Assembly: GCA_013298505.1 (NCBI GenBank)
Contig: JAAFHY010000001.1
Coordinates: 124,001 to 188,000 of the forward strand
Direction: 5' to 3'
DNA: 64,000 nucleotides
DNA from: Cytophagales bacterium
GTDB taxonomy: Bacteria > Bacteroidota > Bacteroidia > Cytophagales > Cyclobacteriaceae
The notes under the pieces were generated by a model. It saw nothing but the letters and a program-made list of their open reading frames with translations, was not told the origin of the DNA and ran no database searches. Position numbers and translations under genes: made by a program. Positions 1 through 64,000 of this stretch are shown here, in pieces. Position 1 is the stretch's first letter; each line of letters begins with the position of its first letter.

Positions 1-1179
1 GTAGAAGGAGATAAGAAATGTAATGGCAATAATCACTGAAGAAGTGGTTACGAAATCGAACGGGTTGAGCTTTACTGGATAATTGGTGACGATGGAATTT
101 TCCATGCCCATGCCAACCAGCCCGAAATGATCTTGCAACCAGCAAATACCTCCCCCAACAAACAACCCAATGGCAGCACCTATAAAAGCTATCAGCGCAC
201 CTTCGCTTAAAAAAATGCGCTTGATCAATGAAGGGCTCGCACCAACTGCCGATAAGATTGCAATGTCTTTTTTCTTATCAATGGCCAGCATCATCAATGA
301 AAAGAAAATATTTATGGAGGCAACCACGATCAGTAGTGTAAGCGATAAGAAGGTAAATAGTTTCTCCATGTTCAACAGCTTGTAAATGTCTTTGTGCTGC
401 TCTTCGTTAGTGAGCACCTGAAAACCTGATCCCAATAATTTTTTTAACTCAGATTGAACTGCTGAAACAGTTGATGCGGCATTGGTTTTTACTTCGAGCG
501 AGGTTCGTTTGTTACCATAGTCCAGCAGGTCTTTAGCAAAGTCAAGGGGTAGGAATATAAAATTATCGTCATAGTTTTTTTCAATCGAAAAAACAGAACC
601 CGGTTCTATGTCGCGCCTCGAATAAAGTTTAGACACATCAAGGGTTGGCCCTTTTGTATTTTTAATATAGAAAACCTGCAACGGATAAATATTGTTTTCT
701 ACTGTAATGCTCAGCGCATATTTTAAACCCCTGCCAATAATGGCGTAGTTAATACCGTTTTCACGAAGGCGTAGCTTGCCTTCTACAATATTGCCATCGA
801 GCCGATGCTGATCGATAAAATTATCGCTCACGCCTTTTATAGTTACAACCATATCGGCATCGCGATAGCGCACGAGCGCGTAATCTTCAATTACTTCGGT
901 TACTGTTTCAACACCTGCTATACTTTTGATTTTTAAAAGTAATAGCGAGTCTACCTCAAACGATTTTCCCTTTGTAGCTTCTATTTTTAGCTCTGGATCA
1001 AACGAATTGTTTAATGAGCGTAGCAAGTCTTCAAGTCCATTAAAAACCGACAAAACAATAATGAGTGCAGCGGTGGCAAACGCAACCCCCACCATCGATA
1101 GCATAGAGATGATATTGATGAAGCTCTTTTTGCGCTTAGAAAGAAAATACCGTTTGGCTATGAAGAGAGGGAAGTTCAA
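1..1179 (-). CDS. LolC/LolE-like ABC transporter permease (3' end outside window)
   Basis: This reading frame runs off the window start, so about 393 codons are visible. It begins at a TTG (complement of 1177-1179) that lies five codons after an in-frame TAA; no ATG is available near the conserved N-terminus. The protein starts NFPLFIAKRYFLSKRKKS, has a membrane helix (SMVGVAFATAALIIVLSVFNG), a long extracytoplasmic domain of the MacB periplasmic-core type, then further helices near LTLLIVVASINIFFSLMMLA. This layout is that of the FtsX/LolCE permeases that release lipoproteins from the inner membrane. It lies 90 bases downstream of rbfA on the same strand, so the two are probably co-transcribed. 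LolC versus LolE cannot be decided; many Bacteroidota carry one such protein. Confidence 0.85.
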   Translation of the reverse strand, partial: MNFPLFIAKRYFLSKRKKSFINIISMLSMVGVAFATAALIIVLSVFNGLEDLLRSLNNSFDPELKIEATKGKSFEVDSLLLLKIKSIAGVETVTEVIEDYALVRYRDADMVVTIKGVSDNFIDQHRLDGNIVEGKLRLRENGINYAIIGRGLKYALSITVENNIYPLQVFYIKNTKGPTLDVSKLYSRRDIEPGSVFSIEKNYDDNFIFLPLDFAKDLLDYGNKRTSLEVKTNAASTVSAVQSELKKLLGSGFQVLTNEEQHKDIYKLLNMEKLFTFLSLTLLIVVASINIFFSLMMLAIDKKKDIAILSAVGASPSLIKRIFLSEGALIAFIGAAIGLFVGGGICWLQDHFGLVGMGMENSIVTNYPVKLNPFDFVTTSSVIIAITFLISFY

Positions 1180-1269
1180 GTTGCTGCTGGTCTGTTAGTT
1201 GACAAATAGGCAATCGACAAGATTAGACTTAGGCCAGCCAACACTTTGTCAACTGCCATTTTGGTATTG

Positions 1270-1635
1270 TCAATTTTCTTCATTTGGTATATTCAAATTT
1301 TTGATAATGTCTTCGATGCGCTGCGCGCCTTCTTCTATCTCGTCAATAAAAAAAGAAAGCTGCGGAACGATGCGTGCTTGGTTTCGTATTTTATTGCCAA
1401 GCGCTTTTCGTATTTCACTTTTCTTCAAGTTGATTTTGTCGAGGATAGCCGCCTTATTGGCCGCCAACGTCATGCTGAGGTAGACACGGGCAATGCTCAA
1501 ATCGGGGCTCATTTTTACATCGGCAATGGTAATAAAAGCATTGTCGAGAATGTTGGTTTTTTCTTTTAAGAAGATGGCGCTGAGTTCTTTCAAAATCAGC
1601 TTGCTGTATTTTTGTTGCCGTACGGTTCCGCTCAT
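1270..1635 (-). CDS. rbfA: Ribosome-binding factor A
   Basis: A small protein of about 121 residues matching RbfA, the KH-fold factor that binds 30S precursors and helps mature the 5' end of 16S rRNA. Visible family signatures are the N-terminal RQQKYSKLILKELSAIF helix, the central DVKMSPDLSIARVYLS strand and the C-terminal IVPQLSFFIDEIEEGAQRIEDII segment. A longer frame begins at 1662, but the nine extra residues (MIDIEYFYF) are atypical; MSGTVRQQKYSK at 1635 is the normal RbfA start. It lies upstream of the LolC/E-like permease gene. Confidence 0.93.
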   Translation of the reverse strand: MSGTVRQQKYSKLILKELSAIFLKEKTNILDNAFITIADVKMSPDLSIARVYLSMTLAANKAAILDKINLKKSEIRKALGNKIRNQARIVPQLSFFIDEIEEGAQRIEDIIKNLNIPNEEN

Positions 1636-1700
1636 AAAGTAAAAGTACTCAATGTCAATCACACTATTTTTGATTTATTTGCAGCCTGAATATTTTTTCT

Positions 1701-3095
1701 GTGCTCCGATTTTTTAGAATAAACGATCCTTATCGGCTTTTTGCGGTTTTACTCATCTTGATAATAATCAGTTTGCCGCTGTTTATCGCACCGATGCCAG
1801 TTACTTGGCAAGAACTAAAGGCAATGGTAATTGGCGAATCGCTCAATCAAGGGAATGCGCTTTATACAACATTGGTAGACGACACAGCACCGCTATTTGG
1901 GTGGATGCAAGGTTGGATGGATTTTGCTTTTAGCCGATCGAATACCGCCCGCCATATCATTGCTCTTGTATTGATATTTTTTCAGGCTTCTTTTTTTTCG
2001 ATACTGCTTATCGGCAACAAGGCCTACAATGAGAATACTTATGTGCCAGCTCTGATTTTTGGGGTACTTGCCCTTTTTTCGTTTGATCTGCTTTCGCTTT
2101 CGCCCGAGTTGTTGGCCTCTACCTTGTTATTGTTTGTGCTTAATAATTTATTCAAAGAAATTGAATTTAAGGAACAACGCGATGAGCTAGTTTTAAATGC
2201 AGGGATTTACCTTGGCACCGCTTCGTTGATTTTATTCAGTTATTTTATTTTTCTAATTGGAACGCTAGTCATCCTTTTTGTATTTACGCGTTTAACTTTT
2301 AGAAAAGCCATGCTATTGGTTTTTGGGTTTGCACTTCCTCACGTCTTATTGATTTCAGTTTTCTTTTTTAAAAACGAGCAGCACTACTTAGTCAATCACT
2401 TTTACATTCCAAACTTTACGCTTAGCACCCTATCTATCATAAGCACGCAATCATTACTTGTGTTGTGTGCGATTCCGTTACTTTATTTGCTTTTTTCGTT
2501 GGTGATGCTCAATCGCGAAGCACACTTTACCAAATATCAATCGCAACTAATGCAGGTGATGTTGCTATGGTTTATTATTTCATTTTTTCAACTTTTGTTT
2601 ACTCGCGAAAGGACTCCCCATAGCTTTTATGTTTTTTTACCTCCGCTCACCTATTTTCTTAGCCATTACTTATTGCTCATTCGCAGAAAATGGTTGGCCG
2701 AAACCATGCTGTTGATATTACTTGCGGCCACCTTAACAATATCATTTCTTGGAAAGAACGGAGTCGTAAAGTCAATAAATTACAATAAGTTTTTTTCTAG
2801 TGTAGCTCATCCAGAAATTAAAGATAAAAAAGTATTGCTGCTAGAATCGAACGATGGCGTATTTCTACAAAATCAACTTGGATCTTTCTTTTTAAATTGG
2901 AAACTCTCGAAATCAATTTTTGAGGAGCCTACCTACTTTGAAAATATTAGCCTGATCGAAAAATCATTTCAAGTAAACACCCCAGATGTAATCATTGATC
3001 CTTCGGATTTAATGAAACCTATTTTTGAAAAACTTCCAACGTGGAAGCCGTTGTATCGTAAAGAGGGAATTATCTATACCAAAATTAGCAACTGA
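1701..3095 (+). CDS. Multi-spanning membrane protein of unknown function (DUF6427-like)
   Basis: A 464-residue integral membrane protein starting at GTG. It has about ten hydrophobic segments, from LFAVLLILIIISLPLFIAP near the N-terminus to MLLILLAATLTISFL around residue 340. The last 110 residues are soluble and end in KEGIIYTKISN. The general look (an early loop with DDTAPLFGWMQGWMDF, short helices, a soluble tail) resembles the DUF6427 family of Bacteroidota, but the assignment is from memory and not firm. No catalytic motif is visible. It is divergent from rbfA, and its last 11 bases overlap rpiB on the opposite strand. Confidence 0.75.
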   Translation: MLRFFRINDPYRLFAVLLILIIISLPLFIAPMPVTWQELKAMVIGESLNQGNALYTTLVDDTAPLFGWMQGWMDFAFSRSNTARHIIALVLIFFQASFFSILLIGNKAYNENTYVPALIFGVLALFSFDLLSLSPELLASTLLLFVLNNLFKEIEFKEQRDELVLNAGIYLGTASLILFSYFIFLIGTLVILFVFTRLTFRKAMLLVFGFALPHVLLISVFFFKNEQHYLVNHFYIPNFTLSTLSIISTQSLLVLCAIPLLYLLFSLVMLNREAHFTKYQSQLMQVMLLWFIISFFQLLFTRERTPHSFYVFLPPLTYFLSHYLLLIRRKWLAETMLLILLAATLTISFLGKNGVVKSINYNKFFSSVAHPEIKDKKVLLLESNDGVFLQNQLGSFFLNWKLSKSIFEEPTYFENISLIEKSFQVNTPDVIIDPSDLMKPIFEKLPTWKPLYRKEGIIYTKISN

Positions 3096-3516
3096 TTTTA
3101 TCGACCCGCCTTGCATGGCGGCCACCTTCAAAAGTTGATCGCAGAAAAGTGTCAAGTATTTTTTCAGCCAACTCAATACTAACATGGCGTGCCGGTATGC
3201 ATAGAATATTTGCATTGTTATGCGTTTTTGCTAACTCAGCCAATTCCTCCTTCCAGCAAATTGCAGCCCGAATGCCTTGGTGCTTATTCGCAGTCATGGC
3301 CACGCCATTGGCGCTTCCGCAGATAAGCAATCCAACATTGTACTCTTTGCTTTCTACAGCGGTTGCCACTGGGTGTGCAAAGTCGGGATAGTCAGCCGAA
3401 TCGCTACTGTACGTTCCAAAATCTATAATGGAATACCCTTTTTTCTCTAACCATTTTTTTAGATGCTCTTTGTATTCATAGCCAGCATGATCGGCTCCTA
3501 GCGCGATTTTTTCCAT
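3085..3516 (-). CDS. rpiB: Ribose 5-phosphate isomerase B
   Basis: This 143-residue protein interconverts ribose 5-phosphate and ribulose 5-phosphate in the pentose phosphate pathway. The N-terminus ALGADHAGYEYKEHL and the active-site stretch ICGSANGVAMTANKHQGIRAA are typical of the RpiB/LacAB family; the Cys of ICGSANG is the expected catalytic residue. The family normally shows GSGNG, so GSANG is a small deviation. It starts six bases after tatC ends, which suggests a tatC-rpiB operon. Its 3' end overlaps the convergent membrane-protein gene by 11 bases. Confidence 0.95.
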   Translation of the reverse strand: MEKIALGADHAGYEYKEHLKKWLEKKGYSIIDFGTYSSDSADYPDFAHPVATAVESKEYNVGLLICGSANGVAMTANKHQGIRAAICWKEELAELAKTHNNANILCIPARHVSIELAEKILDTFLRSTFEGGRHARRVDKISC

Positions 3517-3522
3517 GGTCGA

Positions 3523-4362
3523 TTAATTTTGTTGTTGGTCTGCCCGAAGTTCTGCTGCTTCGGCTTTTAATTTATTGCGTACTACAATCGAAGATATATA
3601 GATGCTGATTTCAAATAAAATATAAAGCGGTAAAGAGATTACGGTAAGGCTAAACGGATCGCCCGAAGGGGTAATAACGGCACCTAAAATTAAAATCACC
3701 ACTACAGAGTGCTTTCTGTATTTTCTCATCAAGTCGGGTGTAACCATTCCGATCTTAGATAAGAAATAAATGACCATTGGAAATTGGAAAAGCAAACCGC
3801 AACCCAACACTAAACTCGATATGGTAGATACATACGAAGTAATATCAAACTCGTTTATGATCATATCGCTAATAGAATAGCTCGCCAAAAACCAAATGGT
3901 AGTTGGGCATAAAATGAAGTACCCAAAAAGTACTCCCGAAATAAAAAGAAACGAAACCGCGGCTACCGCTCCTTTAGAGAATTTTCGTTCTTTATTTTGA
4001 AGGCCTGGTTTCACGAACGACCATAACTCCCACACCACATACGGAAAGGCAACAATAAGCCCGATTACAAAAGAAGCTGTTAACGACATCATAAACTGCC
4101 CCGTCATCATACGGCTTTGAAGTTTAAAGGGCAGCTCGGTAACGCAAAGATCATTGATGCCCATTAGCTTGCCTACCTCGCACATGTATTTGAAGGTAGG
4201 GAAGTTTATTTTTGCAGGGGCAAAAATAATATACTCAAAAATCTCCCTAATAAAAACGAACGAGACGATCATTGCTAACACGATGGCTCCCGCAGAACGC
4301 ACCACATGCCAGCGCAGTTCTTCTAAGTGATCGAGAAAAGCCATTTCTTTTTCTTCAGCCAT
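3523..4362 (-). CDS. tatC: Sec-independent protein translocase TatC
   Basis: This 279-residue inner-membrane protein is the twin-arginine signal receptor of the Tat pathway, which exports folded proteins. Family marks are the N-terminal MAFLDHLEELRWHVVRS, the conserved FPYVVWELWSFVKPGL segment after the second helix, and GAVITPSGDPFSLTVISLPLYILFE near the C-terminus, with six membrane helices overall. A Bacteroidota-type extension lies in the first periplasmic loop (YMCEVGKLMGINDLCVTELPF). No tatA is nearby. A strong hairpin separates it from glyA upstream, so it probably has its own promoter. Confidence 0.95.
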   Translation of the reverse strand: MAEEKEMAFLDHLEELRWHVVRSAGAIVLAMIVSFVFIREIFEYIIFAPAKINFPTFKYMCEVGKLMGINDLCVTELPFKLQSRMMTGQFMMSLTASFVIGLIVAFPYVVWELWSFVKPGLQNKERKFSKGAVAAVSFLFISGVLFGYFILCPTTIWFLASYSISDMIINEFDITSYVSTISSLVLGCGLLFQFPMVIYFLSKIGMVTPDLMRKYRKHSVVVILILGAVITPSGDPFSLTVISLPLYILFEISIYISSIVVRNKLKAEAAELRADQQQN

Positions 4363-4366
4363 AATT

Positions 4367-4416
4367 CAAAAAAATTCCCGCAGAGTCAACTAAATAAAGT
4401 TGCAATCTGAGGGAAA
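4367..4416 (-). terminator. Rho-independent terminator of glyA
   Basis: Read on the minus strand after the glyA stop, the arms TTCCC, CAGA and CAACT are answered in order by AGTTG, TCTG and GGGAA, followed by a run of seven T (complement of 4368-4374). The stem has two small bulges. The T run ends only a few bases before the tatC start codon, so glyA transcription should stop just short of tatC. Confidence 0.75.
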
Positions 4417-4436
4417 TTATAGGGTTCTGCAAATCA

Positions 4437-5708
4437 TTAACTAAACAGCGGAAACTTCTTCATTAGTGAATTCACCTTCCGCTTTACTGCCTTTAAGTGT
4501 TTTAGATCTTCAGGTTTTTTCAAAGCCTCGTCAATAAAGTCTACCACTTTTTCAACGTCTTTTTCTTTCATGCCCCGTGTGGTTATTGCGGGTGTACCTA
4601 TGCGCATTCCAGAAGTAACCATGGGCGATTGCGTATCGAATGGCACCATGTTTTTGTTAATGGTAATGTCGGCTTTGATCAATGCCTCTTCTGCCAACTT
4701 ACCAGTCAGGTTTTTGGAGCGCAGATCTATCAACATTAAATGATTGTCGGTGCCGCCCGAAATAATTTTATATCCTTTCGATGAAAAAGCCTTTGCCATT
4801 GCTTTTGCATTTTTGGCAACTTGCACCACGTATTCTAAATATTCATCAGATAAAGCTTCACCAAATGCAATGGCTTTGGCAGCGATAACATGTTCTAGCG
4901 GGCCGCCTTGTGTGCCGGGGAATACGCCAGAATCTAGCACAGAACCTAATTTTCTCAAATCGCCTTTAGGTGTTTTTAATCCAAATGGGTTGTCGATATT
5001 TTTTCCAACCATGATCAACCCTCCGCGTGGGCCACGCAAAGTTTTGTGCGTAGTGGTGGTTACAATATGGCAATGCTGCATGGGGTCGTTAAGTAATCCA
5101 CGGGCAATCAATCCCGAAGGATGAGAAATATCTGCCAATAAAACCGCGCCTACGCTATCTGCTGCTTCGCGCAATTTTTTATAGTCCCAATCACGGCTAT
5201 ATGCGGAGGCTCCGCAAATTACCATTTTAGGTTTTTCATGCTGAGCGATTTCAATCACTTTATCAAAATCAATCAACCCTGTTTCTTGCTCTACTCCATA
5301 AAACGAAGGCTGATATAATTTGCCTGAAAAATTTACAGGAGAACCGTGTGTTAAATGCCCCCCGTGCGAAAGATCAAATCCTAAAATTTTATCGCCAGGT
5401 TTTAAGCAAGCAAGCATTACGGCCGCATTGGCTTGTGCGCCCGAGTGTGGCTGCACGTTGGCCCATTCGGCACCAAACAACTCTTTGATGCGATCTATTG
5501 CTAATTGTTCAACCTCATCTACTACTTCGCAGCCGCCATAATAGCGTTTGCCGGGCAAGCCTTCGGCATATTTATTTGTAAGCACAGAACCCTGCGCTTT
5601 CATTACTTGAGGTGAAGTAAAATTTTCGGAGGCAATTAACTCTATGCCATGTTCTTGGCGTTGCTTTTCCTTTTCAATAAGGTCGAAGATAACTTTGTCG
5701 CGCTTCAT
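4437..5708 (-). CDS. glyA: Serine hydroxymethyltransferase
   Basis: A PLP enzyme that converts serine and tetrahydrofolate to glycine and 5,10-methylene-tetrahydrofolate, feeding one-carbon metabolism. Visible marks are [17 protein letters not shown] near the N-terminus, [14 protein letters not shown], and the PLP lysine in [14 protein letters not shown]. The PLP-binding aspartate motif reads [11 protein letters not shown], whereas most bacteria have ADMAHIAGL; this is the Bacteroidota subtype. The frame is open from an ATG at 5744, but [16 protein letters not shown] at 5708 gives the usual 423 residues, so I chose that start. The same-strand acyltransferase gene lies just upstream. Confidence 0.95.
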
Positions 5709-5770
5709 GTAGGGGTAAGATTTTAAGGATTCAAAAATAGGCATAGCCCATGCATTTGCCTAGAACCCCA

Positions 5771-6616
5771 TCAACTTTCCTCTCTTTTCCTTTTCCATCG
5801 CTCGTGAGACCATAGCCAGCTTGCCGGGCTTTCGGTTATAAACTGATCTACCAACTGAGCGTAGTTTTCTACTATTGTTTGGCTGTCACGGGTATAGGAC
5901 GGCAAAGCTACGGGTATGATTTCCGCAGCGTAGTAGCCACGCTTTATCTTTTTTGATCGCACAAAAAATGTAGGATTTTGAGTTAACACAGCCAACTGAC
6001 CGATGCCCTGAAAAAAGGCCGTTTCCTGATTCAGAAAAGATGTCCATACTTTCTTCTCAAAGTTTGGAAACTGATCGGCTATGATAGCGATTGCCTTCGG
6101 GGTTTCTTTTCTTCGGATTGCCTCGCGTGCTGTTTGCCCACGCTCAATAGGGTAAGCTCCAAATCGACAGCGAATCTGTAATAAAAAATGATTGAATGAA
6201 GGACTGCTTTGCTTCTGATACACAAAATCAATGGGCAATGGAAGGTTAATGCTGGCAGACGCCAGTAGCCATTCCCAATTAAATTGATGGGAGGCCAACA
6301 AAATGACTGATTTGTTTTGATCGGCAAAAAGTTGAAGTATTTCTGGATTTTGGTAGCGCATCCGCTGAGTAAGATCTTCTTTACCGATCGATAGTAGCTT
6401 GATGGTTTCTACCGTGTAGTCGCAAAGGTTTTGATAAAACTCTTTTTCAATTTTCCGAAGGTTGTGTTCAGGTGTAGAGGGAAAGGAATTTTTGAGGTTC
6501 TTCCATACCACAGCCCTTCGGTATTTAAGCAAGCGATAGCCAACAAAGAACATAAAGTTAGACAGCAAATACAGCAAGCCGAGAGGTAATCGAGATATGA
6601 GTCGTAGCAAAAGCAT
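5771..6616 (-). CDS. Lipid A biosynthesis (LpxL/HtrB-type) acyltransferase
   Basis: A 281-residue inner-membrane-associated acyltransferase of the LpxL/LpxM family, which adds secondary acyl chains to lipid A or related acceptors. It has an N-terminal membrane anchor (LPLGLLYLLSNFMFFVGYRLL), the H-x4-E active-site motif in ASHQFNWEWLLA, a YQKQSSPSFNHFLLQIRCRFG block, and the conserved C-terminal PASWLWSHERWKRK. Length is normal. It precedes glyA with a 62-base gap to the chosen glyA start. The exact acyl donor and acceptor cannot be read from the sequence. Confidence 0.88.
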   Translation of the reverse strand: MLLLRLISRLPLGLLYLLSNFMFFVGYRLLKYRRAVVWKNLKNSFPSTPEHNLRKIEKEFYQNLCDYTVETIKLLSIGKEDLTQRMRYQNPEILQLFADQNKSVILLASHQFNWEWLLASASINLPLPIDFVYQKQSSPSFNHFLLQIRCRFGAYPIERGQTAREAIRRKETPKAIAIIADQFPNFEKKVWTSFLNQETAFFQGIGQLAVLTQNPTFFVRSKKIKRGYYAAEIIPVALPSYTRDSQTIVENYAQLVDQFITESPASWLWSHERWKRKREES

Positions 6617-6643
6617 AGATCAATTATTACACGATTGTTTGTG

Positions 6644-6651
6644 TACTTTTG
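6644..6651 (+). promoter_or_regulatory. Candidate -7 promoter element for the SDR gene
   Basis: TACTTTTG matches the Bacteroidota -7 consensus TAnnTTTG exactly. It lies 18 bases before the ATG at 6670. A clear -33 TTG at normal spacing is not visible, so the call rests on one motif. If it is real, the upstream TTG at 6649 lies inside the promoter and cannot be the start codon. Confidence 0.35.
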
Positions 6652-6669
6652 TTTGATAAAAAAGATGGA

Positions 6670-7476
6670 ATGAAGGATAAAGTAGTAATCATAACGGGTG
6701 GTTCGTCTGGCATTGGCAAAGCAATGGCAGAAGTTTTTGGAACCAACGGATCAAAGGTATTTATTACTGGGCGAAATTTAACCGACCTGCATCAAGCTGT
6801 GGCAGAATTAAAAAGCAAGGGGATTGAGGCACATGGTTTTCAGGCTGATGTAAGCGTGGAAGACGATAATCGTAAAATGGCCGATGAGGCTGTTCAAAAA
6901 TTTGGGAGGATTGATGTTCTAATCAACAATGCTGGCATATCGATGCGGGCTCTTTTTAGCGAAGTAGATATGGCGGTAGTAAAAAAAGTAATGGACATTA
7001 ATTTTTACGGGGTGCTGTATGCTACTAAATATTGCATGCCCGAAATTTTGAAAAATAAGGGTTCTGTCATTGGCATTTCTTCTATCGCAGGTTATCGCGG
7101 TTTGCCGGGACGGACGGGGTATTCGGCATCTAAATTTGCGCTAAACGGATTTTTAGAAGTATTGCGAACCGAAATGCTAAAGAAAGGGGTACACGTACTT
7201 ACGGCATGTCCCGGATTTACGGCCTCTAATATTCGTAAGAGATCGCTGACGAAAGATGGGAGCTCGCAGGGCGAATCGCCACGAGATGAGGCAGCCATGA
7301 TGAGCGCAGATGAATGTGCCCGCCACATCTATAAGGCAACCGTAAAACGAAAAACTATTTTGATTCTTACTGCCCAAGGAAAATTCACGGTTTTCCTAAA
7401 CAAATTTCTGCCGGGGCTTACAGATAAATTGGTGTACAATGTAATGGCTAAAGAAGCAAATGCACCTATTGGCTAA
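6670..7476 (+). CDS. Short-chain dehydrogenase/reductase
   Basis: A classical SDR oxidoreductase of 268 residues using NAD(P)H. It shows the Rossmann motif TGGSSGIGKA, the NNAG motif (DVLINNAGIS), the catalytic Ser in SVIGISSIAGYRG and the YSASK catalytic Tyr/Lys pair. The C-terminal part has ACPGFTASNIR and a helix near FTVFLNKFLPGLTDKLVYNVMAK. The substrate is not predictable; members with this tail are often membrane-associated and act on lipids. The frame also opens at a TTG (6649), but the ATG at 6670 (MKDKVVIITGG) is preferred. The last four bases overlap the convergent DUF3857 gene. Confidence 0.9.
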   Translation: MKDKVVIITGGSSGIGKAMAEVFGTNGSKVFITGRNLTDLHQAVAELKSKGIEAHGFQADVSVEDDNRKMADEAVQKFGRIDVLINNAGISMRALFSEVDMAVVKKVMDINFYGVLYATKYCMPEILKNKGSVIGISSIAGYRGLPGRTGYSASKFALNGFLEVLRTEMLKKGVHVLTACPGFTASNIRKRSLTKDGSSQGESPRDEAAMMSADECARHIYKATVKRKTILILTAQGKFTVFLNKFLPGLTDKLVYNVMAKEANAPIG

Positions 7477-9374
7477 GTCTTGCTTAAGAACACTAGTTTA
7501 ATATTATCTGCCTTATTAATGCTCTTGTAAAAATCTACCAGCTCGGTGTATGCACTAGCTGGATGATTGCCAGGTATCATTTTTACTTTACGGATATAGA
7601 GAAGCTTGCCTTGATCGAATTTAAATGAGGCTTCGTATTCGCCATAGCGACTCTTGAATTTTACAGGCGCTGGAACAAACTCTGGATAAATTTCTTCGGG
7701 GATGTTGTAGCTAATAGAATCTACATCAACGTAAGAATTTTTAAAGGCAACAGGATTTTTTCTGTTTTCTGTTTTGGGAGGAAGGTAAGTAGAACGATTT
7801 AATAAATTGGGAGTCACGAAAATTCGCTTACCACTAACGGATGCGTATCTATTCAATGTAAGATCAACCTTCACAATAGCGGTGGGTATTTTGTTTTTTA
7901 TGTTGGTCATTGTGAAAGCCTCTAAATCAAAACTCGGAATTGACAGGTTTTCTTGCAACCATTCTTTTTGCTCATCATGCGAACTAGTAATTCGAAAGTT
8001 CAACCCGCTGTTTTCATATTGCAGGCCCGAATAGGCAGTAACTATCTTTGCCTTGGCATTGCCCATTTTATCAAGTGTAACCTCTGCCTTTTGATGCTGT
8101 GTGTTCAGTTCTGTTTTTAAGGTAGGTGTGTGTACAATTTTGCCTCCTTCTTCGGTGATCATGAGGGCGTAGCGATCGCCAGTGAATTTGCCCGAATAGC
8201 CAAATGGATTTGTTTGGCTAGTACACTCAAGCCAGAGCGTATCTTTTCCATTCGGAACGCTTACAACTACGTGATTGCCCTGATGGCTCGGGAAATCAAG
8301 AACCATATCGGCTTCATTTGCACCCGCTTGGATAGTGGTATAGTATCCTTTTACGCCAACCGTTTTCAAGAGTGCAACGGTATAATTAGATAGTGCCTTG
8401 CAATCGCCATAGCCATTTTTATCAACCACATCGGCCGGAAAGGGTTGTAGCCCGCCAATGCCCAATTGAATGTTTACATACCGTGTTTTGCTTTGAACGA
8501 ATTCGTAGATAGCCTTTGCTTTCTCTTCGTTAGTTTTCAAATTTTTAGTTAGCTGATTTACTTTTTCTACGGTGGCGTTATCCAGCGAACCCCTTCCTTG
8601 ATTTAGTAAAGTGATCCACTCGCCATAGCCTTTCCAAGACTCCATCGTTCCTCTGTAGCCATCGTACTCAAACTCAGTAGGTGCTAGCATTGCATTAGGA
8701 ATGGTTCGCTGCGTTGTAAACGGTTCAAATTTTTCGGGTTTAATATTTTCGAACGACCAAACTATTTTTTCGTTGTCTCCATCTTTTTGCTTTTGCGGCT
8801 CAGCTAGTAAATGGAGTTTATAACGAGGCTTTAATGCGATTGGATAAACTACTTCAAACACTTCTTTTTGGATCGAAACCTCATCATCAGAATAAAGTGA
8901 AAAGGTTGGAATTGAATAAAGGAATTTCCGTTCTACTTCATATTCAAACTCAACCGTATACGGATAAGATGCTTGTGTAATATCCATTAACTTATAACGG
9001 TTGTCGGTGAAGAGACTACCCGCATCATAGGCACTCCTGTCTATAATCTCGTTATTCTTTAATTTTTTCAATACCTCACCATTGGCATCATAGGCGATGG
9101 CTGAGATAGAAAGTATTTTTTCCATTTTGTCGTAGAAGACAACTTCGGTGGCAAAGTTTTTTCCGTTTTCGTTTAAAATGGTGATGGCTTTACGTACTGT
9201 ATAGCGCGATTTGTTGATGGCTAAAATCTCGAATCGAAAAAAATCATCTCGCACCACTGCGTACATTCCTTCTTTCATGTTTTCGGGGATTAAACGCACC
9301 GGATATTTAGGATCCCCTTTTCCAAACACATAAACCCCTGTGGCAAGGAAGAATAAAACCAATAATACTCTCAT
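7473..9374 (-). CDS. DUF3857/transglutaminase-like exported protein with intact Cys and His
   Basis: An exported protein of 633 residues: signal peptide (VLLVLFFLATGVYVFG), DUF3857 beta domain (about 40-230), a transglutaminase-like papain fold (about 270-400) and a C-terminal DUF2569-like beta region. The catalytic Cys is in GYGDCKALSNY (C325) and the His in GNHVVVSV (H368); the third position reads WLECTSQ, with Glu where Asp is usual. The family is widespread in Bacteroidota and lacks an agreed function; a role in protein crosslinking or peptide cleavage in the periplasm is inference. It follows the next paralogue by four bases, so the two form an operon. Confidence 0.85.
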   Translation of the reverse strand: MRVLLVLFFLATGVYVFGKGDPKYPVRLIPENMKEGMYAVVRDDFFRFEILAINKSRYTVRKAITILNENGKNFATEVVFYDKMEKILSISAIAYDANGEVLKKLKNNEIIDRSAYDAGSLFTDNRYKLMDITQASYPYTVEFEYEVERKFLYSIPTFSLYSDDEVSIQKEVFEVVYPIALKPRYKLHLLAEPQKQKDGDNEKIVWSFENIKPEKFEPFTTQRTIPNAMLAPTEFEYDGYRGTMESWKGYGEWITLLNQGRGSLDNATVEKVNQLTKNLKTNEEKAKAIYEFVQSKTRYVNIQLGIGGLQPFPADVVDKNGYGDCKALSNYTVALLKTVGVKGYYTTIQAGANEADMVLDFPSHQGNHVVVSVPNGKDTLWLECTSQTNPFGYSGKFTGDRYALMITEEGGKIVHTPTLKTELNTQHQKAEVTLDKMGNAKAKIVTAYSGLQYENSGLNFRITSSHDEQKEWLQENLSIPSFDLEAFTMTNIKNKIPTAIVKVDLTLNRYASVSGKRIFVTPNLLNRSTYLPPKTENRKNPVAFKNSYVDVDSISYNIPEEIYPEFVPAPVKFKSRYGEYEASFKFDQGKLLYIRKVKMIPGNHPASAYTELVDFYKSINKADNIKLVFLSKT

Positions 9375-9378
9375 TTAG

Positions 9379-11403
9379 CTATTTTTTCTTTAATACGATT
9401 TGCTCGGCATGTTTTGCCACTACCTGACTAAAAAACTCTTTAAGATTTGCATATTCATCTTGCGAGAATAAACTTCTGTTGATTGTAAAATTGCTTGATA
9501 CATTTATGAGGTTGCCAGCCTGCGCAACACTATACGTATAACGGGCAGCATTTTCGGGCAGAGCAAAAACCTTGCTCTTAGGCAATTCATCAACTGTATA
9601 GCCTTCGGGTATCTTTATTTTCGCCAAATACAATTCTTCTGATGGGTGCTCGAAGTCGATTGGGTAAGTTCGTTTATCAAGCTTAAATGGATTTTCATTC
9701 ATCTTTGCCACAACGAATGGACTGAAGTAGAGGGTGCCACCGGCCTCGGTAATATGTTCGCTGATGGTTACTTCATGAACCTCTTTTAAAGGTAAGTGGA
9801 GTTCTTTGGTGTTTTGAAATTCACTTTTTGCGAGCTGCCATTGTTTATTGCCCACAAATTTCTTGGTATATTCTTTTTCTCCTTTCGTAAAAATCAATTC
9901 TCTGGCTTCGGATGCACTATATCCGTTTTTATCTACCTTAACTAATCCCTTTAGCTCATTGGTTTCAGATAAAATTAAATCCGCAGAATATACTGTTCTG
10001 GTTTTTGATTTCGGTTGTAAATTAATCCATTGATAGCCGTCTTTAGCAACGGCAAATCCATTTCCATTCAAGCATCTTTTAGGCAAAATGCCCACAGGGG
10101 TGTATTTATCAGTGGCATCCAACAAAATAGATTTATCGCCAATCTTTACCAGGCAAACAACATAGTTGAATTGAGTAGAAACGGGTATGGTTTCGCGAAT
10201 AAAGCCATGATCGCGAGTACTGATCAAAACTAAGTTTACAGGTAGGCCAGCTTTCTCCAGCATAGAAGCAAGCAGAAAGTTAACCTCTGCAGCGCTTCCC
10301 TTTTTCTCTTCAAATGTTTTCTTGGCCGAGTTGTCTGCATATTTTCCGTACCGCTCGTCCCACAGAATATTTTTTCTAACGTATTCGAAAATCGCTATTG
10401 CTTTTTGCTCGGGTTCTGCAAGGCCCGCTGTAATTTGCTCAACCTCTTTTTTTAACGAATTATTTCCTGTAATCTCCTCTTTTACCCTGTCTAGATAGGT
10501 TTTGTTAATATCCTCCCAAGAACCCATGTAATTCTTTATGCCAGAGTTGCTAAATTCATTTGGAAATTTTGTGAATGAAAGCTCAAAATTGATTTTAGAA
10601 ATGTAATCGTTAGAGGTATTCATAAATGGCTCTGCTTTAAAGGCGGGGATATCTTTGGCAGCCCACCTGAAGCGATTCTCTTGATACTCTATTTTATCTT
10701 GGCTAAACGAAGTAGAAGCCACAGACCCTTCAGAACGCTCTTTTGTATTAATAGTAAAATAATTTGAGCCTGTTTCAGTTTCGCTAACATCCAATGTTAC
10801 GTAGCCCTGCATAAACTTTTCGTAATTGAAATATTCGGGTATGCGTGCTCTGTACTCACTCCATCGAGTTGGAATTCTGGTTTGGAATTCCCAATCTTGA
10901 AAATTGAAAATAAAGTCTGATACAACTTTATATGAAATTTCTAATATTGACCCAACCTTTACATTTTGCCAAGCAACTTTTGTTAGGTTAGTATTGGCAT
11001 CTAGCTTTTCTTTGAAGACCGCATCTCCTTTAGATTTTGTTTCAACTATTTTCCCGTTTTCAAGGTTGTACGTAACGACTTTTAAACCAGAAATCTTTTC
11101 TTCTAAATCATTTGCATGGTAAAGTGGAATGGTGAAGTTAGCCCGATCAAGACCATCTTTACTCAAGATTTTTATTCTTCTTATTCGTTCAAAAAAAAGT
11201 TGGAATCCATTCGTTTGACTATAACTTATCACCGATTCTGCGTAATCTGCCAACACCACCGCCTCCGCAGATGAGTCTTTTGGATACACAGTCATCTTCA
11301 TATCTTCCATGGGAATGTCTCCAAATTTAATAGGAGGCTTTTGTGCATAGGATGAAAAGCTAATTAAAAGTAAGGCCGTAATTGAAAATCGCATATGAAT
11401 CAT
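9379..11403 (-). CDS. DUF3857/transglutaminase-like paralogue lacking catalytic residues
   Basis: An exported 674-residue paralogue. The signal peptide is MRFSITALLLISFSSYAQ if translation starts at the second ATG (11394); the ATG at 11403 adds three residues. It has DUF3857, then a transglutaminase-like fold. Where an active enzyme has Cys it reads KKGSAAEVNFLLASML, and the His position is Asn in FNYVVCLV; the Asp survives in LLDATDKY. It therefore looks like a pseudo-enzyme. It is divergent from a second such paralogue and is co-transcribed with the Cys-containing one downstream. Confidence 0.85.
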   Translation of the reverse strand: MIHMRFSITALLLISFSSYAQKPPIKFGDIPMEDMKMTVYPKDSSAEAVVLADYAESVISYSQTNGFQLFFERIRRIKILSKDGLDRANFTIPLYHANDLEEKISGLKVVTYNLENGKIVETKSKGDAVFKEKLDANTNLTKVAWQNVKVGSILEISYKVVSDFIFNFQDWEFQTRIPTRWSEYRARIPEYFNYEKFMQGYVTLDVSETETGSNYFTINTKERSEGSVASTSFSQDKIEYQENRFRWAAKDIPAFKAEPFMNTSNDYISKINFELSFTKFPNEFSNSGIKNYMGSWEDINKTYLDRVKEEITGNNSLKKEVEQITAGLAEPEQKAIAIFEYVRKNILWDERYGKYADNSAKKTFEEKKGSAAEVNFLLASMLEKAGLPVNLVLISTRDHGFIRETIPVSTQFNYVVCLVKIGDKSILLDATDKYTPVGILPKRCLNGNGFAVAKDGYQWINLQPKSKTRTVYSADLILSETNELKGLVKVDKNGYSASEARELIFTKGEKEYTKKFVGNKQWQLAKSEFQNTKELHLPLKEVHEVTISEHITEAGGTLYFSPFVVAKMNENPFKLDKRTYPIDFEHPSEELYLAKIKIPEGYTVDELPKSKVFALPENAARYTYSVAQAGNLINVSSNFTINRSLFSQDEYANLKEFFSQVVAKHAEQIVLKKK

Positions 11404-11490
11404 TTTATGGCTGCAAAATGAATAGATTTTTTTGGAAATGATAACGGGTTACCCTAAAATGTATCAGATTTGAAAAAATATTGATACCAG

Positions 11491-13464
11491 ATGAAATTGC
11501 TGCTCAAATCGATACTTGCCCTTTGCTCAACTTGGTTGCCTAGTTGTTCTGTAGCTCAAAACCATGGCTTCCAATACGGTATACCCTCATCGAAAGATTT
11601 AGAAATGAAAACTTACCCATTAGATTCTTCGGCTACAGCGGTGGTAATAAACGAGTTTGGCGAAGTTTATTTTGACAATGATAATGGAAACATAGTTTTG
11701 GAGCTTCATAAAAAAATTAAGGTACTAAAAAAGGAAGGTACCGAGCAGGCTAACTTTAAAATTCTCTTGCGCAAGAATGACTCAAGAAAAGAAGAGATCC
11801 AATCACTCGAAGGCATTACTCATTATTTGGAAAACGGTTTAATAAAAAATTCTAAACTAGATAGTAAAGCAATTTTTTACGAGCAAAATCCCAATTACAC
11901 ACTAGTTAAATTTACAGTTCCAAATGCTGTAGTAGGAAGCATCATTGAAGTAAGGTATAAGATCAGCAGCCCATTCATCTTTAATCTACATCCGTGGGAA
12001 TTTCAATCGGATATCCCAAAAGTAGAGTCTCAGTTTTGGGCGTTGATCCAGGGCAACTATGTTTATAATGCTTCTCTACGGGGGTCTCTAAAATTAAATT
12101 TGAACGAAACTGAATTGGTTAAAGACTGTTTTTCTTTCGGAACTGCCAAAGCCGATTGTAGCCGTTTAAAATACGGTATGAAAAATATTCCAGCGTTTAA
12201 AGAAGAAGAGTACATGACAGCCAAAAGTAATTTCCTTTCGGCTATCAGTTTTGAATTAGAACAAATCAGGTACTTTGATGGGCGGGTGGATAAGATAACA
12301 AAAGAATGGAAGGATGTAGAAGAAGAATTGAAAGAGCACGCAGATTTTGGCACACAAATCAGGAAGGCTAAAAATCTATTTGAAAAAGGAGTTGAAACTC
12401 TTACAAGCGGTGTGGCCGATCCACTTGAAAAGGCAAGAAGAATTTTTAACTGGATAAAGCTGCAATACAATTGGAACGATTACCTAGGGAAGTATGCTGA
12501 AAACGGAGTGAAAAAATCGGTTGAGTCGAAGAAAGGAAATGTAGGCGACATTAACCTCTCGCTACTTGGTGCTTTGCAGGCGGCCGAGTTAGAGGCTAAC
12601 CCAGTTATTCTTTCTACCCGCGAAAATGGACTTCCTAATAGTTTGTATCCGGTGTTGAGTGATTTTAATTACGTAGTAGTTCAGCTGGTGGTTGGCGAAA
12701 ATTCTTATTTGCTAGATGCTACTGATCATTTCATGCCGTTCGGTCTATTGCCTGAAAGATGTTTGAATGGAAAGGGAAGATTGTTGGCCAAGAAGAATTC
12801 GGTGGATGTTGATCTTATTCCAAAAGGCAAAGAGAAATCGGTGACAACCATTTCTCTAAAGTTGAATGAAGAAGGGGTCTTACGAGGATCTCTACAAATC
12901 AATTCATACGACTATCAAGCCCTAAAAATCCGGAAGGTGATTAAATCCTATTCCAATATAGCGGGATATGTTCAGTCTCTTGAAAAAAAGTGGAACGCAA
13001 AAGCAATTAAAAATTATACAGTAGAAAATTTAGATGACCTCGAAAAGCCATTAATTGAGAAGATGGACATTGAGATGCAGGAGAACAACGCTTCGAACCT
13101 TCAACAAATTTATTTCAACCCATTTTTAGCAGGGCGTTGGACAGAGAATCCATTTAAATTAACAGAAAGGACTTATCCGGTTGACTTTGGGGTTGCGCAA
13201 GAAGAAACAGTTTTGTTAAGTTTAGACTATCCGTCCAATTTTCATCTCGATGAGATTCCAAAAAATGTTGTTTTGGCAATGCCGAGTAAAGGAGGAAAAT
13301 ATACTTTTAGTTTTAATAATTTGGGGAACAAATTTAATGTCTCCTATAGCCTTAACTTAACTAAAGCTATTTATGATGCTGCCGAATATCAATCTTTGAA
13401 AGACCTGTTTGCACGAATTGTTCAACTTAAGCAAACAGATCTTGTTCTTGTTAAAAACAACTAA
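11491..13464 (+). CDS. Second degenerate DUF3857/transglutaminase-like paralogue
   Basis: An exported 657-residue protein with the same build as its divergent neighbour (for example YPLDSSATAVVINEFGE against YPKDSSAEAVVLADYAE, and PERCLNGKGRLLAKK against PKRCLNGNGFAVAKD). The N-terminus is a signal peptide ending LPSCSVAQ; it could be cleaved as a lipoprotein (LPSC) or by signal peptidase I. The Cys position reads KKGNVGDINLSLLG and the His position FNYVVVQL, so both catalytic residues are missing while LLDATD remains. Its TAA is followed directly by the GTG of radA, so radA is probably translationally coupled to it. Confidence 0.85.
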   Translation: MKLLLKSILALCSTWLPSCSVAQNHGFQYGIPSSKDLEMKTYPLDSSATAVVINEFGEVYFDNDNGNIVLELHKKIKVLKKEGTEQANFKILLRKNDSRKEEIQSLEGITHYLENGLIKNSKLDSKAIFYEQNPNYTLVKFTVPNAVVGSIIEVRYKISSPFIFNLHPWEFQSDIPKVESQFWALIQGNYVYNASLRGSLKLNLNETELVKDCFSFGTAKADCSRLKYGMKNIPAFKEEEYMTAKSNFLSAISFELEQIRYFDGRVDKITKEWKDVEEELKEHADFGTQIRKAKNLFEKGVETLTSGVADPLEKARRIFNWIKLQYNWNDYLGKYAENGVKKSVESKKGNVGDINLSLLGALQAAELEANPVILSTRENGLPNSLYPVLSDFNYVVVQLVVGENSYLLDATDHFMPFGLLPERCLNGKGRLLAKKNSVDVDLIPKGKEKSVTTISLKLNEEGVLRGSLQINSYDYQALKIRKVIKSYSNIAGYVQSLEKKWNAKAIKNYTVENLDDLEKPLIEKMDIEMQENNASNLQQIYFNPFLAGRWTENPFKLTERTYPVDFGVAQEETVLLSLDYPSNFHLDEIPKNVVLAMPSKGGKYTFSFNNLGNKFNVSYSLNLTKAIYDAAEYQSLKDLFARIVQLKQTDLVLVKNN

Positions 13465-14868
13465 GTGGCCAAATCCAAAACTTCCTTCTTCTGTCAAAGC
13501 TGTGGCTATGAATCGGCCAAGTGGCTGGGCAAGTGCCCTTCATGCAACTCATGGAATTCGTTTGTTGAAGAAATCGTAATGAAGGAAGAAACGAATAAAA
13601 ATGAATGGAAGCCAGAACCTGGAAAAGCAAGGCAAGAAAAACCACGCACACTTGATGAGATAGAGTCTACCAAGGAAATCAGGATCAGTTCTTCCGATCA
13701 AGAGTTCGATCGTGTTTTGGGCGGAGGAATTGTATTTGGTTCGTTAGTTTTAATTGGTGGCGAACCGGGCATTGGGAAATCTACATTGATGCTACAAGTT
13801 GGGTTAGCATTGAATAAACTAAAAGTACTTTACGTTTCTGGTGAAGAGAGCGATCAGCAAATTAAGATGCGCGCAGAGCGACTTTCTCCTTTCTCCAGCG
13901 GAGAGGGGCTGGGGGTGAGGTCTGATAACTTTTTTGTGCTGACGGAAACGAATACAAGAAATATTTTTCAATCCATCGAAATGCTGCAACCTCAATTGCT
14001 CATTATCGATTCTATCCAAACCCTACATTCGCATCAACTTGATTCTGCAGCAGGCAGCGTAGGGCAAGTGCGTCAATGTGCTGCTGAGTTGATGAAGTTT
14101 GCAAAGGAAACGAACACACCAGTTTTTTTAGTTGGGCATATTACCAAAGATGGAATGTTGGCTGGGCCAAAAGTATTAGAGCACATGGTAGATACGGTTT
14201 TGCAATTTGAAGGCGATCGCCATTTGGCTTATCGCATTTTGCGCACAACAAAAAATCGTTTTGGCTCTACTTCTGAGATTGGAATTTATGAAATGCTTGG
14301 CAACGGCCTTCGTGAAGTTTCCAATCCATCTGAAATTTTGATTTCACAAAAAGATGGGAATCTAAGTGGTGCAACTATTGGTGCAACCATTGAGGGAAAT
14401 CGTCCATTATTAATTGAAATACAATCTTTAGTGAGCCCAGCTTCGTATGGCACGCCACAGCGCACGCCCACGGGGTTTGATCAAAAGAGATTGAATATGC
14501 TGTTAGCTGTTTTAGAAAAGCGATGCGGATTTCGGCTGGGAACGCAAGACGTGTTCTTAAACATGGCGGGAGGCATTAGTGTAGAAGATCCAGCCATTGA
14601 TTTAGCCATTTGTATTTCAATTATTTCTTCGATGGAAGAAATACCTGTCTCAGATAAAATTTGTTTTGCGGCCGAAGTGGGTTTGGGTGGAGAGCTGCGT
14701 GCAGTAAACAGAATTGATCAACGAATTTCGGAAGCAGAGAAATTGGGCTTCCAAGAAATTTATATTTCAAAGTACAGCCAGAAATCCATCGACACCCAAA
14801 AATCTAAAATCAAAGTGAAGTCGTTTGGAAAATTGACGGAGGTGTTTAAGGAGTTGTTTGGTCAATAA
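13465..14868 (+). CDS. radA: DNA repair protein RadA (Sms)
   Basis: A 467-residue RecA-like ATPase that processes recombination intermediates and drives branch migration. It has a C4 zinc finger (C10, C13, C24, C27), Walker A GGEPGIGKST (98-107), the RadA-specific KNRFG motif (263-267) and a C-terminal Lon-like domain (FRLGTQDVFLNMAGGISVEDPA). The start is GTG directly after the stop of the previous gene. Residues 141-152 (SPFSSGEGLGVR) are an insertion encoded by a palindromic repeat, placed between the Walker A domain helix and strand; homologues such as E. coli RadA are about nine residues shorter here. Confidence 0.95.
   Translation: MAKSKTSFFCQSCGYESAKWLGKCPSCNSWNSFVEEIVMKEETNKNEWKPEPGKARQEKPRTLDEIESTKEIRISSSDQEFDRVLGGGIVFGSLVLIGGEPGIGKSTLMLQVGLALNKLKVLYVSGEESDQQIKMRAERLSPFSSGEGLGVRSDNFFVLTETNTRNIFQSIEMLQPQLLIIDSIQTLHSHQLDSAAGSVGQVRQCAAELMKFAKETNTPVFLVGHITKDGMLAGPKVLEHMVDTVLQFEGDRHLAYRILRTTKNRFGSTSEIGIYEMLGNGLREVSNPSEILISQKDGNLSGATIGATIEGNRPLLIEIQSLVSPASYGTPQRTPTGFDQKRLNMLLAVLEKRCGFRLGTQDVFLNMAGGISVEDPAIDLAICISIISSMEEIPVSDKICFAAEVGLGGELRAVNRIDQRISEAEKLGFQEIYISKYSQKSIDTQKSKIKVKSFGKLTEVFKELFGQ
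13885..13922. repeat. Intragenic palindromic repeat inside radA
   Basis: Bases around TCTCCTTTCTCCAGCGGAGA followed by GGGGCTGGGGGTGAGGTC form a GC-rich element unlike the surrounding radA sequence. CTCC(A) and GGAG form the palindromic core. The minus strand reads PHPQPLSAGE, a peptide that turns up in many genomes as a spurious translation of a dispersed repeat. Here the copy sits in frame and adds SPFSSGEGLGVR to RadA. I saw no second copy in this window. Confidence 0.7.
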
Positions 14869-14889
14869 ATTAGGTATTCAATCTGCAAC

Positions 14890-16101
14890 ATGCTGCCGAG
14901 TGAAGTCTTGCAAATCAGTCAACCTAACGTTCAGGAATTCATACTTGAAAATGAGAATGTAGATGAAAAGAAATTACTTCTTTCAAAAAAAGAAATCTTA
15001 GGCATCCCTTCAAACCTTATCGCCAACCAAATTTCTGGAAGGCGCAAAGCCAAAATAAAACTACCAACTTGGTATAAGGCAAAAGGAATCGTATACCACT
15101 CAAACCTAGCGATTGAGCAAAGCTCTTCGGAAGCAACTGCAAGATTCAAGACTCAAACCATTGCTGATTTGATAAAGAGCAGAAAGTCTATGGTCGACTT
15201 AACAGGTGGCTTTGGAGTGGACAGCTTTTTCCTTTCGAAAAATTTCGATCAAGTAAATTATGTAGAGCCCAACAAAGAACTTGTTGAGATAGTAACGCAC
15301 AACTATCAACTGCTTCGCACTACCAACATTCAGCATTACGCTCAAACAGCAGAGGAGTTTTTAAAAGATACTTCCTCTCAATTTGATCTTTTTTTTTTAG
15401 ATCCATCGCGCAGAGACGAAAGCAACAGAAAAGTTTTTAGGTTGGCCGATTGCGTCCCCAACATAACAAAGCTTCAACCACATATTTTTGAAAGAACCAA
15501 TCACCTTTTATTGAAGGCTTCACCTTTATTAGATATTCAACAAGGGTTAAGAGAAATCGCTCACGTAAAAAAAATAATTGTGGTTTCGGTAGAGAACGAT
15601 TGCAAAGAACTTCTCTTTTTTATCGATCAAAATTTTTCAGACGAACCTGTCATTGAAGCCGTAAATCTTGATCAACAGGGAAAAGTAAAAGAAACATTCT
15701 CTTTCTTAGCTTCTGATGAAAAAAAATCCGAGACACTGTTTAGCAAACCGAATGCATATTTATACGAACCCAACGCTTCAATTCTAAAAGGGGGTGCTTT
15801 TAAATTGATCTCAAGCCGTTTCAGCCTTTTCAAGTTGCAGACCAGCACCCACCTTTATACCTCGCAAGAATTGATCCCCAATTTCCCAGGGCGAACTTTT
15901 AAAATCGAAAAGATTGATCCAACCGACAGAGAATTGAAAATGCTTTTGCCCGATGGAAAAGCCAACGTAGCTACACGCAACTACCCGTTGAGCGCAGAAG
16001 CACTCAAGAAGAAATTAAAGCTAAAAGATGGAGGAGAAAAATTTGTGATTGGCTTTTCGGGCATTGATAAAAAACACATTACAATAGCCATTAAAATTTA
16101 A
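14890..16101 (+). CDS. Class I SAM-dependent methyltransferase, PG1098/THUMP-like family
   Basis: A 403-residue protein with a central Rossmann methyltransferase fold: motif I MVDLTGGFGVDSFFLSK, the acidic strand-2 end YVEPN, and FDLFFLDPSRRDE as the motif IV equivalent. The C-terminal 120 residues (LFKLQTSTHLYTSQELIPNFPGRTF) match the THUMP-like/ferredoxin-like domain seen in the Porphyromonas PG1098 family. The methylated substrate is not known; nucleic acid is a guess from the domain type. It starts 21 bases after radA and is probably in the same transcript. Its end overlaps a small convergent gene by 11 bases. Confidence 0.8.
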   Translation: MLPSEVLQISQPNVQEFILENENVDEKKLLLSKKEILGIPSNLIANQISGRRKAKIKLPTWYKAKGIVYHSNLAIEQSSSEATARFKTQTIADLIKSRKSMVDLTGGFGVDSFFLSKNFDQVNYVEPNKELVEIVTHNYQLLRTTNIQHYAQTAEEFLKDTSSQFDLFFLDPSRRDESNRKVFRLADCVPNITKLQPHIFERTNHLLLKASPLLDIQQGLREIAHVKKIIVVSVENDCKELLFFIDQNFSDEPVIEAVNLDQQGKVKETFSFLASDEKKSETLFSKPNAYLYEPNASILKGGAFKLISSRFSLFKLQTSTHLYTSQELIPNFPGRTFKIEKIDPTDRELKMLLPDGKANVATRNYPLSAEALKKKLKLKDGGEKFVIGFSGIDKKHITIAIKI

Positions 16102-16285
16102 TCCACCCCAACACATAATAAATAATTAGGAAAAAAATGGCCAACGATCCATACACTTGAATTATCTTCTTGCGGTTTTGCACGTCTTCCCACCAAAGCA
16201 TGATCCACGGCTTTAATAAGCCGATTAACAAGAACATAAAACTTGTTATAGCTAACAAAAGAAAGAGCAGCCTCAGATAGTTCAT
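16091..16285 (-). CDS. Small conserved membrane protein
   Basis: A 64-residue protein with two membrane helices (LLFLLLAITSFMFLLIGLL and LAIFFLIIYYVLGWIKF) separated by a short polar loop with WWEDVQNRKKIIQVYG. I have seen this loop pattern in short Bacteroidota membrane proteins, which supports a real gene. Function is unknown. It is convergent with the methyltransferase gene and overlaps its last 11 bases. Confidence 0.65.
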   Translation of the reverse strand: MNYLRLLFLLLAITSFMFLLIGLLKPWIMLWWEDVQNRKKIIQVYGSLAIFFLIIYYVLGWIKF

Positions 16286-16311
16286 CGCAGCAAAGTTAAG
16301 CGAATGTTGGG

Positions 16312-16361
16312 AGGTTTAAAGTCTAAAGAGTTCAACAGAAACTTTTCAACTTTAAACTCCT
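16312..16361. repeat. Imperfect inverted repeat upstream of mfd
   Basis: The arms GTTTAAAGT (16314-16322 region) and ACTTTAAAC (near 16348-16357) are exact inverses. The similarity extends outward and inward with a few mismatches, giving roughly 23-base arms with a very short loop. It lies between the small membrane protein gene and mfd. It may be a decayed intergenic element or a transcription stop; there is no T run. Confidence 0.4.
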
Positions 16362-16378
16362 AACTCATAACTTCCTTC

Positions 16379-16386
16379 TATATTTG
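16379..16386 (+). promoter_or_regulatory. Candidate -7 promoter element for mfd
   Basis: TATATTTG is an exact match to the Bacteroidota TAnnTTTG element. It lies 16 bases before the TTG start of mfd, which would leave a very short leader. A -33 TTG at proper spacing is not obvious. Confidence 0.35.
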
Positions 16387-16402
16387 CGGCTCATTTTTTA
16401 GA

Positions 16403-19400
16403 TTGAAGGCAGCAGATTTTATTTCTCTTTATCGTACGGATGCGTTTATTCAAACCCTTGCCGAGGGAATCCGTGTGCGCGTACCCCAAAGCGTTGCTGG
16501 CGAAAATATCTCTCACTCATCTGCTATTCAAGTAAAAGGGCTTCATGGAAGTTTAGATGCCGTGGTGCTGGCATCGGTTTATAAAAGTGTACGGTCAAAT
16601 CATCTAATCGTATTGCACGATAAAGAAGAGGCTTCTTTCTTCATGAATGATTTGCAGAATTTGTTGGAAGAAAAAGAAATTTTTCTGTTCCCCATGTCGT
16701 ACAAAAGACCGTACGAATACGATGAGATTGAGAATGCCAACGTATTGATGCGTGCAGAAGTACTAAACCAACTTAGCAATCACCCCGAAGGCAATATTAT
16801 TGTAACCTACCCAGAGGCGCTTTCTGAAAAAGTGATCAACAAAAAATCGCTTGCATCAAATACGTTTATTGTTAAAAAAGGTGAACAGCTCGATCGAGAA
16901 TTTTTAGAAGAATATTTGCACACCTACGACTTTGAAAAAACAGAGTTTGTTTTTGAGGCGGGTCAGTTTGCCATACGTGGAGGTATTATAGATGTGTTTT
17001 CTTTTGCCAACGAACTGCCCTATCGCATTGAGTTGTTTGGCAATGAAGTAGACAGCATACGTAGCTTCGATCCGGGCTCGCAACTTTCGGTAGATGTGCT
17101 TGAGAAAGTGAGTTTAATGCCCAACGTGCAAACGCGTTTGGTTCAAGAACAACGCCAATCCATCTTTGAATTTATCTCTCCAACCACACGCGTGTGGCTT
17201 AAAGATACGCAGCTAACGCAAGATGTAATTAATAGATGTTTTGCAAAAGCCAGCCAGAGTTTTGATAAGATACTGGCTGAAAGCGGCCAAATAAAGGTGG
17301 TGTTAGAACCCGCGCAGCTTTTTGAAACCTCCGATGATTTTAAAGATCATCTGACAAAATTTTCAAGAATAGAATTTGGGTCGAGGTATTCATTTACCGA
17401 TGCAAAAATCGTAGAGTTCAAGTCTTCGGTGCAGCCATCATTCAATAAGAATTTTGAGCTATTGGCTACCAACTTGTTAGATTTTCAGCAACAGGGGTTT
17501 GCCAATTTCATAGCTGCCGAGCAGCCAAAGCAAAGCGAACGATTGCATGGAGTGTTTGAAGAAATCCACCCCGAACTAAAATTTCAAACACTCTCGTTCT
17601 CTTTACGCCAAGGCTTTGTAGACCCTAGCCTAAAAATAGTTTGCTACACCGATCATCAAATTTTTGAACGCTACCATCGCTACAAAAGCAAAGAGAAATT
17701 TTCTAAATCAAAGGCTCTTACTTTTCGTGAGTTACAGAGCATGCAGCCGGGCGATTTTGTTACCCACATCGACTATGGCATTGGCAAATTTGCAGGCCTC
17801 GAAAAAAAAGAAGTAAACGGAAAAGAACAAGAAGCGATACGGCTCATCTTCAGAGACGATGATATGCTTTACGTAAGCATCCACGCCTTACATAAAATAT
17901 CAAAGTATTCTGGCAAAGATGGCGCGACCCCTCCTATTAGTAAATTAGGAAGTAACGAATGGGATAGCCGAAAATCAAAAGCTAAAAAGAAAGTAAAAGA
18001 TATTGCCAAAGAGCTGATTGCTCTCTATGCAAAAAGAAAAGGCTCGCCCGGTTTCGCTTTCGCGGAAGATGGCTTTTTGCAAGCAGAGTTAGAATCATCT
18101 TTTATCTATGAAGACACGCCCGATCAAGCGAAAGCCACCGAAGACGTAAAGCGCGATATGCAGCAACCACACCCCATGGATCGACTGGTGTGTGGCGATG
18201 TAGGGTTCGGAAAAACAGAGGTGGCTGTGCGGGCAGCTTTTAAAGCAGCAACCGAAGGCAAGCAGGTGGCTGTATTGGTGCCAACTACCATTTTGGCCAT
18301 GCAACACTACCGAACTTTTTCTGAACGATTGGCCGATTTCCCAATCAAAATAGAATACGTGTCGCGCTTTAAAACAGAAAAAGAGATCAAAGAGATAATA
18401 AACGAAGTAAAAGAAGGCACGGTCAATATTATTATTGGAACACACCGCGTAGTTAGCAAAGATGTGTTGTTTAAAGACTTGGGCTTATTGATTATAGACG
18501 AAGAGCAAAAATTTGGTGTAAAAGTTAAAGACCGATTAAAGGAGCTGAAGGTAAATGTAGACGTGCTCACGTTAACGGCAACGCCCATTCCACGAACCCT
18601 GCATTTTTCTCTTATGGGCGCGCGCGATCTAAGCATTATTGCAACGCCTCCGCCAAATAGGCAACCTGTTACCACCGAACTGCACACATTTGATGAGGTA
18701 GTAATTCGCGATGCAGTAAGCCACGAATTAAAAAGAGGAGGGCAAGTGTTTTTTGTGCACAATAGAATTAGTGATATCGAACAATTAGCGAATGTGATAT
18801 TTAAACTTGTTCCCGATTCGCGCATAGGCATTGCCCACGGCCAAATGGATGGCGACAAGTTAGAGAAGGCGATGATGAAGTTTATTGAAGGTGAATATGA
18901 TGTGCTCGTTTCTACTAACATAATTGAATCGGGATTGGATATACCCAATGCCAATACGATTATTATCAATCAGGCTCATTTATTTGGGTTGAGTGATTTG
19001 CACCAAATGCGAGGCCGTGTGGGGCGATCGAACAAAAAGGCATTCTGTTATTTACTTACTCCGCCTACTTCGGTTCTGTCTTCCGATTCGCGCAAGCGGC
19101 TTGCAGCCTTGGAAGAATTTTCGGATTTGGGCGATGGCTTTAAAGTAGCCATGAGAGATTTGGACATCAGGGGCGCGGGCGATTTGTTGGGAGGCGAGCA
19201 AAGCGGCTTTATTACCGATTTGGGTTTTGATACCTACCATAAAATTTTAGATGATGCTATTCAAGAGTTGAAAGAAACCGAATTTAAAGATTTGTTTGCC
19301 GAAGAACTTTTGGCCAAAGCAAAATTAGTAACACAAGATTGCATTATTGAAACCGACCTCGAAATACTAATCCCTGATACTTACATTAACAATACAAGCG

Positions 19401-19777
19401 AACGCCTTCAACTTTACTCATCATTGGATAACATTAAAAATGAAGAATCGCTGGTACGATTTACAGAGTCCCTCCGCGATCGTTTTGGAATACTTCCTCC
19501 ATCGGTAGAACAGTTGATCAATTCGGTGCGGTTGCGTTGGCTGGGCGAGCAACTTGGCTTTGAAAAAATCAGCCTCAAGAATGACAAGCTCCGCGCTTAC
19601 TTTGTTTCTGGAAAAGATGAATATTTTAAATCAGACGTATTCGGCAGCATTATCAAGTATGTTCAAACGCATAGTAAAAGATGCCGTATGAAAGACACAT
19701 CTGGTAAATTGATGCTTACTATCGATGATGTTATTTCTGTGGATCAGGCAATCGAACTTTTGAAAGCGGTGAATTAG
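16403..19777 (+). CDS. mfd: Transcription-repair coupling factor Mfd
   Basis: A 1124-residue DNA translocase that removes RNA polymerase stalled at lesions and recruits UvrA. The order is a UvrB-homology N-terminal region (YEYDEIENANVLMRAEVL, FVFEAGQFAIRGGIIDVFSF), a CarD-like RNA polymerase interaction domain (QPGDFVTHIDYGIGKFAGL), a superfamily 2 helicase core with Walker A GDVGFGKTEVA, DEEQ box LLIIDEEQKFGV and motif III LTATPIPRTL, the HQMRGRVGRS motif VI, and the TRCF C-terminal domain. Length is normal. Start is TTG with MKAADFISLYR. Confidence 0.97.
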   Translation: MKAADFISLYRTDAFIQTLAEGIRVRVPQSVAGENISHSSAIQVKGLHGSLDAVVLASVYKSVRSNHLIVLHDKEEASFFMNDLQNLLEEKEIFLFPMSYKRPYEYDEIENANVLMRAEVLNQLSNHPEGNIIVTYPEALSEKVINKKSLASNTFIVKKGEQLDREFLEEYLHTYDFEKTEFVFEAGQFAIRGGIIDVFSFANELPYRIELFGNEVDSIRSFDPGSQLSVDVLEKVSLMPNVQTRLVQEQRQSIFEFISPTTRVWLKDTQLTQDVINRCFAKASQSFDKILAESGQIKVVLEPAQLFETSDDFKDHLTKFSRIEFGSRYSFTDAKIVEFKSSVQPSFNKNFELLATNLLDFQQQGFANFIAAEQPKQSERLHGVFEEIHPELKFQTLSFSLRQGFVDPSLKIVCYTDHQIFERYHRYKSKEKFSKSKALTFRELQSMQPGDFVTHIDYGIGKFAGLEKKEVNGKEQEAIRLIFRDDDMLYVSIHALHKISKYSGKDGATPPISKLGSNEWDSRKSKAKKKVKDIAKELIALYAKRKGSPGFAFAEDGFLQAELESSFIYEDTPDQAKATEDVKRDMQQPHPMDRLVCGDVGFGKTEVAVRAAFKAATEGKQVAVLVPTTILAMQHYRTFSERLADFPIKIEYVSRFKTEKEIKEIINEVKEGTVNIIIGTHRVVSKDVLFKDLGLLIIDEEQKFGVKVKDRLKELKVNVDVLTLTATPIPRTLHFSLMGARDLSIIATPPPNRQPVTTELHTFDEVVIRDAVSHELKRGGQVFFVHNRISDIEQLANVIFKLVPDSRIGIAHGQMDGDKLEKAMMKFIEGEYDVLVSTNIIESGLDIPNANTIIINQAHLFGLSDLHQMRGRVGRSNKKAFCYLLTPPTSVLSSDSRKRLAALEEFSDLGDGFKVAMRDLDIRGAGDLLGGEQSGFITDLGFDTYHKILDDAIQELKETEFKDLFAEELLAKAKLVTQDCIIETDLEILIPDTYINNTSERLQLYSSLDNIKNEESLVRFTESLRDRFGILPPSVEQLINSVRLRWLGEQLGFEKISLKNDKLRAYFVSGKDEYFKSDVFGSIIKYVQTHSKRCRMKDTSGKLMLTIDDVISVDQAIELLKAVN

Positions 19778-20136
19778 TAGCCCAAATCTTTAAGCGAAAC
19801 CAGATCGGCATAGGGGCTTAAGCTCTCCACATCATCAAAAGCGTTAATTAATAGCACCTTTTTATACCGTGAAGAATAATAAACCTCCACAAAGAAATTC
19901 TGCGTTTCGTAGAGGTAAACGGTAGCCCCACCAAGTTGGCGGCACATGATATAATTGGTAGAACTTATCACCCAATCGCATTTTTTGTCAAAGCTTGAGG
20001 TCATAAAGTCTTCGAGCGTAATCATATAGATAGATTTAAAATTTGGTATGGCTCCTAAACTGTGCCAATCGCCAACTGACCTTAAAATCCACTCACCTAT
20101 GCCCGCTTTTAACAAAATCGGGAGCGATTCTCCCAA
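19774..20136 (-). CDS. Conserved hypothetical protein, 120 aa
   Basis: A small soluble protein without signal peptide or membrane helix. The frame opens at TTG (MGESLPILLKAG); another TTG seven codons later (LKAGIGEWILRSV) is an equally possible start. The body has alternating short strands (SIYMITLEDF, CDWVISSTNYIM, ATVYLYETQNFFVEVYYSS) consistent with a compact alpha/beta domain. I do not recognise a named family. It is convergent with mfd and shares four bases with it. Confidence 0.6.
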   Translation of the reverse strand: MGESLPILLKAGIGEWILRSVGDWHSLGAIPNFKSIYMITLEDFMTSSFDKKCDWVISSTNYIMCRQLGGATVYLYETQNFFVEVYYSSRYKKVLLINAFDDVESLSPYADLVSLKDLGY

Positions 20137-20294
20137 AATGGCTTTGCAATATTATTGGACTGTCCTCCGTTAAGCATTTTACCATCCAAAATGAGTAGGT
20201 TCTATTAAGGATTCATCAAAAAAAGCCTACACTTTGGAAAACATGTATTTATCTCTTTATATTAGCGGTTACTTTGATCTATAACTTAAAGCAA

Positions 20295-21599
20295 ATGAAG
20301 TATTCCAAGTCATTTTTATTCTTAGTTGCGCTGTCATTTTTAGTCTCCTCATGTTTTTTAAAGAAGGGAGGTAAGCCAAACGCCCAAAACCCAGGGCAAG
20401 TGAGTACCGCTACAGGTCTCAAGTATACCCGCGATAAAGCCGAAGGGTTTGAGGTTCAACCTTACAACGAGCAACCCGATGCACCTAACATGGTGTTTAT
20501 TGAAGGTGGCCGTGCGGTATTAGGTTCTTTTGAAGAAGACATGATGTCTTACCGAGACAATGTTGAGAGAACCGTTTCTGTTGCGTCTTTTTATATGGAC
20601 GAAACTGAAATCGCCAACATTCACTGGCTGGAATACTTATATTATCTTACTACCGACTCTACAAAAGTGGATGGTGGAAAGGCGTACCAAGCCGCTTTAC
20701 CTGATACGACAGTTTGGAGATCAAAATTAGCCTTCAACGATCCGTATGTAGATTATTATTTAAGATATGCCGGTTTCCGCTACTTCCCAGTGGTGGGCGT
20801 GAAGTGGAAACAAGCGAATGCTTACTCTTTATGGCGTACTGCACGCGTGAATGCAGACCTTGCTGAAAAAGCAGGTGAGGCAGTCCCTGAGCAATTAACT
20901 GGTGCTGGCCGTGTGCCCATCGAATCTGGTTATAGTATACCTGCTTATCGTTTGCCAACAGAGGCAGAGTGGGAATATGCCGCGCAAGCTCTCATAGGAA
21001 CACAATGGTTAGAGGAAATGCAAACCCACCAACGCTTGTACCCTTGGGATGGTCACGCATTGCGTAATCCTTACGGAAAGCAAATGGGATATTTCTTAGC
21101 TAACTTCAAAAGAGGTCGTGGCGATTATGGTGGTATTGCTGGAAGATTGAATGATGGTGCTCTGATCACTTCTTACATATATGAGTATCCTCCTAATGAT
21201 TATGGATTGTACAATATGGCAGGTAACGTAAGCGAGTGGGTAATGGATGTTTACCGTCCACTTTCTCATCAAGATTTTGATGATTTGAATCCTATCCGCA
21301 GAGATGACTTTATTGATAGCCATGGTGACTATAGAAATCGCTATACAAAAACACCAAAAGATTCAACAGTTACACTTCCAGATGGTACTTCAAAAACCAT
21401 CAAAACGTTTGAGTACGTAAAGAATCCCTCGGGCTTTATCTCATTGGTTTCTGATAAAGTACGTGTGTACAAAGGCGGTTCTTGGAAAGATGTAGCCTAT
21501 TGGATGTCTCCTGGTACTAGACGGTTCTTGGATGAGGACTCTGCTACAGCAACTATCGGTTTCCGTTGTGCGATGATCCGTGCTGGATCTAATTATTAA
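20295..21599 (+). CDS. gldJ: Gliding motility / type IX secretion lipoprotein GldJ
   Basis: A 434-residue lipoprotein: signal peptide MKYSKSFLFLVALSFLVSSC with lipobox Cys20, then a formylglycine-generating-enzyme-like (SUMF1) fold. Matching blocks are NMVFIEGGRAVLGSFEEDM, SFYMDETEIANIHWLEYLYYL, YRLPTEAEWEYAAQA and the C-terminal VRVYKGGSWKD and IGFRCAM. GldJ and GldK share this fold; GldK is normally followed by gldL, gldM and gldN, which are absent here, so GldJ fits better. It is needed for the gliding motor and type IX secretion. A frame from TTG 20274 exists but breaks the signal peptide. A strong terminator follows. Confidence 0.88.
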   Translation: MKYSKSFLFLVALSFLVSSCFLKKGGKPNAQNPGQVSTATGLKYTRDKAEGFEVQPYNEQPDAPNMVFIEGGRAVLGSFEEDMMSYRDNVERTVSVASFYMDETEIANIHWLEYLYYLTTDSTKVDGGKAYQAALPDTTVWRSKLAFNDPYVDYYLRYAGFRYFPVVGVKWKQANAYSLWRTARVNADLAEKAGEAVPEQLTGAGRVPIESGYSIPAYRLPTEAEWEYAAQALIGTQWLEEMQTHQRLYPWDGHALRNPYGKQMGYFLANFKRGRGDYGGIAGRLNDGALITSYIYEYPPNDYGLYNMAGNVSEWVMDVYRPLSHQDFDDLNPIRRDDFIDSHGDYRNRYTKTPKDSTVTLPDGTSKTIKTFEYVKNPSGFISLVSDKVRVYKGGSWKDVAYWMSPGTRRFLDEDSATATIGFRCAMIRAGSNY

Positions 21600-21620
21600 G
21601 AAAGAATTTTTGATTGAATG

Positions 21621-21647
21621 AAAGCCCCGCCAATGCGGGGCTTTTTT
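21621..21647 (+). terminator. Rho-independent terminator of gldJ
   Basis: AAGCCCCGC, loop CAAT, GCGGGGCTT, then TTTTT. This is a perfect nine-pair GC-rich stem with a T run, about 20 bases after the gldJ stop. It also separates gldJ from convergent comF. Confidence 0.92.
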
Positions 21648-22359
21648 ATTGTGCCTCTGCAATACAAGCCACGCTTAATTCTTTGCAGCCACTTTTCAAT
21701 AGATGATTTCCACACGCCTCTATTGTAGCACCAGTAGTAATCACATCATCAACCAACAGAATTCTCTTTTCTTTTATTTGATCAATATGATGAATAGAAA
21801 ACACGCTTTCAACATTCTCCCAACGTTGTAGCTTGTTCTTTTTGGTTTGGGTACTAGTAGAAACTGTGCGTAGCGACACATCATCATCGTAAGGAATTTT
21901 GAGGATGTCGCTTAGTCCTTCGGCAAACTTTGCGCTTTGATTGTAGCCACGCTTTCGTTTACGTGAAGGATGCAAGGGTACCGGAATAATCAAGTCAAAC
22001 GAATTTTGATATCCCGCCTTAACCAAATCAAAACCATACGCATGGCCTAATCTAATTCCTACTTCGGGATGATTGCGATATTTTAATGCGTGAAGCAAAT
22101 GCTGAACGATGCCGGTCTTGCGAAATTTTAAATAAGCCCATGCATGCTTAATCGGTAGCCTTGCAGACAGTCTAGTTTGAATTGGATTGTTGGGTTGCTG
22201 ATGATAGTACGTTTTTGGTAACTCAACCAAGCAATAGGTACACAATGTGTCTTCACCCTTTACTAACGCTTGATTGCAGCCGAGGCAGTAATTGGGAAAA
22301 AATAGCGAGAGGAAATCTTTTCCTAAATTTATGAACCGATCCTTTAAACTTGCGGTCAT
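21646..22359 (-). CDS. comF: ComF-family phosphoribosyltransferase
   Basis: A 237-residue ComF-family protein, linked to DNA uptake in naturally competent bacteria. It has an N-terminal double zinc-ribbon (FFPNYCLGCNQ and LCTYCLVELP), the IIPVPLHPSRKRKRGYNQSAKFAEGL block and the PRPP-binding loop ILLVDDVITTGATIEACG. The frame opens at 22404, but MTASLKDRFINLG at 22359 is a better start. Its stop overlaps the T run of the gldJ terminator. Whether the organism is competent cannot be told from this alone. Confidence 0.92.
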   Translation of the reverse strand: MTASLKDRFINLGKDFLSLFFPNYCLGCNQALVKGEDTLCTYCLVELPKTYYHQQPNNPIQTRLSARLPIKHAWAYLKFRKTGIVQHLLHALKYRNHPEVGIRLGHAYGFDLVKAGYQNSFDLIIPVPLHPSRKRKRGYNQSAKFAEGLSDILKIPYDDDVSLRTVSTSTQTKKNKLQRWENVESVFSIHHIDQIKEKRILLVDDVITTGATIEACGNHLLKSGCKELSVACIAEAQ

Positions 22360-22527
22360 TTTTATTCCTTGATTTGCTTTATTTGCTAGGCAATTAGCTA
22401 ACAATCAAGTAGCATTTGCCTTAGCGTTTTTAAAACAAATTAAAACTAACGTAAAGCATCCTATAAAAATAATTAATCCGTTACAACCTTTTAGATTCAA
22501 TGGTTGTCTGATAGAAAAACTATAAGT

Positions 22528-22884
22528 ATGAAATTGTATTGGTTTCTTTTTGTGCTCGCGTTCTTTTTTAATTGTTCGACCGAACAAGTTGAAACAACCG
22601 GCTGCAATACTGAGGCAACTGTTCGTGACCTTACTGGACTAGACGGATGTGGATTTGTTTTTGAACTGAATAATGGCATACGTTTAGAGCCCGTGCGGTT
22701 AATGTATTGTGGCACGCCACCGCTTCCCAAAGAAGTAACTGACGACCCTCTTTTTAATTTTCAATTTGTAAATGGGAAGAGAGTGAAAATCCAATTTGAA
22801 GAAACCGAAGGCGCTAGCATTTGTATGGTAGGTCCTTTGGTAAAAATCACTTGCATAACTGAACTTGGCGTGATTGAAGACTGA
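22528..22884 (+). CDS. Small putative lipoprotein
   Basis: A 118-residue protein with an N-terminal lipoprotein signal (MKLYWFLFVLAFFFNCSTE; lipobox FNC). The mature part is Cys-rich (CNTEATVRDLTGLDGCGFVFEL, MYCGTPP, SICMVGP, ITCITE), which suggests disulfides in a compact beta domain. Homologues of this kind exist in Bacteroidota as hypothetical proteins; no function is known to me. Start chosen at ATG 22528 rather than TTG 22504. It is convergent with the GH3-family gene, one base apart. Confidence 0.7.
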   Translation: MKLYWFLFVLAFFFNCSTEQVETTGCNTEATVRDLTGLDGCGFVFELNNGIRLEPVRLMYCGTPPLPKEVTDDPLFNFQFVNGKRVKIQFEETEGASICMVGPLVKITCITELGVIED

Positions 22885-22885
22885 G

Positions 22886-24409
22886 TTATTTTTCGGCAAT
22901 CATGGCCAATATCTCATCCACAAACTCGCGCGTGTTGCTTAAGCGAGGTACTTTGTTTTGACCTCCAAGCTTGCCTCTCTTTTTCATCCAATTATAAAAA
23001 GTTCCTTCAGCCACGCTATGAACAATGGGAGCCACAAGCGCAATATCATGAGCACGCTTGGCATCGTAATCTGAGTTTACCCTTCGCAGTGTGCGATCGA
23101 GCACTTGCGAAAATTGATTCATATCCCTTGGCTGTGCTTTGAATTCGATGATCCACTCGTGGCCGCCCCGTTTTGATTTCTCTAAGTAAATAGGTGCTGC
23201 TGTAAAATTGTCGATCACCGCACCCGTTTGTTCACAAGCAGTAGTAATGGCTGTTTCCGCATTTTCAATAATTACCTCTTCGCCAAAGGCATTTATAAAA
23301 TGCTTGGTGCGACCCGATATTCTAATACGGTACGGAGACTTACTGGTAAATTTTACGGTGTCGCCTATGTTGTATCTCCACAAACCAGCATTGGTGGTAA
23401 TAACCATTGCATAATTCTTTCCAAGCTCTACATCTTGAAGCGAAATAGCATCGGGAAATTCTTTTTCTAATTCTTCCATGGGTATAAACTCATAGAATAC
23501 CCCATAGTCAAGCATCAACAATAGATCTTCCGAATCTTTTTGATCTTGAATACCGAAGAAGCCTTCACTGGCATTGTATGTTTCCCAGTATTTCATCCGG
23601 TCGCCCGGGATCAATGTTTTAAAAAGACTTTTGTAGGGCTTAAAGGCAACCGCTCCGTGAAAGAACACTTCTAAATTTGGCCAAACATCTAAAATGGAAT
23701 TTTTCTTTTCTAACTCTACAATGTATTGAAGTAAGAGTACCGTCCACGTAGGCACACCTGCAATTTGAGTTACATCTACCCGGGCAGTTTCGCGGGCAAG
23801 TTTTTCAATTTTTTCTTCCCAGTTATCCATTAGGGCTACCTCTAAACTTGGCGTGCGAATAAACTCAGCCCAAGGCGGAAGGTTTTGCATAATCACAGCC
23901 GAGACATCGCCATAATGAGAAGTAGAGGTGGGGTCGTACTCATTTACACGATAACTGCCACCAACGCCCAGGCCTTTGCCCGAAAAGATTTTCGTCTCGG
24001 GATAATTGTTGATGAAGATGGAATATAAATCCTTTCCGCCTTTAAAATGGCAGTCCTCAAGTGCCTCGGCCGTTACCGGTATAAACTTGCTGCGTGCATT
24101 GGTGGTGCCGCTCGATTTGGCAAACCACTTTACCTCCGATGGCCACAAAATATTTTGCTCTCCATGCAACAACCGTTCAATATACGGATAGAGTTGCTCG
24201 TAAGTATGAACGGGTACACGCTTCTTGAAATCCTCGTAATTGACAAAATCCTCGAATGAGTATTTCTGGCCAAACTCCGTATAACGGCCTGCTGAGATGA
24301 GTTTTTTTAATACTTCGTCCTGTACATCATACGGGTATTTCATGAAAAGCTCCATTTGATGGATGCGCTTTTTCATGACCCAAGCGAGGATAGAGTTTAG
24401 GATTTGCAT
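22886..24409 (-). CDS. GH3 auxin-responsive promoter family protein (acyl-adenylate enzyme)
   Basis: A 507-residue member of the GH3 branch of the ANL adenylating superfamily. Plant GH3 proteins couple amino acids to jasmonate or auxin; the bacterial role is unknown. Visible marks are the ATP-binding WFAKSSGTTNARSKFIPVT, TYNASEGFFGIQDQKDSEDLLLMLDYGVFYEF (A5-like region) and LWRYNIGDTVKFTSKSPYRIRISGRTKHFINAFGEE (A8-like region). The start at MQILNSILAWVMKKRIHQ (24409) is preferred to a TTG at 24451. It lies upstream-to-downstream with the LpxB-N protein on the same strand. Confidence 0.88.
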   Translation of the reverse strand: MQILNSILAWVMKKRIHQMELFMKYPYDVQDEVLKKLISAGRYTEFGQKYSFEDFVNYEDFKKRVPVHTYEQLYPYIERLLHGEQNILWPSEVKWFAKSSGTTNARSKFIPVTAEALEDCHFKGGKDLYSIFINNYPETKIFSGKGLGVGGSYRVNEYDPTSTSHYGDVSAVIMQNLPPWAEFIRTPSLEVALMDNWEEKIEKLARETARVDVTQIAGVPTWTVLLLQYIVELEKKNSILDVWPNLEVFFHGAVAFKPYKSLFKTLIPGDRMKYWETYNASEGFFGIQDQKDSEDLLLMLDYGVFYEFIPMEELEKEFPDAISLQDVELGKNYAMVITTNAGLWRYNIGDTVKFTSKSPYRIRISGRTKHFINAFGEEVIIENAETAITTACEQTGAVIDNFTAAPIYLEKSKRGGHEWIIEFKAQPRDMNQFSQVLDRTLRRVNSDYDAKRAHDIALVAPIVHSVAEGTFYNWMKKRGKLGGQNKVPRLSNTREFVDEILAMIAEK

Positions 24410-24483
24410 AGGTACGAATCCCAAAAATAACCCTTCTTGCCAACGTGACAAGGTATACGTAATGTAAAAGGTGAAATTTCACT

Positions 24484-25134
24484 TTACTTATTTGCCGGAA
24501 TGGTCGGTTTGATAGGTGCAACTTTGCCCTTGGTATATCCATGAATTATGATGTTCCTAATGTAGACCGCCAACCCCAACCCCTGAGCTACCAACAACAC
24601 AGGATCTTTCCGGTACACAGAATAAATGACCACCATAATTGAAGCAGCGGCACTGATCACCCAAAAGCCCAACGGTAAAATGGATTCGTTTGCCTTTTCT
24701 GAAAAATACCATTGGTACAGGTAGCGACCGTTTAAGAGCAATTGCCCTGAAATCCCGATAAGGGTAATAAATAAAAGACCCGAACTATCAACAAAAGTAG
24801 TTAACCGATCGAAAGCAAAAAATAAAATGATTGGAGGAATGAATAATACCGTGAGCCGAAAAGCCCAATGGATTTGAGTCCACACTTTTTTTAACTGTAG
24901 GTTTCTTATGTAGATATAAAAAGAAATAGATTGACCTATTAGAATAACCGCATCTTGGCGGATGAACCCATAAAATAGAAACAGGCTAGATCCGATCAAA
25001 CTAAAAACCCAGAATAAAGTGGGCGAAACAACTTTGCCTTCGCGCTCTGACAAATACCATTGCACTACCGAGCGCGCTCCAAAAAATCCTTGAGCTAAAA
25101 ACCCAAGTGCATAGATCAGGTAGTGATGAGTCAT
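24484..25134 (-). CDS. Membrane protein with two LpxB N-terminal (LAB_N) domains
   Basis: A 216-residue membrane protein containing the LAB_N unit twice: ALGFLAQGFFGARSVVQWYLSE with FWVFSLIGSSLFLFYGFIRQDAV in the first half, and LLLNGRYLYQWYFSE with GFWVISAAASIMVVIYSVYRKDPV in the second. LAB_N is found at the N-terminus of some lipid-A-disaccharide synthases and as stand-alone proteins beside lipid-glycosylation genes. The fold resembles small multidrug-type or SWEET-like three-helix bundles. Here no glycosyltransferase is adjacent; it abuts the efflux cassette (2-base gap to the adaptor gene) and may share its transcript. Confidence 0.85.
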   Translation of the reverse strand: MTHHYLIYALGFLAQGFFGARSVVQWYLSEREGKVVSPTLFWVFSLIGSSLFLFYGFIRQDAVILIGQSISFYIYIRNLQLKKVWTQIHWAFRLTVLFIPPIILFFAFDRLTTFVDSSGLLFITLIGISGQLLLNGRYLYQWYFSEKANESILPLGFWVISAAASIMVVIYSVYRKDPVLLVAQGLGLAVYIRNIIIHGYTKGKVAPIKPTIPANK

Positions 25135-25136
25135 CT

Positions 25137-26270
25137 TTATTCTTCTTCGGTGTTTTTTAAGATGCTCAGTAGCGAATAAGTCGCTTTGATTACGATATTC
25201 TTTTCTGCCACGGACAAAGGTAAAACTACCTGCGTAAATCCATTTTGTGTTTTTCCAATTTGAATTTCCGTTAGTGTGTAGTGTAACGGTTTATTCTCGA
25301 TAAACACAAAATGTGCGTTGTCAAAGTCTACAATGGCTTCTTCGGGCAATGCATCTACTATCGTTGTCTCCGATTCAATAAAAGCTTTAAAATAAAGCCC
25401 GGGAATCAATGATAGGTCTTCTTCTTCTAAGTGACAATGAATGCGAACGGTGCGCTCGGCAGAGATCTCTTTGCCAATCAAAAAAACTTTTGCGCGTCTC
25501 TCTTTCGTTTCGTTTGATAAAATCAACCTGACCTGCTGCCCCACTTTTATGGAAGGAAGATCTTTTTCAAAAACTTGGGCTTCGGCATGCAAATGTTCGG
25601 TATCAATAATTTTAAAAAGTATGTCGGTAGGGGTTACACGCATCCCCAGGTTTACGTTTACTTGAGTTACATAGCCCGATATAGGCGAGGGGATAGAAAT
25701 AGAATTTTTAATTTCCCCTGCTTCTAACTCTTGAAGGTTAATATTAACTAATTTTAATTTGGCTGTTAGACCTTGCATCTTTGCTTTAGCACTAAAGAAA
25801 TTAGACTTTGAAAGCTGTAAGCTTTTGGCTGAGTTTACATTCTCTTTACTTAATTCCTCTTGCCGCTTGTATTCTAGTTCTAAAAACTCAAGTTGATTTT
25901 TAGTCAATAGATAATCCTCTTGTAATTGAATATAATCGGGGTGTTCGAGCGTTACAATTGGCTGGCCTTTTTTCACGCTCATGCCTTGTAATAGCTCAGT
26001 TGATTTTATGAATCCTCCAAGAGGAGCGGAGATTGTAACTAAATTTTGAGGAGGCACATCGAGCATACCCGTTACTTCAATGGCACTTCCGATTGCTCTT
26101 TTTTGAGCGCGGCCAAGTTCAATATTCAATGAGTTAAACTGCTCATCGCTTAGTTTTACTTCTTGTAAACTGTCAGTTATACTTTCACTGGTTGTGTTTT
26201 TTTCGGGTGCGGTAGAACATGCTGCAATTAGCGATAGGATTAGTATATATAGCACAATAAGTATCTTCAT
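25137..26270 (-). CDS. RND efflux periplasmic adaptor (CzcB/CusB-like lipoprotein)
   Basis: A 377-residue membrane-fusion protein that bridges the inner-membrane pump and the outer-membrane channel. It starts with a lipoprotein signal (LYILILSLIAACSTAPEK). A beta-barrel/lipoyl part (VTISAPLGGFIKSTELLQGMSVKKGQPIVTLEHPDY), a helical hairpin (QLEFLELEYKRQEELSKENVNSAKSLQLSKSNFF) and the second lipoyl half (SIPSPISGYVTQVNVNLGMRV) are in the usual order. It is the third gene of a heavy-metal-type cassette, 12 bases after the TolC-like gene. Confidence 0.9.
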   Translation of the reverse strand: MKILIVLYILILSLIAACSTAPEKNTTSESITDSLQEVKLSDEQFNSLNIELGRAQKRAIGSAIEVTGMLDVPPQNLVTISAPLGGFIKSTELLQGMSVKKGQPIVTLEHPDYIQLQEDYLLTKNQLEFLELEYKRQEELSKENVNSAKSLQLSKSNFFSAKAKMQGLTAKLKLVNINLQELEAGEIKNSISIPSPISGYVTQVNVNLGMRVTPTDILFKIIDTEHLHAEAQVFEKDLPSIKVGQQVRLILSNETKERRAKVFLIGKEISAERTVRIHCHLEEEDLSLIPGLYFKAFIESETTIVDALPEEAIVDFDNAHFVFIENKPLHYTLTEIQIGKTQNGFTQVVLPLSVAEKNIVIKATYSLLSILKNTEEE

Positions 26271-26282
26271 AAAATTTCAGAA

Positions 26283-27560
26283 TTATAATTTTCCTTGTAG
26301 GTATTCGATTTTTAAAATGGACTGATTAAACCGGGTGAGCGATTGTAAATGATTTAGTTTTATTGATAGTGCCGACTTAATTGACTGCAGATACTCTACA
26401 TATCCAATTTCGCCAGCCTTATATGCTTTACGAGATTGCGTAATGATGAGTGTTGCATTTTGAAGCGCACTGTTTTCGTAGTACGCTAAACTAGATTGGT
26501 TTTTTTTTAATTCGTGTAGTGCTTGCGCATATTCGCTCTCTAGATTAGCCTGGAATTGACTGGTTTCGTTTTTTATAATTTCTGCTTGCCACGCAGCCGA
26601 CTTGGCACGAGCAATGTTTGGCGCAATCCATATCGGAATACTCAACCCCAATTGAAAGCCCTGAAAACTTTTGCTGCTTGAGTAAAAAACATCTTGACCA
26701 TCTGTATTTTGAAAACCAGTAAGGCTTTGCGAAAAAACACCCACCGACAAATCTGGCAGTAGCTTACTTTTTTCAACTCGTTTTACTTGTTCTGTTATTT
26801 CCAGTTGCTGCTTAAGTAAATTTAGTTTTGGGTTGCTTCCAATTGGCAGGCTATCTGTCAGTATTCTTCTTTTTAATTTTTCGGAGTTATAAACAGGAGA
26901 TTCTGATTTTAACAATCCTTGCAGGTGAATGGCTGCTATCTGAGTATCTGCCGTATTTACTGTTAGTTGATTTTGAACTTCAAGTGCTTGCGTCTCAGCT
27001 GTTGTTTTTTCGAGCAGATTACTTTCGCCCGATTTGAATCGAGCATTTGCCGCCCTGCTAAAGTCTTGGTAAATGGAATCTTGCGAAAGCAAGAGCTGGC
27101 GAAGTGCATCCAAAAAGAGTAACTGCTCGTAGGTTAATTTTACTTGGTAAGCAATTTCATTTTTTACCACCACAAGATTTTTCTCACTACCCAAAACTTG
27201 CTGCTTGCCGAGTTTTACCTGTTGAATCAAGGTTGACGGAAAGGGAATTGCTTGTGTAAGTGTAAAGTTATCGTCTTGTTTGATGGAATTATATTGCCCG
27301 TTTGTCCAAACGGCAGAGAGCTTACCTATATCAGTCCCTGTTTTTTTAAGTTCCTTAAAATAGTTTATGTTGACACCTGCCGCTTGAACAAGACGATTGT
27401 TCTTTAATGACATGGCAACGGCTTCTTCTTGGCTAACAGCTTGGGCAATGCTTTCTGTAAAGGAAAGGCAAAAGAAAAGTACGATAAAACAAAATACCCT
27501 GCAGCAATCATCTAATTGCGTTGAACTTCTTTTTCTTACTAATAGCGGTTTCATTTTCAT
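26283..27560 (-). CDS. TolC-family outer-membrane efflux channel (CzcC-like)
   Basis: A 425-residue protein with a signal peptide (VFCFIVLFFCLSFTESIAQ) and two outer-membrane-efflux repeats rich in long helices (QVKLTYEQLLFLDALRQLLLSQ; ESEYAQALHELKKNQSSLAYYENSALQNATLI). The C-terminal block YKAGEIGYVEYLQSIKSAL is typical of TolC-like channels. Its start overlaps the end of the pump gene by four bases, a sign of translational coupling. Confidence 0.9.
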   Translation of the reverse strand: MKMKPLLVRKRSSTQLDDCCRVFCFIVLFFCLSFTESIAQAVSQEEAVAMSLKNNRLVQAAGVNINYFKELKKTGTDIGKLSAVWTNGQYNSIKQDDNFTLTQAIPFPSTLIQQVKLGKQQVLGSEKNLVVVKNEIAYQVKLTYEQLLFLDALRQLLLSQDSIYQDFSRAANARFKSGESNLLEKTTAETQALEVQNQLTVNTADTQIAAIHLQGLLKSESPVYNSEKLKRRILTDSLPIGSNPKLNLLKQQLEITEQVKRVEKSKLLPDLSVGVFSQSLTGFQNTDGQDVFYSSSKSFQGFQLGLSIPIWIAPNIARAKSAAWQAEIIKNETSQFQANLESEYAQALHELKKNQSSLAYYENSALQNATLIITQSRKAYKAGEIGYVEYLQSIKSALSIKLNHLQSLTRFNQSILKIEYLQGKL

Positions 27561-30500
27561 TCTTTAGTCAGCGAATAGTTTTTTTGAAAATAAGTATAGA
27601 GTATTGGAAGCACTACTAAAGTCAAGAGTGTGGCTGATATCAACCCACCAATAACGACCGTGGCCAGTGGCCGTTGCACTTCAGCACCCGATCCGTTAGA
27701 TAATGCCATTGGCAAAAACCCAAGCGAAGCAACGAGCGCTGTCATTAGCACGGGTCGCAACCTGGTTTGTGTACCTTGTAGCACAATATCACCAATTGTG
27801 TTGCGCGGGTCTTTTTTCAATTGATTAAATTCTGCAATCAATACGATGCCATTTAAAACAGCAACACCAAACAATGCAATAAACCCCACCCCAGCAGATA
27901 TACTAAAGGGCATATCTCTAAGCCACAGTGCAAAAATCCCTCCGATGGCGGATAGCGGAATAGCCGTAAAGATTAATAAGCCTTGCTTTATTGAGTGAAA
28001 GGTAAAGTAGAGTAAAATGAAAATAAGGATCAACGCCAATGGTACCGCAACGAGTAGTCTTTGTTTTGCTTCTTCTAAATTTTTAAATGAGCCACCATAA
28101 GTAATAAAATAGCCGGGCTCAAACCGAATTTTTTTGCTGATTGCTTGGTCTATTTCTTTTACAATAGTTTGCACATCGCGCCCGCGCACATTGAAGCCAA
28201 CGACTACTCTACGTTTTGCTTCGTCTCGTTGAATTTGATTTAGCCCCGAACTAGATCTAATCGTAGCCACTTGTTCCATCGGAATTTGCTGAGCTGTCGA
28301 AGAAGTGACAAAAAGACTTTTAATGTCTTCGATCGAATTTCTATTTTGCTCATCGAATCGAATAACCAAGTCAAATCGTTTTTCATTTTCATACACATAG
28401 CCCGCCACATCGCCCGAAAAGCCACTGCGCAAAACACGGTTTGCTTCGTCAATCGAAACCCCATACTGCGCTAATTTTGCCCGATCGAACGTGACTACGA
28501 ACTGAGTTAATCCGCCAATGGGCTCAATATAAATATCTTGTGCTCCATCTATTTCGCCAGCAATTTTTCCAACTTGATTGGCATATAATTCTAGCAGCGC
28601 CAAATCTTCGCCAACTATTTTTAATACCACATCTTGCCGTGCACCCGTCATCAATTCATTAAAACGCATCTGTATCGGTTGTTGAAATCCATACATTACT
28701 CCAGGCATTTCTTCTCCCAATTTTTTAGACATTTTTTCTGCTAGTTCATCCCGAGAGCTTGCGCTGGTCCATTCTTCTTTATTTTTTAGTACTACGATGA
28801 GATCGCTCGCTTCAATCGGCATAGGGTCGGTAGGGATTTCAGACGTACCTATTTTTCCGATCACTTCTTTCACTTCAGGAAAATTGTTTAGCAACACGCG
28901 CGAACTTTTTTGAGTGGTCTCTATCATTTGCGACAACGAACTACCTGGTAGTAGTCGCGTCTCAACTGCAAAATCTCCTTCATCAAGTGTCGGTATAAAC
29001 TCACCGCCAAGCTGCGAGAAAACAATACCACCTGCAATCAAAAGAACTACTGATGAAATAATTACTAGACTTCGTTTTCGTAACGAAAAATGAATGAGCG
29101 GTGTGTATGCCCTATGAAAAAATTGCATCAGTCGATCGGATAGATTTTCTTTTGTATTAGCATTTTTACTTAATAGTAAAGAAGAAATCATTGGCACATA
29201 GGTAATGGTTAAAACCAAAGCCCCCACAATAGCAAAGGCAACTGTTTGCGCCATGGGGCGAAACATTTTTCCTTCAATTCCTACCAATGCCAAAATGGGG
29301 ATGTACACAATCAGAATGATCACTTCGCCAAAGGCTGCCGAGTTTCTTATTTTAGAAGCAGACTTAAATACTTCGGTGTCCATTTCTGTTTGGCTCAGTC
29401 GCTGCACCGATTTGCGTAATCCCAAATGGTGCATGGTAGCCTCAACCACAATAACGGCTCCATCTACAATCAGCCCAAAGTCAATGGCGCCCAAGCTCAT
29501 CAAGTTGCCCGATACCCCAAACAAATGCATTAGCGAAAACGCAAACAACATGGCTAACGGAATTACCGAAGCCACAATAAGGCTCGCACGCACGTTGCCT
29601 AGAAATAGTACCAACACAAACACAACAATAAGAGCTCCTTCAGCCAGGTTTTTTGTTACTGTGCCGATTGCATTGTTTACTAATTTGGTCCTGTCTAAAT
29701 ATGGTTCGATGGTAATTCCTTCGGGCAGTGTTTTTTTTATTTGCTCGATGCGTGCTTTTACCTTTTCGATAACAGCCGATGAGTTAGCCCCCTTTAGCAT
29801 GAGCACAAGCGCGCCTACTACTTCGCCATCGTCATTATAAGTCATAGCTCCGTACCGCACTGCATGGCCTATCCGCACGGTAGCTACGTTGCTTATTAAA
29901 ATCGGCAGACCACTCTCGGTTGGTTTAATAACAATGTTTTCAATATCAGCAGTCGTTGCGATGAGGCCCTCGCTTCGAATGAAGTAGGCATACGGTTTTT
30001 TGTCGATGTATGCACCGCCTGTGTTTTGATTGTTCTTTTCTAATGCAGTAAAAATTTCGCCTACGCTTATATGGAAGCTCTTCAACTTTGCCGGATCGAT
30101 AGCAATTTCATACTGCTTGATATGACCACCAAAACTGCTTACATCGGCTACGCCTTCGGTGCCGAGTAGTTGCCTTCGCACAATCCAATCTTGCATTGTG
30201 CGCAGTTCTGTTACATCGTACTTTTTCTCATATCCTTTTTTGGTGCGAAGTGTGTATTGATAAATTTCACTTAGCCCGGTAGAAAGTGGTGCTAGCTCTG
30301 GACTGCCTGCACCAGTAGGTATTGCATTTTTGGCCGAAGCAAACCGCTCATTCACCTGCTGCCTTGCCCAATACACATCGGTGGCATCTGTAAAAACAAT
30401 CGTAACTACGGAAAGACCAAAGCGAGAAAACGAACGCATTTCAGTAATACCCGGAATTGTAGCCATTGTTTGCTCTATCGGAAAGGTGATGAGCCGCTCT

Positions 30501-30682
30501 ACTTCGGGAGCTGCCAGCGATGGAGAAACCGTGATTACCTGAACTTGATTGTTGGTTATATCGGGTACAGCGTCAATGGGCAATTGTGTTAGCGAGTAGC
30601 TTCCCCAAACGACTAGCGCAAGGGTAAGCATAGAAATAATTAATTTATTCCTTATCGAAAAGGAAATGATGCTACTAAGCAT
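27557..30682 (-). CDS. Heavy-metal efflux RND pump (CzcA/CusA family)
   Basis: A 1041-residue inner-membrane proton-driven pump of the HME-RND class. It has the first helix (NKLIISMLTLALVVWGSYSL), QLPIDAVPDITNNQVQV, the class signature in helix 4 (LGAIDFGLIVDGAVIVVEA), and GVMYGFQQPIQMRFNELMTGARQDVVLKI as seen in CzcA-type proteins. Twelve membrane helices in two halves are visible. DFG-x2-VDG is typical of divalent-cation pumps, so Co/Zn/Cd or Ni is more likely than Cu/Ag, but the metal is not proven. It is first of the pump-channel-adaptor operon. Confidence 0.93.
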   Translation of the reverse strand: MLSSIISFSIRNKLIISMLTLALVVWGSYSLTQLPIDAVPDITNNQVQVITVSPSLAAPEVERLITFPIEQTMATIPGITEMRSFSRFGLSVVTIVFTDATDVYWARQQVNERFASAKNAIPTGAGSPELAPLSTGLSEIYQYTLRTKKGYEKKYDVTELRTMQDWIVRRQLLGTEGVADVSSFGGHIKQYEIAIDPAKLKSFHISVGEIFTALEKNNQNTGGAYIDKKPYAYFIRSEGLIATTADIENIVIKPTESGLPILISNVATVRIGHAVRYGAMTYNDDGEVVGALVLMLKGANSSAVIEKVKARIEQIKKTLPEGITIEPYLDRTKLVNNAIGTVTKNLAEGALIVVFVLVLFLGNVRASLIVASVIPLAMLFAFSLMHLFGVSGNLMSLGAIDFGLIVDGAVIVVEATMHHLGLRKSVQRLSQTEMDTEVFKSASKIRNSAAFGEVIILIVYIPILALVGIEGKMFRPMAQTVAFAIVGALVLTITYVPMISSLLLSKNANTKENLSDRLMQFFHRAYTPLIHFSLRKRSLVIISSVVLLIAGGIVFSQLGGEFIPTLDEGDFAVETRLLPGSSLSQMIETTQKSSRVLLNNFPEVKEVIGKIGTSEIPTDPMPIEASDLIVVLKNKEEWTSASSRDELAEKMSKKLGEEMPGVMYGFQQPIQMRFNELMTGARQDVVLKIVGEDLALLELYANQVGKIAGEIDGAQDIYIEPIGGLTQFVVTFDRAKLAQYGVSIDEANRVLRSGFSGDVAGYVYENEKRFDLVIRFDEQNRNSIEDIKSLFVTSSTAQQIPMEQVATIRSSSGLNQIQRDEAKRRVVVGFNVRGRDVQTIVKEIDQAISKKIRFEPGYFITYGGSFKNLEEAKQRLLVAVPLALILIFILLYFTFHSIKQGLLIFTAIPLSAIGGIFALWLRDMPFSISAGVGFIALFGVAVLNGIVLIAEFNQLKKDPRNTIGDIVLQGTQTRLRPVLMTALVASLGFLPMALSNGSGAEVQRPLATVVIGGLISATLLTLVVLPILYTYFQKNYSLTKE

Positions 30683-30766
30683 AATGAGTGCAGTTGAAAA
30701 ATAGAATGAATAGAAAATGTTGGCTCAATCTCAACGAAGGCGATGGATGCTTGAGCTAGTTTGATT

Positions 30767-31138
30767 CTAACCTATTTGCGGTGGTTGAAAAATAGGAACC
30801 GAAGGAGAAGCGAAAAATGATTCGTTATAAAAGAAAGAATGGGTAATGTTTGTCATTCCACATAAAAACGATGGGATTATTTTTGAACAAGGCAACGCTA
30901 CACTGTGAGCTACAAAACTATGACCGGGGGCTTTGAAGGGAAGTTCTCCATCATGCTCGTCATGGTTTACATCAGTGTTGTAGTGCATCGTTAAAAACTC
31001 GACAAAAGAAATTTCGGAAGTCAGTTCTTTATGCTCGAAATAATGCTCTAACAAAATAGGCAGGCGAAGTAACTCATGCAACTCAGTAAACGAATTGATA
31101 TACAAAAGCAAAAGCGATATGGACAGTAGTCGTTTCAA
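30767..31138 (-). CDS. Small exported His-rich protein preceding the metal efflux cassette
   Basis: The frame is open from 31216, but the TTG at 31138 gives MKRLLSISLLLLYINSFTELHELLRLP, a clean signal peptide, so I prefer 123 residues. The mature part has ELHELLRLPILLEHYFEHKE and a His/Asp cluster HYNTDVNHDEHDGELPF followed by PGHSFVAHS, which could bind metal. Genes of this type stand directly before CzcA-type cassettes in other Bacteroidota as hypothetical proteins (from memory). It ends 84 bases before the pump gene, same strand. Role as a metal sensor or periplasmic chaperone is inference. Confidence 0.7.
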   Translation of the reverse strand: MKRLLSISLLLLYINSFTELHELLRLPILLEHYFEHKELTSEISFVEFLTMHYNTDVNHDEHDGELPFKAPGHSFVAHSVALPCSKIIPSFLCGMTNITHSFFYNESFFASPSVPIFQPPQIG

Positions 31139-31411
31139 AACAGGCAATAAAGGTAACAAAAGATATTTGCATTGAGATACGAAGGCAATATTGTGTTTCG
31201 TGGGGACACGAACCACGGATTTAGTTGTGCAAACTTACTCGTTTAGTTGAGTGAGAGATGTTGAATTTGAAACTGCCGTATAGTTCTTTTTACATCATAC
31301 CCAAAAAAGATGTAAAGAATTGTCACAGAAACAGTTTGGAGAGTAACTCTGCGGCTACCTTAGCGTAAGCGATGTAATGAATTGTGTAAATCCAACATCA
31401 ATCCCTAGTTT

Positions 31412-33910
31412 ATGATTTTCAATTACCTTCTCCTCGCATTCCGAAACATCGTTAGGCAACGCGCTTATACGATTGTAAATTTGTTCGGCTTAGCGTTGGG
31501 GCTTGCCGCTGCGCTTTTCATTTTGCTATATGTAAAGGACGAACTCACCTTCGATACCATGCACCCCAACGCGGCAAATACCTACCGCATGGGTTATAAA
31601 GTTCAATTTCCCAATGGCAACACCGAAGCGCAACCCTACGCGCCTGCTGGTTGGGACAATTATATAAAATCTAATTACGGAGGCATTGAGGGCATAACCA
31701 GCTATGTATCGTGGGGCATGCCCACCAGCGTAGGCTACACCGCCAAAGAAAGAATTATTTTAACAGAAGATATTATTTGGGCGGAAGCCTCGATTACCGA
31801 TATCGTTTACATGCCGATTGTAAAAGGCGCAGCGGTCAATCCATTGAAAGAAATCAATTCCATGATATTGACGGAATCATCTGCCAAAGAATTATTCGGC
31901 AATGACGATCCTATTAATAAAACCGTAACCGTTTCGCACCAAGCAACCAACGGCCAAAATGTAGAGATGATTGTAACTGCCGTGATGAAAGATTTACCTT
32001 CTAATTCGCATATTAATCCGAAGTATATTTTAAATATTCTTGCACTCAAGCCCTTCGTTCAAGATCTAGAGAATATTTTAAGCACCTCAATGGGCGATGG
32101 CAACAATGGTTTTTGGACGCAATCTTACTTTGTGTGCAACGACCCCACGAAAATTGAAACCATCAAAAATGATTTGCAAAAGCGCGCCAATGAAATTATT
32201 GCAAAAAATAAATGGGACATTAAGTTCACACCCGTGATTAGAAAAATCACGGCTATCCATTTTGATAAAGAAATGGACTGGACAATCGATCACAAAATGG
32301 CCGACATCAGTTATATGTATGTGTTCATCACCATTGCGTTACTGATTTTGGTAGTGGCCTGTATCAATTACATTAATTTGTCAACGGCAAAATCGGCCAG
32401 CCGTGCCCGCGAAATTGGCCTTCGCAAAACATTTGGGGGCATTCGTCCACAATTGTTTTTTCAATTCATGATGGAGTCGTTTGTCTTGGTATTAATGGCT
32501 GCTGTAATCGCGTTACTCTTGGTCGTATTTTTTATACCTCAATTCAATCAGCTTACGGGTAAAACATTCACGTTTGCTCACATCTTCAATGGCCAAATGC
32601 TGTTGATCATTGCAGGTATTACTGTTTTAGTAACGATATTGGCAGGCAGCTATCCCGCGTTGTTTGTATCAGGCTTTCAGCCGGCCGCAGTATTAAAAGG
32701 AAAGTTTGCTTTTGGAAAAGGTTCTACTCGTTTTCGACAATTTTTAACCACGCTTCAATTTGCGGTAGCCGTAACGCTGCTGGCGGGCACAGTGATTATT
32801 GTGCGCCAAATGGATTTGCTGAAAAATTCAAAGTTGAATGAAGCGGGCAAACAAATCGTTTCCATTCGCTATGGCGGATTTAATGGCCAAGCCAACGATC
32901 AACAATATCTTACCTTTAAGAATCAATTGTTATCCGATCCACAAATTCAAGATATTACACTTGCCAATCATTTGCCGCGCCTCGATTACTTCGGCCCTAT
33001 CAATATGCAAATGCAGTTTCCCGATATCAATGAAGACAAACACGAGTGGTTTCAACTAAATGGAGATTTTGATTTTCCGAAAACATTTGGCCTCGAACTA
33101 ATTGCTGGCCGCGATTTTGATTCAAAGAATCTGGCCGATTCGATGGCAGTGCTGCTCAACGAAGCCGCATTAAAAGTATTGAAACTCTCGCCCGAACAAG
33201 CCGTGGGTAAAACAATCGTAAGGCCCGATTATGTAATGGGCTACCAAGCACCTGATTCTACCAAGGCACCCATTACCGGAATTGTGATTGGTGTCGTGAA
33301 GGATTTTCCATACCAATCTATGCGCAAGAAAATCGAGCCACTCGCTATTTCACCCAAGCCACATTTGTTTGATCGCATCATTCACGTGCGTTTGCCTGCT
33401 GGCAAAATGCAAGAGAAGATTTCTTCGATAGAGAAAATCTGGAAGACCAATTTTCCCCAATATGGATTTGACTATTGGTTTGTAGACGAAGAGTTTGGTA
33501 GAATGTATGAGAATGAAACAAAAGTGGCAAACCTAACAGAAAAGTTTTCATGGCTGGCTATTTTAATCACTTGCGTGGGATTGTACGGGTTAGCGTCTTT
33601 CATGTCGGGGCAGCGCACCAAAGAGATAGGCATTCGCAAAAGCATGGGTGCAAGCAGTTTTCAGATTTTGTTATTGTTGCTATGGGTGTTTGCAAAGTTG
33701 TTGTTATTAGCCTGTTTAATAGCACTGCCGATAGCCTATTATTTATCAAGTCAATGGTTATCAAGCTTTGTGTATCAAACCAGTTTATCGGTGTGGGTGT
33801 TTGGTGGCGTAGTTGGCTTGGTAGCGTTGATTACGTTGATCACCGTTGGCTACGAATCGCTGAAGGCTTCGTTATCTAATCCTATAAAGGCATTGCGGCA
33901 TGATGGGTAA
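31412..33910 (+). CDS. MacB/FtsX-type ABC transporter permease
   Basis: An 832-residue permease with the duplicated Bacteroidota layout: N-terminal helix (YTIVNLFGLALGLAAALFILLYV), MacB-core periplasmic domain, FtsX domain (MYVFITIALLILVVACINYINLSTAKSASRAREIGLRKTFGG), second periplasmic core, and C-terminal FtsX domain ending with QRTKEIGIRKSMGASSFQILLLLLWVFAKL. Such proteins normally pair with a LolD/MacB-like ATPase, which is not in this neighbourhood. The transported or sensed substrate is unknown; export of a cell-envelope-active compound is the usual guess. A Fic remnant follows at its stop codon. Confidence 0.88.
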   Translation: MIFNYLLLAFRNIVRQRAYTIVNLFGLALGLAAALFILLYVKDELTFDTMHPNAANTYRMGYKVQFPNGNTEAQPYAPAGWDNYIKSNYGGIEGITSYVSWGMPTSVGYTAKERIILTEDIIWAEASITDIVYMPIVKGAAVNPLKEINSMILTESSAKELFGNDDPINKTVTVSHQATNGQNVEMIVTAVMKDLPSNSHINPKYILNILALKPFVQDLENILSTSMGDGNNGFWTQSYFVCNDPTKIETIKNDLQKRANEIIAKNKWDIKFTPVIRKITAIHFDKEMDWTIDHKMADISYMYVFITIALLILVVACINYINLSTAKSASRAREIGLRKTFGGIRPQLFFQFMMESFVLVLMAAVIALLLVVFFIPQFNQLTGKTFTFAHIFNGQMLLIIAGITVLVTILAGSYPALFVSGFQPAAVLKGKFAFGKGSTRFRQFLTTLQFAVAVTLLAGTVIIVRQMDLLKNSKLNEAGKQIVSIRYGGFNGQANDQQYLTFKNQLLSDPQIQDITLANHLPRLDYFGPINMQMQFPDINEDKHEWFQLNGDFDFPKTFGLELIAGRDFDSKNLADSMAVLLNEAALKVLKLSPEQAVGKTIVRPDYVMGYQAPDSTKAPITGIVIGVVKDFPYQSMRKKIEPLAISPKPHLFDRIIHVRLPAGKMQEKISSIEKIWKTNFPQYGFDYWFVDEEFGRMYENETKVANLTEKFSWLAILITCVGLYGLASFMSGQRTKEIGIRKSMGASSFQILLLLLWVFAKLLLLACLIALPIAYYLSSQWLSSFVYQTSLSVWVFGGVVGLVALITLITVGYESLKASLSNPIKALRHDG

Positions 33911-34263
33911 TGTTGCTCTTTCGTAAATTTGAAGAATGGATTCTTCGCTTATCATTCACAGCCCATTTCGATCTTGTGAGTATTCATCCCTTCACAGATG
34001 GCAGCGATCGTACGTCACGCTTAGTGATGAATTATATTCAGGCATATCATCATCAACCACTTACTTTAGTGAACGCAGCCGATCGAGCAACTTATATCTC
34101 AGCCATTACCCAATCGCGTGAGCAAGAAAGCATCGAGCCATTCATTAACTTCATGGCCAATTAACATGCGAAAGAACTTATGGCACAAATTGTAGCCTTT
34201 ACAAAATCCAAAACAGCAGGCCATCAAAAACTAAGTGGCGATGGATATTCAATGATTTTTTGA
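33910..34263 (+). pseudogene. Decayed Fic-domain protein fragment
   Basis: The frame 33910-34164 encodes FTAHFDLVSIHPFTDGSDRTSRLVMNYIQ, a clear Fic-core segment. The AMPylation motif HPFx(D/E)GN(G/K)R is damaged: GSDR replaces GNGR. The N-terminal 200 or so residues of a Fic protein are missing. The TAA at 34162-34164 stands where homologues read on; in the same frame after it comes HAKELMAQIVAFTKSK and GDGYSMIF, then TGA at 34263, which looks like the normal Fic C-terminus. A single change CAA to TAA would explain it. It touches the stop of the ABC permease, so decay may have included a deletion. Confidence 0.8.
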
Positions 34264-34278
34264 GGCAAATTTTAGCTT

Positions 34279-34315
34279 TGTGCCTAAGTAGTGAATGATT
34301 CATTACTTAGGCACA
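34279..34315. repeat. Near-perfect 18-bp-arm palindrome between convergent genes
   Basis: TGTGCCTAAGTAGTGAAT, a single G, then its inverse ATTCATTACTTAGGCACA; 17 of 18 pairs match, and GCTT/AAGC extends the arms with one extra base. It lies 15 bases after the Fic remnant and 13 bases from the TonB-receptor stop codon. There is no T run on either strand, so it is not a classical terminator, though the cruciform or RNA hairpin could still stop transcription from both sides. Confidence 0.8.
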
Positions 34316-34328
34316 CAAGCCGTAAAAA

Positions 34329-36596
34329 TTAAAACCGTACTCGTAGCGTTCCGAATATATTTCTACCTGGCGAATTAATGCCCGAGGCAAAAGTGCGGTA
34401 TTGAATATCCATTAGGTTATCAATGCCTGCTTGCAACAAAAAGGTTTTGTTAATCTCATACGAACCGCGGAGATTAATGGTATACCAACCCGGCATTCCA
34501 GTAGGCGTTGCATATTGGAGGTTATCTTCACCACTACTACTGTAATCGCCCAAGCTTTTTTCTAGGCTAAAATTTATAAATGCTTCCGCACGTAGTTTTG
34601 GGGTTGCATAAAGAAACCCACCTCTTCCAAAGTTAGGTGCAATATGATCTAATGGCGATTCTGTGCTTCCCTGATTTACAACACGTCCATAGGTAAAGTT
34701 ATAAGATCCAGTAAAAGAAACCTGTTTGGTAATATCGAAGCGGCCATTTAACGAATATCCATAAATGTATGCATTGGAAGCATTTTGGCTTGATTTTACA
34801 TCCGCAGGAAATCCGTTGTATGTAACCACTGATTGACCATTATAAGTAGTTGGTAAAACAACAATAGCATCAATGAACTTTGTGTAATAACCAACTGCTT
34901 CTATTCGGCCTATTGAACCAAGCAATCTGGTTACGCTTACATCTAAGTTAATTGTTTTTTCAGGCCCCAAGTTTTCATTTGGGATAACCAAAATTCCATT
35001 TTTTGCTGGAGTATTTGGCGGTGCAGCGGGTGTGCCAGTAGCCGTATCAAACACTTTTGTGAGATCATCTAAATTAGGAACTCTGTAACCCGTGCTTCCC
35101 ATGATCGAAAACTTCCATTCAGCCGGAGTATACACTAATCCGATGTTTCCGCTCGCAAAGGTATTTTCTTGACTTATTCTTTTGAAAGGGAAAGCAAAAA
35201 ATAATTGGCTGTTAAAACTTGAGAAAAGGTTGCTGTACCCAAAGCGAACCCCATCATTTATAAATAAATTTTGTGCTATTTCTTTGGTGTGAGTAAGGTA
35301 TAGCGCGTAAAGTCCCATAATGTTATCGCCATCTGGATAGCGAGTGCTAACTCCGGTAATACCTTGCGTTACGATGTTTGTCCTTGTTGAAGTCGAATTC
35401 AAAACATTGTATTGGCCATCAAAGCCATATCGAATTTTATGTCCATTGATGTCCTTATTGAAATCAATCGTTAACCCGTATACGCTGATTTTCTCTACCC
35501 TGGTATCTCTATTATTGCTGTTAAAGTTTCTGGTGATCCTACCTTCTTCTACATCTTGATAGCTAGCAGTAGCGTTCATGCCATCTGCCCACTTTCCAAG
35601 ATCGCTCACTTTAATCGAGTAGCTTCCCATAAACCGTTTTTCTGGCCCATAATTCCATTCAGCCGTACGTAACCCAATGCCACCCGTGCCTGAATCCGTC
35701 AACCGATCGTAACGGGGTACATTGGTTGTATTAGAGTATTGAAAAGTTAGTGTATGGCTCACGCGGTCGTTTGCGTTGTAGAGAAACTTCTGCAGTAAAT
35801 CCCATTGGCGATAGCCACTGAATTTTTGAATGGTTGAATCCTGGTTAACAAGTAGTACATCACTCAAATTATCAGCAGCACGCTGTACATATTTACCGCG
35901 ATAGCCATTTACCTTATCAGCAAGGGGATTCTTTTCTTTGCCCATGCGCAAATCACCAAAATCACTAATCGTAAAAGAAGTAAATGAACCCAATCGGTCG
36001 TCCGCCACATTCACATCAAAGTGAAACGCTTTTTCATCGTTAACAGAACCGAGCCTCACAAAACCTTCTCCTTTTGTATTGCTCTTATTTCCATTGATGG
36101 CGAGTTCTGGATTGCGTGTGTAAAAATGAACTACGCCACCTAATGCATCGCTACCATACACGGTCGAAGATGGCCCAAGTAATACTTCTGCATGATCGAG
36201 ATTATTATTATCTATCCGCAACACATTTTGCAAGTGACCCGCGCGATAGATGGCGTTGTTCATTCGCACGCCATCTACAACTAAAAGAACTCGGCTCGCC
36301 TCGAAGCCTCGCAAGATTGGACTACCGCCCCCTTGCTGACTCCGCTGCATGGCCACAAAGCCAGTATTCTGCAAAAGATCTGCAGTCGTTTGTGCGTTGA
36401 ATGCTTTAATGGTAGAAGGTCGGATAACAAAAATTTGTTGCGCCACCGTTCTGCGCTGCTCAGCTATGCGATTGGCAGACACAACTACTTCATCTAAGTA
36501 GCGCAACTTGAGCGTATCGTTCTCTTCTGGCTCGGCATATTGCGACCAAGCACACGTAGAAATTGAAATCAATATGATTGATAGACGTTTTTTCAT
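34329..36596 (-). CDS. TonB-dependent outer-membrane receptor (haem/siderophore-receptor type)
   Basis: A 755-residue outer-membrane beta-barrel with signal peptide (LSIILISISTCAWSQ). The plug domain has LDEVVVSANRIAEQRRTVAQQIFVI, the QGGGSPILRGFEASRVLLVVDGVRMN block and GPSSTVYGSDALGGVVHFYT. The C-terminus ends with the barrel signature GTLRVRF. There is no carboxypeptidase-like N-terminal domain and no SusD partner, which argues against a glycan receptor. The plug resembles the haemoglobin/transferrin/lactoferrin receptor group. The ligand is unknown; a small exported-protein gene lies upstream on the same strand. Confidence 0.9.
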   Translation of the reverse strand: MKKRLSIILISISTCAWSQYAEPEENDTLKLRYLDEVVVSANRIAEQRRTVAQQIFVIRPSTIKAFNAQTTADLLQNTGFVAMQRSQQGGGSPILRGFEASRVLLVVDGVRMNNAIYRAGHLQNVLRIDNNNLDHAEVLLGPSSTVYGSDALGGVVHFYTRNPELAINGNKSNTKGEGFVRLGSVNDEKAFHFDVNVADDRLGSFTSFTISDFGDLRMGKEKNPLADKVNGYRGKYVQRAADNLSDVLLVNQDSTIQKFSGYRQWDLLQKFLYNANDRVSHTLTFQYSNTTNVPRYDRLTDSGTGGIGLRTAEWNYGPEKRFMGSYSIKVSDLGKWADGMNATASYQDVEEGRITRNFNSNNRDTRVEKISVYGLTIDFNKDINGHKIRYGFDGQYNVLNSTSTRTNIVTQGITGVSTRYPDGDNIMGLYALYLTHTKEIAQNLFINDGVRFGYSNLFSSFNSQLFFAFPFKRISQENTFASGNIGLVYTPAEWKFSIMGSTGYRVPNLDDLTKVFDTATGTPAAPPNTPAKNGILVIPNENLGPEKTINLDVSVTRLLGSIGRIEAVGYYTKFIDAIVVLPTTYNGQSVVTYNGFPADVKSSQNASNAYIYGYSLNGRFDITKQVSFTGSYNFTYGRVVNQGSTESPLDHIAPNFGRGGFLYATPKLRAEAFINFSLEKSLGDYSSSGEDNLQYATPTGMPGWYTINLRGSYEINKTFLLQAGIDNLMDIQYRTFASGINSPGRNIFGTLRVRF

Positions 36597-36640
36597 CTTT
36601 AGTAAAAGTTTATTAAATAGAATATAAGTCCAGTCCAGTC

Positions 36641-36655
36641 AATTCAAATTGAATT
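36641..36655. promoter_or_regulatory. Short perfect palindrome upstream of the TonB receptor
   Basis: AATTCAA-A-TTGAATT, a perfect 7+1+7 inverted repeat, 45 bases upstream of the receptor start. It could be an operator for a dimeric regulator. It does not match the Fur box well, and AT-rich palindromes occur by chance, so this is weak. Confidence 0.3.
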
Positions 36656-36699
36656 TTTTGCTCTGAACTTTGAAAATAAGGGAAACGAAAAATGAATAA

Positions 36700-37206
36700 T
36701 TAAACTCGGGGAGGAGGAGACTCAACGACCGAAGTGATGGCAGCGTACAAATCTAAATAGTGTGTTTCACCACTAGAAATTAACTTAGACGAAAACTTAA
36801 AATCGTTCTGCACGGGTAGATAAACCCAATTCATAAAACTTATTAGCTGCGAGGGCACAGGCTTTTTATCGGAAGACGAACGCTTGAGTACTTCATCTAG
36901 AAAGCTGAGCAAGTTATCTTCTGCGCCATCATTCAAGGCATACACAAAGTAGACACCGTCTTTCACCTGCACTCGGGCAATGTCATACATTTTGCCGTTT
37001 AGTTCTAGCTCATCTTCTTCATGCAAAGATTTTTCATATTCAGATTTTGTTAACCGAATCAATTCCAGTTCTTCATCAGGTGTAGCTTTTAAAAGTTCTC
37101 TCATCTCTTGCCGAATGGCCATCAGTCGAACCCCAAAATAGGTGTACACGCCCGCAAAGTGGAGCAAGAAAAGAGAGACCAATCCTATCGCGAACAGTTT
37201 TTTCAT
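36700..37206 (-). CDS. Hypothetical membrane-anchored protein upstream of the TonB receptor
   Basis: A 168-residue protein with an N-terminal helix (LFAIGLVSLFLLHFAGVYTYFGV) that could be a signal anchor or signal peptide. The rest is soluble and acidic, with LEEDE-like stretches (ESLHEEDELELNGKMYDIARV) and the C-terminus ESPPPRV. I do not recognise the family by name. Proteins of this size beside TonB-dependent receptors or metal transport genes occur in Bacteroidota. It is 103 bases upstream of the receptor gene on the same strand and may share its regulation. Confidence 0.7.
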   Translation of the reverse strand: MKKLFAIGLVSLFLLHFAGVYTYFGVRLMAIRQEMRELLKATPDEELELIRLTKSEYEKSLHEEDELELNGKMYDIARVQVKDGVYFVYALNDGAEDNLLSFLDEVLKRSSSDKKPVPSQLISFMNWVYLPVQNDFKFSSKLISSGETHYLDLYAAITSVVESPPPRV

Positions 37207-37285
37207 TAACGGATTGGTAAGGTAATTAAAATTGGGAAAAATGCCGTTGATTTATTGATAGACGGTGCGTGCCAAAAGTTAATCT

Positions 37286-37369
37286 CACGCAAAGACGCAG
37301 AGGCGCAAAGTTTTGTTAAAATTGAATTACTGCTGCTAAAACCCTTGGCGTCTTTGCGCCTTTGCGTGG
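37286..37369. repeat. Inverted repeat of the CACGCAAAGACGC type
   Basis: Left arm CACGCAAAGACGCAGAGGCG (37286-37305, continuing CAAAG) and right arm CTTTGCGCCTTTGCGTG (37352-37368) are inverted copies of a G/C-A-A-A-G octamer-like repeat around a 40-base AT-rich centre. The same words occur in intergenic repeats of many bacteria (general recollection). It causes a false 49-residue extension of the following acyl-CoA dehydrogenase frame. Confidence 0.75.
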
Positions 37370-37401
37370 AATCATCTAACTTTCATTTTCCCCATAGCTC
37401 T

Positions 37402-38607
37402 ATGACCGAACTCTTCCTCACCGAAAAGCTAAAACCTCTTCTTCCGCAATACCAAGATTTCTTGAAAAAGGAAGTGTACCCCATCGAGTTGGGCATCATC
37501 ACCAAACCATTTCGCGAGTCGCTGCCCGTTATCAAAAACTTGCGCGAAAAAGCTAAAGCTCAAAAACTATTTGCGCCACATTTATCGCCTGAAGAAGGTG
37601 GCGTGGGATTAAACCTAATGGAGTTTGCGCAAGTGAGTGAGGTGTTGGGCACTTCCCCGTTGGGTCACTTGATTTTTAATTGCAATGCTCCGGACATTGG
37701 GAACATGGAATTGATGCATCAGTTTGCTTCCGCGGAATTGAAGAAGAAATATTTGCACCCTCTCATGAATGGCGAGATTCGGTCGTGCTTTGCCATGACT
37801 GAGCCAGAGTTTGCCGGATCAAACCCGGTGAACATGGCTACCACTGCTGTTCGCGAGGGAGAGCACTACGTCATCAGCGGCCATAAATGGTTTACCACTG
37901 CTGCCGATGGTGCACACTTTACGATTGTGATGGCGGTAACGGACGCACAAAATATAAATCCTTATCTCCGTGCCAGCATGATTTTAGTGCCGTTGGATAA
38001 CCCGGGCTTTGAGTTAGTGCGCAACATTTCCATTATGGGCGAAGCAGGTGAAGATTATTTTAGTCATGCGGAAGTCCGGTTTACAAATTGTAAAGTCCCT
38101 GTCTCCAATTTGATTGGGCAGGAAGGGCAAGGTTTTGCCTTGGCCCAAGCGCGACTCGGGCCTGGGCGCATTCATCATTGCATGCGCTGGATTGGTATTT
38201 GCGAACGGGCATTTGACTTGATGTGCAGTCGAGCGGCTACCCGCAAGTTGAGCGACCATAAATTCTTGGGCCAACAACAAATCATTCAGGCATGGATTGC
38301 CGAGTGCCGAGCCAACATCAATGCCGCGCGGCTGATGGTACTGCATACAGCTCACAAAATGGAATTAGCTGGAGCAAAGGCCGCCAAAGAAGAAATATCG
38401 ACCATCAAGTTTTTTGTAGCGGATGTGCTGATGAAAACGCTAGACAAAGCGATTCAAGTACACGGAGCTCTTGGAATAACAGACGACACACTCCTTTCAT
38501 TTTGGTATCGGCATGAACGTGGCGCGAGAATTTACGATGGCCCTGATGAAGTGCATAAAGTGTCGCTGGCGAAGGCCTTATTGAAAAATTACGGTTTAGA
38601 GAAATAA
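37402..38607 (+). CDS. Acyl-CoA dehydrogenase (ACAD10/11-like)
   Basis: A 401-residue flavoprotein. Marks are the FAD-binding CFAMTEPEFAGSNPVNM, YVISGHKWFTTAADGAHF, the QARLGPGRIHHCMRWIG block and the C-terminal ARIYDGPDEVHKVSLAKALL. The tail is that of ACAD10/ACAD11-like enzymes, in which D/E in YDGPDEVH replaces the usual EGT-x-E motif. The frame extends upstream to 37255 but that part is encoded by an inverted repeat; MTELFLTEKLKPLL at 37402 is the true start. The next gene follows after two bases, and it is the kinase-like partner seen with this ACAD type. Confidence 0.9.
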   Translation: MTELFLTEKLKPLLPQYQDFLKKEVYPIELGIITKPFRESLPVIKNLREKAKAQKLFAPHLSPEEGGVGLNLMEFAQVSEVLGTSPLGHLIFNCNAPDIGNMELMHQFASAELKKKYLHPLMNGEIRSCFAMTEPEFAGSNPVNMATTAVREGEHYVISGHKWFTTAADGAHFTIVMAVTDAQNINPYLRASMILVPLDNPGFELVRNISIMGEAGEDYFSHAEVRFTNCKVPVSNLIGQEGQGFALAQARLGPGRIHHCMRWIGICERAFDLMCSRAATRKLSDHKFLGQQQIIQAWIAECRANINAARLMVLHTAHKMELAGAKAAKEEISTIKFFVADVLMKTLDKAIQVHGALGITDDTLLSFWYRHERGARIYDGPDEVHKVSLAKALLKNYGLEK

Positions 38608-38609
38608 AT

Positions 38610-39662
38610 ATGCTCGACCAACCCTCCTCCATCCGCGTAGGCGAAGAACTGAATACGGAGAAGCTATCCGCTTACTTGAAGGAACAACTTGTACTATCAA
38701 ATGAAATTTCTATCCAACAATTTCCAAGCGGCTACTCCAATCTCACCTATCTAATCCAAGCTGAGAAAGAAGAATACATCTTACGCAGGCCGCCCTTCGG
38801 TGCTAATATCAAATCCGCACACGATATGGAGCGCGAATACAACGTGTTGTCACTTTTGCGAAAGGCTGGTTTTACCAAAGCGCCTGAACCCGTTTTGCTT
38901 TGTGGCGATGAAAATATCATTGGTGCAAAGTTTTATTTAATGAAACGGGTAAACGGGGTCATCCTTCGAAACCGTGTGCCCAAAGGGATGACGATAGGAC
39001 CATCAACGTTCAATCAATTATCAAGAGCTACTGTTGATCAATTGGTACAGCTTCATCAACTTAATTTAGATTCTTCTGGGCTCAACCAATTGGGTAAACC
39101 CGAAGGCTACGTCCAGCGCCAGGTGGAAGGATGGACGAAGCGTTACTTCAATGCACAAACCGATGACATTGCCGCCATGAACGAAGCAGCAGATTGGATG
39201 CAAAAAAATATTCCTGCCTCTGCGAGGGCTTCGCTTATCCACAACGATTACAAGTACGATAACCTCGTGCTGAATCCCGATAACCTCACCGAAATTAAAG
39301 CAATTTTGGATTGGGAGATGGCTACCATAGGCGACCCGCTGATGGATTTGGGAACTACACTCGCGTATTGGGCGCAGGCAAATGACTCCGATGCATTGAA
39401 GCCGTTCAATCTAACATGGATGTCCGGCAACATGACGCGCCATGAAATGGCTCAGTACTATGCTGAAAAATCTCAAACCAACATTGATAACATTGTTTTT
39501 TATTATGTCTTCGGAAGTTTCAAAGTGGGAGTGATTTGCCAGCAGATTTACTATCGCTACAAGCAAGGACACACACAAGACCCACGGTTTGCTTCATTGA
39601 TTCATGTGATTAGAGCATGTGGGGAGAATGCAAGGAAAGCCATTTTTAATTCGTTGATTTGA
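38610..39662 (+). CDS. Phosphotransferase (ACAD10/11 N-domain / LvaA-like kinase)
   Basis: A 350-residue aminoglycoside-phosphotransferase-fold enzyme. Visible motifs are EYILRRPPFGANIKSAHDMEREY (nucleotide site), LIHNDYKYDNLVLNP (catalytic loop, HxDxxxxN type) and AILDWEMATIGDPLMDLG (metal-binding DWE). Enzymes of this group fused or linked to acyl-CoA dehydrogenases phosphorylate 4-hydroxyacyl-CoAs in mitochondria (ACAD10/11) and in the levulinate pathway (LvaA). Activity on a hydroxyacyl-CoA is inferred from this link. It lies between an acyl-CoA dehydrogenase and a 3-hydroxyacyl-CoA dehydrogenase in one operon. Confidence 0.87.
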   Translation: MLDQPSSIRVGEELNTEKLSAYLKEQLVLSNEISIQQFPSGYSNLTYLIQAEKEEYILRRPPFGANIKSAHDMEREYNVLSLLRKAGFTKAPEPVLLCGDENIIGAKFYLMKRVNGVILRNRVPKGMTIGPSTFNQLSRATVDQLVQLHQLNLDSSGLNQLGKPEGYVQRQVEGWTKRYFNAQTDDIAAMNEAADWMQKNIPASARASLIHNDYKYDNLVLNPDNLTEIKAILDWEMATIGDPLMDLGTTLAYWAQANDSDALKPFNLTWMSGNMTRHEMAQYYAEKSQTNIDNIVFYYVFGSFKVGVICQQIYYRYKQGHTQDPRFASLIHVIRACGENARKAIFNSLI

Positions 39663-39727
39663 TAATTCGTTGATGAAGTTAATTTTGAAACGAACGAATC
39701 ATCGAATCAACACATCACCGAATCAAC
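39649..39727. repeat. Imperfect palindromic element at a gene junction
   Basis: Repeated ATTCGTTGAT words on the left (39649-39675) face ATCGAATCAAC and ACCGAATCAAC on the right (39701-39727). The element fills the whole space between the phosphotransferase stop and the next start. It resembles in style, but not in exact words, the elements of the beta-oxidation operon near 49-53 kb. Confidence 0.55.
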
Positions 39728-39728
39728 T

Positions 39729-40613
39729 ATGCAAGAAATAAAAAACGTCCTCATTCTTGGTGCTGGAACGCTTGGAAGTAGAATTGGTTTGCAAGCTGCC
39801 ATCTCGAAATACTCTGTTACGGTTTATGATATCCACGAAATTGCATTAGAACAATCTCTCAAAGTGATGCATAAAGTGTTGAAGTACGCAGCCAAGCAAG
39901 GAATGATTAAGGAAGAAGATAAGCCTTCAATTCTTGGGCGAATCAAATTCACAACCAATCCATCAGAGGCGGTGAAAGATGCCGACATCATCAGCGAAAG
40001 CGTAACCGAAGAAGTGAGCATCAAACAAAAAGTTTGGAAACAATTCGGTGAGCTGGCACCCCCCCAAACAATCTTCACTACCAACACTTCTTATTTGTTG
40101 CCTTCGCAATTTGCTACCATTTCAGGCCGGCCTGAGAAATTTTGTGCATTTCATTTTCATGACGTGTTTACAGCACGTGTAGTAGACATCATGCCACACC
40201 CGGGCACCGATCCTGAAATCGTGTCATTGCTTTTTGATTTTGGCAAGAGGCTCAACCAGGTTCCTGTTTTTGTGAAAAGAGAGTCGCCAGGGTATATGTT
40301 TAATTTTATGCTCATGGCATTGATTGGAGCGGCTGGAAAATTGAAGACCAGCGATGTGGGCAGCATTGAAGATATAGACAAATCGTGGATGGTGAACTTT
40401 AACATGCCCATGGGTCCATTTGGCATTTTAGATAATGTGGGATTAGATACCGCTTGGCGCGTGACAAAAGACAGGTCTGATTCATCCTCCAGAGCTTTTG
40501 CTGAATTGTTGAAGCGTTACATCGACCAAGGCAAGCTGGGTGAAAAATCGGGTGAGGGATTTTACAAATATCCCAACCCGGCCTATAAAAACAGTAACTT
40601 TTTGGTTGGATAA
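39729..40613 (+). CDS. 3-hydroxyacyl-CoA dehydrogenase
   Basis: A 294-residue NAD-dependent dehydrogenase of the short HbdA/PaaH type. It has the Rossmann motif VLILGAGTLGSRIGLQAA, ADIISESVTEEVSIKQKVW, the catalytic region FCAFHFHDVFTARVVDIMPHPGTD (His of the HF-x-P type motif, here HFHDV) and a C-terminal helical domain with GPFGILDNVGLDTAW and GKLGEKSGEGFYKYPNP. It oxidises a 3-hydroxyacyl-CoA to 3-ketoacyl-CoA. It is the last gene of the acyl-CoA dehydrogenase-kinase operon. Confidence 0.9.
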   Translation: MQEIKNVLILGAGTLGSRIGLQAAISKYSVTVYDIHEIALEQSLKVMHKVLKYAAKQGMIKEEDKPSILGRIKFTTNPSEAVKDADIISESVTEEVSIKQKVWKQFGELAPPQTIFTTNTSYLLPSQFATISGRPEKFCAFHFHDVFTARVVDIMPHPGTDPEIVSLLFDFGKRLNQVPVFVKRESPGYMFNFMLMALIGAAGKLKTSDVGSIEDIDKSWMVNFNMPMGPFGILDNVGLDTAWRVTKDRSDSSSRAFAELLKRYIDQGKLGEKSGEGFYKYPNPAYKNSNFLVG

Positions 40614-40642
40614 AAGATAAGTTGAATTTTATATAATTGCAT

Positions 40643-41188
40643 ATGAAGTTACTAACGTTGATTGTCTTTTGGTCTTTTCTTCTTTATTCGTGTAAAGAAG
40701 TTTCGTTTACGGAGGCTCAACCTAAAGGGGTTGCTCCACTAAAAGAAATTCCGCCTCCATTGCGCGGCACGTATCAAACATTCGATAAAACTACGGGCGA
40801 GTTTTCTGATACGCTGATTGTCGAATCGTGGGGCTATCATTTTAAAGATAAGAACGATAAGGACTGGCTGAACCGCGGTGTTTTAAGCGATACGCTCGTA
40901 ATTAAGTTTTATCAAAATTATTACTTCGTTAATTTTAAATCAGAAGGGCAATGGGTATTGCGATTGGTTCAACAGGAACCCTCTGGAGATATCCGCTTTT
41001 TGTCGATTGATTTGAAAGACGATCTAAAAAGAAAAGAAATACTTAAGAAGCTTGGCAAAAAATTATTGGTAAAAGAAATCAAAACAAAAGACGATACCTT
41101 TTATCAAATAAACCCATCAGCAGATCAGCTAATGACTTTGATTAAGGAGGGATATTTTACAGGGGATCGATTGAACAAGGTGAAATGA
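40643..41188 (+). CDS. Hypothetical lipoprotein
   Basis: A 181-residue protein with a lipoprotein signal (MKLLTLIVFWSFLLYSC; Cys in LLYSCKE). The mature part looks like a compact beta domain (RGTYQTFDKTTGEFSDTLIVESWGYHF; LVIKFYQNYYFVNFKSEGQWVLRLV) with a short helical C-terminus. Start at ATG 40643 rather than TTG 40637. Function unknown. It is 29 bases after the dehydrogenase gene, and a perfect 10-pair hairpin begins in its stop codon. Confidence 0.72.
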   Translation: MKLLTLIVFWSFLLYSCKEVSFTEAQPKGVAPLKEIPPPLRGTYQTFDKTTGEFSDTLIVESWGYHFKDKNDKDWLNRGVLSDTLVIKFYQNYYFVNFKSEGQWVLRLVQQEPSGDIRFLSIDLKDDLKRKEILKKLGKKLLVKEIKTKDDTFYQINPSADQLMTLIKEGYFTGDRLNKVK

Positions 41189-41211
41189 TCCTGAAGGTAC
41201 TCTTCAGGATC
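41187..41211. repeat. Perfect 10-pair hairpin at the lipoprotein stop codon
   Basis: GATCCTGAAG, loop GTACT, CTTCAGGATC. The first two bases are the last two of the TGA stop (41186-41188). No T run follows on the plus strand, so it may be an RNA-stabilising hairpin or a terminator without a U tract between the convergent lipoprotein and AsmA-like genes. Confidence 0.7.
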
Positions 41212-41262
41212 AATAATGAGCCATGCGGTAGGCACAACAAAAAAGAACACCAAAAGCGAAGT

Positions 41263-44217
41263 CTAATTTTTCTTCTTCTTAAAAAAACTGTTCAGTTTGT
41301 TTTGAAGCGCATCTTTGAGCGGGTCTGTTTTGGTGCTGTCTTTCACTTTAGTTGTGTCGCTCTTTGCGCCACCTCCCAAAATATTGTTTACCAAATCTTT
41401 TGCAGGTGTATTTTTAGTTAAATCTTGCAGTGCCTCTTTACCCTTTTCTTTGGCCACGTTTGTCACCGCTTCTTTAGCTTGTTGTTTTTGCTCTTGCGTG
41501 TTGAGCGAAAACTTTGGCGAAGTCATAGTGCCGCCCAGCGTAATAGGCAACGCAACTTCTGAGTTGGCTCCTGCCCCTGGGTTTAGAAAACTATTAAACT
41601 GCGACCCAAGGTTTCCCGCAGGCACCATCATTTTAAGTGTATAGTCAATCGACTTATCTAAGCCCGTGCTTCCGCTAATAGTGGTTGCATAATTACCCAC
41701 TTTAACATTAAATGGTTTCACGCTCAACCGGCCATCGCTAATCGAGGCAGACATCAGCACATCTTTTAATGAAACATTATCTGTGTTGTTTAATTTCGTT
41801 AGTGATGTTAAGCCCGATACTAGATTAGATTTTGTAAGAACAGCCTCCGCAATTTTTATTAACCCTGAGCCACTTACCGTATTCATTTTAGGCATCATGT
41901 CTTGGCCGAGCTCTCCGCTTACTTTAAAGTCGGTTCCAAATTTCCCATTTACTAATCCGGCTATTGGAGCATAGGTTTTAATAATAGAAAATGAAGCAGC
42001 GGCTTGTTGAATGGCTAGGTTATCGATCTTTAAAGCCATGTCGTATTTAGGGTGATTGATGTCTTTGGTATTGTACGAACCATTCATCGCGAAAGCACCT
42101 CCCAGCATATTGAATTTTACTCCATTCAAATTGGCTACGCCATCTTTTATAATTACATCGCCCAGTGCGTTGCTGATAGTATAGTCCATCATCTTCACGG
42201 TTTTGATATCGGAGTGAAGTATGAAATCGATATTTGCAGGGATGGGAATTACACCATATGAAGAGGCAGAATCTTTTTTGGCTGGCTCACCACTATCGGT
42301 CATAAACTCATTTAAGTCTAATAGTGTAGAATTGAAATTTACATTTCCTTTGATTGTTTCCTTGCCAAATACATAGCCAATATAATTGCTCACCGAACCA
42401 TCGGCACTAAAATCGCTGCGGCCAATAGTTCCACTTGTATTTTTCATTTCAATTTTTTGAGGATTGAAAACTGCTTGCGATTCGGTAATGGTAACAGCAT
42501 ACGGCAATGTTTTTGAGCTGAACTTAAAATCTTTCAACGAAGCCGAGCCGCTGGTAGGCAGCTTATCGTAACGCTTGGCATTTACATCTGAATATTTGCC
42601 TTTTGTTTCAATGTTGGCTTTCACTTTTCCCGCCAAGGTCATGCCCTCTACGGGGAATATTTTGGTCATCTTTTCGATGTCAATACCGCCATTTGCTTTT
42701 AAGTCCCAAGTGTAATCATCTAAATTTTGTAGTAACAAGTCGGCTGTAAATTTTTCGCCTTCCATCATCATGTTAAAATCTTTTACGGTAATGAATGTCT
42801 CTGCCATTTTACCTGATGTATTTTTAACAGTAGAAGTAAAATGCAAATCTTCTATCGGCAGTGGAAATTGAGATGCTTTTATATATCCGTTATCGAGTGC
42901 CATCGCAATATCCAATGCAGGAATTATTTTCTTAATGCTATCGTAAACCCCTTTCGCTTTGGCATTGGCTGTAAACTTACCTTTCATTTCCATCCCATTC
43001 ATGGGGAACATTTTGCTTAACTCCGTCAAATTTAATTTTACTTTTATATCTGCATCCATTCGGTAGTCTTTCAGGTTTTCAATTAACATTTTAGCGTCAA
43101 CCGGATTGCTGCCAAAATCCAAATGCAGTTTTTTCAAATCAATAATCGTGTTGGCAGTCACACCGGTTTTATTATCAATCAGTAAATCCATGTTAATGTT
43201 GTTCACAGCCGTTGGCAGATCGGGGTACTTGAACATCGCCTCTTTAATTTGCAAGCCAAGATTGAAGGCAGGCATTTGCTTTTCGTTGAACGTGCCTTTT
43301 ACAAAACCATTGAACGCCAAATCGCCTTTGGTTTCTATCTTATTAAAATCTTTAGAATACATACCCGGCACTAATGACAACAAGCTCTTAAACGAATTGT
43401 CGGGACTCTTGAAACTTAAATCCATGTTAATGTCTTTGTCGGCCATTTTTACCCAGCCTTCTGCGCTCATGGCAAAATCATTCAGCTTGGCAAGGTTATC
43501 TTTCAGTGCATATTTGGTATACGCTTCGCTAATTCCAATGGTGGCATTTACCTCTGCGCGTTTGTTAGTGATGTACTGATTGCCTCCATACGAAAGCGTG
43601 ACAGAATCAACAACGGTTTTAACGGTGAGGTCAAAAGCCTGATCGTTAAAGTTTCCACTTCCAGAGTGGTTCAAACCCCTTAGCGAAGTAAAGAATGGCA
43701 TGGTAGCATCATCGTATACCAATTCTCCCTCTACAATTTCCCAATGATCGATGCCAAACGAAAACTTAGCGGGCTCTGCTGATGTTTCTTTTACGGTATC
43801 GGCAGAAGGAATGGCGATGTCGTAATTTGCCCTGCCGTCTTTCAACACTTTTACATTTATTTGTGGGCGAACTAAAGAGATTCCTTTAATGCGTAGCTGA
43901 TCACCAAAAAGAACATCGCCCAAGTTAATCTCGACATCAAATCGTTCTACAATAAATAGGTGTTCGCCTTCAAAAGGAGCGCGATTAAACACACCTAGTT
44001 TTTGTACTTCTACGGTAATGTTAGGAAAATTTCTAAAAACGGTTAGGCTAAAATCATTGGCATCAAAAACCACATCGGCATTGATGCTCGCGGCCAATTG
44101 TTTGTCGATGGCCGCTTTAATATCATCTTTGAATACACGTGGCAAAATCATTGCTGCCGCAATTAGCACCAATAAGAAAATACCAAAGCCAATAGAAATT
44201 TTTTTAATCATTTTCAT
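41263..44217 (-). CDS. AsmA-like envelope protein
   Basis: A 984-residue protein with an N-terminal membrane anchor (ISIGFGIFLLVLIAAAMILP) followed by a long beta-rich periplasmic region with AsmA/DUF748-like repeats: LRIKGISLVRPQINVKVLKDGRANYDI near the start and the AsmA C-terminal signature GNYATTISGSTGLDKSIDYTLKMMVP near residue 880. AsmA/TamB/YhdP-like proteins form bridges for lipid transport between membranes. The last 100 residues are Lys/Gln-rich and end in NSFFKKKKN. A -7-like element sits upstream at 44283. Confidence 0.85.
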   Translation of the reverse strand: MKMIKKISIGFGIFLLVLIAAAMILPRVFKDDIKAAIDKQLAASINADVVFDANDFSLTVFRNFPNITVEVQKLGVFNRAPFEGEHLFIVERFDVEINLGDVLFGDQLRIKGISLVRPQINVKVLKDGRANYDIAIPSADTVKETSAEPAKFSFGIDHWEIVEGELVYDDATMPFFTSLRGLNHSGSGNFNDQAFDLTVKTVVDSVTLSYGGNQYITNKRAEVNATIGISEAYTKYALKDNLAKLNDFAMSAEGWVKMADKDINMDLSFKSPDNSFKSLLSLVPGMYSKDFNKIETKGDLAFNGFVKGTFNEKQMPAFNLGLQIKEAMFKYPDLPTAVNNINMDLLIDNKTGVTANTIIDLKKLHLDFGSNPVDAKMLIENLKDYRMDADIKVKLNLTELSKMFPMNGMEMKGKFTANAKAKGVYDSIKKIIPALDIAMALDNGYIKASQFPLPIEDLHFTSTVKNTSGKMAETFITVKDFNMMMEGEKFTADLLLQNLDDYTWDLKANGGIDIEKMTKIFPVEGMTLAGKVKANIETKGKYSDVNAKRYDKLPTSGSASLKDFKFSSKTLPYAVTITESQAVFNPQKIEMKNTSGTIGRSDFSADGSVSNYIGYVFGKETIKGNVNFNSTLLDLNEFMTDSGEPAKKDSASSYGVIPIPANIDFILHSDIKTVKMMDYTISNALGDVIIKDGVANLNGVKFNMLGGAFAMNGSYNTKDINHPKYDMALKIDNLAIQQAAASFSIIKTYAPIAGLVNGKFGTDFKVSGELGQDMMPKMNTVSGSGLIKIAEAVLTKSNLVSGLTSLTKLNNTDNVSLKDVLMSASISDGRLSVKPFNVKVGNYATTISGSTGLDKSIDYTLKMMVPAGNLGSQFNSFLNPGAGANSEVALPITLGGTMTSPKFSLNTQEQKQQAKEAVTNVAKEKGKEALQDLTKNTPAKDLVNNILGGGAKSDTTKVKDSTKTDPLKDALQNKLNSFFKKKKN

Positions 44218-44282
44218 AAGTAATCAAGTTCTTTAAGGTTGTTTGATACTAAGCCATCTTAACGAGCCTATAGACAATAATG

Positions 44283-44290
44283 CAAAGTTA
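44283..44290 (-). promoter_or_regulatory. Candidate -7 element for the AsmA-like gene
   Basis: The complement of CAAAGTTA reads TAACTTTG, matching TAnnTTTG. It stands 66 bases before the start codon. No good -33 partner is visible. Confidence 0.3.
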
Positions 44291-44354
44291 AGCAATTGAA
44301 CGAATGAGTTGTATTCGATAACGAGCGGATAATCTTTTCTATATGAAGTTTGTA

Positions 44355-45782
44355 TTAAAAATACTTCAACATCATATCAATCATCATTTTTAGTTTTGGC
44401 CTAAAGGGTGGGTATACCAAACTAATGGACGAAAAGCGAGTGAGTTGCTTTAAGATGGGTTTCTGATTTGAAAACTCTAAGAAGCCCCAATACCCGTGCG
44501 ATTTGCCAATGCCGCTATTATTCACCCCGCCAAAGGGCAAATTAGGATGCGTAAATTGAATGACGCATTCGTTGAGGCACACCGTGCCTGCAGATGTTGA
44601 ACGCTCTATTTTTTGTCGAAAACTTTTTCGTTCGCTAAAAATATAAAGCGCCAATGGTTTTTCTTTACTGTTGATTAGTTCAATTACCTCATCTTCGTTT
44701 TTATAAGAGACAATGGGCAGCACGGGGCCAAAGATCTCCTCTTGCATAACTTTAGAGTGGAGCGATACATTAGATAGAATGACAGGCGGGAAAAAATTTG
44801 TTGCCTCGTTGATAGTTCCATCAAATTCTACCGTGGCGCCATCGGCAATGGCAGTATTTAATAATTGTTGCACCCGCAAAAAATGCTTGGAGTTAACCAT
44901 TCGCGAGTAACTGGGCGATGATTCTGTTAATTTTCCATCCTCCCCAAATAGAGCAAGCGTGTGGCTTTTTAAATTTTTTATAAACTCATCTTTTACGTTT
45001 TCGTGAACGAGCACATAATCGGGCGCAATGCAAGTTTGCCCGTTGTTTAAAAATTTTCCGAATGCAATCCGTTTGGCTGCCGATGAGATGTTTGCCGTTT
45101 CATCAACAACTGTTGGTGATTTCCCTCCCAATTCGAGCGTTACCGAAGTAAGGTTTTCGGCTGCAGCCCGCATGATTATCTTGCCAACAGCCGGACTGCC
45201 CGTAAAAAAAATGTGATCGAACGGAAGATTTAAAAGTTCTGTCGATATTTCTTGCCCGCCTTCTACAACAACAACTTCATTTTTATCAAAAAATTCTGAT
45301 ACTAACTCTGATATGAGCGCTGAGGTATTTGGCGTAATTTCAGAAGGTTTGATAATAGCTGTGTTGCCCGCAGCCAAGCAAGAAATAAGCGGGCCAAAGC
45401 AAAGGCTAAACGGGTAGTTCCATGGTGCAATGATTAAGCAAACACCCTTTGGCTCGTACCTGATTTCTGAGCGGGTGCCAAAATAGGTAATAGGTGCATC
45501 TACTTTTTTAGGACCCGTCCATTCGTCAAGATGGGCAATAGCATGGCGGATTTCACCCAAAACCGGATAGAGTTCAGATAAATCTACCTCCATAAACGGT
45601 TTTTTGAAATCGGTATTTACTGCTTGCTGAATCCGCTCTCTGTTTTTGAGCAGAAACTCTTCCAGGCTGCGCAATTGCTCCTTTCTTTTCCTTACAGGCA
45701 AGTGTCTTTTAGAAATACTGGTATGGCGAAGGTTTATAAAGATGGAGGCGATTTCCGTGGCTTCTGTGGTCACTTCAAGCAT
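44355..45782 (-). CDS. Aldehyde dehydrogenase (ALDH3-like)
   Basis: A 475-residue NAD(P)-dependent aldehyde dehydrogenase. It has the cofactor block CLIIAPWNYPFSLCFGPLISCLAAGNTAIIKPSE, FFTGSPAVGK, the catalytic Glu in TLELGGKSPTVV and the catalytic Cys in FLNNGQTCIAPDYVLV. The C-terminus HPNLPFGGVNNSGIGKSHG and the hydrophobic tail (LVYPPFRPKLKMMIDMMLKYF) resemble class 3 fatty-aldehyde dehydrogenases, so oxidation of lipid-derived aldehydes is likely. It is monocistronic, divergent from the next gene. Confidence 0.92.
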   Translation of the reverse strand: MLEVTTEATEIASIFINLRHTSISKRHLPVRKRKEQLRSLEEFLLKNRERIQQAVNTDFKKPFMEVDLSELYPVLGEIRHAIAHLDEWTGPKKVDAPITYFGTRSEIRYEPKGVCLIIAPWNYPFSLCFGPLISCLAAGNTAIIKPSEITPNTSALISELVSEFFDKNEVVVVEGGQEISTELLNLPFDHIFFTGSPAVGKIIMRAAAENLTSVTLELGGKSPTVVDETANISSAAKRIAFGKFLNNGQTCIAPDYVLVHENVKDEFIKNLKSHTLALFGEDGKLTESSPSYSRMVNSKHFLRVQQLLNTAIADGATVEFDGTINEATNFFPPVILSNVSLHSKVMQEEIFGPVLPIVSYKNEDEVIELINSKEKPLALYIFSERKSFRQKIERSTSAGTVCLNECVIQFTHPNLPFGGVNNSGIGKSHGYWGFLEFSNQKPILKQLTRFSSISLVYPPFRPKLKMMIDMMLKYF

Positions 45783-45908
45783 TATTAGGAAGGTTTTAGG
45801 CTAATATATTAATTTTTAATCAGCTTGATCTAAAAAAAGACTGTCGGAATTTGCTCAATGTTACCAAATTGTTAAGTTTACATTAACATTAGTAATATTC
45901 AGATAACA

Positions 45909-46709
45909 ATGAGGGTTGCTTTTACTTTTCTCTTTTGGATGGCATGGCAAATTTCCTTTGCTCAGAGCAGTGTCTTTACGGCTTTGTTAGAAACCATGCC
46001 ACAATCATCAGAGGGCTTGTATGAAAAAGAACTTATTGGATTTGTTAATGAGTTGAAAGAAAAGAGAGTGCATTATAAGAGCGAGATTCTTTTTTTTAAA
46101 AAGGTAGTAAGCAAGTCGCATAAAAAGTTTTTAAGAAACTATAAAGCTTACTCGCAGTTTAACGAAGTTCTTGAAGTTGGTAACTATGACTGCTTAAGTG
46201 GTACTGCTTTTTTCAGTGTTGTTTTAGGCGAACTTGGATTTACCTACAAAATAATTGAAACCAATTACCATATTTTTCTTTTGATAGATACCCCCACAAA
46301 GCAAATACTACTAGAAACAACCGATCGGATTGCAGGAATTAAAACCAATGCAAAAGAGGTAGAAAGAAGTTTGTCGAAGTACCGTCAAAATCAATTAATG
46401 GCAAATGTAGATAAAGACAATTACTACCGCTATCAAGCTAATTTATTTAGAGAAGTAAATCCACTTCAATTGAGTGGGTTACTTTTTTTCAATCAAGCTG
46501 TTGTTGCCTACAATCAGCACGATTGGGTTTTGTGTGCCGATAGACTAGAACGCGCAAGATCTATTTACTACAATGAGCGCGTGGAAGAACTCAGTGAACT
46601 ATTAATTGGTTCTGTTGCTTTAAGTTCTTTAGCTGAAGAGAAGAAAAGAGAATTAATGCGTACCCTAAAGAAGCATTTAACTTTATCCTCAACCGTAGCA
46701 ACTCGTTAA
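45909..46709 (+). CDS. Exported transglutaminase-like protein
   Basis: A 266-residue protein with a signal peptide (MRVAFTFLFWMAWQISFAQ). The middle part has a plausible papain/transglutaminase-type Cys in EVGNYDCLSGTAFFSVVLGELGF and a His in TNYHIFLLIDTPTKQILLETT, with Glu as possible third residue. The C-terminal half is helical and TPR-like (LLFFNQAVVAYNQHDWVLCADRLERARSIYYNERVEEL). I infer a transglutaminase-like fold from the Cys/His spacing only. It ends 26 bases before an IS256-derived element. Confidence 0.7.
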   Translation: MRVAFTFLFWMAWQISFAQSSVFTALLETMPQSSEGLYEKELIGFVNELKEKRVHYKSEILFFKKVVSKSHKKFLRNYKAYSQFNEVLEVGNYDCLSGTAFFSVVLGELGFTYKIIETNYHIFLLIDTPTKQILLETTDRIAGIKTNAKEVERSLSKYRQNQLMANVDKDNYYRYQANLFREVNPLQLSGLLFFNQAVVAYNQHDWVLCADRLERARSIYYNERVEELSELLIGSVALSSLAEEKKRELMRTLKKHLTLSSTVATR

Positions 46710-46724
46710 TTCTCGAGCACTCTA

Positions 46725-47234
46725 CTAAAAGTTGGGTCTGTAAATGACCAACGGATATTTCTTGCCCCATGCTTTATCCAACACATCAAGCTGTTGTTCG
46801 GCCAATTCTTTGGTGGTTGCACGGTACACTTCTTTCAGATCACTCAAGAAAGGTTTTTGATCTTTACTGGCCACATACTTGAGGCTGTTGCGTACCTGGT
46901 GTACAATGCAACTTTGCACTTCTACTTTAGGGAAAGTGCTTTGGATGGCCTCAGCGAAACCGTTGAGGTTATCAATACAAGCAATCAAAATATCGGCCAC
47001 ACCACGGTTGCGCAGATCAGATGTCTTGCTGCCCTTGCCGTTTTTACGGTTGCCCTCTTTGCGCTCATCAACGTCAAGGTGCGCATCAAGCTCACCTTCG
47101 AGAGCGGCTTCCAAAAAACTCTTGAACATCGGGGCGAACGCCCCATCTTTGCCGTACAACGATTTGCCCGAGCGGAACTGCTCAAGGGCTTTCTTTCTGA
47201 TCTCTTCTAAATTGAATTGTTCTTCGTTTTTCAT
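46725..47234 (-). pseudogene. IS256-family transposase, internally deleted and truncated
   Basis: A 169-residue remnant of a protein that is normally about 400 residues. The N-terminus (GAFAPMFKSFLEAALEGELDAHL and NRKNGKGSKTS) joins directly to DLRNRGVADILIACIDNL, so about 170 residues including the first catalytic Asp are missing in frame. The part VHQVRNSLKYVASKDQKPF and WGKKYPLVI is well preserved, then the frame runs into the terminal repeat and stops, losing the last 130 residues and the catalytic Glu. Only the second Asp (IACID) of the DDE triad is left, so it cannot be active. Confidence 0.9.
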
Positions 47235-47288
47235 ATCGTGTCAAAGTTGGTTGTTTTCCTTCTTTGACACAGTTTAATTTACAGCCTC
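46736..47288 (-). mobile_element. Shrunken IS256-type element with ends and target duplication
   Basis: A 553-base element. The ends read GTCTGTAAAT (46736-46745) and, on the other strand, GGCTGTAAAT (complement of 47278-47287). It is flanked directly by an exact 11-base direct repeat CTAAAAGTTGG (46725-46735 and 47289-47299). IS256-type elements usually make 8-9-base duplications, so 11 may include two chance matches. Only about ten bases of terminal repeat remain at the right end, where the transposase frame has been cut off next to the terminus. Confidence 0.8.
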
Positions 47289-47315
47289 TAAAAGTTGGAA
47301 GAACTAACCCAAAAA

Positions 47316-47347
47316 CAAAAAACCTGAAATTTCTCCCAGGCTTTTCT
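47316..47347 (-). terminator. Rho-independent terminator of the beta-oxidation operon
   Basis: On the minus strand AAAAGCCTG, a ten-base loop, CAGGTTTTTTG, then more T. The stem is seven to nine pairs including one G-T pair. It lies about 30 bases after the acyl-CoA dehydrogenase stop, at the end of the operon. Confidence 0.65.
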
Positions 47348-47373
47348 TGTGTCTTACTACTTATGTCTTGCGT

Positions 47374-49176
47374 CTAAAAAGGATACTCTCCTTTTCCAAT
47401 TGCGTGGTTCGCTACTTTGCGTCTCGCTTCTTTTAAGTTGTAGGCATCTATCTTGGTGAAGCGTTTCAAGCCGAGCATCATAAAGCGCAACTCGTCTCCT
47501 TCGGCAAACGCATAGATGGCTTGCTTGCCTGCACCCGCTGCCTTTTCAATTGCGTGGTGCAGATAAATCATGGCCATCGCAATTTCTACTTCACAGGCTT
47601 TCTCTCCACGCACACCTACTAATTTTTCCACTCGCAAAATCACCGACTCGGCAACGTAGCCCTCAATGAGCATATCAGCCAGGTTCATCAATATCTCCTG
47701 CTCTTCCGAAAGCTTCATCATAAACTTTTGAATGGCTGCACCCGAAACCATGAGACCTGCCTTCTTCAAATTCGCGATTGCCTTTTTTTCTTTTGCAAAT
47801 AGCACAGTATCGTCACTTGCACCAAAATCAGGAATGGAAGTCAATTCCTTCTGTACAGCCATGGCGGGCGTCATCAAATCCAATGTGCCTTTCATCGCAC
47901 GTTTTAACAGCATGTCGATTGTGAGTAGTCGGTTGATTTCATTCGTGCCTTCAAAGATGCGGTTGATGCGTGCATCACGATAGGCGCGATCCATCGGGCC
48001 CTCTGCAGAGAAGCCCATGCCTCCGTAAATCTGGACACCTTCGTCTACAGAAAAATCCAACACTTCGCTTCCATGTACTTTCAAAATGGCACACTCTATG
48101 GCAAAGTCTTCCAATGATTTTAATCGAGCCTGGCCTTTCTCCATGCCTCCCGCTACCAAAGCATCATACGCATCGTCAATATTTTGTGAAGCACGATAGT
48201 GTGCCGACTCAGATGCAAAAATCTTTGTTACTACTTCGGCTATCTTATGTTTAATCGCCCCGAAAGTGGAAATAGCGACACCGAATTGTTTGCGCTCATT
48301 TGAATATTTGATAGCCTGACTGATGGTACCTTTCGATCCGCCCAACGCACCCACTCCCAACTTAATACGGCCGATGTTCAGGATGTTCACTGCTATCTTA
48401 AACCCGTTCTCACGTTCACTCAATAAATTTTCTACCGGCACTTTGCAATCGTTGAAGAAAATCTGGCGGGTAGAAGATCCCTTGATACCCATTTTCTTTT
48501 CTTCTTCGTTCATGGTGATGCCACCAAAGTCCTTTTCAACAATAAAGGCTGTCAGATTTTTATCGTTATCGATTTTTGCGAATACAATAAAAATATCTGC
48601 AAAGCCACCGTTGGTGATCCACATTTTCTGACCGGTGATCAAATAATGTTTCCCATCGGCAGTCAATTTTGCTTTGGTCTTACCGCTGTTGGCATCAGAA
48701 CCGGAATCAGGTTCTGTCAAACAGTAGCTCGCCTTCCACTCGCCCGATGCCAGCTTAGGAATGTATTTTTGTTTTTGTGCATCATTTCCATAGTACAGAA
48801 TAGGCAATGTGCCAATGCCTGTGTGAGCAGAGATGGCCACTGCAAAAGAGTAGCCAGCGCCAACAGCTTCCGCCACCAACATGGTCGTATTAAAATCCAT
48901 TCCAAATCCGCCAAGTTCTTGCGGCACAGAAGTTCCCAATAGTCCGAGAGCCCCTGCCTTATCAAGAAGCGAAGGCATCAACTTGGGATCTTTCTGCGAA
49001 TCAATTAAATCCAAATGCGGGTATACTTCTTGCTTCAAAAAGTCTTTGCACGTCTGTGCAATCATCTTTTGCTCTTCTGTAAATTCTTCAGGAATGAAAA
49101 TTTCATGTGCCTGTGTTTCGCGGATGAGGAATTCACCGCCTTTGATTGCTTTCTTAGTTGCTGTCGTTGTTTCCAT
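47374..49176 (-). CDS. Acyl-CoA dehydrogenase (about 600 aa, VLCAD-like)
   Basis: A 600-residue flavoenzyme for the first step of beta-oxidation, in the long form with a C-terminal extension like VLCAD/ACAD9. Marks are CLTEPDSGSDANSGKTKA (FAD), YLITGQKMWITNGGFADIFIVFAK, the KERKQFG-type ERKQFGVAISTFGAIKHK, and INRIFEGTNEINRLLTIDMLLKRA with the catalytic Glu in FEGTNE. Last gene of the fatty-acid operon; its first 23 bases overlap the end of the four-helix-bundle gene upstream. Confidence 0.95.
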   Translation of the reverse strand: METTTATKKAIKGGEFLIRETQAHEIFIPEEFTEEQKMIAQTCKDFLKQEVYPHLDLIDSQKDPKLMPSLLDKAGALGLLGTSVPQELGGFGMDFNTTMLVAEAVGAGYSFAVAISAHTGIGTLPILYYGNDAQKQKYIPKLASGEWKASYCLTEPDSGSDANSGKTKAKLTADGKHYLITGQKMWITNGGFADIFIVFAKIDNDKNLTAFIVEKDFGGITMNEEEKKMGIKGSSTRQIFFNDCKVPVENLLSERENGFKIAVNILNIGRIKLGVGALGGSKGTISQAIKYSNERKQFGVAISTFGAIKHKIAEVVTKIFASESAHYRASQNIDDAYDALVAGGMEKGQARLKSLEDFAIECAILKVHGSEVLDFSVDEGVQIYGGMGFSAEGPMDRAYRDARINRIFEGTNEINRLLTIDMLLKRAMKGTLDLMTPAMAVQKELTSIPDFGASDDTVLFAKEKKAIANLKKAGLMVSGAAIQKFMMKLSEEQEILMNLADMLIEGYVAESVILRVEKLVGVRGEKACEVEIAMAMIYLHHAIEKAAGAGKQAIYAFAEGDELRFMMLGLKRFTKIDAYNLKEARRKVANHAIGKGEYPF

Positions 49177-49591
49177 ATGCTTGTAGTATTTCGTTGATCG
49201 TTGTTGGTTGTTGGTTAGTCGTTTGCTTTTGAAAATAATTTATAAATCCATTTATTAATTTCTTACATCTTATTACTTGTTCGAGAATTTTATCTAACTG
49301 ATCGACAGAAATAAATTCCAAATCAGATGCTATTATCAATTGAGTTTCAATTTCATAGAGCGATCCTCGTGCAATGAAAAAGAATTGAATTGAGTCTTTT
49401 GAATGATTCCTACCTGATCCTTCAGCTATGTTAGAAGGTACTGAAATAGCTGCTCTTCGCAATTGGTTGGTTAATCCAAACTGTTCTTCCTTTGGAAAAG
49501 ATTTACTGAGTTGATAAACGCTTTTTACCAACTGCCGGCTTTGTTGCCAAACATCTAAATCTCGATATGAAATAATTTCCGCCACGAACAA
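49154..49591 (-). CDS. Four-helix bundle protein (S23/IVP family)
   Basis: A 145-residue protein of the family once found in 23S rRNA intervening sequences (TIGR02436): SYRDLDVWQQSRQLVKSVYQLSKSFPKEEQFGLTNQLRRAAISVPSNIAEGSGR is the diagnostic N-terminal half. Start is TTG 49591 or GTG 49585 (VAEIISYRDL). The last 25 residues (QTTNQQPTTINEILQAYG) are encoded by a terminal inverted repeat and by the neighbour's start region, so the natural end of the domain is earlier. The gene sits inside a palindromic element between thiolase and acyl-CoA dehydrogenase and interrupts an otherwise standard operon. Function of the family is not established. Confidence 0.9.
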   Translation of the reverse strand: MFVAEIISYRDLDVWQQSRQLVKSVYQLSKSFPKEEQFGLTNQLRRAAISVPSNIAEGSGRNHSKDSIQFFFIARGSLYEIETQLIIASDLEFISVDQLDKILEQVIRCKKLINGFINYFQKQTTNQQPTTINEILQAYGNNDSN

Positions 49592-49616
49592 CGATTAACC
49601 AACAACCAACATCGAT
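49197..49616. repeat. Gene-carrying palindromic element with about 27-bp terminal inverted repeats
   Basis: The left arm ATCGTTGTTGGTTGTTGGTT with AGTCGTT (49197-49223) and the right arm, read on the other strand, ATCGATGTTGGTTGTTGGTT with AATCGTT (49590-49616), differ at two positions of 27. They enclose the four-helix-bundle gene. The right arm reaches the thiolase stop codon; the left arm lies 21 bases before the acyl-CoA dehydrogenase start. The word ATCGTTGTTCGTGG continues inside the right arm and recurs in the element at 53271-53348. Confidence 0.75.
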
Positions 49617-50791
49617 TAATTCAACAATTCATAAATCCCCGCCACTCCCTGTCCTCCACCTACACAAGCTGTCACCATTCCATATTTTTTGTTTTGTCTG
49701 CGTAGCTCATTGAAGAGTTGTACAGACAACCGCGCGCCTGATGAACCGAGTGGATGACCCACTGCAATAGCACCTCCGTTTACATTTAGTTTTGATCGAT
49801 CGATGCCCAATTCTTTTACCACTGCTAATGATTGTGCAGCAAAGGCTTCGTTCAATTCAATCAAATCAATGTCTTGCAATTTTAGTCCGGCAATTTTTAA
49901 TGCCTTAGGAATTGCTGCTACCGGACCTATACCCATGATTCGTGGATCAACACCTGCGGTGGCATAACTCACCATGCGGGCGATGGGTTTTAGATTCAGC
50001 TGCTTCACCATCTTCTCACTCATCACGGCAACAAAGGCTGCGCCATCTGAAGTTTGAGATGAATTTCCAGCGGTAACAGAACCGCCCACCGCAAATACGG
50101 GTTTCAATTTTGAAAGTCCTTCGAAAGTGGTGTCCGCACGAATCCCTTCATCTTTGTTGACTACGTATTCGCGAGTTTGCTTTTTCATGTTCTCATCCAC
50201 ATATACTTCCTTCACAGTGATGGGCACCACCTCATTGGTGAATTTACCCTCCTTCCACGCTGCAGCCGCTTTCACATGCGACTCCACTGAAAATTGATCT
50301 TGCTCTTCTCGAGTAATGTTAAATTGCTTCGATACTTCTTCGGCCGTTAAGCCCATACTGGTGTAGTAGGTAGGATTGTCTTTAGCAATTGCATAATTCA
50401 ATGCCGTCTTAAAACCCATCACCGGAACTAAAGACATGGACTCTGTTCCACCGGCAATAATCACATCGGCTTGTCCCGCTTGGATGCGATGACTCGCAAT
50501 AGCGATAGCCTCCACTCCTGATCCGCAATAGCGATTGATCACCATGCCTGGTGTATCAAGACCAAGCGCAAGCAGTGAAATGATGCGACCCATCTGCATA
50601 CCTTGCTCCGCTTCGGGAACCGCATTGCCAACGATGAGATCATCGACCATTTTGTTCTCTAAGCCGGGGATTGATTTCACCAAGTGCTTAATCACATCCG
50701 AGGCCAGATCATCAGGTCTCATAAAACGAAACCCTCCTTTTTTTGCCTTTCCAACTGCTGTTCTAAAACCTGCTACGATGTATGCGTCCAT
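49616..50791 (-). CDS. Acetyl-CoA acyltransferase (thiolase)
   Basis: A 391-residue thiolase that cleaves 3-ketoacyl-CoA in the last step of beta-oxidation. The nucleophilic Cys is in VINRYCGSGVEAIA, the His of the second motif in NVNGGAIAVGHPLGSSGAR and the final Cys/His block in GMVTACVGGGQGVAGIYE. The internal GGTESMSLVPVMG and LIELNEAFAAQSLAV are also typical. It follows the fused multifunctional gene in the operon, separated by a palindromic element. Confidence 0.95.
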   Translation of the reverse strand: MDAYIVAGFRTAVGKAKKGGFRFMRPDDLASDVIKHLVKSIPGLENKMVDDLIVGNAVPEAEQGMQMGRIISLLALGLDTPGMVINRYCGSGVEAIAIASHRIQAGQADVIIAGGTESMSLVPVMGFKTALNYAIAKDNPTYYTSMGLTAEEVSKQFNITREEQDQFSVESHVKAAAAWKEGKFTNEVVPITVKEVYVDENMKKQTREYVVNKDEGIRADTTFEGLSKLKPVFAVGGSVTAGNSSQTSDGAAFVAVMSEKMVKQLNLKPIARMVSYATAGVDPRIMGIGPVAAIPKALKIAGLKLQDIDLIELNEAFAAQSLAVVKELGIDRSKLNVNGGAIAVGHPLGSSGARLSVQLFNELRRQNKKYGMVTACVGGGQGVAGIYELLN

Positions 50792-50795
50792 AATT

Positions 50796-50870
50796 TTGGT
50801 TGTTCGTTGTTAGTTATTGGTTGTTCGTAAAGGCTGCCCGAATAACGAACAACCACAAACGAACAACGAC
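50796..50870. repeat. Empty palindromic element between thiolase and multifunctional gene
   Basis: TTGGTTGTTCGTTGTTAGTT on the left and CGAACAACCACAAACGAACA on the right. The inner arms GGTTGTTCGT (50819-50828) and ACGAACAACC (50844-50853) are an exact 10-base inverse around AAAGGCTGCCCGAAT. The element fills the whole junction between the two coding regions. Confidence 0.75.
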
Positions 50871-53270
50871 TTAATTTCTCAATGGTTTCCCTCCCGTTAA
50901 AATTGCCTGAATTCTTTCCAGTGTTTTCTTCTCACCTGTTAATGACAAAAACGCTTCTCTCTCCAGATCAAGTAAGTACTGTTCGCTCACTTCTTGTGGA
51001 GATGTCAAGTCGCCTCCGCACATAATGTTAGAGATCCATTTGGCAACTTTGGCATCGTGCTCTGAAATGTACTTGCCCATTTTCATTCCTTGCAAGCCTG
51101 CTAAGAACAACGCTTGACCGGTTCGACCTTGCACTTTAATATTTTTTGCTTGCGGTTGCATCGTATAGCCTGCTTCCACCAGATCAAGAACGGCTTGCTT
51201 AGCATCGACAATCTGTCTGTCTTTATTCATCGACACACGGTCGATCTTTTTCAAAATGCCAAACTCACGCGCTTCCTCTGCCGAGGTAGCAACTTTTGCT
51301 GTCGCAATAGTCATAAAGGCATTTTGTAGTGCATTCAATTCCACATCCCCTTCTTCCATCGCATCACTTACCCGTTTGGTGAATTCTTTGGTTCCGCCTC
51401 CACCGGGGATTAGTCCAACACCTACCTCTACTAATCCGATATACGTTTCAGCTGCTGCCTGGGCGATGTCTGCATGCATGGTCATTTCACAACCGCCTCC
51501 TAGCGTTCTGCCCTGCGGACAAACTGCAACTGGTACACCTGAGTAACGAATGCGCATCACTGATTGTTGGAAAGCCTTGATCATGAAATCGATCTCATCA
51601 TAATCTTGCTCGATGGCATACATAAACACTAGACCCAAATTCGCGCCAAGAGAAAAGTCAGCCCCTTGATGGCCGATCACCAACCCTTTGTAATCTTTCT
51701 CCGCCAGGTCGATGGCTTTGTTCATTCCCTCAATCACAGCACTGCCTAGAGTAAAGCTCTTGCTATGCCAGCCGAAATTGAGTACGCCATCACCCAAATC
51801 AATAATTTTTGAATCGGCATTTTTCCAAACGATGTTCTCACTCTTGTTTTCTAGAATGATAAAATTCTCCCTTCCAGAAATTGACTTATAGGTTTTGGTA
51901 GGAATGTCGTAGTATTTCTTCTGACCACCTTCTGCTTTGTAGAAGGTTTTGTTTCCAGACGCCAGCATGTCATACACCCATTGCGCTGGTTTGTATCCGG
52001 CTGCTTCCATGAGTGGAATTGATTTTTCAACACCTACTGCATCCCATGTTTCGAACGGTCCGAGATCCCAGCCAAAACCACCACTTACGGCATCATCGAT
52101 ACGGAAAAGTTCATCGCTGATTTCGGGAATACGGTTGGTCACATATTGGAACAAGCCGTAAAAACAATCGCGATAAAAATCACCCGCCTTGTCTTTTCCT
52201 GCCAACAACACTTTGAAGCGATCTTTGAGATTGTCAATCGTCTTCGTTGTTTCGAGTGTTGCAAATTTTGCTTTTGCCTTTGGCTTGTATTCTAACGTCT
52301 TTAAATCTAGGGTTAAGATTTCCGTTTCGCCTTTGGCATTTTTTGATTTTTTGTAGAAGCCCTGGCCTGTTTTATCGCCCAGCCATTTATTCTGCTCGAG
52401 CTTCGTAACTACTTCCGGAAGTTTGAACATTTCTCTTCCCTCGTCATTCACCAATCCTGCATAGAGGTTATTAGAAACTTTCACTAAAGTATCTAAACCT
52501 ACCACATCCGAAGTGCGGAATGTAGCGGACTTTGGCCGGCCAATGACGGGTCCGGTTAACTTATCTACCTCATCCACATTTAAGTCAAACTTGCGCATGG
52601 AGTCGATCACCTTCAACAAACCAAAAATTCCCACGCGATTTCCAATAAAGGCCGGAGTGTCTTTACATAGCACAGTCGTCTTTCCTAAGAAAAGATCGCC
52701 ATAGTGCATCAAGAATTTTGTAACAACTGGATCGGTTTTACCTGTTGGGATGATCTCCAACAATTTTAAGTAGCGGGGAGGGTTAAAAAAGTGCGTGCCC
52801 GCAAAATGCCTTTGAAAATCTTCGCTGCGTCCTTCACCCATCAGGTGAATAGGGATGCCTGAAGTATTGGAAGTAATTAACGTTCCGGGTGTTCTGTGTT
52901 TTTCAACCTCTTCGTATACTTTCTTTTTAATATCCAGGTTTTCGACAACGACTTCGATGGTCCAATCAACATTTTTTATTTTGGCCATGTCGTCTGCGAA
53001 GTTACCGAGTTTGATACGCGAAGCGAACTTCTTATTAAAGAGTGAAGCCGGATTCGCCTTGAGGGTAGCGTCAAAGGCCGCATTCACTATTCTGTTTTTT
53101 ACAGCAGGATGATCGAGCGTTAAGTTTTTCTTTTTCTCTTCATCGGTCAGCTCTCTGGGGGCGATATCCAGCAGCAGCACCTCGCAACCAATATTGGCGA
53201 AGTGGCACGCAATGCGTGAGCCCATAATACCTGATCCTAAAACTGCGACTTTGCGAATGGTACGGTTCAT
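50871..53270 (-). CDS. Fused 3-hydroxyacyl-CoA dehydrogenase / enoyl-CoA hydratase
   Basis: A 799-residue multifunctional beta-oxidation enzyme. The order is dehydrogenase first (Rossmann motif KVAVLGSGIMGSRIACHFA; GTHFFNPPRYLKLLEIIP; GNRVGIFGLLKVIDSMR) and hydratase domain last (VIGHQGADFSLGANLGLVFMYA; VGVGLIPGGGGTKEF), the reverse of E. coli FadB. This reversed fusion is usual in Bacteroidota and relatives. The open frame extends to 53333, but the first 21 residues are encoded by the repeat at the gene junction, so the start is ATG 53270 (MNRTIRKVAVLG). Confidence 0.93.
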   Translation of the reverse strand: MNRTIRKVAVLGSGIMGSRIACHFANIGCEVLLLDIAPRELTDEEKKKNLTLDHPAVKNRIVNAAFDATLKANPASLFNKKFASRIKLGNFADDMAKIKNVDWTIEVVVENLDIKKKVYEEVEKHRTPGTLITSNTSGIPIHLMGEGRSEDFQRHFAGTHFFNPPRYLKLLEIIPTGKTDPVVTKFLMHYGDLFLGKTTVLCKDTPAFIGNRVGIFGLLKVIDSMRKFDLNVDEVDKLTGPVIGRPKSATFRTSDVVGLDTLVKVSNNLYAGLVNDEGREMFKLPEVVTKLEQNKWLGDKTGQGFYKKSKNAKGETEILTLDLKTLEYKPKAKAKFATLETTKTIDNLKDRFKVLLAGKDKAGDFYRDCFYGLFQYVTNRIPEISDELFRIDDAVSGGFGWDLGPFETWDAVGVEKSIPLMEAAGYKPAQWVYDMLASGNKTFYKAEGGQKKYYDIPTKTYKSISGRENFIILENKSENIVWKNADSKIIDLGDGVLNFGWHSKSFTLGSAVIEGMNKAIDLAEKDYKGLVIGHQGADFSLGANLGLVFMYAIEQDYDEIDFMIKAFQQSVMRIRYSGVPVAVCPQGRTLGGGCEMTMHADIAQAAAETYIGLVEVGVGLIPGGGGTKEFTKRVSDAMEEGDVELNALQNAFMTIATAKVATSAEEAREFGILKKIDRVSMNKDRQIVDAKQAVLDLVEAGYTMQPQAKNIKVQGRTGQALFLAGLQGMKMGKYISEHDAKVAKWISNIMCGGDLTSPQEVSEQYLLDLEREAFLSLTGEKKTLERIQAILTGGKPLRN

Positions 53271-53348
53271 AATTGGTTGTTGGTTGTTCATTAGTTGTTG
53301 TCGGCTAGTAGTCTTCGGTGAACGAACAACCACCCACGAACAACGATC
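53271..53348. repeat. Empty palindromic element between MarR gene and multifunctional gene
   Basis: AATTGGTTGTTGGTTGTTCA on the left; on the other strand the right side reads GATCGTTGTTCGTGGGTGGT. It shares ATCGTTGTTCGTGG with the gene-carrying element at 49590-49616 and GGTTGTTCGTT with the one at 50796-50870. It stretches from directly before the start of the multifunctional gene to the stop of the MarR gene. Confidence 0.75.
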
Positions 53349-53798
53349 TCATTGTAAAACTTTTTCGTAAATATTATTCTTCTCTACTACTTGATTAATA
53401 CACTGCACCACTTCAAAAAAGGTATTCAATTTTTGTGGGGATACCTCTTCGCGCACGGCATCGTTAAACCGCAATACCGTTTCACGCGATTTTTCTTTCA
53501 TCTTTCTTCCTTCTTTGGTCAACAATACTCTTACTGAGCGTTTATCATTTTTATCAACTTCCCGATAGATCAATCCCTTTTCTTCCATCGATTTCAACAG
53601 TCGCGTCAAGCTTCGTGGCTCCAATCCCATGAGTGGCCCTATCTTCGTTGCAGCCACACCCTCTTCCGATGATATATTTAGCAACGCATAGCCAATCGAC
53701 ATGGTGCCGTCATACTTCATAGCCTGCTGATTGTACATGCGCGAGATGGCATGCCAAGCTGCTTTGATGTGATAGTCTATAGTTTCTTCTCTTTTCAA
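53349..53798 (-). CDS. MarR-family transcriptional regulator
   Basis: A 149-residue winged-helix regulator. The DNA-binding part is VAATKIGPLMGLEPRSLTRLLKSMEEKGLIYREVDKNDKRSVRVLLTKEGRKM, with the DKRSVRVLLT wing. It is the first gene of the beta-oxidation operon and most likely represses it, with an acyl-CoA or fatty acid as probable ligand; that is inference from context. An AGACGTCT palindrome upstream may be its operator. Confidence 0.9.
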   Translation of the reverse strand: MKREETIDYHIKAAWHAISRMYNQQAMKYDGTMSIGYALLNISSEEGVAATKIGPLMGLEPRSLTRLLKSMEEKGLIYREVDKNDKRSVRVLLTKEGRKMKEKSRETVLRFNDAVREEVSPQKLNTFFEVVQCINQVVEKNNIYEKVLQ

Positions 53799-53883
53799 GT
53801 GGTTACGAAGGTATAAAAAATTTATTCTGCATGCCGAGCATTTTGTTAAATTTATTTTTGGGGCAAGGGCTCTTTATATAGTC

Positions 53884-53891
53884 AGACGTCT
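53884..53891. promoter_or_regulatory. Candidate MarR operator
   Basis: AGACGTCT, a perfect 8-base palindrome extended by TCA and TGA outside, in the 140-base gap between the divergent MarR and ATP-grasp genes. Weak, since only eight bases are exact. Confidence 0.3.
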
Positions 53892-53900
53892 TGATTCGCC

Positions 53901-53908
53901 TATTTTTG
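53901..53908 (+). promoter_or_regulatory. Candidate -7 element for the ATP-grasp gene
   Basis: TATTTTTG fits TAnnTTTG and stands 30 bases before the ATG at 53939. The -33 region is not clear. Confidence 0.3.
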
Positions 53909-53938
53909 AATCCTTAAAAACCCAAGTTGCTCCATCCG

Positions 53939-54820
53939 ATGCCCAAAAAAATCGCCTTCGTTACCTGTTCCACCAAGCCAGAGTTTGCCAGCGATGATAT
54001 TCCTGTCGTGGATTTGCTACAGTCGAAGGGCACAGAGGTGCAACCACTTCCGTGGGATGCAGAGTCTGATCAATGGAAGGCTTTTGATTTAGTGGTGATC
54101 CGTTCGTGTTGGAACTACCACCTCCATCCAGAAAAGTTTATGCAATGGCTTGATCAAATGGAAAGCCAAAAGGTGAAGTTGTTCAATTCAGCAAAAACGG
54201 TGAGATGGAATCTTCACAAAGGATATTTAAAGGAGCTCGAACAAAAAGGTGTTCCGCTACCAGAAACCATTTGGCTTAAAAAAGGGAAGGGTGCAAATCT
54301 TTCTCAGTTGATAACGGAAAAGAACTGGGAGAAGGCTGTGGTGAAGCCTGCCATCTCGGCCACGGCCTTCAATACCTTTTTAGTTTCACATGCAGAAAAT
54401 GAACAGCAGCAACAGAAATTTGCTGAACAACTTTTCAGTGCAGATACGTTAATTCAAAAGTTCATGCCCGAAGTGCAACAAGAAGGAGAATGGTCATTGA
54501 TTTTCTTCGATAAGAAATTTAGTCATTCGGTGATAAAGCGGCCTACGTCAAAAGATTTTCGCGTCCAAAATGATTTTGGCGGAAGTGCTGAACTTGCTTC
54601 TCCACCTCCTTTTGCATTGGAACAGGCACAAAAAGTTCTTTTAATGATTGATGAACCACTCCTTTATACGAGAGTAGATGGGGTTATTTCTAACAATCAA
54701 TTTTTGTTGATGGAATTAGAGTTGATTGAGCCGATGTTGTTTTTAGCCGATGAAAAAGATGCTGGTGAAAGATTTGCAAATTCTATTATTGAAAAATGTC
54801 GTGGTGCTATCACCCCTTAG
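53939..54820 (+). CDS. ATP-grasp enzyme, glutathione-synthetase-like
   Basis: A 293-residue ATP-grasp ligase. The N-terminal part (KKIAFVTCSTKPEFASDDIPVVDLLQSKG; DLVVIRSCWNYHLHPEKFMQWLDQ) is followed by the ATP-binding block KAVVKPAISATAFNTFLV, GEWSLIFFDKKFSHSVIKRP, RVQNDFGGSAELASPP and the metal site YTRVDGVISNNQFLLMELELIEP. This group contains the DcsG-like and prokaryotic glutathione-synthetase-like proteins; the substrates joined here are unknown. The frame opens at TTG 53927, but MPKKIAFVTC at 53939 is the natural start. The end overlaps the convergent TMEM175-like gene by 11 bases. Confidence 0.85.
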   Translation: MPKKIAFVTCSTKPEFASDDIPVVDLLQSKGTEVQPLPWDAESDQWKAFDLVVIRSCWNYHLHPEKFMQWLDQMESQKVKLFNSAKTVRWNLHKGYLKELEQKGVPLPETIWLKKGKGANLSQLITEKNWEKAVVKPAISATAFNTFLVSHAENEQQQQKFAEQLFSADTLIQKFMPEVQQEGEWSLIFFDKKFSHSVIKRPTSKDFRVQNDFGGSAELASPPPFALEQAQKVLLMIDEPLLYTRVDGVISNNQFLLMELELIEPMLFLADEKDAGERFANSIIEKCRGAITP

Positions 54821-55430
54821 CCAGCCTCTCCTTTTTATCAAACCTTCGTTCTGATATTCCTTGCACAATAAAAATCAGAATAAATAAAAACCTTGCCGTC
54901 CAAGGCTCCACAAACTCGAGAGGTATGGAGAGTGCCCAAATGATTGGTGCGATGATAATGCGCGTACGCAGCCTGCCCACAACTAATGGTGTAAGTATTT
55001 CGCTGTGTCCTTCCTTGCGAACAATATAGTTGAGCATAAAAAGGTTTAAAAGACCAATTGCTACAAGATTGACACAATAGAAAATAAATGGGCCATGCTC
55101 TCTAAAATACTTAGCATAAAAAGCAGTGGAAAAAGGAAGCAGCACAATAGACATCAACAACCACACATTGAGCCACAGCAAGCGATTGTCATAGCTTTTT
55201 ACAAACCCTGCCAATGTAAGATGAAGCCGCCAGTACAGTGCGGTAACTAAAAAGCTAATAATAAATCCAATAAAGCTTGGGATTAGCCTTGCTAAAACTC
55301 CCCAGGTACCGAACTCTTCAAGTGCCTCAGGTGATGGGATTTTTATTTCTAATATTAATAGTGTCATCGCGATGGCAAATACAGCATCGCAAAAATTATT
55401 GATTCGGTCGTTGGGAAAGCGGTTGAGCAT
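54810..55430 (-). CDS. TMEM175/DUF1211-family putative potassium channel
   Basis: A 206-residue membrane protein with six helices. The first helix has the family motif in the form RINNFCDAVFAIAMTLLILEIK; bacterial TMEM175 channels normally show R-x3-FSD, so Ser is replaced by Cys here. LYWRLHLTLAGFVKSYDNRLLWLN in the third helix region is also family-typical. Bacterial members are tetrameric potassium channels; selectivity cannot be judged from the sequence. Confidence 0.88.
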   Translation of the reverse strand: MLNRFPNDRINNFCDAVFAIAMTLLILEIKIPSPEALEEFGTWGVLARLIPSFIGFIISFLVTALYWRLHLTLAGFVKSYDNRLLWLNVWLLMSIVLLPFSTAFYAKYFREHGPFIFYCVNLVAIGLLNLFMLNYIVRKEGHSEILTPLVVGRLRTRIIIAPIIWALSIPLEFVEPWTARFLFILIFIVQGISERRFDKKERLAKG

Positions 55431-55503
55431 ACCGAAATATACAAGTCCTTTCTAAAAAACGGCCTATCGCCTGCAACCTTTCTTGATAAGTCATCGTCTA
55501 ATA

Positions 55504-55518
55504 CCTAAATCTCTTAGG
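55504..55518. promoter_or_regulatory. Candidate PadR operator
   Basis: CCTAA-ATCTC-TTAGG, a perfect inverted repeat 14 bases before the PadR start codon. PadR regulators often bind just upstream of their own gene. Five-base arms are short, so the call is weak. Confidence 0.35.
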
Positions 55519-55531
55519 CAATAAGACTATT

Positions 55532-55864
55532 ATGCATTCACCCGAACTATTAAAAGGCACGCTCCAAACCATTTTGCTAAAAGTATTGAAAGACCATGGC
55601 AGGATGTATGGGTATGAAATCACCCAGCGAGTAAAGGAACTTTCCGAAAGTCAGCTCTTGCTTACGGAGGGGGCGCTTTACCCTGCTTTACACAAACTGG
55701 AGGCCGAAGGGATTTTAAAAACAGAAACGGTGATGATCGGAAAACGAGTACGGAAGTATTATTCACTTACCAGCACAGGTCGCTCGTTAGCAAAAGATCG
55801 TGTAGAAGAATTAGTTGATTTTATTAAAACCATGAGTAATGTGTTGCAAGTAAAACTCGCCTGA
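55532..55864 (+). CDS. PadR-family transcriptional regulator
   Basis: A 110-residue winged-helix regulator: ELLKGTLQTILLKVLKDHGRMYGYEITQRVKEL, then LLTEGALYPALHKLEAEGILKTET with the YPALHKLE recognition helix, and a wing with GKRVRKYYSLTSTGR. It is followed one base later by the permease gene, with which it surely forms an operon. PadR-permease pairs are common in Bacteroidota; the regulator likely represses the permease. Confidence 0.93.
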   Translation: MHSPELLKGTLQTILLKVLKDHGRMYGYEITQRVKELSESQLLLTEGALYPALHKLEAEGILKTETVMIGKRVRKYYSLTSTGRSLAKDRVEELVDFIKTMSNVLQVKLA

Positions 55865-55865
55865 T

Positions 55866-58592
55866 ATGGCAGCGTTGACTAAAGACCATATCGACTACAT
55901 CATCAAAGACCTGAACTACCGCGGCATTGTAGCCGAGGAGATTGAGAATGAATTAACCGATCACATCTGTTCAGTCACGGAAGCTGAAATGGAGAAAGGC
56001 AAAAAATTCATTGAAGCCTATCACGAAGTATTAAAATCATTTGGCCACACCAGCGGCCTTCGCGAAATACAGAAGCAAACATTGAAAGTTGAAAATCAAA
56101 AAGCTACCATTATGCTAAAAAACTATCTCACCATCGCTTTCCGCAATCTGCGCAAGCAAAGCTTTTATTCCTTTATCAACATTGGGGGATTAGCCGTTGG
56201 TGTAGCTGCCTGCTTGGTCATTGTGCTGTTTATCATTGATGAATTGGGTTACGATAAATACAATACAAAAGCCGATCGCATCTTTCGCATTGATAATGAA
56301 ATCAAGTTTGGTGGAAACTACTATCACATCAACACCAGTTCGGCACCCGCTGCGCACACATTATTACAAGACTATCCCGAGATTGAATCAACGGTTCGCT
56401 TTCGTAGCTATGGATCATACTTAGTGAAGACAGGAGAAGGGGTAGAAGGCATCAAGGAAAGCAATGTAATTTGGACGGACAGTACATTTTTTAAAATTTT
56501 CTCTATACCCGTTCTTGAAGGCGACCCGACCACTGCTTTAAAGGAGCCAGCCAGCATCGCCATCAGCCAACGCACCGCCCAAAAGTATTTTCCAAATAAA
56601 AGTGCATTAGGCCAATCATTGATTTTAGATAATAAATATAATGCCAAGGTCACGGCTGTTTTCAAAGATATTCCCTCCGCATCGCATTTTCATTTCGATA
56701 TTCTGATCTCTATGATTGGAGATTGGCCTGTGGCAAGAGAAGCACGCTCAACCGTATTTCTCAGCAACAATTTTCCAACCTACGTACTCTTGAAAGAAGA
56801 TGCCGATGCTAAGGCATTGGAAGCAAAACTTCCTGGCTTTGTGGCAAAATACATTGGTCCGCAATTAGCACAAATATTGGGTGGCGATTTTACGATAGAG
56901 AAATTCCGTGCGTCTGGAAATAAATTTGACATGAGCTTGATACCCCTCACAAATATTCATCTTCGCTCTGACTTGAAGGGCGAGTTTGAACCGAATGGCA
57001 GCATTACTTATGTTTATCTGCTTAGCACAGTAGCATTATTTATATTGGTCATTGCCTGTATCAATTTCATGAACCTGTCCACTGCACGCTCCAGCAATCG
57101 CGCCAAAGAGGTAGGGGTGCGCAAAGTAATGGGGTCATTGCGTTCTCATCTCGTGCGACAGTTCTTAACAGAGTCTACTTTGATTACACTGTTCGCTTTC
57201 GTCCTAGCAATTGGTGTCGCGTATTTGATGCTTCCTGTATTTAATAACCTCGCGCTAAAGCAACTTACTATTCCTTTTGGCAGTTCATTCTTTTACCTAT
57301 TGCTCATCAGTGCTGCTCTTTTCGTTGGAGTGTTGGCAGGTCTTTACCCGTCCTTTTTTCTTTCAGCTTTCAAGCCTGTACATGTTTTGAAGGGGCACGT
57401 TGCATTAGGAATGAAAAGTGGGTTCATAAGAAGTGCGTTGGTGGTATTTCAATTTGTGATTTCTATTTTCCTGATTGTTGGAGCGATTACTGTTAATCGT
57501 CAATTGACTTACATCCAAAACAAGAAACTTGGTTTTGATAAAGAGCAAGTAATTATTGTGAGAGATGCGTATGCGCTTCGCCCAAACAAAGTCGAGACAT
57601 TTAAAAACGAAGTGTTAAAAAACAGCTCGATCCAGAATGGAAGCATTTCTGGCTTTCTACCAGTGGAAAGTGAAAATTCAGGGCGCAACGATAACTCCTA
57701 TTGGAAAGAAGGAAATGAACCTACTACAGAAAACTTGGTGAGCATGCAAGACTGGAGAGCTGATTATGATTACATCAAAACATTCGGCATGAAAATCAAA
57801 ATGGGCCGTGGTTTTTCAAATGAATTTCCTTCCGATTCATCAGCAGTAATCCTAAACGAAGCGGCTGTTCAGCATTTCGAGTTGGGCGATGACCCCATTG
57901 GTAAAAAGATAAGCACATTCCGCGGGCAGCGACCTGATGGTTCTCCTGACCCCAACCAAACAAAGTCGTGGACAGTGATTGGCGTAGTTGAAAATTTTCA
58001 TTTCTCTACCCTGCGCGAAGGGATTACTTCGCTTGGGCTGTTCTTAGACAAAAGTGATGGCTTTGTGAGTTTTCGCGTCAATGCAGGCAACCCTCAGGAT
58101 ATCATTCGATCAATCGAAAAAGTCTGGAAAGGGTTAGCACCCGATCAGCCTTTCCAGTATTCATTCTTAGATGAAGATTTTGGAAAGATGTATGCCTCCG
58201 AACAGCGATTGGGGAAAATCTTTACCGTGTTCGCTGGTCTGGCCATCATCATCGCGTGCCTTGGTTTATTTGCCCTCACGGCTTTCACCGCTGAACAAAG
58301 AACAAAAGAAATCGGAATTAGAAAAGTACTGGGTGCCAGCGTGAGCAGCATTGTGGTATTACTCTCCAAAGAGTTTGGAAAATTGATTCTCATTGCGTTC
58401 GTCATCGCCACACCCATCGCGTGGTTTGGCGTGGACTGGTGGCTGAAAAGCTACACCTACAAAACAGAAGTAGGTGTGATGGTGTATATTTTAGCCGGGG
58501 CGTTCGCTTTTATCATTGCGTGGATTACGATGGGGTACCAATCCATAAGGGCGGCCAGCTCCGATCCAGTGAAGAGTTTAAGGAGTGAGTAG
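55866..58592 (+). CDS. FtsX-type ABC transporter permease with N-terminal prefix domain
   Basis: A 908-residue permease. The first 80 residues form a soluble prefix domain (IDYIIKDLNYRGIVAEEIENELTDHICSVTEAEMEKGKKFIEAYHEVLKSFG) that the 832-residue permease at 31.4 kb lacks; this matches the 'permease prefix domain' type of PadR-linked transporters. Then follow NYLTIAFRNLRKQSFYSFINIGGLAVGVAACLVIVLF, a periplasmic core, the FtsX unit (CINFMNLSTARSSNRAKEVGVRKVMGS), a second core and the final QRTKEIGIRKVLGASVSSIVVLLSKEF. No ATPase gene is adjacent. Confidence 0.9.
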   Translation: MAALTKDHIDYIIKDLNYRGIVAEEIENELTDHICSVTEAEMEKGKKFIEAYHEVLKSFGHTSGLREIQKQTLKVENQKATIMLKNYLTIAFRNLRKQSFYSFINIGGLAVGVAACLVIVLFIIDELGYDKYNTKADRIFRIDNEIKFGGNYYHINTSSAPAAHTLLQDYPEIESTVRFRSYGSYLVKTGEGVEGIKESNVIWTDSTFFKIFSIPVLEGDPTTALKEPASIAISQRTAQKYFPNKSALGQSLILDNKYNAKVTAVFKDIPSASHFHFDILISMIGDWPVAREARSTVFLSNNFPTYVLLKEDADAKALEAKLPGFVAKYIGPQLAQILGGDFTIEKFRASGNKFDMSLIPLTNIHLRSDLKGEFEPNGSITYVYLLSTVALFILVIACINFMNLSTARSSNRAKEVGVRKVMGSLRSHLVRQFLTESTLITLFAFVLAIGVAYLMLPVFNNLALKQLTIPFGSSFFYLLLISAALFVGVLAGLYPSFFLSAFKPVHVLKGHVALGMKSGFIRSALVVFQFVISIFLIVGAITVNRQLTYIQNKKLGFDKEQVIIVRDAYALRPNKVETFKNEVLKNSSIQNGSISGFLPVESENSGRNDNSYWKEGNEPTTENLVSMQDWRADYDYIKTFGMKIKMGRGFSNEFPSDSSAVILNEAAVQHFELGDDPIGKKISTFRGQRPDGSPDPNQTKSWTVIGVVENFHFSTLREGITSLGLFLDKSDGFVSFRVNAGNPQDIIRSIEKVWKGLAPDQPFQYSFLDEDFGKMYASEQRLGKIFTVFAGLAIIIACLGLFALTAFTAEQRTKEIGIRKVLGASVSSIVVLLSKEFGKLILIAFVIATPIAWFGVDWWLKSYTYKTEVGVMVYILAGAFAFIIAWITMGYQSIRAASSDPVKSLRSE

Positions 58593-58606
58593 AGCAATTG
58601 TCAATT

Positions 58607-59440
58607 TTACCTCCTATACCTCACCAGCGCTGCCGCCTGGCCAATCCAATTGTCGCGGCCTATGCGGTCGGGGAAAAATTTGATGGAAGAGGTAACGTAG
58701 TCGATCGTTTGGGGTGTAAACTCGCTGATTTGCTTAAAAGTGTAAATGCCAATGGAGTTCAGCTTGCCTTCTAGCACAGGTCCTATGCCCGATATCATCT
58801 GTAGGTCGTCTTTGTTTTTTTCTGGCACTTGGTCGAACACCACCTCGGCCGGCTTTCGCTTAGGCGTGTGCAGTTGCTCTAGCTCTTGCTTTAGGCCGTT
58901 GGTTATCATCTTCTCGTTGGCCAGTTGCGCTTCGAGCTGTTTTATCTGAATAGAATACCGGCCCAGCTCTACATCGGCCAACTGTACCTTGGGGCGCACG
59001 TTGTGAACTTCCTCTTTCAAAATGGCAATGGTCTCGTCTTTTTCTTGTAGTGCCGCCTTTAGTTTATGGCTCTCTTCTGCCACTCGTTGCGCGTGTGCCT
59101 TAAATTCGGTTTGGGCTGCAGCTAGTTTGGCTTCTGCTTTGCGCAAGCGTTCAGTTATTTCCGCAATCTGTGTTTGATTGTAGTTGTTTTCTTCGAGCGA
59201 TGCACCCGCGGTGTGCTTAAGTTGATCTATACTTACTTGCCGTTGGTACCAAGCGATGGCAAAGCCAATTAATACCGCCACCAACAGCATAATCGAGATT
59301 TCAACTATGGCCATGCCCGCTTGTTGAGGGTTTGCTTGGGCAGGGTTTGCGGTTACGCCTTTTAAGCCTAACAAATACCATTGCGAGGCCACTAGGCACC
59401 AAACAAAAAAGCCTACAATCAGCGAATAGGTAAGTTTCAT
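58607..59440 (-). CDS. Membrane-anchored coiled-coil protein with C-terminal HhH-like domain
   Basis: A 277-residue protein with two N-terminal helices (YSLIVGFFVWCLVASQWYLLGL and AIVEISIMLLVAVLIGFAIAW), a coiled coil (about 80-195, ITERLRKAEAKLAAAQTEFKAHAQRVAEE) and a C-terminal helix-hairpin-helix-like domain (DDLQMISGIGPVLEGKLNSIGIYTFKQISEFTPQTIDYV). The last domain resembles the DUF4332/HhH-type tails on bacterial membrane or ribosomal-protein-linked proteins; its ligand is unknown. Fifteen bases separate it from the convergent permease gene. Confidence 0.8.
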   Translation of the reverse strand: MKLTYSLIVGFFVWCLVASQWYLLGLKGVTANPAQANPQQAGMAIVEISIMLLVAVLIGFAIAWYQRQVSIDQLKHTAGASLEENNYNQTQIAEITERLRKAEAKLAAAQTEFKAHAQRVAEESHKLKAALQEKDETIAILKEEVHNVRPKVQLADVELGRYSIQIKQLEAQLANEKMITNGLKQELEQLHTPKRKPAEVVFDQVPEKNKDDLQMISGIGPVLEGKLNSIGIYTFKQISEFTPQTIDYVTSSIKFFPDRIGRDNWIGQAAALVRYRR

Positions 59441-59669
59441 TTTTGAATTTGAAAGTTATCCACGAAACTACTAAAAATTCGGAGAACACGCTGTTCTACG
59501 AGTAAACGAGATCGAATGACGGTATTGGATTTTAGCCTCTCTTACCTAAACAACCTATTCAGTTGGCGCAACTTAACAAACACTCTTTCGTGCATACCCA
59601 TCCTTCAAAAAAGTACATTTTAGTTCATTCATATTAGTCGCTACTTTTACTCCTTACTATTTTTTAACT

Positions 59670-60008
59670 ATGAACCTTGTAGAGCAATTTAATTCGTACC
59701 GCAGCCAGATGAACGAAAAGATCATGGCGGCCGATAACCTCATCATCAAACGCATTTTTAACCTCGATACCAACGCCTACCAAGCGGGGGCGCTAGATGT
59801 AAAATCGAAGGAGTTGATCGGGCTTACCTGCTCATTAGTTTTGCGCTGCGATGACTGCGTAAAATATCATTTGGGCAAGTGCAAAGAGGTGGGCTTCTCT
59901 ACAGCCGAAGTGCATGAAGCAATGGGCGTGGCCACACTCGTGGGCGGAACAATAGTAGTACCGCATTTGCGCAGGGCGTTTGAATATTGGGACGAACTTT
60001 CAAAGTAA
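59670..60008 (+). CDS. Carboxymuconolactone decarboxylase / AhpD-like protein
   Basis: A 112-residue helical protein. The AhpD-type redox motif CDDCVKYHLGKC (CxxC then His) is present after LIGLTCSLVLR, which suggests peroxidase-linked or disulfide chemistry rather than ring decarboxylation. The C-terminal STAEVHEAMGVATLVGGTIVVPHLRRAFEYWDEL is family-typical. The upstream 230 bases hold no gene and no clear promoter. It starts a likely operon with the next gene, one base away. Confidence 0.9.
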   Translation: MNLVEQFNSYRSQMNEKIMAADNLIIKRIFNLDTNAYQAGALDVKSKELIGLTCSLVLRCDDCVKYHLGKCKEVGFSTAEVHEAMGVATLVGGTIVVPHLRRAFEYWDELSK

Positions 60009-60009
60009 T

Positions 60010-60405
60010 ATGTTCAAGCGCGATTTAGATGCCGAGCGTCAGTGGAACACGCTCTTGCTGACCATTGAAACTGAGATCAGCAAAAAGCCAAAAGACTTGA
60101 ACGAAATCCTCTTTCTGATTGGCGTGCAAGAATTAGGCAGGGGCGCACAGCGTTTTAGCAAAGAAGAAAAGCAAGATTTAATGCATATTGCCATTTGCAA
60201 AGTGCTTAGTCTGGCCGGGTACTACGAGCTTGAAGGGCAAGACAAAGAAGGCTGGCCCCATTGGAAGTTAATCAAGAAACTGCCTCACTTTGATTTGCTT
60301 GAACAGGAGAAACTTTTGAAAAGCCACGTGATCGAATATTTTGAAAAGGAGTATGGTTGGGTCATTTTTACTTCACCCATTGGGGAAACCGAAAGTGATA
60401 ATTGA
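60010..60405 (+). CDS. Conserved hypothetical protein, 131 aa
   Basis: A soluble, mostly helical protein (MFKRDLDAERQWNTLLLTIETEISKKPKDLNEILFLIGVQELG). The middle block KEEKQDLMHIAICKVLSLAGYYELEGQDKEGWPHWKLIKKLP is conserved in Bacteroidota as I recall it. The ATG at 60010, right after the stop of the AhpD-like gene, is preferred to 59980. No function is known to me; translational coupling to the AhpD-like gene is likely. Confidence 0.75.
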   Translation: MFKRDLDAERQWNTLLLTIETEISKKPKDLNEILFLIGVQELGRGAQRFSKEEKQDLMHIAICKVLSLAGYYELEGQDKEGWPHWKLIKKLPHFDLLEQEKLLKSHVIEYFEKEYGWVIFTSPIGETESDN

Positions 60406-60470
60406 CGGCATTTCTAAAATACCAATGAATTCGACCAACAACAGTCTCGTTTCTCCGTAACTAGTAGTGT

Positions 60471-63400
60471 ATGAATGATGGGCTAAACGATATTCATAAA
60501 AAGGTTACCGCTTATAGGCGCAAATATTATTTAAACCTATTTGTAAAGGGCAGCCTGCTTACTGCCACATTGGTTCTTGGCTACTTTGTGCTTGCTAGCT
60601 TAGTAGAATACAACCTGTGGCTTGGCAGGGGGGCGCGGTTACTCATCTTCCTCACGTTTTTTTTGTTTGCAGCTTTCTGTGTGTTCGTTTTTTTAAAAGT
60701 GCCTCTCGTCTGGTGGTTTTATAAGCGCGGCTTAGGCGAAGAGCAAAGCGCCCGCCTTATCGGAAATCACTTTCCCGAAATTTCAGATCGCCTTCTTAAC
60801 GTAATTCAACTTGAAGCAACAGCTTCGGGTTCATTAGCGCAAGCGGGTATTTTGCAAAAGGCCAATTCGTTCAAAAATATTTCGTTCGAGTCGGCCATCA
60901 ACTTAAAAGACAACCTGCGCTATCTTAAATATTTTGGAATTACCCTTGCCATCATTGCTTCGCTTATTTTGGTCGACCGAAGTATTTTTACACAAAGCGC
61001 AAAACGGATTGTTCAGTTCAACCAAGAGTTCTCTCCCCAAGCGCCCTTTGCGTTTAACATCGATGCTCAAAAGCTTTCGGCTTTCTTTAATGAAGATTTT
61101 CTACTCGAACTAACCCTAGCCGGAAACTCCCTTCCCGAAAACGCATACCTCCTCATTGGCACACAACGCTGGAAAATGGTATCTGCTGGCAATGGAAACT
61201 TTAACTATCTGTTTGAAAAGTTTCAAACCGAAACTCCTTTTCAAATTGAAGCGGCTGGATTTTACTCGCCCACCTACACTATTACACTTATCAACCGGCC
61301 GGAGCTTACAAAAATAAATGTGCAGCTTTCGTTTCCTTCTTACTTGGGCAAAAAACAAGAGCTGCTCACCAATGCCGGAAACCTAGAGATACCGGAAGGA
61401 ACAACAGTAACTTGGAAAATAGGCGCAGCCAATACCAACACAGCGGCTATCTCTTTTGCTTCGGTACCCGGAGAAAACAAAATGGGATTGGTAGACGATC
61501 AACTCTTTCAGTTTAGCAAAAATCTAAAAGACCCCGATCAGTATTCTATCTCGCTCGAAAACGAAAAAAGCAAAAACAAAGAAGCGATTATTTATTCCAT
61601 TGGCATTATTAAAGATCAGCACCCGCAAATTGTGGTAGACAGGCTCCAAGATTCTACCCTTTATAAAAACATTTTACTGGGCGGATCCATATCAGACGAT
61701 TATGGGCTTACTGCTTTGCGGATAAATTATCAGATCAGTAGGGGGCGAGAAGAAGAGCCTCTCAAATCCATTTTCATTCCGATGGCATCTACGCGCAGCC
61801 AACAAAATTTCTTTTACCAATGGAACCTCGACTCGATTAAGTTAAAACCAGGCGATAAACTCAATTACCATTTGCAAGTGTGGGACAACGATGGCGTAAA
61901 CGGAAGAAAATCGACTCGCTCGGCAAACTATCTTTTTTCGCTCCCTGGCGAAGAAGAACTAAAAACCGAAATCTCAAAATCGCAGCAAGCAGCAGAAAGC
62001 AAAATAGATCAAAGCCTAAAAAAAGCCAAAGACCTTAAAGAGTCGATCGACCAAGCGCAAGAAAAGCTAAAGGGCAAGCAAAATTTAGATTGGCAAGACA
62101 AAAAAATGCTTGAGCAGCTCATCGAACAAAAAGAGAAATTAGACAATGCCATCAAAGACCTTCAAAAAGAAAACAACCTACTCGAACAAAAGAAAGAAAC
62201 CTTCTCGGAAGAGAGCGAACGCATAAAGGAAAAATCTAAGCAGATTCAAAAAATCATGAACGAGCTGCTCGATGAAGAAACCAAAAAACTATTTCAAGAA
62301 TTAGAAAAGTTATTGAAAGAAAATGCCGACCCATCGCAAATGCAAAAGTTGCTCGATAAGATGGATCGCAAAGAAATCAATATGGAAAAAGAATTGGAGA
62401 GAACCCTCGAACTATTCAAGCAACTTCAATATGATTATAAACTAGAGCAAGCGATTGACGAGCTAAAGCAACAAACCGAAAAACAAGAAAATCTATTAGA
62501 GAAAACCCAAGAAGCAGCTGGAGAAAAACCCGAAAAACAAGAAGGGAAGAATCAAGATAAAACTGGCGATAAGCAGAGTGAAAACAGCGATGGCCAAAAA
62601 GAAAAGCCTAGCACAGAAGAGTTGGCCCAAGAGCAAGATGACCTGCAAAAGAAGAACGAAGAGTTTAAAAAAACCTTAGACGAGCTAGAGAAAATGGGCG
62701 AAGAGTTAGACTCCCCGCAAGACACACCGAGCAATCAGCAAATGCAAGAGCTTGACGATGCACAAGAGCAGAGCAAAGAGCAATTGAAGCAAGGGAAACC
62801 CAAGAAATCGGCTGAGCAGCAAAAAAAGGCCGTAAAACAAATGCAGCAAATGCAACAAAAACTAGAAGGCATGCAAAGTTCTATGGAGATGGAAATGGAC
62901 ATGGCCAATTTAGAAACCCTCCGCCAAATACTTCACGGCCTTATCAAGTTATCGTACGATGAAGAAACGTTGATGAAAGAGTTTAATCAAGTTCAACAGA
63001 CCGATCCTCGGTACGTAACACTTTCGCAGCAGCAATTAAAAGTAAAAGATGACGCTAAAGTATTGGAAGACAGCTTATTATCTCTTTCAAAGAAAGATCC
63101 CTTTCTCGGTTCAATTGTTACCAAAGAAGTGGGCGAGTTAAACGATCATTTAGATAAAGCTTCTTTAAATGTAAAAGAGCGGAAGAAAGGAAACGCCAGT
63201 TCTGAAATGCAATTTTCCATGACCAGTATAAACAACTTGGCACTTATGTTAAACGATCATTTTAATATGATGATGGACATGATGAAAAATGCCAAGCCCG
63301 GAGGCAAGGGAAAGAAAAAGGGAAGCCAAAAGCAACCCAACCTCGGAAAATTGCAGCAACAGCTAAACCAGCAAATGCAAGAATTAAAAAATGGTAACAA

Positions 63401-63839
63401 GAGCGGCCGCCAGCTTTCGGAAGAGTTTGCTAAAATGGCTGCCGAACAAGAACGCATCAGACGCGCGCTGCAAGAAATGCAAGAGAAGCTAAAGCAAGAA
63501 GGAGGGAAAATACCCGGTGGAGATTTGCCAGGGAAAATGGAACAAACAGAAATGGATTTAGTTAATAAGCAGATTACTGAACAAACCATAAAAAGACAAA
63601 ATGAAATAATTACCCGCTTACTCGAAGCTGAGAAATCAATGCGCGAACAAAACCAAGATCAGGAGCGAAGAGGAGAAACCGCAAAAGATTATACCCAAGA
63701 AATGCCAAAGGCTTTTGAAGAATACTTACGATTAAAAGAAAAAGAAGTAGAATTGTTGAAAACGATACCTCCAAGGTTATTTCCCTATTACAAAAAAGAG
63801 GTAAGCGAATATTTTAAACGAATAGGGACTAAAGATTAA
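60471..63839 (+). CDS. DUF4175-like large coiled-coil membrane protein
   Basis: A 1122-residue protein. Two N-terminal helices (LLTATLVLGYFVLASLVEY and LLIFLTFFLFAAFCVFVFL) and a third at about residue 160 are followed by a beta-rich region to residue 500 and then a very long Gln/Glu/Lys-rich coiled coil (500-1050) with little complexity, for example KKAVKQMQQMQQKLEGMQSS. The end ELLKTIPPRLFPYYKKEVSEYFKRI is structured. It matches the DUF4175 family of Bacteroidota and other phyla, which has no known function but a likely envelope role. An RsbW-like gene follows after 19 bases. Confidence 0.87.
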   Translation: MNDGLNDIHKKVTAYRRKYYLNLFVKGSLLTATLVLGYFVLASLVEYNLWLGRGARLLIFLTFFLFAAFCVFVFLKVPLVWWFYKRGLGEEQSARLIGNHFPEISDRLLNVIQLEATASGSLAQAGILQKANSFKNISFESAINLKDNLRYLKYFGITLAIIASLILVDRSIFTQSAKRIVQFNQEFSPQAPFAFNIDAQKLSAFFNEDFLLELTLAGNSLPENAYLLIGTQRWKMVSAGNGNFNYLFEKFQTETPFQIEAAGFYSPTYTITLINRPELTKINVQLSFPSYLGKKQELLTNAGNLEIPEGTTVTWKIGAANTNTAAISFASVPGENKMGLVDDQLFQFSKNLKDPDQYSISLENEKSKNKEAIIYSIGIIKDQHPQIVVDRLQDSTLYKNILLGGSISDDYGLTALRINYQISRGREEEPLKSIFIPMASTRSQQNFFYQWNLDSIKLKPGDKLNYHLQVWDNDGVNGRKSTRSANYLFSLPGEEELKTEISKSQQAAESKIDQSLKKAKDLKESIDQAQEKLKGKQNLDWQDKKMLEQLIEQKEKLDNAIKDLQKENNLLEQKKETFSEESERIKEKSKQIQKIMNELLDEETKKLFQELEKLLKENADPSQMQKLLDKMDRKEINMEKELERTLELFKQLQYDYKLEQAIDELKQQTEKQENLLEKTQEAAGEKPEKQEGKNQDKTGDKQSENSDGQKEKPSTEELAQEQDDLQKKNEEFKKTLDELEKMGEELDSPQDTPSNQQMQELDDAQEQSKEQLKQGKPKKSAEQQKKAVKQMQQMQQKLEGMQSSMEMEMDMANLETLRQILHGLIKLSYDEETLMKEFNQVQQTDPRYVTLSQQQLKVKDDAKVLEDSLLSLSKKDPFLGSIVTKEVGELNDHLDKASLNVKERKKGNASSEMQFSMTSINNLALMLNDHFNMMMDMMKNAKPGGKGKKKGSQKQPNLGKLQQQLNQQMQELKNGNKSGRQLSEEFAKMAAEQERIRRALQEMQEKLKQEGGKIPGGDLPGKMEQTEMDLVNKQITEQTIKRQNEIITRLLEAEKSMREQNQDQERRGETAKDYTQEMPKAFEEYLRLKEKEVELLKTIPPRLFPYYKKEVSEYFKRIGTKD

Positions 63840-63858
63840 AAATAGAAGTGGCTTGAGC

Positions 63859-64000
63859 ATGAATAAGATCCGCATCGAAATACCATCCTTAACCGAGAAC
63901 ATAAGGATGATAGAGAGTTTCATCGACAACGCTAAAGAGAAGTACCATCTCAACGATGATATCTATGGCAACATTATGATTGCCGTTACCGAAGCGGTTA
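63859..64000 (+). CDS. RsbW-like ATP-binding protein (truncated by window end)
   Basis: Only 47 codons are visible (MNKIRIEIPSLTENIRMIES then KYHLNDDIYGNIMIAVTEAV). The N-box start DIYGNIMIAVTEAV fits the anti-sigma factor serine/threonine kinase ATPases (HATPase_c_2, RsbW/SpoIIAB-like). In Bacteroidota such short ATPases often follow DUF4175 genes. It begins 19 bases after that gene and likely shares its transcript. Confidence 0.8.
   Translation, partial: MNKIRIEIPSLTENIRMIESFIDNAKEKYHLNDDIYGNIMIAVTEAV

Follow-up and report, generated by a model that had tools for sequence, protein, structure and literature searches.

The locus described here raises the question of what could place palindromes in every junction of a fatty-acid metabolism operon and enclose, in one of them, a gene for a four-helix-bundle protein. 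It lies in the window, by which we mean the whole 64,000-nucleotide stretch of a Cytophagales bacterium contig that was analysed, and its features are collected in Table 1.

Palindromes and an S23/IVP gene in one operon

Inverted arms built of degenerate heptads (GTTGTTN) occupy all three junctions of the operon, and one junction also contains an S23/IVP gene. The initial annotation had reported palindromic elements at each junction, and both their coordinates and their inverted arms were confirmed. Its description of two arms of about 27 bases, some 365 bases apart, around an S23/IVP-family gene also held, with the pair now placed at 49194-49223 and 49590-49619 (30 nt, 90% complementary, 366 nt apart). 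As listed, the ORF of this gene opens within the 5′ arm, spans the 3′ arm and reaches into the beginning of the acyl-CoA dehydrogenase gene; the start codon of the S23 gene is uncertain. A word said to be common to the gene-carrying element and one empty element is indeed exact in both, as CCACGAACAACGAT (the reverse complement of ATCGTTGTTCGTGG) is found at 49582-49595 and at 53334-53347. With up to two mismatches allowed, the window contains 21 occurrences of GTTGTTSGTTGTT, where 4.4 would be expected (100 shuffles, maximum 10). The arms are tandem heptads, a feature that the initial annotation did not mention, with lag 7 the best in four of six. Degeneracy is greatest in the element at 53271-53348, where the best lags are 11 and 4; this element was not recovered by an unbiased palindrome scan, and its predicted RNA fold is no better than those of shuffles (z -0.87). 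Another element of the window, the octad palindrome at about 39648-39728, has a word closest to that of the S23 gene L008 on contig C20. Weak additional word clusters were also seen, one of which (17944-18047) sits in a reading frame open for at least 2 kb. A search of positions 46000-57000 gave no Rfam match.

Table 1. Genes and palindromic elements of the window discussed in the text
Feature	Position	Strand	Basis or remark
Octad palindrome, gene-free	~39648..39728	.	between two other fatty-acid metabolism genes
Acyl-CoA dehydrogenase, host operon	47374..49176	-	profile search
S23/IVP four-helix-bundle gene (PF05635, TIGR02436)	49154..49591	-	profile and structure model
3′ arm, inverse heptads	49194..49223	-	inverted pair with 5′ arm
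5′ arm (gene sense), heptads GTTGTTN	49582..49619	-	overlaps thiolase stop codon
Thiolase, host operon	49616..50791	-	profile search
GTTGTTN palindrome, gene-free	50796..50870	.	between hydratase/dehydrogenase and thiolase genes
3-Hydroxyacyl-CoA dehydrogenase / enoyl-CoA hydratase (3HCDH/ECH), host operon	50871..53267	-	profile search
GTTGTTN palindrome, gene-free, more degenerate	53271..53348	.	between marR-like and hydratase/dehydrogenase genes
MarR-family regulator, host operon	53349..53798	-	profile search

The protein encoded between the arms matches PF05635 with 138.8 bits (cut-off 33.8) and TIGR02436 with 120.7 bits (cut-off 24). Its structure model (pLDDT 94.5) resembles 2gsc with a TM score of 0.88 and Avd 4dwl with a TM score of 0.77 (Foldseek E 0.039), and its sequence similarity to Avd is weak (bAvd 25.8 bits and NF033474 24.8 bits, both under cut-off). 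Profile searches gave no transposase-family (Y1/HUH) match for this protein. Two other readings were set aside: the protein has no PADLOC hit that would mark a defence system, and a phage collection gave no match that would point to phage carriage. The family is common in the phylum, with matches in 157 of 198 Bacteroidota genomes, 153 of them above cut-off, and up to 16 in one genome.

Arms and junctions across genomes

The arms in the window belong to a wider pattern. At all eight S23 genes of the window's genome an inverted pair outscores each of 20 flank shuffles, and the words differ from gene to gene; six of the eight also reach the stricter score of 26 that we used to define strong arms (L004 scores 23 and L007 scores 25). 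The single element family first proposed gives way to many families, each S23 lineage having words of its own. The initial annotation had preset as one of its two refutation tests a comparison of arms at S23 and other genes, and strong arms were found at 153 of 234 S23 genes and at 2 of 400 others. The arm period is 7 in 116 of the 153 and 8 in 25 (141 together). Stop codons in all frames were considered as the cause of periods coprime to 3 and rejected as the driver; 5′ arms have 0.096 stop triplets per position, compared with 0.088 (sd 0.003) for shuffles and 0.106 for the reversed arm. Several cyanobacterial S23 genes have arms made of heptads such as GGGAGTR and AGTCAGR.

The placement of these units is as regular as their arms. 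All 153 classifiable S23 units sit between ORFs and 146 are read in the direction of the upstream gene, with median gaps of 1 nt between the upstream stop and the arm and 7 nt between the arm and the following start. A unit that, in the genomes studied, usually lies between the stop of one operon gene and the start of the next, in operon direction, would have scant room for a promoter, and its expression by read-through is therefore probable. Three of 11 cyanobacterial S23 genes, however, oppose both neighbours, an arrangement at odds with read-through. Which junctions are occupied is variable. Orthologous junctions within one genus may be empty, hold an element only or hold different S23 units, so that the arms are not vertical features shared at fixed sites, and such differences persist between genomes G000 and G024 even though the flanking DNA is 85-93% identical. 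At the thiolase junction, gene and arms travel together. The initial annotation's proposal of a mobile or spreading unit came through both refutation tests that it had set, on the enrichment of arms and on the sharing of arms at orthologous junctions. Two strongly diverged junctions, aligned by eye at the level of single bases, showed no target duplication or fixed terminal sequence of the kind found in classical inverted-repeat transposons or MITEs. No transposition event came to light either, and mobility is deduced from distribution.

Regular placement might also be expected of host regulators that bind their word in junction hairpins and tune mRNA stability or translation in operons, with the arms around the S23 gene serving autoregulation and the scatter reflecting recruitment of targets rather than selfish spread. 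S23 is under strong purifying selection (median dN/dS 0.09 for 40 pairs with finite dS, every pair below 0.5), the units stand between stop and start of co-directional genes, the element at 50796-50870 folds well as RNA (z -6.2 against shuffles), and Avd, the relative in fold, is present in reverse-transcriptase ribonucleoprotein structures (8ub7, 8ube). We nevertheless consider regulation an unlikely explanation, because congeneric species differ in which junctions are marked and a given junction can carry different words, which is poor conservation for a regulon. In addition, the neighbouring genes are convergent or divergent for 9 of 24 gene-free elements; the 15 of 24 in co-directional junctions show no preference over the background of 494 of 712. 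Mismatches in the arms are no more often G.U than A.C (81 vs 80) and in-register pairing gains only slightly over shuffled heptad order (0.824 vs 0.770, with 9 of 76 loci below 5%), which together lend no support to an RNA hairpin.

Correspondence between protein and word

The arm word tends to go with the protein. The more alike two proteins are, the more alike are their arm words, in one polarity (cross-set Mantel r 0.165, a value reached by 0 of 1000 permutations). For proteins that are 60-65% identical the mean arm similarity is 0.209, compared with 0.077 for the outer flank and 0.041 for reverse-complemented arms. The 18 closest relatives of the window S23 outside its genus have a mean word similarity to the window word of 0.273, and the remainder 0.051. 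Two positions in the C-terminal part of the trimmed domain, 103 and 107, show covariation with the word of the 5′ arm over and above overall identity (0.236 and 0.153; null 95% 0.100). The 3′ arm overlaps coding sequence, a possible source of artefact, and the 5′ arm alone returns the same top positions.

Such a correspondence would also arise with no recognition at all if gene and arms were inherited or transferred together, heptads came from slippage and the word were a marker of descent. The joint movement at the thiolase junction and the slippage-like look of the degenerate heptads agree with this account. Above 65% protein identity the outer flanks are similar too (0.14-0.23) and arms read backwards reach 0.145 at 60-65%, from which it follows that shared context or composition accounts for some of the word signal; in a smaller set, only 41 of 106 genes had the word of the closest protein within their top 10%. 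Common descent by itself is still a quite improbable explanation, given that at 55-65% identity the arms are similar although the outer flanks are at background, that positions 103 and 107 covary with the word, and that the word recurs in gene-free copies at unrelated sites, whose occurrence tracks S23 content across genomes.

This tracking can be followed genome by genome. Gene-free palindromes match the S23 words of their own genome with 0.643 in G000 and 0.620 in G023, against 0.233 and 0.195 for same-size sets from other genomes (0 of 2000 as good in each), and one of eight gene-free elements in G023 is without a matching S23. In G015, which has no S23 above cut-off, a 400 kb sample contained zero period-7 or period-8 elements. 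Among 18 named genomes, GTTGTT repeats number 16-293 in the 8 with GTTGTT-type S23 arm words and 0-10 in the other 10, two groups that do not overlap in a comparison with other genomes as its control; the reversed GTTGTT pattern is uninformative as a control because backwards reading keeps the period-7 core. There are exceptions to the pattern. G024 and G010 have many GTTGTT hits with no cognate among the S23 genes seen, and most of the 20 GTTGTT loci read in Hymenobacter piscis are one-sided arrays, several of them within long ORFs.

A proposed word-reading unit and its relation to known systems

Taken together, these results make it reasonably probable that the S23 gene and its arms form a unit that spreads, usually within operons, and whose protein, itself non-catalytic, would recognise its own word. 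The unit consists of an S23 (IVP, Avd-like) gene between the two arms of a long palindrome, each arm an array of tandem heptads or octads. Its protein is a four-helix bundle that has no known catalytic domain and is expected to be pentameric, and it may recognise the arm word as DNA or as a transcribed hairpin. Through recognition, arms that share a word would be able to multiply, whether or not they enclose the gene, and to occupy further gene junctions, and host functions would supply the strand chemistry. Gene-free palindromes would be non-autonomous copies kept by a cognate S23 gene and would linger as orphans once that gene is lost or replaced. Words differ from one S23 lineage to another, so that distinct families stand side by side in one genome. 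We would put slightly below even the chance of a broader version, in which S23/IVP is a large word-reading family, each lineage recognising and spreading its own 7- or 8-nt array as intergenic palindromes in many phyla, and in which this explains puzzling heptanucleotide repeats of Bacteroidota and heterocystous cyanobacteria. If true, this would be a selfish system that works without a transposase and whose code from protein to sequence can be read. Because protein lineage and periodic word are tied, S23 proteins gain a testable substrate; the many natural protein-word pairs are a ready set for working out the code of recognition, and the results suggest that sequence families in bacterial genomes can spread even when their partner protein is no transposase.

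The initial annotation had likened the unit to REP elements and their RAYT proteins. The likeness holds for the short extragenic palindromes, the gene flanked by copies and the many gene-free copies, and it stops at the gene, as RAYT is a Y1/HUH transposase and S23 belongs to PF05635 with no such family match. To our knowledge REPs lack a heptad period. One could suppose that S23 is a passenger and that the palindromes are REP-like or retro-elements driven by a RAYT/Y1 transposase or a reverse transcriptase. In the part of the source drawn on here, REPs are small high-copy palindromic repeats with a GTAG tetranucleotide at one end and RAYTs are their hypothesised movers (PMC3733652), and Y1_Tnp matches do occur in 24 of 30 genomes of the genus. 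However, genomes without any Y1_Tnp match still carry the words. One is G007, with a listed completeness of 100%, where 44 word hits were counted alongside a cognate S23 gene; G003, G010, G014, G017 and G018 also lack the match. An enzyme of this kind may once have been there and later have been lost. RVT_1 matches are present in only 10 of the 30 and absent from G000, G007, G017 and G024. A passenger role for S23 is thus highly improbable. The same counts set the units apart from diversity-generating retroelements, whose Avd shares the S23 fold with weak sequence similarity; there a reverse transcriptase is expected, and several element-rich genomes here have no RVT_1 match.

The closest known relatives in protein family are intervening sequences of rRNA genes. 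In the sections of the accounts used here, the Coxiella 23S rRNA IVS is an element of 428 nt with an S23/IVP ORF and a 28-bp terminal stem, called selfish and with a protein of unknown function (PMC4990558), and CPR bacteria have 16S and 23S insertions with an S23/IVP ORF (PMC11270868). By these partial descriptions, IVS elements are like the window unit in protein family, similar size and terminal inverted repeats, and they differ in lying within rRNA genes and being excised by RNase III, whereas the S23 units here lie between protein genes; no rRNA match was found in 20 S23 loci searched (from 80 named loci). The 7- or 8-nt periodic arms, the tie of word to protein and the gene-free relatives at many junctions also distinguish the units here from IVS elements as those sections describe them. 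No description of periodic arms around S23 genes was found in the literature searched. Heptanucleotide tandem repeats (STRR) were reportedly described in heterocystous cyanobacteria by Mazel et al. in 1990, and we know of no protein linked to them. They look like the heptad arms of several cyanobacterial S23 genes. Through the tie of protein lineage to periodic word, IVS elements and heptanucleotide repeats, two scattered puzzles, may be linked.

Periodic inverted arms flank many S23 genes

Profile search gives the order of the beta-oxidation operon, which lies on the minus strand, as MarR, hydratase/dehydrogenase, thiolase and acyl-CoA dehydrogenase. As the initial annotation had described, inverted arms are borne by all three internal junctions, and the third, between thiolase and acyl-CoA dehydrogenase, holds a four-helix-bundle gene of the S23/IVP family (PF05635, 138.8 bits). 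The proposed make-up of the arms, two words facing their inverses, held for the inverse-facing arrangement and failed for the fixed sequence, in place of which we find tandem degenerate heptads, GTTGTTN. The arms around the S23 gene are 30 nt long and 90% complementary, and the best lag is 7 in four of the six operon arms, the exceptions being both arms of element 53271-53348.

Positions of the features discussed
Feature	Position	Strand	Remarks
S23 gene, window	49154-49591	-	
One of two gene-free elements of the operon, window	53271-53348		
Additional gene-free element, window	about 39648-39728		octad-built
Mutator-family transposase fragment, window	46725-47234		adjoins the operon; profile positions 216-307 of 379; probably a remnant
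SAH riboswitch (RF01057, 54.8 bits)	378-454 of locus L294		close to an S23 unit; MAG labelled Bordetella parapertussis, a label that looks doubtful

The window's own genome, G000 (3.96 Mb, 206 contigs), has eight PF05635 genes, and in all eight the flanking inverted pair outscores all 20 flank shuffles; under stricter scoring, six reach 26. Close to the 5′ arm, six genes have a best lag of 7, and L004 and L008 have one of 8, with L004 giving 9 in a second scoring run. Judged by eye, the eight words differ (AAAGCTG, GTTGTTN, AGAAGTY, CGGACTN, ATTCAAR, an ATTA-rich word, TTAGGAC and the octad GATTCGGT).

The association of S23 genes with periodic arms is real and general. From part of the matches listed for the own and related genomes, 120 profile hits were deduplicated to 110, and removal of three cut by locus ends and one with a short flank left 106 genes from 30 genomes. 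Their mean arm score is 32.7 versus 17.6 for mismatched flank pairs, and 83 lie above the 95% point of this control and 37 above its maximum. The same counts are 29 and 4 for 48 genes from phylum-wide loci and 61 and 27 for 82 genes from named public genomes, which take in MAGs deposited as Planctomycetes, Gemmatimonadetes, Acidobacteria, Omnitrophica and Clostridia. The enrichment that the initial annotation had anticipated is evident: a score of at least 26 is reached by 153 of 234 deduplicated S23 genes, which are the best-scoring matches listed per search rather than a random draw, versus two of 400 other genes (240-1500 nt, from samples of three genomes in the window's genus, with flank windows slightly different in size). 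The best lag among the 153 is 7 in 116 and 8 in 25.

Words covary with the S23 protein and match gene-free copies

On a tree of the 106 S23 proteins, words cluster by clade when judged by eye. Across 5044 pairs from different genomes with nonhomologous neighbours, words are more alike the more nearly identical the proteins are (r 0.195, the highest of 1000 permutations reaching 0.066), and the nearest protein's word falls within the top 10% for 41 of the 106 genes. Cross-set pairs of all 234 genes give r 0.165 (highest permutation 0.058), with controls at -0.002 for outer flanks, -0.027 for reverse-complemented arms and 0.044 for arms read backwards. The signal emerges above about 50% protein identity. 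Mean similarity at 60-65% identity is 0.209 for arms, 0.077 for the outer flank, 0.041 for the reverse complement and 0.145 for backwards arms; above 65%, outer-flank similarity climbs too (0.14-0.23). The lower reverse-complement similarity indicates that word polarity is fixed, and the similarity of backwards arms and outer flanks indicates that composition or shared context accounts for part of the word similarity. Most of the ten nearest out-of-genus relatives of the window's protein have GTTG-type words (Aequorivita, Winogradskyella, Adhaeribacter, Flagellimonas, Flavobacterium and others), an exception being Pedobacter L260 at 62% identity. Two near-C-terminal positions vary together with the word more than overall identity would account for; with relatedness only partly controlled, they offer a lead.

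An unbiased scan for periodic-arm palindromes returned 13 entries of lag 7, three of lag 8 and one of lag 5 across 464 kb of G000 and nine of lag 7 in 400 kb of the related genome G023. The same scan of 400 kb of G015, whose sole S23 match (E 1.3e-4) is under the cut-off, gave zero entries of lag 7 or 8, two of lag 6 and one of lag 13. After merging of one doubly entered element each, 15 palindromes in G000 and 8 in G023 were compared with the arms of S23 genes in the same genome, those of an interrupted S23 gene at the G023 thiolase junction being added by hand; the resemblance is far closer than to same-size sets from other genomes, of which 0 of 2000 did as well in either case. Counts of two words across 30 genus genomes are uncorrelated (-0.02), and each word is commoner in genomes with a known cognate S23 gene (one-sided p 0.012 and 0.0023, with part of the S23 genes fetched, so that cognates may be missed); for GTTGTT-rich G024 and G010 no cognate was among the genes fetched. 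In a forward test on 18 genomes chosen from 80 named loci and classed by S23 arms, GTTGTT hits numbered 35, 16, 89, 27, 293, 26, 24 and 34 in the eight with GTTG-type arms versus 2, 1, 0, 10, 2, 4, 5, 6, 2 and 0 in the ten with other arms (p 0.0002). Hymenobacter piscis, with 293 hits, has one-sided arrays in most of 20 loci read. A second repeat, GAACGTCATTC, adjoins its GTTGTT arrays at L374, L380, L381, L382 and L386.

Position in operons and differences between species

Among 174 units with an arm score of at least 24, 153 could be classified by position: 137 are flanked by two same-direction genes and co-oriented with them, nine are co-oriented with the upstream gene only and seven have an opposed upstream gene. 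The gap between the upstream stop codon and the arm has a median of 1 nt, and that between the arm and the following start codon a median of 7 nt. Gene-free elements (24, including 53271-53348) lie near background, with 15 co-directional, five convergent and four divergent.

Comparison of orthologous junctions, as the initial annotation had suggested, revealed empty, element-only and gene-carrying states by eye at 28 genus thiolase loci. Upstream of thiolase there are 15 S23 units (one interrupted), five gene-free elements, six junctions with neither and two incompletely visible; downstream, the counts are 13, eight and seven with neither. Upstream S23 words are AGTAGGC, AATTGACA and AGTATTT, and the downstream ones are three different words, GTTGTT, TTGAGAT and TTAGACA. 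Nine of the 13 gene-free elements share the word of the adjoining S23 unit, those of G040, G039 and G012 differ, and that of G024 is ambiguous. Flanking DNA of G000 and G024 is 93, 91 and 85% identical, yet both thiolase junctions differ, identity stopping within the stop codon and restarting within the next gene's first codons. At L150, upstream of thiolase in G023, one internal stop breaks the S23 frame, and the arms and an adjacent same-word element persist. The ilvN-ilvC and ilvC-ilvA junctions (25 loci) have no element or elements with differing words. A second ilvC on G000:C86 (L362), 97% identical to that on C158, has other words at its junctions (AGTAGGC, AATTGACA) and is either a paralogue or on a contaminant contig (assembly contamination figure 2.19%).

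S23 genes also occur on 25 plasmid records, cyanobacterial for the most part. Among 11 loci read, the arm score is at least 29 in nine and the lag 7 in seven; six exceed the control 95% point, which is as high as 36 because words recur among few plasmid loci. Nostoc HK-01 scores 20 and Pseudanabaena 13, the latter with long same-orientation arrays on both sides, and in three (Nostoc edaphicum, Calothrix PCC 7716, Stanieria) the gene opposes both neighbours. AGTCAGR has 24, 21 and 6 hits on three plasmids with that word in S23 arms, 12 and 11 on two others and 0-1 on the other six (reversed control 0). In appearance, these heptads resemble the STRR repeats of cyanobacteria. Some plasmid S23 genes sit amid CRISPR genes, between cas10/cmr2 and cmr3 (L390, arm score 29) or cas6 and cas4 (L392, 50; L397, 13).

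Proposed spread and comparison with known systems

The S23 protein appears constrained, with a median dN/dS of 0.09 and all values below 0.5 (40 of 66 close pairs, the other 26 being omitted for saturation of dS). The window model (pLDDT 94.5) best matches 2gsc (TM 0.88), with 2rld next and, behind it, Avd 4dwl together with DGR complexes 8ub7 and 8ube; profile and defence-system searches gave the protein no catalytic-domain family match. Element-rich G007, G010 and G017 gave no Y1 transposase match, and these and G000 and G024 no reverse transcriptase match. Contig G023:C1 has 13 RVT_1 matches within one genus genome, several equal in score. We lean towards the S23 unit being a spreading unit, in which the protein would recognise its word, recognition would drive the spread of elements and units would be expressed by read-through. 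That S23/IVP proteins are word readers in many phyla and lie behind the heptanucleotide repeats of Bacteroidota and of heterocystous cyanobacteria is a tentative extension. Our confidence in both is slightly lowered by the control with arms read backwards and by the cyanobacterial S23 genes that oppose their neighbours.

The accessible portions of four papers describe the Coxiella IVS as a 428-nt selfish element with a 28-bp terminal stem and an S23p seemingly not produced in vivo (PMC4990558), IVP ORFs inside insertions in the 16S and 23S rRNA genes of CPR bacteria (PMC11270868), cas loci with IVP genes (PMC3936711) and a four helix bundle gene flanked by guanylate kinase and nicotinate-nucleotide adenylyltransferase genes (PMC5524665); those portions make no mention of periodic arms. 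Like the initial annotation, which knew of no account of a gene-plus-palindrome unit, we found none, nor any of the S23-periodic-arm association, among the literature matches listed, subscription papers being mostly outside the search. We regard the unit as a new kind because, for each of its two nearest counterparts, one defining feature was tested and is missing here. REP/RAYT systems are defined by a Y1 transposase, which the S23 units here lack, and rRNA IVS elements by an rRNA location, which these units do not share, although IVS elements may be a special case of the S23-arm association.
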